IMG/VR virus record: IMGVR_UViG_3300021957_003272
Location: 1-20,489 of that record
Reading direction: 5' to 3' (one strand)
Length of the DNA: 20,489 nucleotides
Source of the DNA: a virus
A program made the translations under genes and the position numbers. A model generated the notes under the pieces. It saw only the letters and a list, made by a program, of their open reading frames with translations. It was not told the DNA's origin and did no database searches. Positions 1 through 20,489 of this stretch are shown piece after piece. Within the stretch, counting starts at the first letter, position 1; every line of letters starts with the position of its first letter.

Positions 1-2
1 AT

Positions 3-647
3 ATTGTTATGCACCTTCTTAACAAAGCAGGATTGTTAGAGGATAATTATTACACATACGGTGAATATACTGATTTACAAAAGGAAAAAACAAATAGAGA
101 TAGCAAAATTTTTTTTAACGGTTCGACTCAATTTGATACTTTATCTGATGCTCTGCACAATTACGAAGTCGAAAAGCATCATATAGAAATACAAGAGACG
201 CCAAGTGGTAATAGATATCTTGATTTACAATACAATGAAAAATTAGATATGTATTATAAATCCTGCAGGATAGGGGTTGTGATAGAAGATTATTTTTTAA
301 TAGGAAAAGAGGATAAATTTGTTTATCATAAACTTTTTAATATTGCCACTGAAAAGACATTTCATTATGTATTTTTAAAAAAACCTTTTGTAGTATTCCA
401 ATGTAAAAATTTTTTACGCAATTTTAGAAAACTAGGGTTTGAGACATTTTCTCCATTTATAAATGAAGACTACGATGATATAGAAGATGATATAGAAAGG
501 TTTCAAGCAATAATATTAGAAATGCAAAGAATAGCAAATTTATCAGAAGCAGAAAAGAAAAACCTTTTAAGAAATTTAGGACAACGTTGTAATCATAATT
601 TTAGCCTTATGTCAGAAATGTATAATAAAAATCAACTAATACTATAA
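3..647 (+). CDS. 3' part of an unrecognised phage family protein (TEKT / KPFVV / GF-TF motifs), truncated by the window edge
   Basis: The reading frame is open to the left edge, so the gene very probably begins outside the window; the first in-frame ATG is at 9. I do not recognise a named family. The visible part carries TEKT (residues 114-117 counted from that ATG), KPFVV (125-129), LGFETFSPFI (142-151), EDYDDIED (153-160) and a following Arg (164). The same motifs occur in the same order in the 413-residue protein at 18636-19877. There the segment matching the first residues here (M-H-x-x-x-L then a YxxxG stretch) lies after about 200 N-terminal residues, which supports truncation rather than a short protein. 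The EK-x(n)-PFV arrangement faintly recalls the donor-binding end of GT-B glycosyltransferases, but that is only a guess. The stop codon overlaps the late promoter of the next gene. Confidence 0.75.
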   Translation: MVMHLLNKAGLLEDNYYTYGEYTDLQKEKTNRDSKIFFNGSTQFDTLSDALHNYEVEKHHIEIQETPSGNRYLDLQYNEKLDMYYKSCRIGVVIEDYFLIGKEDKFVYHKLFNIATEKTFHYVFLKKPFVVFQCKNFLRNFRKLGFETFSPFINEDYDDIEDDIERFQAIILEMQRIANLSEAEKKNLLRNLGQRCNHNFSLMSEMYNKNQLIL

Positions 648-650
648 ATA
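643..650 (+). promoter_or_regulatory. T4-type late promoter (perfect box) driving the amidinotransferase cassette
   Basis: TATAAATA is identical to the T4 late consensus and overlaps the stop codon of the preceding gene. T4 geometry puts the transcript start near 656. That gives a leader of about 30 nt containing AGGAGA (about 672-677) before the ATG at 686. The box implies that the metabolic cassette is transcribed at the same time as the virion genes. Confidence 0.75.
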
Positions 651-685
651 GTTAAATAATATAACTACACACAGGAGACATATAA

Positions 686-1750
686 ATGATAGTTAATTCT
701 CATAACGATTGGGACCCATTAGAGGAAATAATCGTAGGACATGCTCACCACAGCAGAATAGCAACTGACATTTCAGCAAGAAGTTTCAGTTATGCACCTT
801 TTAAGAAAGAGGATGTAGAAAAATTAGAAGGCACATACCCGCAATGGGTAATTGATGAAGCCAATGAAGATGCAGACGGACTAGCGGACACACTTACAAA
901 AATGGGTGTTAAAGTACACCGACCTTCTATAGTCGATTGGGATAATGTTAATTATGATATTGGACAAGGTTGGAATACCAAAGGCTGGTATAGTTGGTGT
1001 CCTCGTGATTTAATACTACCATTAGGGGATATGTTAATTGAAACACCTACTCCTGTTAGAGCAAGATACTTTGAAGCAAAACAATTATATAAAGATATTA
1101 TGTATGAAGCATTTGAAGATGGTGCATTATGGTTAGAAGCACCTAAGCCAAGATTACACGATGACATGTTTCAGTTTGAGGATATCGTAGACAAAGCAAC
1201 ACTACTTGATCATGAGATATGTTTTGATGCTCCAAATATTGTAAGAGTTGGTAGAGATTTATTATATCAAGTAAGTAATTCAGGAAATATGAAAGGCTTT
1301 AAATGGTTAAAAAGATTATTAGAACCAATGGGATATAGATTACATTATAGTGAACTGTATAGTTTTGCACATTTTGATAGCACTATTGTTCCACTAAGAC
1401 CAGGATTAGTATTAATGAATAGTAGTAGGGTAACTCCTGAAAACTGTCCTGAGATATTTAAATCATGGGATAAAATTTGGTTTGACGATTGTGTGGTACA
1501 GGGAAGTAAATTAGCAGACGAAGGCTACATGCCACCTTGTTCTCCATACATTGGAATGAATCTACTAAGTGTAGATGAGAATACAGTTATCTTAGACTCA
1601 GCACAAGAGCCTCTGATGCGTGAACTAGACAAGTACGGTATAGATAGTGTACCTGTACAGTTTAGACATTCTATGACGCTCTCTGGCGGTATACATTGTG
1701 CTACTTTAGATCTTAGACGTAAAGGTACGTTAGAGAGTTACTGTGATTAA
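686..1750 (+). CDS. Glycine/inosamine amidinotransferase-like enzyme (AGAT family)
   Basis: A 354-residue member of the arginine:X amidinotransferase family, which moves the amidino group of arginine to an amine acceptor through a Cys-bound intermediate. The N-terminus (N-D-W-D-P-L-E-E-I-I-V-G, residues 7-18) matches the start of the AGAT fold. CFDA (179-182) with downstream VGRD supplies the catalytic Asp181, AHFDST supplies His229, and GGIHC supplies the nucleophile Cys338. The protein ends in LRRKGTLESYCD, the usual family C-terminus. Spacing of the three catalytic residues is close to that of human AGAT (Asp254/His303/Cys407), so the enzyme looks complete. A good Shine-Dalgarno (AGGAGA) precedes the ATG. 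It is the first gene after a perfect late promoter and overlaps the next gene by 8 nt. The acceptor is not evident: glycine, an amino sugar or aminocyclitol (as for StrB1), or another amine are all possible. Confidence 0.9.
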   Translation: MIVNSHNDWDPLEEIIVGHAHHSRIATDISARSFSYAPFKKEDVEKLEGTYPQWVIDEANEDADGLADTLTKMGVKVHRPSIVDWDNVNYDIGQGWNTKGWYSWCPRDLILPLGDMLIETPTPVRARYFEAKQLYKDIMYEAFEDGALWLEAPKPRLHDDMFQFEDIVDKATLLDHEICFDAPNIVRVGRDLLYQVSNSGNMKGFKWLKRLLEPMGYRLHYSELYSFAHFDSTIVPLRPGLVLMNSSRVTPENCPEIFKSWDKIWFDDCVVQGSKLADEGYMPPCSPYIGMNLLSVDENTVILDSAQEPLMRELDKYGIDSVPVQFRHSMTLSGGIHCATLDLRRKGTLESYCD

Positions 1751-2234
1751 ATATGGACACATAGATAACTATGGAATTACTCATGAACAAATGAGTCAGT
1801 TAAACTTTGACGATTACTCCCAGTGTTATCAACAGACACCTGCTGTAGAACAATATTATACAGAACATAATAGTAGTATATGGCAGATGTTTGAGACCTC
1901 ACCACAATGGGTACATGACTTATCTAAAAAAATACCACAAGACTTTGATCATCATGTTGTTAGTGTAATTAATATTCCACCAGGACAAACTATTCCGCAT
2001 CATGTTGACAAACATTTTAAACTTAAACAAGAGCATGGCGAAGGCGAAAGTTATCGTTACTTGATATTTTTAGAAGATTGGAAACGTGGACACTATTATG
2101 AAGTACACGATCAGCCTTTTGTTAAATGGAAAGCAGGTGAATGGGTAAAGTTTGGAATAGACGATTGGCACATAGCAGGTAATATGGGAGAACAACCTTT
2201 TTACTCTGCACAAATTACTGTTTTAAAAAAATGA
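1743..2234 (+). CDS. 2OG-Fe(II) oxygenase-like protein, aspartyl/asparaginyl hydroxylase type (first of a tandem pair)
   Basis: A 163-residue double-stranded beta-helix candidate. H-V-D at 87-89 and His143 (in DDWHIAGN) form the expected HxD...H iron triad, and Arg105 (SYRYLIFL) sits where the family has a conserved basic residue. The order PG-x(4)-H-x-D-K-x-F, FLED, GHYYE, GEWVKF, H-x(3)-N follows the aspartyl/asparaginyl beta-hydroxylase pattern and is co-linear with the next gene product. The 2OG-anchoring Arg expected ten residues after the distal His is Phe153 here, so co-substrate binding may differ or activity may be lost. The start is GTG at 1743, overlapping the amidinotransferase by 8 nt; no in-frame ATG lies near, and GAGAG at about 1733-1737 can act as ribosome binding site. 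The substrate is unknown; the context suggests the product of the cassette. Confidence 0.75.
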   Translation: MIKYGHIDNYGITHEQMSQLNFDDYSQCYQQTPAVEQYYTEHNSSIWQMFETSPQWVHDLSKKIPQDFDHHVVSVINIPPGQTIPHHVDKHFKLKQEHGEGESYRYLIFLEDWKRGHYYEVHDQPFVKWKAGEWVKFGIDDWHIAGNMGEQPFYSAQITVLKK

Positions 2235-2773
2235 TTAAAGGAAAAATAGATCTTTCCTGGCTAGATGAAAGAGAATTATATTTAACAAAGTTTGTTGAAG
2301 AAACAAATACGGTTTGGTCAGGTGGTTACTGGAAAGATAATAATATGCCTGTACCGGATTACCCAGGCGACGGGCCAATTGTTTTACAAACATACGATGA
2401 TTTTGCCCCAATGTGGGCACATAAGATTAAAGAAATGTTTTCTTTTGTGGATTATTCTATGGTGACAGTAAATTGTATAAAGCCCGGAAGATTTATAGGA
2501 CCACACATAGATAAATTTTTTAGACTTAACGATTTAGCAGAATTAAATAAATGGGACATAAAAGGAAAAATACCTGTAAGAGTAAATGTTTTCTTACAGG
2601 ATAAAGTAATGGGACATTTTTTAGAAATAGAAAATCAGTCTTTTACTACATACGAAAAGGGTGATTATAGTTTTATCTTAAAGGATCAAGTACATTGTGT
2701 CAGTAATGTAAGTAATATAAATAGATACACATTACAGGTAACAGGGTACGCAAAAACAAAGGACATACAATGA
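2231..2773 (+). CDS. 2OG-Fe(II) oxygenase-like protein, aspartyl/asparaginyl hydroxylase type (second of a tandem pair)
   Basis: A 180-residue relative of the preceding protein. H-I-D at 92-94 and His155 make the HxD...H iron site. Arg165 lies exactly ten residues after the distal His, as in aspartyl/asparaginyl hydroxylases, where this Arg binds 2-oxoglutarate. Arg117 (VRVNVFL) matches Arg105 of the first copy. The set of putative active-site residues is therefore complete. The ATGA overlap with the upstream stop and the lack of a Shine-Dalgarno suggest translational coupling. It overlaps the SDR gene by 4 nt. The pair could hydroxylate two positions of one compound, or work as a heteromer with one weak member. 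That is inference; the substrate cannot be read from the sequence. Confidence 0.8.
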   Translation: MIKGKIDLSWLDERELYLTKFVEETNTVWSGGYWKDNNMPVPDYPGDGPIVLQTYDDFAPMWAHKIKEMFSFVDYSMVTVNCIKPGRFIGPHIDKFFRLNDLAELNKWDIKGKIPVRVNVFLQDKVMGHFLEIENQSFTTYEKGDYSFILKDQVHCVSNVSNINRYTLQVTGYAKTKDIQ

Positions 2774-3735
2774 GAATATTTATAACAGGCGCAGACGGTT
2801 TTATAGGTTCAGCAATGGTAGAAAGACTAAAAGACAATCATGAATTAGGTTTTTTAGAATATGATTTAAGAGATCACATACAGGTAAAGGCACAATTACA
2901 TGATTTTAATCCAGATGTTATAGTACATTTGGCGGCAAGAACAGAAGTACAAGATAGTTTTTATGAACAAATTGTATTCTCAGAAGTGAACTATGTAGGC
3001 ACAGTAAATTTAATTGAGTCGGCTTCTACACTCCCTAACTTAAAAAACTTTGTATTTGCAAGTACAATGGAAGTATATGGTTGGCAACCAATCAGTGATT
3101 TAATCAGAGACGGGTTAGAGGACGAAATATTTGCCTTTGATGAGGAAACACAACCTAATCCAAACGCCCCCTACGCCGTTGCAAAATATGGCTGTGAAAA
3201 ATACTTAGAGTATGCACACAGAAGTTTAGGTTTGCCTTTTACTGCTATTAGACAGACAAACGCATATGGCAGAAAAGATAATGACTTCTTTGTAACTGAA
3301 CAAATAATTACACAAATGCTAAAAGATCCTAATGAGATTAATTTAGGATATGGTGAGCCATATAGAAACTTTATTTACATAGATGATTTGCTTGATGCAT
3401 GGCAACAAGTAATAGAAAATCCTGATAAGTGTCAAGGAGAGATATTCTGTATTGGGCCTGAAAATGCAATTAAAATTAAAGACTATGTAGATATGATTGC
3501 AGAAAAATTAGACTGGAAGGGAACAGTAAATTGGGATACCAAACCACCAAGACCAGGTGAAATTTATATTCTTAATAGCACAAACAAAAAAATTACTTCT
3601 AAATTAGGATGGTCTCCTAAAGTAGAACTTAGTGATGGGTTAGATAAAACCATCGCAGTTTGGAAAGATATTATAGAAAATGAAAAACCTCATAATCATG
3701 ATATGCCTCACAGGAAATTTTCTAAAGGAAAATAA
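2770..3735 (+). CDS. NAD(P)-dependent epimerase/dehydratase, extended SDR (NDP-sugar type)
   Basis: A 321-residue extended short-chain dehydrogenase/reductase. The nucleotide-binding GADGFIG lies at 7-13, the acidic YDLRD at 31-35, HLAARTEV at 53-60, FASTMEVYG at 96-104 with Ser98/Thr99, and the catalytic Y135-x3-K139 in PYAVAKYG. The later NAYGR and FIYIDDLLDA segments are typical of NDP-sugar epimerases and 4,6-dehydratases, as is PRPGE near the C-terminus. The fold and catalytic residues are intact, so an active enzyme on a nucleotide sugar is likely; the exact sugar is not determinable. AAGGA at about 2758-2762 precedes the ATG, which overlaps the upstream stop (ATGA). Its place between the oxygenases and the radical SAM gene argues for a sugar-containing product. 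Confidence 0.9.
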   Translation: MRIFITGADGFIGSAMVERLKDNHELGFLEYDLRDHIQVKAQLHDFNPDVIVHLAARTEVQDSFYEQIVFSEVNYVGTVNLIESASTLPNLKNFVFASTMEVYGWQPISDLIRDGLEDEIFAFDEETQPNPNAPYAVAKYGCEKYLEYAHRSLGLPFTAIRQTNAYGRKDNDFFVTEQIITQMLKDPNEINLGYGEPYRNFIYIDDLLDAWQQVIENPDKCQGEIFCIGPENAIKIKDYVDMIAEKLDWKGTVNWDTKPPRPGEIYILNSTNKKITSKLGWSPKVELSDGLDKTIAVWKDIIENEKPHNHDMPHRKFSKGK

Positions 3736-3741
3736 TGTACT

Positions 3742-5595
3742 ATGACCTCCGTATCTCTTGTACAAGTTAATTTTCAGACAGGACCGCATCATTTAAACAG
3801 TTATTATTTGCCTTATAGTGTAGGCGCTCTATGGTCTTTTGTAGAGCAAAACAAACGAATAAAAGAAAATTATGATATATCTAATATAATTTTTAGACGT
3901 GAACCTCTAGAAGATTTAATCTTAAAACATAAAGATACGGATATTGTATTGCTAAGTTTATATATCTGGAACAAAAACTATTGCTTTAAATTAGCAGAGA
4001 AATTAAAAGAAGCATATCCAGATATAATAATTCTTATGGGCGGTCCTGAATTACCATGGAGGAACGATGACTTCTTTGAAAAATATCCTTTTATAGATAG
4101 TATAGTTATAGGAGAAGGAGAACTAGCATTACAGCATATTTTATTACAACATCTAGATGGCCAAGAAATTGATAAAGTTAATAAATTTGAAAGAATGAAA
4201 GAATTAGACTTACCTAGTCCTTATCTAAATGGAATGTTTGATCAATTAGTTAAAGAACATACAGATATAGAATGGGTTCCTACTATAGAAACGGACAGAG
4301 GATGTCCTTACAGTTGTACTTTTTGTGACTGGGGTAGTGCAACTGCAAGTAAAATGTATAAATTTTATTTTGATAGAATAGATTTAGAACTTGATTGGAT
4401 AGCAAAACATAAATTACCGTACCTTTCTCTAACATCAAGCAATTTTGGAATTTTTAAAGATAGAGATGTTAAGATTGCAGAAAAAATAGTAAAACATAAT
4501 AAAGAAACCGGGTGTCCTAACGGATTGAGCGTAAGTTATGCCAAAAATAGTAATGATACAGTAGTAGATATTGTTAAAATGTTTACAAATGCAAAAATAC
4601 AGACTGGTGTTACCTTAAGTTTGCAAACAACAAGTGATCATGTTTTAGAAAATATAAAAAGAAAAAACATGAAGATAAATTCCATTACTGAAGTTACTGA
4701 TCTTGCCAATAAAAATCATCTTCCGGTACTAACAGAATTAATTTTAGGAATGCCCGGAGAGGACAGTATCTCTTGGCGTAATACTTTAGAACAAGTAATA
4801 CAGAATAATATTTTAAATTTAGATGTTTATTTCTTACAACTATTAATAAATTCTCCAATGTATGTAAAACAAATTAAAGATTATAATCTTCAAACGTTTG
4901 AAGCATTTGATTTCTTTTACGGTGTACACACAGGTGATTTTTTAGAAGACAGAAAAATTGGGATAGCAGAATCTATAGAAGTAATACAATCAACAAATAC
5001 ATTTAATAAAGAACAACTTATAGATGAAAGTATATTTACATGGTTTGTATTAGGTTTTAACATGTATGGTATTTCAAATATATTATCTAAATATTTATTT
5101 GATACAACTAATTATTCTTATATGGAATTTTATCAATCTTTATATGAATCCTTACTTAAAGAAGACAAATATTTTTCAACTTGGATTAAACAAATAAAAG
5201 ATGGTATTTATAGATGGCAAGACACTGGATATATGGATGCTGATATCGGAGGACTTAGTATTCAGGGTTGGCAGTATTTCCATTCTCTCATGCCAATTAT
5301 TCAAAATAATGATTTAGTTGACCATTATATAAATTTTGTTGCTGATCATTTTAGTAACAAAGTTGACGAAAAAGTACTAAATGACTATAAAAAACTATCT
5401 AAACATCAAATTAAACAGTTTAATAGATATATAACTTACGAAAAAATACTAGAATTAGAATCTGGTGCTTTTGGAGAAACTGTAAAGATAGTTGATAGAT
5501 TCAATCAGTTTCCTAAAAATATAACAGAACATTTAGAATTTCTATTTTTTGGCAGACGTAGAAGTTGGCACATGAATATAATTCTTGACAAATAG
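3742..5595 (+). CDS. Radical SAM protein with B12-binding-like N-terminal domain
   Basis: A 617-residue protein with a Rossmann-like N-terminus of the cobalamin-binding kind (DIVLLSLYIWN about 67-77, LMGGPELPW 98-106, VIGEGE 122-127). It lacks the base-on DxHxxG motif, as do many B12 radical SAM proteins. The radical SAM core follows: C188-x3-C192-x2-C195 in RGCPYSCTFCDWG ligates the 4Fe-4S cluster, and ELILGMPGED further on fits the barrel. About 200 C-terminal residues are unlike anything I recognise and may fix substrate choice. Proteins of this layout carry out C- or P-methylation, ring contraction or other radical chemistry. It ends the cassette begun by the amidinotransferase, with only 6 nt between it and the SDR gene; AAGGA at 3725-3729 is a distant ribosome binding site. 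The reaction is not predictable from the sequence. Confidence 0.88.
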   Translation: MTSVSLVQVNFQTGPHHLNSYYLPYSVGALWSFVEQNKRIKENYDISNIIFRREPLEDLILKHKDTDIVLLSLYIWNKNYCFKLAEKLKEAYPDIIILMGGPELPWRNDDFFEKYPFIDSIVIGEGELALQHILLQHLDGQEIDKVNKFERMKELDLPSPYLNGMFDQLVKEHTDIEWVPTIETDRGCPYSCTFCDWGSATASKMYKFYFDRIDLELDWIAKHKLPYLSLTSSNFGIFKDRDVKIAEKIVKHNKETGCPNGLSVSYAKNSNDTVVDIVKMFTNAKIQTGVTLSLQTTSDHVLENIKRKNMKINSITEVTDLANKNHLPVLTELILGMPGEDSISWRNTLEQVIQNNILNLDVYFLQLLINSPMYVKQIKDYNLQTFEAFDFFYGVHTGDFLEDRKIGIAESIEVIQSTNTFNKEQLIDESIFTWFVLGFNMYGISNILSKYLFDTTNYSYMEFYQSLYESLLKEDKYFSTWIKQIKDGIYRWQDTGYMDADIGGLSIQGWQYFHSLMPIIQNNDLVDHYINFVADHFSNKVDEKVLNDYKKLSKHQIKQFNRYITYEKILELESGAFGETVKIVDRFNQFPKNITEHLEFLFFGRRRSWHMNIILDK

Positions 5596-5631
5596 AACAA
5601 AGTTTGTTAGAATTGTTTTTTTAGGAAATTT

Positions 5632-5856
5632 ATGGAAAGTTATATAATAGCAATAGTATTCATTCTAGCAAATACTTATTTTTCATTTAAAGCAGGTGAG
5701 ACAACTGGTAGATTTGAGGGTATGATCAGTATTACTCAATTTTATAAGGACAAAAATGTTTTAAAAGATAAAAAGAAAATATTAGGGTTTAAAAAATGGC
5801 CCCTGCCTATACAAGTATTATATGGCAACCCAGACCCAAAGTTTTTTAAGGAATAG
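5632..5856 (+). CDS. Small membrane-anchored protein, unknown
   Basis: 74 residues. Residues 3-19 (YIIAIVFILANTYFSF) form one hydrophobic segment, followed by KAGETTGRFEG and a basic, Lys-rich stretch (KDKNVLKDKKK, about 39-49). This suggests a single-pass inner-membrane protein with a cytoplasmic basic tail. AGGAAA just upstream is a good ribosome binding site. The stop is 1 nt before the likely ATG (5858) of the next gene. No family recognised. Given its place beside late genes it could help in lysis, assembly or envelope modification, but nothing in the sequence decides this. It lacks the extended periplasmic domain of typical spanins. Confidence 0.65.
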   Translation: MESYIIAIVFILANTYFSFKAGETTGRFEGMISITQFYKDKNVLKDKKKILGFKKWPLPIQVLYGNPDPKFFKE

Positions 5857-5857
5857 A

Positions 5858-7000
5858 ATGGCAAGAAGAAAGAAGCAAAGAAGTACATACTTATTAAAAG
5901 AACCTAATTGGAAAGAACTTTCTTTGATTACAGATTTAGAAAACCGTAAAAAGGCAATTAGTAATGCAGAATATTTTGTGCATTATGAGATATCCACAAA
6001 ACAAAAACAAGAGGCAATGATCAAATGGATCAAACAGGAAAGTGGATGGGACAAAAACGATATTAAATTTATAGTATCTATAGATAAAGGATACTTTTCC
6101 TCTATGGGTAAAACAGCATGGACATCTAATAAATTAGGATATTGGCCCGAAGGCATTATAGATTACATACACGAAAAATGTAAATCACACTGGTTACAAT
6201 TAGGTAAAAAATATTACGTTGAAAAACAAGAAAAGTCTAAAGACAAAGCAACTAAAGTAATAAGCATACAACAAAGAATGCGTGAACAGGTATCCTCTTT
6301 GTGCGGTTCATGGGAATGTAAACTAGATGAGTTTATAGAAAAGGAATCGTTTGATTTAAAAGAATTCGATCCCTATAATGATATGAGAGCATACCAACCT
6401 GCTATAAAACCAGCACATGCTAAAATAATAAAGGATTTATATAATAAAGAATTATCAGAAGCTCAAGAAGTTGTGGACTGGAACGACCCTGATATTAAAG
6501 AAGGGTATTCTCATTTTACAGTTAAGATGCGTAAAGGCCAGTTAGAGTTTTTCGAAAAAATACAAACAGCATGTGATACCTTAATAGATACAGGTAAGGC
6601 AATTCGTAAACCTAGAAAACCTAAGCCTATAGATAGAGACAAACTTGTAAAGAAATTAAAATATCAAATTAATGATAGTGATCTTGGTATTGCTAGTATT
6701 AATCCTGTTGATTTAATTGATGCATCAGAACTATGGGTGTATAATACTAAATCAAGAAAGTTAGGAATATATAAAAAAACAGAGTTAAGTATAGGACTTT
6801 CAGTTAAAGGCACAAGTATAAAGGATTTTAATACAGAAACCAGTTTCCAAAAGACATTGCGTAAACCAGCCGAACAGATCAAAGCAATAAAAAATTCTAC
6901 TAAAGCAAAGATTGGTGTTTATTTTGAAGATATTAAAACAACACCAACAAAATTAAGTGGTAGAATAAATGATACTACCATACTTTTAAAGGTTTTTTAA
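5858..7000 (+). CDS. Conserved T4-like marine phage protein of unknown function
   Basis: 380 residues from the ATG at 5858. An earlier in-frame ATG exists at 5822, but it would overlap the upstream gene. The 5858 start has AAGGA at 5848-5852 and begins MARRKKQR. The basic N-terminus and the overall high Lys content suggest nucleic-acid contact or tight assembly with an acidic partner. The C-terminal part (about 265-380) contains LWVYNTKSRKLGIY, LSVKGTSIKDF, KTLRKP and ends ...TTILLKVF. From memory this arrangement recurs in T4-like cyanophage proteins located near the neck genes, but I know no function for it. It directly precedes the gp13-like gene, so a head-tail connector or end-protection role is possible and unproven. 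Confidence 0.75.
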   Translation: MARRKKQRSTYLLKEPNWKELSLITDLENRKKAISNAEYFVHYEISTKQKQEAMIKWIKQESGWDKNDIKFIVSIDKGYFSSMGKTAWTSNKLGYWPEGIIDYIHEKCKSHWLQLGKKYYVEKQEKSKDKATKVISIQQRMREQVSSLCGSWECKLDEFIEKESFDLKEFDPYNDMRAYQPAIKPAHAKIIKDLYNKELSEAQEVVDWNDPDIKEGYSHFTVKMRKGQLEFFEKIQTACDTLIDTGKAIRKPRKPKPIDRDKLVKKLKYQINDSDLGIASINPVDLIDASELWVYNTKSRKLGIYKKTELSIGLSVKGTSIKDFNTETSFQKTLRKPAEQIKAIKNSTKAKIGVYFEDIKTTPTKLSGRINDTTILLKVF

Positions 7001-7009
7001 TTAAAATTA

Positions 7010-7017
7010 GATAAATA
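7010..7017 (+). promoter_or_regulatory. Late promoter box, predicted leaderless start for the neck gene
   Basis: GATAAATA followed by 5 nt and then the ATG at 7023. With T4 late promoter geometry (box at -13 to -6) +1 falls on the A of the ATG. No Shine-Dalgarno lies between the upstream stop (7000) and the ATG. Confidence 0.6.
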
Positions 7018-7022
7018 GTAGT

Positions 7023-7784
7023 ATGCCAATAGATCAAATAGGATATAAAAGTAGAGAAGAACTTATTAAAGAGATACAACTACGTCTGGCTGATGGTATT
7101 GTTGATGTTGAATTAGACAGAGCACATTATGATGTAGCCATAGATAAGTCTTTAGCAATTTATAGACAACTAAGTGCTGGTAGTGTTGAAGAAAGTATAA
7201 TATTTTTTACAACACAAGATGGCGTAACTGAGTATACATTACCAGATGAAGTAATGGAAGTAAGAAGACTTTATCGTAGAGGTATAGGCTCTAATAGTGG
7301 CGGCGGAACAAACTTCGATCCATTTGACGTTGCATTTAATAACATGTATATGCTACAAGCAGGACAAGTAGGTGGACTAGCAGTATTTGATGCCTTCTCA
7401 CAATATAAAGAAACAATTGGTAGAATATTTGGAAGTGAATATAATTTCCTTTGGAATAGAAATACTAAAAGATTAAAGATATTAAGAAACGTTAGGCATG
7501 AAGAAGAAATTGCAGTAGGCGTATATAACTTTATACCGGAAAGTATTTTATTAAAAGACGTTGGTTCTAACCCATGGTTGGCCGCTTACGCACTAGCACA
7601 ATCTAAAATGATGCTAGGAGAAGCAAGAAGCAAATACACCAGTGGGCTTCCAGGAGCCGGTGGTGCAATACAGTTAAATGGTGATGCCTTAAAAGCAGAA
7701 GGACAGACAGAAATAGAAAGCCTTAAAGAAAGACTGCATAATATGGAAGAAGGTAATACTCCTCTAGGATTTGTGATAGGATAA
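7023..7784 (+). CDS. 13: Neck protein, T4 gp13-like
   Basis: 253 residues. The N-terminal segment (I-Q-L-R-L-A-D-G-I-V-D-V-E-L then AIDKSLAIYRQLS) matches the gp13 opening in which a short helix, a VEL strand and an ALELY helix follow each other. The C-terminal half has FLWNRNTKRLKILRN, NPWLAAYALAQSKMMLGEARSKY, a Gly-rich LPGAGGAIQLNGDAL and a final helix, as in gp13 proteins. In T4 gp13 closes filled heads and receives the tail with gp14. The T4 protein is about 55 residues longer. A late promoter box sits 5 nt before the ATG and no ribosome binding site is visible. The stop overlaps the dNMP kinase ATG by one base, so the two are probably coupled. No gp14 or gp15 homologue is seen nearby. 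Confidence 0.75.
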   Translation: MPIDQIGYKSREELIKEIQLRLADGIVDVELDRAHYDVAIDKSLAIYRQLSAGSVEESIIFFTTQDGVTEYTLPDEVMEVRRLYRRGIGSNSGGGTNFDPFDVAFNNMYMLQAGQVGGLAVFDAFSQYKETIGRIFGSEYNFLWNRNTKRLKILRNVRHEEEIAVGVYNFIPESILLKDVGSNPWLAAYALAQSKMMLGEARSKYTSGLPGAGGAIQLNGDALKAEGQTEIESLKERLHNMEEGNTPLGFVIG

Positions 7785-8446
7785 TGATAATAGGTATTTG
7801 CGGTTTTATAGGCAGTGGCAAAGATACAGTTGCTAATATGTTTGTAGAACGTGGATGTGTTCATGACAGTTTTGCGGCACCCCTTAAAGATTTATGTTCC
7901 AGCATTTTTGGTTGGGAAAGATCTATGCTGGAAGGCGATACTATTGAAAGTAGAGATTTCAGAGAAACATCTGATATGTTTTGGACTAGAAAATTAGGCG
8001 TACCGAACTTTACTCCTAGACTAGCATTACAACTTTTAGGTACGGAAGTTTTAAGAAATCACTTTGATCAGAATATTTGGCTAAACAGTTTAGAATACCG
8101 TATAAGAAAACAAATAGAAAATGCTCCATGTACAGTTGTAAGTGATGCGAGATTCAGAAATGAATTAGATCTTATAAAAGAAATGGGCGGTGTTATCATT
8201 TGGGTGCAACGTGGAGAACTACCTGAATGGTTTGAAACAGCAAAGACGGCACACGAAAACGTTGTAAGCAGAAAGATAATGCAGACAAAATACAGAGACG
8301 TTCATGAGAGTGAGTGGAATTGGGCAGGCTACCCAGTTGATTACGTTATAGATAATAATGAAACCCTCGAAGATCTAGCCAAACAAGTTGAAAGTATCAG
8401 AGATTGGAAAACTGGTAAGTTTCAACAAACACTTAAAATAGTTTAA
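7784..8446 (+). CDS. 1: Deoxynucleoside monophosphate kinase, T4 gp1-like
   Basis: A 220-residue P-loop kinase that in T4 phosphorylates dNMPs, including the modified 5-hydroxymethyl-dCMP, for phage DNA synthesis. The Walker A loop GFIGSGKDT is at 7-15, APLKD at 32-36 lines the NMP site, RLALQLLGTEVLR at 79-91 is typical of the family, DARFRNE at 121-127 is the characteristic acidic-basic motif, and HESEWNW at 174-180 precedes the C-terminal helix. Length is near that of T4 gp1 (241). The one-base TAATG overlap with the neck gene places a nucleotide metabolism gene inside the structural operon, so it would be made late. Whether a modified base is a substrate here cannot be told. Confidence 0.9.
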   Translation: MIIGICGFIGSGKDTVANMFVERGCVHDSFAAPLKDLCSSIFGWERSMLEGDTIESRDFRETSDMFWTRKLGVPNFTPRLALQLLGTEVLRNHFDQNIWLNSLEYRIRKQIENAPCTVVSDARFRNELDLIKEMGGVIIWVQRGELPEWFETAKTAHENVVSRKIMQTKYRDVHESEWNWAGYPVDYVIDNNETLEDLAKQVESIRDWKTGKFQQTLKIV

Positions 8447-8496
8447 TACCAACTAATACCTCTAAATTCCGTAAATACGGCGTAATTACATATTTT

Positions 8497-8504
8497 GATA
8501 AATA
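8497..8504 (+). promoter_or_regulatory. Late promoter of the tail sheath gene
   Basis: GATAAATA lies 40 nt before the sheath ATG (8545). The predicted +1 is at about 8510, giving a 35-nt leader with AGGAG at 8534-8538. Confidence 0.7.
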
Positions 8505-8509
8505 AGTGT

Positions 8510-8523
8510 ATACGACAACGTAT
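8510..8523 (+). promoter_or_regulatory. Possible 5'-terminal hairpin of the sheath mRNA
   Basis: ATACG-ACAA-CGTAT forms a 5-bp stem with a tetraloop that starts exactly at the predicted transcript start. It leaves the AGGAG site free downstream. A stem at the 5' end could slow mRNA decay, which would suit a protein needed in many copies. The stem is short, so this is tentative. Confidence 0.4.
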
Positions 8524-8544
8524 CTAATATATTAGGAGAAAAAT

Positions 8545-11349
8545 ATGGCAACATTAGTAAGTCCTGGTGTTAGCATTAGTGTATCAGACGAGAGTTTTTA
8601 TGCTCCGGCTGGAACAGGTTCAGTTCCTTTAATCGTAATAGCAACTGCTCAAGATAAGAGTAGTCCAGACGGTTCAGGTACTGCAGGTTATACAACTTCT
8701 GCAACAGCGGGTAAATTATACAAAATTTCAAGCCAAAGAGAATTATTACAAACATATGGTAATCCAACATTTAAATCAAGTGGCGGAACTCAACTACACG
8801 GTGACGAAAGAAACGAATACGGCCTATTAGCCGCATACAGTTTCTTAGGCGTAGCCAATAGTGCATATGTTTTAAGAGCAAATGTAGATTTAGACGCATT
8901 GGCACCTAGTGCTACAGCACCTACTACAGCACCAGCAGATGGTTCATATTGGTTAGACACAACATCTACAGTCATCGGTATTAAAATACATGATGGTACA
9001 AATTGGTTAAACAAAGTAGCAAAAACAACTGAAGCATCAGATTTAGAATCTAATGGAAAACCAAAAATTGCTTTTGGTAAAAAAGATGATTTTGCAGTAG
9101 TTTATACAGATAATGCAGGTGTTACTCAAGCAATATTCAAAGTATACCAAAAAACATCAAACAGTACTTGGGATTTAATTGGGTCCAACGATTGGAACAC
9201 CAATACATCTACAGCATATGCTGAAATTGGTTATAACTATCAGTTACCAGCAACTAGATCAGGCGGCGGTGCCTTACAATCAGGTGATGTATTTGTAGCA
9301 ATTAATGAACCAAATAACGGAAGTACATTTGGATTAAAATTATATAGTGCTAGTGCAAATCAGTTTGCATCAGTAACTTCTTTTGCTGTTAAATCAATGC
9401 AAGAAGCATATGCAGAAAGCAGACACGGTACAACACCTTTAGTCGGTGATATCGTTATTGATGTATCAGGTGATGGCACTAATGCAAAGGATGGTCAAGC
9501 AACATTTGAATTAAAAAGACATAACGGCGGAACAACAGTAACAGCAGAAAGTAGTGCTAACGTAAGTGTATTAGACCTTACATCACACACTGGTGATGCT
9601 GTAAGTATTTACATGAGAGTCAATGACGGAGCCAATGTCGCTGTTAAATTTAGAACAGATGGCGATGCAGACGGTAATGCAAGTGTTGATGATATGATTA
9701 CAGATATAAACTCAGCAATTAGTAATGCAAATGCATCTTTATCTAATACAGCAAATGTTATTGCAGTAAATAATAATGGTAAAATTAAAATTACCAACTC
9801 TGATAATAAAGATATCTTGCTATGGAACGGTAACGTTGCAGGATTTGGTCCAGCACAACTTAACTTAACAGCAGATGATCCTTACAGTAACTTTAAAGCA
9901 TTAAGTTTCACAGCAAAAAGTACAGCAATAACAGGTACTTTAGCAGACGGAACATTATGGTATGACTCAGTTGTAAGTGCAGACAATGTAGATCTTTTAG
10001 AAAATGATGGAACCAACGGATGGCAAACATTTTCAGGTGATGTTCAAATTAAAACAACAGTACCAACTAAGAAAGCAGATGGTGTAAGCAGTTTATCAAA
10101 CGGCGACGTATGGATTAGCGGTAGTGATTTAGAAAACTATCCAAAAATTTATAAGTATAGTACAGCATTAACTGGCTGGACACTAGTTAATAGTGCAGAT
10201 CAAGACAGCCCAGACGGCGTTATATTTGCTGATTTTAGATCAAGTACAGCAGGTTCTATTCTTAGCGGGGCACCATCTAGTAGTACTTCACCAGTAGGAA
10301 TACTTGGTTGGAACAAAGCACTTAGTGGCGGTAATGTTAAGAAATGGAACTCATTACTTTCATACTGGCAAGATGCAAGTGGTAACAAGTCTGATGGCTC
10401 ACCTTACATGTTAAGAAAAGCACAAAGGCAAATGATTGTTAAAGAACTTCAATCAGCAATAACAAGTAATCAAGATATCAGAAACGAAACTAATAGATTT
10501 AATATTGTTTCTGTTCCTGGATATTCTGAACTTGCAGATGAAATGATTGCATTAGGTGTAGATAGAAAGAACACAGTTTTTAGTGTTATAGACTCACCAT
10601 TTAGATTGGCTTCAGATGCTACAAGTACAAGTGCTTGGGCAAACAACAGTAACCTTGCAGGTGAAAACGGCGAAGACGGTTTACTAGCAAGTGATCCTTA
10701 TGCGGCTGTATATTATCCACACGGACTATCTACTAATCTAGATGGAGCAAGTGTGTTTGTACCAGCATCACATATGGCATTGAGAACTATTGCATTTAAT
10801 GATCAGGTGGCTTTCCCATGGTTTGCACCAGCAGGATTCCAAAGAGGTCTTGTAAGTAATGCATCTAATACTGGATACATTGATGGAGCAACAGGCGAAT
10901 TTGTACCAGTAGCATTAAATGAAGGTCAAAGAGATAGTTTATATACTGATAAAATTAATCCAATTGGGAATTTCCCAGGAAGAGGAATTGCAGTATTTGG
11001 ACAGAAAACTCTTAACCCGGTATCAAGTGCATTGGATAGAGTAAACGTTGCAAGACTAGTTGTTTACCTACGTGAACAATTAGATGACGCAGTTAAGCCA
11101 TTCTTGTTTGAACCAAATGACGAAGTAACTAGAGCAAATGCGAAAGTAGTTGTAGATAGATTGCTTGGTGAACTTGTTTCTCAAAGAGGTTTATTTGACT
11201 TTATCACAGTTTGTGATACTTCAAACAATACTCCAGCAAGAATTGATAGAAATGAATTACACATTGACATTGCTATACAGCCAGTCAAAGCAGTTGAATT
11301 TATTTATATTCCAATTAGAATCCAAAATACATTGGGCTCAACAGCATAA
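8545..11349 (+). CDS. 18: Contractile tail sheath protein, T4 gp18-like, enlarged
   Basis: 934 residues, well above T4 gp18 (659). The N-terminus (LVSPGVSISVSDESF, 4-18) and the C-terminal 320 residues (VPGYSELADEMIALG, YPHGLSTNLDGASVFVPAS, VAFPWFAPAGFQRG, the NVARLVVYLREQL helix, VEFIYIPIRIQ) are the conserved sheath core that packs round the tube and links neighbouring subunits. The extra length lies in residues about 112-600, rich in Ser, Thr, Asn and Gly. These hold at least three look-alike modules with a D/N-G-x-(Y/L/V)-W start and a later G-W or N-W: 131-155, 467-495 and 517-548. Such regions face outward in gp18. The gene has its own late promoter, a strong AGGAG and a following terminator, so it forms a single-gene transcription unit. 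Confidence 0.95.
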   Translation: MATLVSPGVSISVSDESFYAPAGTGSVPLIVIATAQDKSSPDGSGTAGYTTSATAGKLYKISSQRELLQTYGNPTFKSSGGTQLHGDERNEYGLLAAYSFLGVANSAYVLRANVDLDALAPSATAPTTAPADGSYWLDTTSTVIGIKIHDGTNWLNKVAKTTEASDLESNGKPKIAFGKKDDFAVVYTDNAGVTQAIFKVYQKTSNSTWDLIGSNDWNTNTSTAYAEIGYNYQLPATRSGGGALQSGDVFVAINEPNNGSTFGLKLYSASANQFASVTSFAVKSMQEAYAESRHGTTPLVGDIVIDVSGDGTNAKDGQATFELKRHNGGTTVTAESSANVSVLDLTSHTGDAVSIYMRVNDGANVAVKFRTDGDADGNASVDDMITDINSAISNANASLSNTANVIAVNNNGKIKITNSDNKDILLWNGNVAGFGPAQLNLTADDPYSNFKALSFTAKSTAITGTLADGTLWYDSVVSADNVDLLENDGTNGWQTFSGDVQIKTTVPTKKADGVSSLSNGDVWISGSDLENYPKIYKYSTALTGWTLVNSADQDSPDGVIFADFRSSTAGSILSGAPSSSTSPVGILGWNKALSGGNVKKWNSLLSYWQDASGNKSDGSPYMLRKAQRQMIVKELQSAITSNQDIRNETNRFNIVSVPGYSELADEMIALGVDRKNTVFSVIDSPFRLASDATSTSAWANNSNLAGENGEDGLLASDPYAAVYYPHGLSTNLDGASVFVPASHMALRTIAFNDQVAFPWFAPAGFQRGLVSNASNTGYIDGATGEFVPVALNEGQRDSLYTDKINPIGNFPGRGIAVFGQKTLNPVSSALDRVNVARLVVYLREQLDDAVKPFLFEPNDEVTRANAKVVVDRLLGELVSQRGLFDFITVCDTSNNTPARIDRNELHIDIAIQPVKAVEFIYIPIRIQNTLGSTA

Positions 11350-11368
11350 GTATAGTAACTTAAACATT

Positions 11369-11396
11369 AAAAGGGCGGTTTTTACTGCCCTTTTTT
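11369..11396 (+). terminator. Rho-independent terminator after the tail sheath gene
   Basis: AAAAGGGC and GCCCTTTT form an 8-bp stem round a 10-base, T-rich loop, and the right arm runs into six T. It is the clearest intrinsic terminator in the window and separates the sheath gene from the tube transcript. Confidence 0.9.
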
Positions 11397-11439
11397 GTGT
11401 CAGAATTAAAACTAGAGTTAATTATTTTAGCCGTATAAT

Positions 11440-11447
11440 GATAAATA
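11440..11447 (+). promoter_or_regulatory. Late promoter of the tail tube operon
   Basis: GATAAATA, 34 nt before the tube ATG, with predicted +1 at about 11453. It follows the sheath terminator directly, so the tube operon must be restarted here. The short leader carries a perfect 12-nt palindrome (11458-11469) immediately before AGGAG (11470-11474). Confidence 0.7.
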
Positions 11448-11457
11448 TTGTTATATA

Positions 11458-11469
11458 AAAGAGCTCTTT
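11458..11469 (+). repeat. 12-nt perfect palindrome in the tube mRNA leader
   Basis: AAAGAGCTCTTT reads the same on both strands and lies between the predicted transcript start and the Shine-Dalgarno. As RNA it allows only a weak 4-bp stem with a 4-base loop, so a regulatory role is uncertain. Confidence 0.35.
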
Positions 11470-11481
11470 AGGAGAAGAAAA

Positions 11482-12120
11482 ATGGCAGTATCAAGTGCAA
11501 CAACAGAAACCAAAAGTAAATTTGGTGTTCCGGTAACAGGACAAACTGGTTCCGGTATTTTAATGCCGAAATTAAAATATAGATTTAGAGTAAGTCTATT
11601 AGGTAACTTCGGTGGAAATACAGAAACTAAAGTTTTAACTCAAAATGTTCAGTCTGTAAGTAGACCTAAAATTACTTATGAAGAAGTAATGGTAGAAAGT
11701 TACAACTCAAGAGTTTATCTACAAGGTAAACATGCTTGGGAACAAATCACTTTGACTGTAAGGGACGACATCACAAACCAAGTTGCAAAACAGGTAGGTG
11801 CACAGGTTCAAAGACAGTTAAACCACTTCCAACAATCAACACCTGCTTCAGGTAGTGATTATAAATTTGACATGCAAATAGAAATATTAGACGGTGTCAA
11901 TGCAGGTGCAAGTGAAGTTTGGTTCTTAGAAGGATGTTTCTTACAAAATGTTGACTACAGTGAATCAGATTATTCTGCAAATGACCAAGTAACAGTAACT
12001 ATGCAAATTAGATACGACAACGCGGTACACTTTGAAGGTGATAATGATATTAACGGTAGAACAGTAAGTGGTAATCCTTTCCCAGATACAGTAGGAACAG
12101 GCACAACAACTTTAGGTTAA
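11482..12120 (+). CDS. 19: Tail tube protein, T4 gp19-like
   Basis: 212 residues (T4 gp19 has 163). After a polar N-terminal stretch, LKYRFRVSLLGNFG (31-44) opens the tube beta-barrel. VLTQNVQSVSRPKITYEEV (51-69) and HAWEQITLTVRDD (83-95) are the expected strands, and the long QV-rich helix (101-119) and YDNAVHFEG (177-185) close the fold. This subunit forms the inner tube through which DNA passes. A late promoter, a very good AGGAG 7 nt from the ATG and a preceding terminator point to strong separate expression. A Gly/Thr-rich tail ends the protein. It is followed after 14 nt by a second tube-like gene. Confidence 0.9.
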   Translation: MAVSSATTETKSKFGVPVTGQTGSGILMPKLKYRFRVSLLGNFGGNTETKVLTQNVQSVSRPKITYEEVMVESYNSRVYLQGKHAWEQITLTVRDDITNQVAKQVGAQVQRQLNHFQQSTPASGSDYKFDMQIEILDGVNAGASEVWFLEGCFLQNVDYSESDYSANDQVTVTMQIRYDNAVHFEGDNDINGRTVSGNPFPDTVGTGTTTLG

Positions 12121-12134
12121 TCTAAGAGACTAAC

Positions 12135-13271
12135 ATGAGGTTTCTTAAGTTTGGAGGCAATCGGAAATTCTTTGCAAGGGATTTCCGGAATGCCTATCAA
12201 TTTCGTCCAGACATCGCGCCACCTAGACAAAAGTTTCAGGGGTATGTAAATTTTGTTATTAACAGAGATGTAGGCGAATTAGGCAATACCGTAGATGGCA
12301 AAAATTTTAGAACTAGAATAAGTTCCTTAATTAAAACAGCAACACTTCCAGATGTTGGTTTCAAAACAGAAACTAAAAATAAATATAACAGGAAAAAAAT
12401 TGTACAAACAGGTTTAGAGTTTGGGCCCGTTAGTTTTACTGTTCACGATACAATCCAAAATGAGTGGCTAACATTGTTTATGAGATACTACTCTCATCTA
12501 TATATGAATCCTAGAAATAAATTTTCAGGTGACGATCGTGATCCTGTAGCCTTTTTTAGATCTAGTAATCAATACTCTGAATCAAAACACGGAGTACAAC
12601 CTAGTACTAATCAAGCATATGACAGTGATGCTTTTGGATTTAATGTTTCTGAAACACCATATTTCTTTGAAAGAATAGATTTCATTTTATATCACGGTAA
12701 TAAAGGTGTACAGTATTCTGTTACTAATCCTGTAATGAATAGAATTAGATTTAGTGAAATAGATTATAGTTCAAGTGAAATTATGGATTTTCAAATGGAG
12801 TTTGATTTTGAAAACTTCACAACATCGAATAAATTAAATTTTGATCTAACAGAAACTGATTTAGAAAGATTTGAAACTATTAGTAAAGCAGAAAATTTAC
12901 CTGGCTTTGCAAGTGGTACAAGGAAACCAGTAGCCTTGGAAAATCCTGTAGATTTAAAAGTTACAGGCGATTCTACAGAACAGAGAGCAAGAGCTTTTCA
13001 GGCTTTAAGTAGAGTAAACGAAGTAATAGATGATGGTAGTGACACTAACTTAGTTGAAACATATACAGGAGAACCTGTGTTAGGCGGAGAGGGTAGCGAT
13101 AAAGGATGGCTTAATGGCTTCTTAGAAGATAATCCTTTTGGAAGAATAGTAGATAGAGCGATTGGTGCCAAAATAAATGGGCAAGATCCAGAAATTGCAG
13201 GGCAAGATGCATTAAAAGATGAATTAATAAATGCAGTAAATGTCAATAGATGGACAAATAAAGGTAGTTAA
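12135..13271 (+). CDS. Second tail-tube-like protein (tube paralogue or gp54-type tube initiator)
   Basis: 378 residues. The basic N-terminus (about 1-35) leads into a barrel-like region: GYVNFVINRD (36-45), SLIKTATLPDVGFKTETKNKYNRKK (about 64-88), FGPVSFTVHDTIQNEWLTLFMRYYSHLY (about 96-123) and FERIDFILYHG (about 179-189). The 'HDT-x-N-x-W-x-x-L(F/Y)-x-x-Y' feature and its place right after gp19 favour a protein of the tube fold, such as a baseplate-proximal initiator like T4 gp54 or a specialised tube subunit. The last 130 residues are acidic and Gly-rich with no family I recognise. Only a weak ribosome binding site (GAGA) is seen, so it is probably read from the tube mRNA. The assignment to gp54 is an inference. 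Confidence 0.65.
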   Translation: MRFLKFGGNRKFFARDFRNAYQFRPDIAPPRQKFQGYVNFVINRDVGELGNTVDGKNFRTRISSLIKTATLPDVGFKTETKNKYNRKKIVQTGLEFGPVSFTVHDTIQNEWLTLFMRYYSHLYMNPRNKFSGDDRDPVAFFRSSNQYSESKHGVQPSTNQAYDSDAFGFNVSETPYFFERIDFILYHGNKGVQYSVTNPVMNRIRFSEIDYSSSEIMDFQMEFDFENFTTSNKLNFDLTETDLERFETISKAENLPGFASGTRKPVALENPVDLKVTGDSTEQRARAFQALSRVNEVIDDGSDTNLVETYTGEPVLGGEGSDKGWLNGFLEDNPFGRIVDRAIGAKINGQDPEIAGQDALKDELINAVNVNRWTNKGS

Positions 13272-13273
13272 AT

Positions 13274-13705
13274 ATGAGTACCAGTCTATATAACACATTT
13301 GGAAACGAGTTAAGATACGATGTATTGCAATCTACATTAACAACATTTTTAGACAATGCAACCATAAAATTTCCATTACCAGAAGCAAGTTCCGAAATAC
13401 TAGGAAATATTCAAGATAATCTAGATACACTTAATCCTGAACTCTATGTTCAAATAAAAACCAGATTACAAAAAATTGGGTTCCAAGAAGCAAATGCAAA
13501 TGCTTTGTCTATAGTCTTATATAGAGTAGCAGAAAATTTAAATATAAATCCTTTAGAATTTTTTTCTATAAATGAAAATACTTTAAAAATTACTAAAGAT
13601 GCTTATGAGGCCATTAATGCTAAAAGGCCAGTGGGTAATAGAATTAATTTAGTGACACCTAAGAGTAATTCTGATAGTCCAGTAAGCAAATTCATAAAGA
13701 AATAA
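13274..13705 (+). CDS. Unknown protein between tube and head-completion genes
   Basis: 143 residues, no family recognised. It looks mainly helical, with a hydrophobic helix at about 66-92 (LQKIGFQEANANALSIVLYR) and a Pro/Ser-rich basic tail ending SKFIKK. AAAGG about 9 nt before the ATG may serve as ribosome binding site. There is a 2-nt gap to the upstream gene and none to the nuclease gene, whose ATG follows the stop directly. A minor virion or assembly part is likely from position alone. Confidence 0.7.
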   Translation: MSTSLYNTFGNELRYDVLQSTLTTFLDNATIKFPLPEASSEILGNIQDNLDTLNPELYVQIKTRLQKIGFQEANANALSIVLYRVAENLNINPLEFFSINENTLKITKDAYEAINAKRPVGNRINLVTPKSNSDSPVSKFIKK

Positions 13706-14176
13706 ATGCCTAAATTCGCAAAAGGCAAATATGAGATATTAAATGCCAATAAATTTGTAGGCGGCAAGCCTCCTACCTATAGGAGCAGTTGGGAACTAGC
13801 ATTTATGCGTATGTGTGATGCACACCCTAACATTACTAAATGGGCAAGTGAAAATGTAAAGATACCATATAGGAGCCCTCTAGATGGAAAGTATCATAAT
13901 TATATTCCTGATTTTATGATACAATATACAGACAAAAATGGTGCTCAACATGTGGAACTTATAGAAATCAAACCTGCTAACCAAACTACATTAGAAAATG
14001 CTCGTAGTAAAGGGCAAGCCATACAGACACATATAAACGCCGCTAAGTGGACTGCGGCACAAGAATGGTGCAAACGTAAGGGTATACGGTTTAAAGTAAT
14101 CAATGAAGATCAGATTTTCTCAAACAAAAAGCCTCGTAAGGCGAAAAAACGCATCTCTAAACCTAGAGTTAAATAA
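13706..14176 (+). CDS. 4: Head-completion nuclease, T4 gp4 (gp50) family
   Basis: 156 residues, close to T4 gp4 (about 150). The opening KFAKGKYEILNANKFVGG with YRSSWELAFMRMCD (25-38) is characteristic. A PD-(D/E)xK nuclease core is visible as Glu30, Asp69 in IPDF and Glu87-x-Lys89 in IEIKP. The protein fold is TnsA-like. In T4 this protein finishes the packaged head, probably by trimming the DNA end, before tail joining. The C-terminus is highly basic (KPRKAKKRISKPRVK), fitting DNA contact. The ATG directly follows the previous stop. The stop codon lies within the late promoter of the next gene. Confidence 0.88.
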   Translation: MPKFAKGKYEILNANKFVGGKPPTYRSSWELAFMRMCDAHPNITKWASENVKIPYRSPLDGKYHNYIPDFMIQYTDKNGAQHVELIEIKPANQTTLENARSKGQAIQTHINAAKWTAAQEWCKRKGIRFKVINEDQIFSNKKPRKAKKRISKPRVK

Positions 14177-14179
14177 ATA
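14172..14179 (+). promoter_or_regulatory. Late promoter box, predicted leaderless start for the small terminase
   Basis: AATAAATA (one mismatch to TATAAATA) followed by 5 nt and ATG at 14185. It overlaps the stop of the nuclease gene. The predicted +1 is the A of the ATG and no Shine-Dalgarno is present. Confidence 0.5.
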
Positions 14180-14184
14180 CTAAT

Positions 14185-14667
14185 ATGACTAAAAAACTTG
14201 AAGAAGAATTTAATCTACCTCCTATCGAAGAAGTAACTAATACTGATGAGGAAGTTGTGCCTACTGTAGAAGAAACACAGGAAGTCATAGAGGAAGTACA
14301 AGGTGCTTTAAGTGTAAGTGAAAAAATTAATTTAGCATTTAAAGAAGTTAAAGGTTTAGAAAGCCACGAAGTTGAAATGAATGACATAGCCAAAAAGGCT
14401 ATAGACAGTTATGAACAACTAATGCAATTAGGCATGAATGTAAGTGATATGGCGGCTGGTAAAGTATTTGCAGAAGCAAGTAATATGTTAAAGATAGCCT
14501 TAGATGCCAGTGATGCTAAAACAAAAGCAAAGTTACAACAAATAGATTTGATGCTTAAAAAAGCAAGAATTGATAAGTTTGATAATAAGGGTACAGAAGC
14601 AGAGTCAGTTCAAGCAACAGTATTTGATAGAAACGATTTGCTAAAAATTATTAAAGGCGAAAATTAA
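14185..14667 (+). CDS. 16: Small terminase subunit, T4 gp16-like
   Basis: 160 residues, as in T4 gp16 (164). An acidic N-terminus (about 1-40) is followed by a long helical region. The family signature is the central helix pair: IDSYEQLMQLGMNVSDMAAG (72-91), AEASNMLKIALDASDAKTKAKLQQIDLMLKKARID (96-130), then a C-terminal VFDRNDLLKIIKG. The oligomeric ring recognises DNA and regulates the large subunit's ATPase and nuclease. The gene is separated from the large terminase by about 2.4 kb, whereas in T4 the two adjoin. Its promoter arrangement suggests a leaderless transcript. Its stop codon overlaps that of the opposite-strand small gene. Confidence 0.85.
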   Translation: MTKKLEEEFNLPPIEEVTNTDEEVVPTVEETQEVIEEVQGALSVSEKINLAFKEVKGLESHEVEMNDIAKKAIDSYEQLMQLGMNVSDMAAGKVFAEASNMLKIALDASDAKTKAKLQQIDLMLKKARIDKFDNKGTEAESVQATVFDRNDLLKIIKGEN

Positions 14668-14774
14668 GGCCTTACCCACTCACCTTTTTTAAAAACCACA
14701 ACCTCACCGTATTGATCTAAAGTGTATTCTCCTTCAACAGGATTTTGAGGTTCTCTTACTTTTATTTTTGACAT
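14664..14774 (-). CDS. 36-residue protein on the opposite strand, unknown
   Basis: A short frame fills the gap between the small terminase and the next gene. It reads M-S-K-I-K-V-R-E-P at the start and G-E-Y-T-L-D-Q-Y-G-E-V-V-V-F-K-K-G-E-W in the middle. Alternating strand-like residues with the G-x-Y-x-x-D-x-x-G-x-x-V-x-F-x-x-G-E-W-V pattern look like a real compact beta fold, not random AT-rich translation. Its ATG is preceded by GCTAAATA-N5, the same spacing as the leaderless late genes. The stop overlaps the small terminase stop tail to tail. The + strand of this gap has no ATG. No family recognised; it would be the only gene in the window read in this direction. Confidence 0.5.
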   Translation of the reverse strand: MSKIKVREPQNPVEGEYTLDQYGEVVVFKKGEWVRP

Positions 14775-14779
14775 ACAAT

Positions 14780-14787
14780 TATTTAGC
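14780..14787 (-). promoter_or_regulatory. Candidate late promoter box of the opposite-strand small gene
   Basis: On the - strand GCTAAATA (one mismatch to GATAAATA) lies 5 nt before the ATG. It stands back to back with the + strand box at 14804-14811, only 16 nt apart, making a divergent promoter pair. Confidence 0.4.
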
Positions 14788-14803
14788 AGAAAATTTACAA
14801 GAT

Positions 14804-14811
14804 GATAAATA
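14804..14811 (+). promoter_or_regulatory. Late promoter of the 14834 operon
   Basis: GATAAATA with predicted +1 at about 14817. This gives a 17-nt leader that carries GGAG (14824-14827) 6 nt before the ATG at 14834. Confidence 0.65.
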
Positions 14812-14833
14812 AGTACTATAATTGGAGTTTTTT

Positions 14834-15532
14834 ATGGAATTAAAACAATATATTTCAGAAGCATTTAGTAAAGAGTATGGCTTCAGAGTAAAAATTGCAG
14901 GAGACTGTGATACTAATACATTAGACATGCTAGAAAAATGTTTACAAAAATACAATCTTGTGAGTGCAACACCTTGGAAACGTACTCCTATAGAAGAAAA
15001 TCCACAGGAATTTGTTAGAGCCAAAGGCGCAACATTTACTAGTGAAGTCTGTAGTAGTGATATTGTTCTTAAGTATCCAGTCAACGAAAGAATACTTGAA
15101 GTTTGGTTAGCAGTAAATTTAGGCTTAAACCATGAAAGAGTATTAGTTTACGGAGTTAAAGAACCAAGAAGAATAGAAAGCGAAATTGCTGAAATTAGAC
15201 ATGAGGAAGATAAAGACAGATATGTTTCAGAAGAAGATGCAGAATTAAACAAAGAAGAACAGGCACATTACGAAAATGAAAATGTGGATGTCGACTATAA
15301 AGAAGCATTTTTTGGTGAAGAGTTTAATAAAAAATTCCTAGAAGAACTACAAAAAATTAAAGATGAAAAAGGTGCTGATTATTTCAGAGCTTATCCAAGT
15401 AAAGATGAACTTATGGGCGATGACCTTAAGCAAATGCACGATGACCTTATGGGACAGCCAAATATGGGTAGAGGTGCAGAAAGCACAAAACAAGTTGATA
15501 CTATTTCACAACACGGCTCAAGGAGCAGATAA
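14834..15532 (+). CDS. Acidic unknown protein, possible capsid- or core-associated protein
   Basis: 232 residues from the ATG at 14834. A TTG at 14822 lengthens the frame, but it precedes the GGAG site, so the ATG is preferred. The N-terminal part (about 1-105: MELKQYISEAFSKEYGFRV, LDMLEKCLQKY, then VKEPRR) looks like a compact alpha/beta domain. From about 108 the chain is highly charged (Glu/Asp/Lys), with FFGEEFNKKFLEELQKIKDEK forming a probable amphipathic helix and a Gln/Ser/Gly tail. I have a faint memory of similar 'SKEYxxRxKxAG' openings in cyanophage virion proteins but cannot name a function. The TAATG overlap with the next gene suggests coupling of the two acidic proteins. Confidence 0.7.
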   Translation: MELKQYISEAFSKEYGFRVKIAGDCDTNTLDMLEKCLQKYNLVSATPWKRTPIEENPQEFVRAKGATFTSEVCSSDIVLKYPVNERILEVWLAVNLGLNHERVLVYGVKEPRRIESEIAEIRHEEDKDRYVSEEDAELNKEEQAHYENENVDVDYKEAFFGEEFNKKFLEELQKIKDEKGADYFRAYPSKDELMGDDLKQMHDDLMGQPNMGRGAESTKQVDTISQHGSRSR

Positions 15533-16161
15533 TGAAATCAGGTAATTTAATCGAAAACAATGCAGTTGCTACCGGTTCTAACATTATTAAAAAAAGTGTT
15601 GGGGGCGAAAAATCAGGACAAATGACAGCAAGAGCATTGGATCAAGTTGCAAAAGGCGGTCCTGTAAATAGACAATTTGTTGATGCATTACAACCTTATG
15701 CAGAAATTTTAAATAAAATTTTAGTTAATCCTATGCTTAGACAAAGATTCGAGCAAATGATAAAACAGTTAGGAAATGAAGTTCCAACTGAATCAGTTAA
15801 CGAAGCAATGAGCGATGCTTATGGTGTTGTAAATGCGGAACCTGAAGAAGTAGACGGGCACGTTGCTTTCACACAATCAAAAAATACTGAAAAAGGTTCA
15901 GTAACAATTAACGCAAGTGGTGAAGACATGCAAGAACTTGCAAGAGTTTTAAAACTTGCAGGACTTACGTTGCCAAAAGATATGAATCCTGAAGAACCAG
16001 AAGCACATGATGAACCAGAAGCAGAAGAACCTGTACATATAGAAGTTCCTTCTGATGATGAACCTTGTGATGATTGTTCAGATGACGACGTATCATATAG
16101 TACTGATAAAGAGGTTTTAGTAAATTACCTCAAAGACAAGTTAGCAAAGCGACTTTCATAA
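15532..16161 (+). CDS. Acidic unknown protein, probable virion or assembly protein
   Basis: 209 residues. The N-terminal half is polar with a helical segment (about 45-80: LQPYAEILNKILVNPMLRQRFEQMIKQL). The segment VTINASGEDMQELARVLKLAGL (about 123-144) is a 'xINASGED-helix-LAGL' module that I associate with T4-like marine phage structural proteins. A very acidic stretch follows (about 150-188, with two Cys in PCDDCSDDD) and a basic C-terminal helix (KDKLAKRLS). The ATG overlaps the previous stop by one base. Acidic tracts of this kind occur in scaffold-like proteins; that role is inference only. Confidence 0.65.
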   Translation: MKSGNLIENNAVATGSNIIKKSVGGEKSGQMTARALDQVAKGGPVNRQFVDALQPYAEILNKILVNPMLRQRFEQMIKQLGNEVPTESVNEAMSDAYGVVNAEPEEVDGHVAFTQSKNTEKGSVTINASGEDMQELARVLKLAGLTLPKDMNPEEPEAHDEPEAEEPVHIEVPSDDEPCDDCSDDDVSYSTDKEVLVNYLKDKLAKRLS

Positions 16162-16165
16162 ATTT

Positions 16166-17041
16166 ATGCTTACCGATCTATATGTAGACGGAACAAGTTA
16201 TGCCTCAGGTTGGGGTAAAGGCCACGCAAGAAACTTATTTAAAACATCGGGTGCCTATTCCTGGGTAGACAGATTTTCAGAAATTACTAATTGTAACAAT
16301 GTTTGGAATCACTCCTTAGTTGCAAAACCTTGCGATATGCAAGTATTTGATATACGAAACTTCTGCAATCAATACTACAATAAATTTAAAACATTTGATA
16401 AACTTTTTGTTATAGCAGAGTATTCTTATATTACATATAGAAGTATAGGAATAGTTAAGGCAAGAGAAGGTATATTTAAAAATCAAGATATTATTCCTGT
16501 AGTAATGGCAAAAGGAACAGAAGTGAATTCTAATGAAGCAGGAGGTTTTGGATATATCATACAATATGTAAGAAAGAGCGATGATTATTTAAATATACAA
16601 GAACCTTTATTTGTAAAGATACCAGAAGAACATATAGATCCTAATGATCTTAAAAGAGTTAACGAATTTGCAACACAATGGTTGCTAACAAGATTTACAA
16701 ATTATATAGAACATTTAGATTATATGTATAAAAACCTATCCCTAATTAAAAACTTTTTAATTAAAAGAAATATTCCTTTTGTAATATATTCTGCCGCAGT
16801 ATCTGATAATGCTCCAGAACAGCGTTTTATAGATCAAACTTTAAAAACATTAGCAAAAGATAAAAGGATTATTCCTTTAAAAGAGTTTTCAGGAAAATCC
16901 TTATCTTCAAAACATTCCATAGAAGAATATACAATACACCCTGATAAAATGGGACATATGGCTATCGCTGAACACTTATATGACTGGGTCTTAAAACACG
17001 ATCTTACAAAAAAACCTAATTCCTCTATAATTTCAATATAA
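16166..17041 (+). CDS. SGNH/GDSL-hydrolase-like protein
   Basis: 291 residues. The opening strand LYVDGTSYASG (5-15) fits SGNH block I with Ser11 as possible nucleophile. VWNHSLVAKP (46-55) supplies the block III Asn48, and HPDKMGHMAIAEHLYDWV (258-275) fits block V with His258 as catalytic base. The acid normally three residues before that His is Tyr255 here, with Glu254 at -4, so the triad is not fully standard. No signal peptide is seen. Family members deacylate or deacetylate polysaccharides and lipids, and phage examples sit on tail fibres or act on host envelope sugars. There is no clear ribosome binding site; it follows the upstream gene after 4 nt. It lies directly before the large terminase gene, whose promoter overlaps its stop. 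Confidence 0.7.
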   Translation: MLTDLYVDGTSYASGWGKGHARNLFKTSGAYSWVDRFSEITNCNNVWNHSLVAKPCDMQVFDIRNFCNQYYNKFKTFDKLFVIAEYSYITYRSIGIVKAREGIFKNQDIIPVVMAKGTEVNSNEAGGFGYIIQYVRKSDDYLNIQEPLFVKIPEEHIDPNDLKRVNEFATQWLLTRFTNYIEHLDYMYKNLSLIKNFLIKRNIPFVIYSAAVSDNAPEQRFIDQTLKTLAKDKRIIPLKEFSGKSLSSKHSIEEYTIHPDKMGHMAIAEHLYDWVLKHDLTKKPNSSIISI

Positions 17042-17044
17042 ATA
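17037..17044 (+). promoter_or_regulatory. Perfect late promoter box, predicted leaderless start for the large terminase
   Basis: TATAAATA then 6 nt then ATG (17051). It overlaps the stop of the SGNH gene. The predicted +1 is at 17050-17051 and no Shine-Dalgarno precedes the ATG. Confidence 0.65.
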
Positions 17045-17050
17045 ACTATT

Positions 17051-18634
17051 ATGGCTAGAGGAACAGCAGATACCAGTCTGGTTAAACCCGGGTATAGTAA
17101 AACCGCATACACACCAGACACTATAGAAGATTTTAAAAATTGTGCAGATCCTGTGACTGGACCTTTGTACTTTATGACAAACCATGTAAAAATACAACAC
17201 CCTACAAAAGGAGGTATATCATTTGATCCTTTTTCTTATCAGTTAGACCTAATAGAAAATTATAACAATTACAGATACAGTATTAACATGCTGGGCAGAC
17301 AGATGGGTAAAACCACTGTGGCGGCAGGTTACTTACTTTGGTATGCAATGTTTAAACCAGATAGTACAATACTAGTTGCGGCTCACAAACAAGCAGGTGC
17401 TCAGGAAATTATGCAACGTATACGTTATGCATATGAAAGTGTACCAGATCATATCAGAGCAGGAGTCACAGAATACAATAAAGGAAGTTTAAGTTTTGAT
17501 AACGGTAGTAGAATTGTAGCAAGTACAACAACTGAAAACACTGGTAGGGGTATGTCCTTAACCTTAGTATACTTAGATGAGTTTGCATTCGTACCACCTA
17601 GAATAGCCAGTGAGTTTTGGACTTCTCTTTCACCAACATTAGCAACGGGTGGTAAATGTATTATTACAAGTACGCCTAATAGTGATGAAGATACTTTTGC
17701 TATGATTTGGAATCAAGCAAATAAATTATTTGATGAACACGGTAATGAACAAGACTTGGGTGTGAATGGATTCAAACCTATGTTGGCAATATGGGATCAA
17801 CATCCTGATAGGGACGCCGTGTGGGCAACAGAAGAACGTGGAAGAATAGGAGAAGAACGTTTTAGACGTGAACACGAATGTGAATTTGTTATATATGATG
17901 AAACACTAATAGACCCTTTAAAGTTAATAGATATGATTGGCACTAACCCTATAATAAAAATGGGGCAAGTTCGTTGGTATAAAAATATTTCACCTGAATG
18001 TATGTACATTGTAGGCCTTGATCCTAGTACAGGAACAGGTGGAGATAATGCCGCAATAGAGATATTAGAACTTCCTAGTATGATTCAAGTAGGTGAATGG
18101 CAACACAATAAAACTCCTATAGAAGGACAAATCAGAGTCATGATGGAAATCATGCAGTACATCAAAGAGCAAGGTGCTTACCAGATTTATTGGAGTGTGG
18201 AAAATAATGCTATTGGTGAAGCCGCTCTGGTTGTTATCAGAGACACAGGCGAAGAAAGTTTTCCAGGAGAAATGTTACACGAACCCAAAAAGATACAGGG
18301 TAAGAAAGGAAGACGCGGATATCATACCACTCACAAAAGTAAAATTGAATCATGTTTAACTTTAAAAAGATTAGTGGAACAAGATAAAATTATTTTAAAA
18401 AGTAAGGCTTTAGTAAGTGAACTTAAAAACTTTGTTTCAAATGCAAATTCTTTTAAGGCAAAACCAGGCGGTTCAGACGACTTGGTAATGTCTTTAGTAC
18501 TATGCTTAAGAATGGTAGATTTTGTGAGTACATTTGAGGACGATGTATATAATGTAGTAAATAGTGGTCTCGGTTGGGACGACTTCAATAGTGATGATGG
18601 TGATGATTACGACCAACCCATGCCATTAATTTAA
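17051..18634 (+). CDS. 17: Terminase large subunit, T4 gp17-like
   Basis: 527 residues. The packaging ATPase carries Walker A GRQMGKTT (82-89), Walker B LVYLDE (172-177, Asp176 and catalytic Glu177) and the coupling motif STPNS (207-211). The RNase H-like headful nuclease has Asp324 in GLDPS, Glu384 in SVENN and Asp476/Asp477 in GGSDDLVMS. A short acidic C-terminal tail follows. All catalytic residues are present, and the length is somewhat below T4 gp17 (610). It packages DNA into the prohead at the portal with gp16. It has a perfect late box 6 nt before the ATG and no ribosome binding site. The next gene starts 1 nt after its stop. Confidence 0.97.
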   Translation: MARGTADTSLVKPGYSKTAYTPDTIEDFKNCADPVTGPLYFMTNHVKIQHPTKGGISFDPFSYQLDLIENYNNYRYSINMLGRQMGKTTVAAGYLLWYAMFKPDSTILVAAHKQAGAQEIMQRIRYAYESVPDHIRAGVTEYNKGSLSFDNGSRIVASTTTENTGRGMSLTLVYLDEFAFVPPRIASEFWTSLSPTLATGGKCIITSTPNSDEDTFAMIWNQANKLFDEHGNEQDLGVNGFKPMLAIWDQHPDRDAVWATEERGRIGEERFRREHECEFVIYDETLIDPLKLIDMIGTNPIIKMGQVRWYKNISPECMYIVGLDPSTGTGGDNAAIEILELPSMIQVGEWQHNKTPIEGQIRVMMEIMQYIKEQGAYQIYWSVENNAIGEAALVVIRDTGEESFPGEMLHEPKKIQGKKGRRGYHTTHKSKIESCLTLKRLVEQDKIILKSKALVSELKNFVSNANSFKAKPGGSDDLVMSLVLCLRMVDFVSTFEDDVYNVVNSGLGWDDFNSDDGDDYDQPMPLI

Positions 18635-18635
18635 A

Positions 18636-19877
18636 ATGATTCCTGCTAATATTTATAGCAATGAAAATATCAAAACCCATCTAGGTGTTTTTACAATCCC
18701 TAATGGATTTGAAGAAGAACTTGTATTAAAAGTACTTAAAAAAGGACAAAAAGAATTCTTTAATTGTTTTATACATGACACATATATGACAGAACAATTT
18801 TATGAAATAAAACCGTCATCATATTTTATACAAGATGATAAATCTATTGGTGTCTATCATATTAAGTTTAATTTAAATTTGTTTAAAAACGGATATATAG
18901 ATTCCGAATTTCTTTTTATCTTTCCTGATATTGTTTTGCAGGAACATATAGATAATAATTGTATCATAGTTTTTGATATAAGCACTGATAATATAATGCC
19001 TGAAAAAGGACAGACAGAATGGGAAGATGCATTAGTAGATGTAATTGAAAATACAGTTACACATTATAAATTAAATAAAAAAGGATGTCTATTAATCTCT
19101 TGTTTTGATAAAACCAAACAATATCTAAATATGCCAACAATAGGTGTCAATACAGTATTTCAGTTCTTTAAAGATATTAATAAAGAAAATGTTTTAGATA
19201 TTAAAGATAGAAAATATAAAATACGATGTTTTAATGGCACACATAGAATGCATAGAATAAAATTTTTAGAAAAAATTATAGATAAACAAGGATTAAACGG
19301 TAATAATATTTCTTATTGTTTAAAAGGTGACATACAAAATCAATTAGAAGCCATAGATAATGAAATTGATAATGATAAAATAAAAGGATTATTGCCTTTA
19401 TCAGGAGACGATGCTGGTGTAACAGATTTTGCAAACAATTCAAAAGATGTTAAAAGGACCTATCATAAGACTTGTGTTCCAAGTAATTACATAGACTTTA
19501 TAACAGAAACAGAATATTACAGAAGAGAAGTCTATTTAACTGAAAAAACATCTAGAGCAATTATTTGTAAGACTCCTTTCGTATTACTGGCAACACCGTA
19601 TTCTTTAGAAACACTTAAACAAAAAGGGTTTAAAACATTCAGTAAATATTGGGACGAGTCCTATGATATTGTTTTAAACCATAATAAAAGGTTAGATATG
19701 GTTTTCAAATTATTTGAATTTTTTAATGATCTTAGTAAAAATGATTTAGAAACTATATTAGATGACACGAAAGATATACTTGAATACAATAATCAGCACT
19801 ACAAATGGTATCAAAAAGAATATATGTGTTTAGACTCTTGTAAAAAATATTTTGAAAAACTAAATTTTGATAAATAG
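18636..19877 (+). CDS. Unrecognised phage family protein (full-length relative of the gene at the left edge)
   Basis: 413 residues. No named family recognised. The N-terminal half has IVFDISTDNIMP (about 111-122) and KKGCLLISCFDKTKQYL (148-164), suggesting an alpha/beta domain. RCFNGTHRMHRIKFLEKI (197-214) is a basic hinge-like segment. The C-terminal region shows TEKT (302-305), TPFVLL (313-318), GFKTFSKYWDESYD (331-344) and Arg352, matching the partial protein at 3-647 in order and spacing. The layout of two alpha/beta halves and an E-K...PF segment would fit a GT-B type glycosyltransferase, but I see no diagnostic donor-binding motif. It starts 1 nt after the large terminase stop without a Shine-Dalgarno, so it is likely co-translated. 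Its last two codons and stop form part of the next late promoter. Confidence 0.75.
   Translation: MIPANIYSNENIKTHLGVFTIPNGFEEELVLKVLKKGQKEFFNCFIHDTYMTEQFYEIKPSSYFIQDDKSIGVYHIKFNLNLFKNGYIDSEFLFIFPDIVLQEHIDNNCIIVFDISTDNIMPEKGQTEWEDALVDVIENTVTHYKLNKKGCLLISCFDKTKQYLNMPTIGVNTVFQFFKDINKENVLDIKDRKYKIRCFNGTHRMHRIKFLEKIIDKQGLNGNNISYCLKGDIQNQLEAIDNEIDNDKIKGLLPLSGDDAGVTDFANNSKDVKRTYHKTCVPSNYIDFITETEYYRREVYLTEKTSRAIICKTPFVLLATPYSLETLKQKGFKTFSKYWDESYDIVLNHNKRLDMVFKLFEFFNDLSKNDLETILDDTKDILEYNNQHYKWYQKEYMCLDSCKKYFEKLNFDK
19869..19876 (+). promoter_or_regulatory. Late promoter box, predicted leaderless start for the right-edge gene
   Basis: GATAAATA then 5 nt then ATG (19882), built from the last codons and stop of the preceding gene. 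The predicted +1 is the A of the ATG. There is no Shine-Dalgarno. A second TATAAATA lies at 19887-19894 inside the gene. Confidence 0.6.
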
Positions 19878-19881
19878 TTGT

Positions 19882-20489
19882 ATGGCTATAAATATCAATA
19901 CAGTATCTGAAAAACTATTTAATATACTTAAAGGGTTTGGGTACGAAGTAAAAAGTTACAATAAAGAGGGTAAATTAGTTATAAATCCTCAAGAAGCAAC
20001 ACGTTTTGCTGTCGCTGAGCCTAATCTCTTAGCAAGAATAGATGTAAACGACAAAACAATAGTACTTGCAACAAGTAATGATCTTAGTGAATCTCCTGTT
20101 AGGGGTATGGTAAAAAACCTAGCACAGGATTACTTATTAAATTTTGATTACAGAGTATTTGATAAAAAGTTAAAACCAAAAGGTGAAAACGTAGACATTG
20201 CCAAAAATGCGGAGAAAGATATGGCAGAGGTTATGGAAGAAATTAATGAAGCAAGTTTAGGTAAAATGACTGGTAGCAGAAAATCCAGTTATCAGCCACT
20301 AGCAGATAATGTTAAAATTATTGTAAGACACAACAAAGACGTTAATGAAGAAGTACGTGGTGCTAGAAGCAGAAACATTCACAGTATATTAATACAACGT
20401 GGAGAAGAGAAATTTAAGATGGCAGAAAACAATCTGTCAGCCGCAAGAGCAATGGCAAGACATTTGCATAATGGCGGAGAAACTTTTGA
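19882..20489 (+). CDS. 5' part of a probable virion protein, runs off the window
   Basis: The frame is open for 202 codons to the right edge without a stop, so the gene is partial. The N-terminal region (VSEKLFNILKGFGYEVKSYNKEGKLV, then INPQEATRF) is followed by a helix-rich acidic part (about 110-130) and a basic segment. The late part contains GARSRNIHSILIQRGEEKFKMAENNLSAARAMARH, an Arg/Lys- and Ala-rich helical stretch. I recall similar segments in large T4-like cyanophage structural proteins next to gp17, without known function. The late promoter box immediately before the ATG agrees with a virion role. Confidence 0.7.
   Translation, partial: MAININTVSEKLFNILKGFGYEVKSYNKEGKLVINPQEATRFAVAEPNLLARIDVNDKTIVLATSNDLSESPVRGMVKNLAQDYLLNFDYRVFDKKLKPKGENVDIAKNAEKDMAEVMEEINEASLGKMTGSRKSSYQPLADNVKIIVRHNKDVNEEVRGARSRNIHSILIQRGEEKFKMAENNLSAARAMARHLHNGGETF

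Follow-up and report, generated by a model that had tools for sequence, protein, structure and literature searches.

How is a late gene translated when its promoter lies so close to the start codon that transcription would begin on the ATG itself? The question is raised by a 20,489-base viral record from a T4-superfamily phage (hereafter the window, the whole stretch analyzed), in which PHROGs identify tail sheath, tail tube, head closure, neck, and large terminase genes. The nearest cultured homologs of its large terminase (gp17) are those of Pseudomonas phage PA5oct and its kin, at 60% identity. Five genes in the window have a late promoter box 5 or 6 nt before the ATG. The box in GATAAATA-GTAGT-ATG (7010–7025, + strand, 5 nt) precedes a gp14-like neck gene coding for a head-tail adaptor/neck protein (7023–7784, +; phrog_211, E 3e-30). 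The box in AATAAATA-CTAAT-ATG (14172–14187, +, 5 nt) belongs to the gene preceding the 14834 cluster (14185–14667, +; phrog_16202, a family of unknown function, E 1e-8). On the minus strand, GCTAAATA-ATTGT-ATG (14772–14787, 5 nt) opens a conserved 36-codon gene (14664–14774) with homologs in 16 contigs. The large terminase gene (17051–18634, +; phrog_36964, E 1e-125) follows TATAAATA-ACTATT-ATG (17037–17053, +, 6 nt), and the right-edge gene, which codes for a virion structural protein truncated by the contig end (19882–20487, +; phrog_13484, E 1.5e-22), follows GATAAATA-GTTGT-ATG (19869–19884, +, 5 nt). All five genes are predicted to be expressed from leaderless mRNAs, and genes with this short spacing are called leaderless-type below.

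A preliminary description of the window had reported these boxes, a T before each ATG, and a lack of Shine-Dalgarno (SD) sequences. All five boxes are present, the base before the ATG is T at 5 of 5 sites, and SD sequences are absent from all five. The description had also placed both terminase subunits in this group, which holds for the large subunit; the gene at 14185 is a putative small subunit, named from its position only. The full octamer TATAAATA followed by N5 and ATG has no match anywhere in the window because the first base of the octamer varies. Boxes at 14174, 17039, and 19875 overlap the stop codon of the gene before them, and several short-spacing genes sit close behind a same-strand gene, where read-through transcripts are likely.

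Four other genes in the window have leadered late promoters, all on the + strand, with the box 22–40 nt from the start and GGAG or AGGAG as the SD sequence, as previously described. These are gene 686 (two boxes; 645–685), the sheath gene at 8545 (8497–8544), the tube gene at 11482 (11440–11481), and gene 14834 (14804–14833). Among related contigs, the far box and SD sequence occur together in 34 of 34 for the sheath gene and 46 of 48 for the tube gene; for gene 14834 the far box is found in 65 of 65 and the SD sequence in 64.

The five short-spacing sites are confirmed as real and beyond chance. Of about 22 gene starts in the window, five have TAAATA 5–6 nt before the ATG, compared to an expectation of 0.046 (Poisson P = 1.7e-9). 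TAAATA is not enriched across the whole window (43 seen, 52 expected). A count of the pattern against shuffled sequence had been proposed earlier, and here the outcome is less clear-cut: over the whole window TAAATA-N5-ATG is mildly enriched (4 versus 0.94), with 2 of 100 shuffles reaching 4. The pattern is therefore weakly above chance window-wide, and the signal is located at gene starts.

We compared the window to 80 IMG/VR contigs whose gp17 has ~70%–90% identity, one of which is 250 kb long. Among 717 distinct gene starts from these contigs and the window, 144 have TAAATA 5 nt from the ATG and 19 have it at 6 nt. Distances of 0–4 nt occur at two starts and 9 nt at 14, with no start at 7–8 nt, and a broad far-box class begins ~16 nt upstream of the start. 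The 9-nt class consists at least partly of overlapping TAAATAAATA, for example at 14170–14179 in the window. An SD-like motif accompanies 1 of 163 short-spacing starts versus 143 of 148 far-box starts, so the division of late genes into two modes that had been proposed for the window is reproduced across its relatives. In the 250-kb relative, 26 genes have a spacing of exactly 5 nt and zero have 4 or 6 nt, and six shorter relatives have 5–7 genes each at 5 nt. TAAATA itself is invariant by selection criterion; the base before it is A in 82% of leaderless-type and 88% of leadered promoters, and the first base of the octamer is variable. Distinct frames at 5 nt start with ATG (85), GTG (3), or TTG (1), and AUG is the codon favored by leaderless initiation (PMC3616915). 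Over the first 40 coding nucleotides, predicted structure is no weaker than in genes with SD sequences (P = 0.73).

Loss of the spacing in relatives, which had been named beforehand as a refutation, was looked for gene by gene, and the 5–6 nt spacing is largely kept. Contigs with the short spacing number 76 of 77 for gp17, 7 of 7 for gp14, 51 of 60 for the gene at 14185, and 15 of 16 for the 36-aa gene on the minus strand. DNA upstream of the gp17 box diverges widely between distant contigs, while the box and its spacing are constant. Box-ATG sites at several spacings were also compared across IMG/VR; site totals cannot be compared from one spacing to another, those for 5 and 6 nt being lower bounds, but the fractions that open a gene can. 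Among the matches listed, a gene begins at 80 of the 97 distinct GATAAATAGTANT-ATG sites, versus 9 of 66 with one extra base and 13 of 57 with three. Cultured marine phages have tail completion proteins that match the products of two GATAAATAGTANT-ATG genes, and a third such gene codes for a gp17 that is 79% identical to that of pelagiphage Mosig.

The best explanation for this arrangement, and one we hold with high confidence, is that gp55-type late promoters yield leaderless mRNAs. A gp55-like late sigma factor would read T4-type late promoters, and transcription would start on the A of the ATG or within 1–2 bases of it. The mRNAs of short-spacing genes would then carry neither leader nor SD sequence, and the 70S ribosome would bind the 5′-terminal AUG, as 70S ribosomes do on other leaderless mRNAs (PMC9031893). 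The sheath, tube, and 14834 genes would use the same promoter followed by a short leader and a strong SD sequence. A gp55 homolog is encoded in the 250-kb relative (E 7e-7), the window being only a fragment. An initiator tRNA was not found in that relative, which has tRNA-Ala and tRNA-Thr only. Sequence directly shows the box, its fixed and conserved spacing, the lack of an SD sequence, and the initiator signature of leadered promoters (below); where exactly the 5′ end lies, whether gp55 acts at short-spacing sites, and by which route translation proceeds are what we infer, and the start geometry is borrowed from T4. There, the late octamer occupies −13 to −6 (PMC1524935) and the box precedes the start by about one helical turn (PMC2988020). 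By this measure, +1 would fall six bases past the box; at 5-nt spacing this base is the A of the ATG.

Leadered promoters carry an initiator signature at the matching place. Of the 59 distinct leadered promoters compared, 55 have a purine six bases past the box and 50 a pyrimidine five bases past it, a pattern unmatched at any other position within 19 nt. The fifth base in short-spacing genes is T (92%) or C (8%). The sixth base is T in most 6-nt cases, which would move transcription initiation onto the A of the ATG. Together with the kept spacing, this signature supports the earlier prediction that transcripts would start on the ATG.

The right-edge gene provides a natural switch between the two layouts. 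Its box is kept in 77 of 77 scored contigs, leading directly to the ATG in 59 and to a short leader with an SD sequence in 18. One leadered example reads GATAAATAGTATT-AGGAGATAAACT-ATG, in which the SD leader AGGAGATAAACT directly follows box-N5. The gp17 tree requires at least three changes between leaderless-type and leadered right-edge states.

Among other readings, the one that survives best takes TAAATA by the ATG as an AU-rich, unstructured ribosome-entry element and not a promoter, with transcripts starting further upstream and initiation occurring internally without an SD sequence. AU-rich unstructured start regions can allow such initiation (discussed in PMC4117421), and several of the genes lie close enough behind a same-strand neighbor for read-through to be likely. 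We nonetheless consider this reading improbable. The same box and the same following bases occur in leadered genes far from the start, where the SD sequence binds the ribosome, and leadered orthologs retain the box and place the SD sequence after it. An entry element would also need no spacing fixed to a single base. Furthermore, in five contigs an intrinsic-terminator-like hairpin and T run end just before the gp17 box, where transcripts from upstream should stop; the adjoining terminator leaves little room for any other gp17 promoter. With leaderless late promoters, upstream read-through could still add leadered copies of the short-spacing mRNAs.

It is less likely again that the boxes are real promoters whose transcripts start 3–8 nt upstream of the ATG and carry a tiny leader without an SD sequence. 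RNA polymerase is flexible by 1–2 bases in its choice of start, and 19 starts have a spacing of 6 nt and not 5. Against this, the initiator signature of leadered promoters falls on the sixth base after the box, and a pyrimidine immediately precedes the ATG in 50 of 50 distinct 5-nt cases. Hardly credible is an origin by chance or composition, in which stop codons (TAA, TAG) and short AT-rich intergenic gaps would yield TAAATA near the next ATG, as the three stop-codon overlaps in the window might suggest: the box is kept without stop overlap and behind terminators, adjacent spacings are empty among relatives, GATAAATAGTANT-ATG opens genes far more often than its longer-spaced versions in IMG/VR, and genes at 5 nt number 0 in T4, 1 in PA5oct, and 4 in P-SSM2, phages whose base composition is similar. 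The empty spacings and the T4 and PA5oct controls rule out crowding as well.

If late promoters of this clade do produce leaderless mRNAs, the split may be related to copy number, as the preliminary description had supposed. This hypothesis, in which leaderless genes are low copy and leadered genes high copy, fits the sheath and tube genes, which are leadered, and the terminase and neck genes, which are leaderless-type. The low-copy portal is leadered, against the trend. Leaderless-type genes that PHROGs label “tail tube” in two records also seemed contrary at first, but their relatives are annotated as tail completion or sheath-stabilizer proteins. The hypothesis also fits a leaderless-type PAAR-motif protein in the 250-kb relative and the leaderless-type baseplate wedge, tail tube cap, DNA end protector, and tape measure genes annotated in Pelagibacter phage HTVC008M. 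For many leaderless-type genes, however, no function is known, and Caulobacter translates its leaderless mRNAs no less well than leadered ones (PMC4117421).

More broadly, we tentatively suggest that in at least two branches of T4-superfamily phages (the PA5oct-related clade and pelagimyophages) the late promoter has a second, genome-wide translation mode built into it. A leaderless block of late genes, with many low-copy assembly proteins, might in this way have its yield or its independence of SD-anti-SD pairing set separately from the bulk structural proteins. T4-type late promoters and leaderless mRNAs are each known; no earlier description of their systematic union in a phage clade was found in the open-access literature searched. 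That literature presents leaderless phage mRNAs one at a time, as with lambda cI. In this clade, by contrast, the layout is systematic: it comprises 26 genes in one 250-kb record, is tied to one promoter class, is conserved in dozens of contigs, and is switchable through gain or loss of a short SD leader. It offers a natural test bed for the effect of leaderless initiation on protein yield, and it allows gene starts in such phages to be called to the base. It may also be part of the reason that late promoters escaped detection in pelagimyophages, for which a survey reported that prediction was unsuccessful (PMC7029224). One prediction is that during infection the hosts of these phages are efficient at translating leaderless mRNA, as is Caulobacter (PMC4117421).

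Bacterial leaderless mRNAs (lambda cI, 375 in Caulobacter, and 171 in Sinorhizobium) likewise have a promoter box ~10–12 bp before the start, no SD sequence, and an AUG (PMC3160421, PMC4117421, PMC3616915). Those predicted here differ in being tied to a phage late promoter and to a set of late virion and packaging genes, and in sharing that promoter with leadered, strong-SD genes. A simple link to alphaproteobacterial hosts was considered and rejected, since TAAATA-N5-ATG is wholly absent from two T4-like phages of such hosts, Cr30 (Caulobacter) and phiM12 (Sinorhizobium). Phage ribosomal protein S21 was likewise rejected as a partner; it was not found in seven clade records and is present in PA5oct, HTVC008M, and Mosig.

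The late promoters of T4 (TATAAATA, read by the late sigma factor gp55 with gp33 and gp45) have the same box, drive late structural genes, and are not known to need a −35 element, as in this clade, whose 250-kb relative also shares the gp55 homolog. Boxes in T4 lie farther upstream, mostly at 14–40 nt, with none at 5 or 6 nt, whereas about half of the box-driven starts in the clade place the predicted +1 on the ATG. PA5oct (Arenbergviridae), which has the closest cultured gp17 and whose tail and packaging genes are arranged in the same order, has one gene at 5 nt and no box before its gp17 start. HTVC008M, from another T4-like branch (Kyanoviridae), has eleven genes at exactly 5 nt, the most among the cultured phages compared, with annotated products that include head closure, DNA end protector, baseplate wedge, tail tube cap, and tape measure proteins; its gp17 is not leaderless-type. 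Mosig has six genes at 5 nt. P-SSM2 has one more gene at 6 nt in addition to its four at 5 nt. These counts indicate that the trait is strong in the clade, common to pelagimyophages, and absent from T4.

The window carries a block of non-structural genes at 686-5595, which lies behind a leadered late promoter. This block encodes a phrog_25854 protein, a nucleotide-sugar epimerase, and a large protein without a PHROG match. An orthologue of its first gene in the 250-kb relative likewise has a distant late box and a Shine-Dalgarno sequence.

Upstream of the orthologue of the gene starting at 14185, a putative small terminase gene by position, TAAGTA replaces TAAATA in seven IMG/VR contigs related to the window (L063, L065, L067, L068, L073, L074, and L079), and the 5-nt distance to the ATG is kept. 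TAAGTA before these orthologues is possibly a variant late box; box counts based on TAAATA leave these sites out. Five related contigs (L070, L071, L073, L074, and L079) have a strong GC hairpin and a run of eight T that end just 5' of the late-promoter box of gp17, the large terminase subunit gene.

A search of seven clade records, mostly fragments, turned up no gene for ribosomal protein S21. S21 genes occur in the Pseudomonas phage PA5oct (170985-171143) and in the pelagimyophages HTVC008M (91237-91392) and Mosig (9983-10132). Also in HTVC008M (L110), divergent late genes coding for a DNA end protector and a head closure protein start at 18916 (- strand) and 18943 (+ strand). Only 26 bp separate them (18917-18942), and this interval holds one late box per strand, with a 5-nt spacing between each box and the ATG of the gene it serves.
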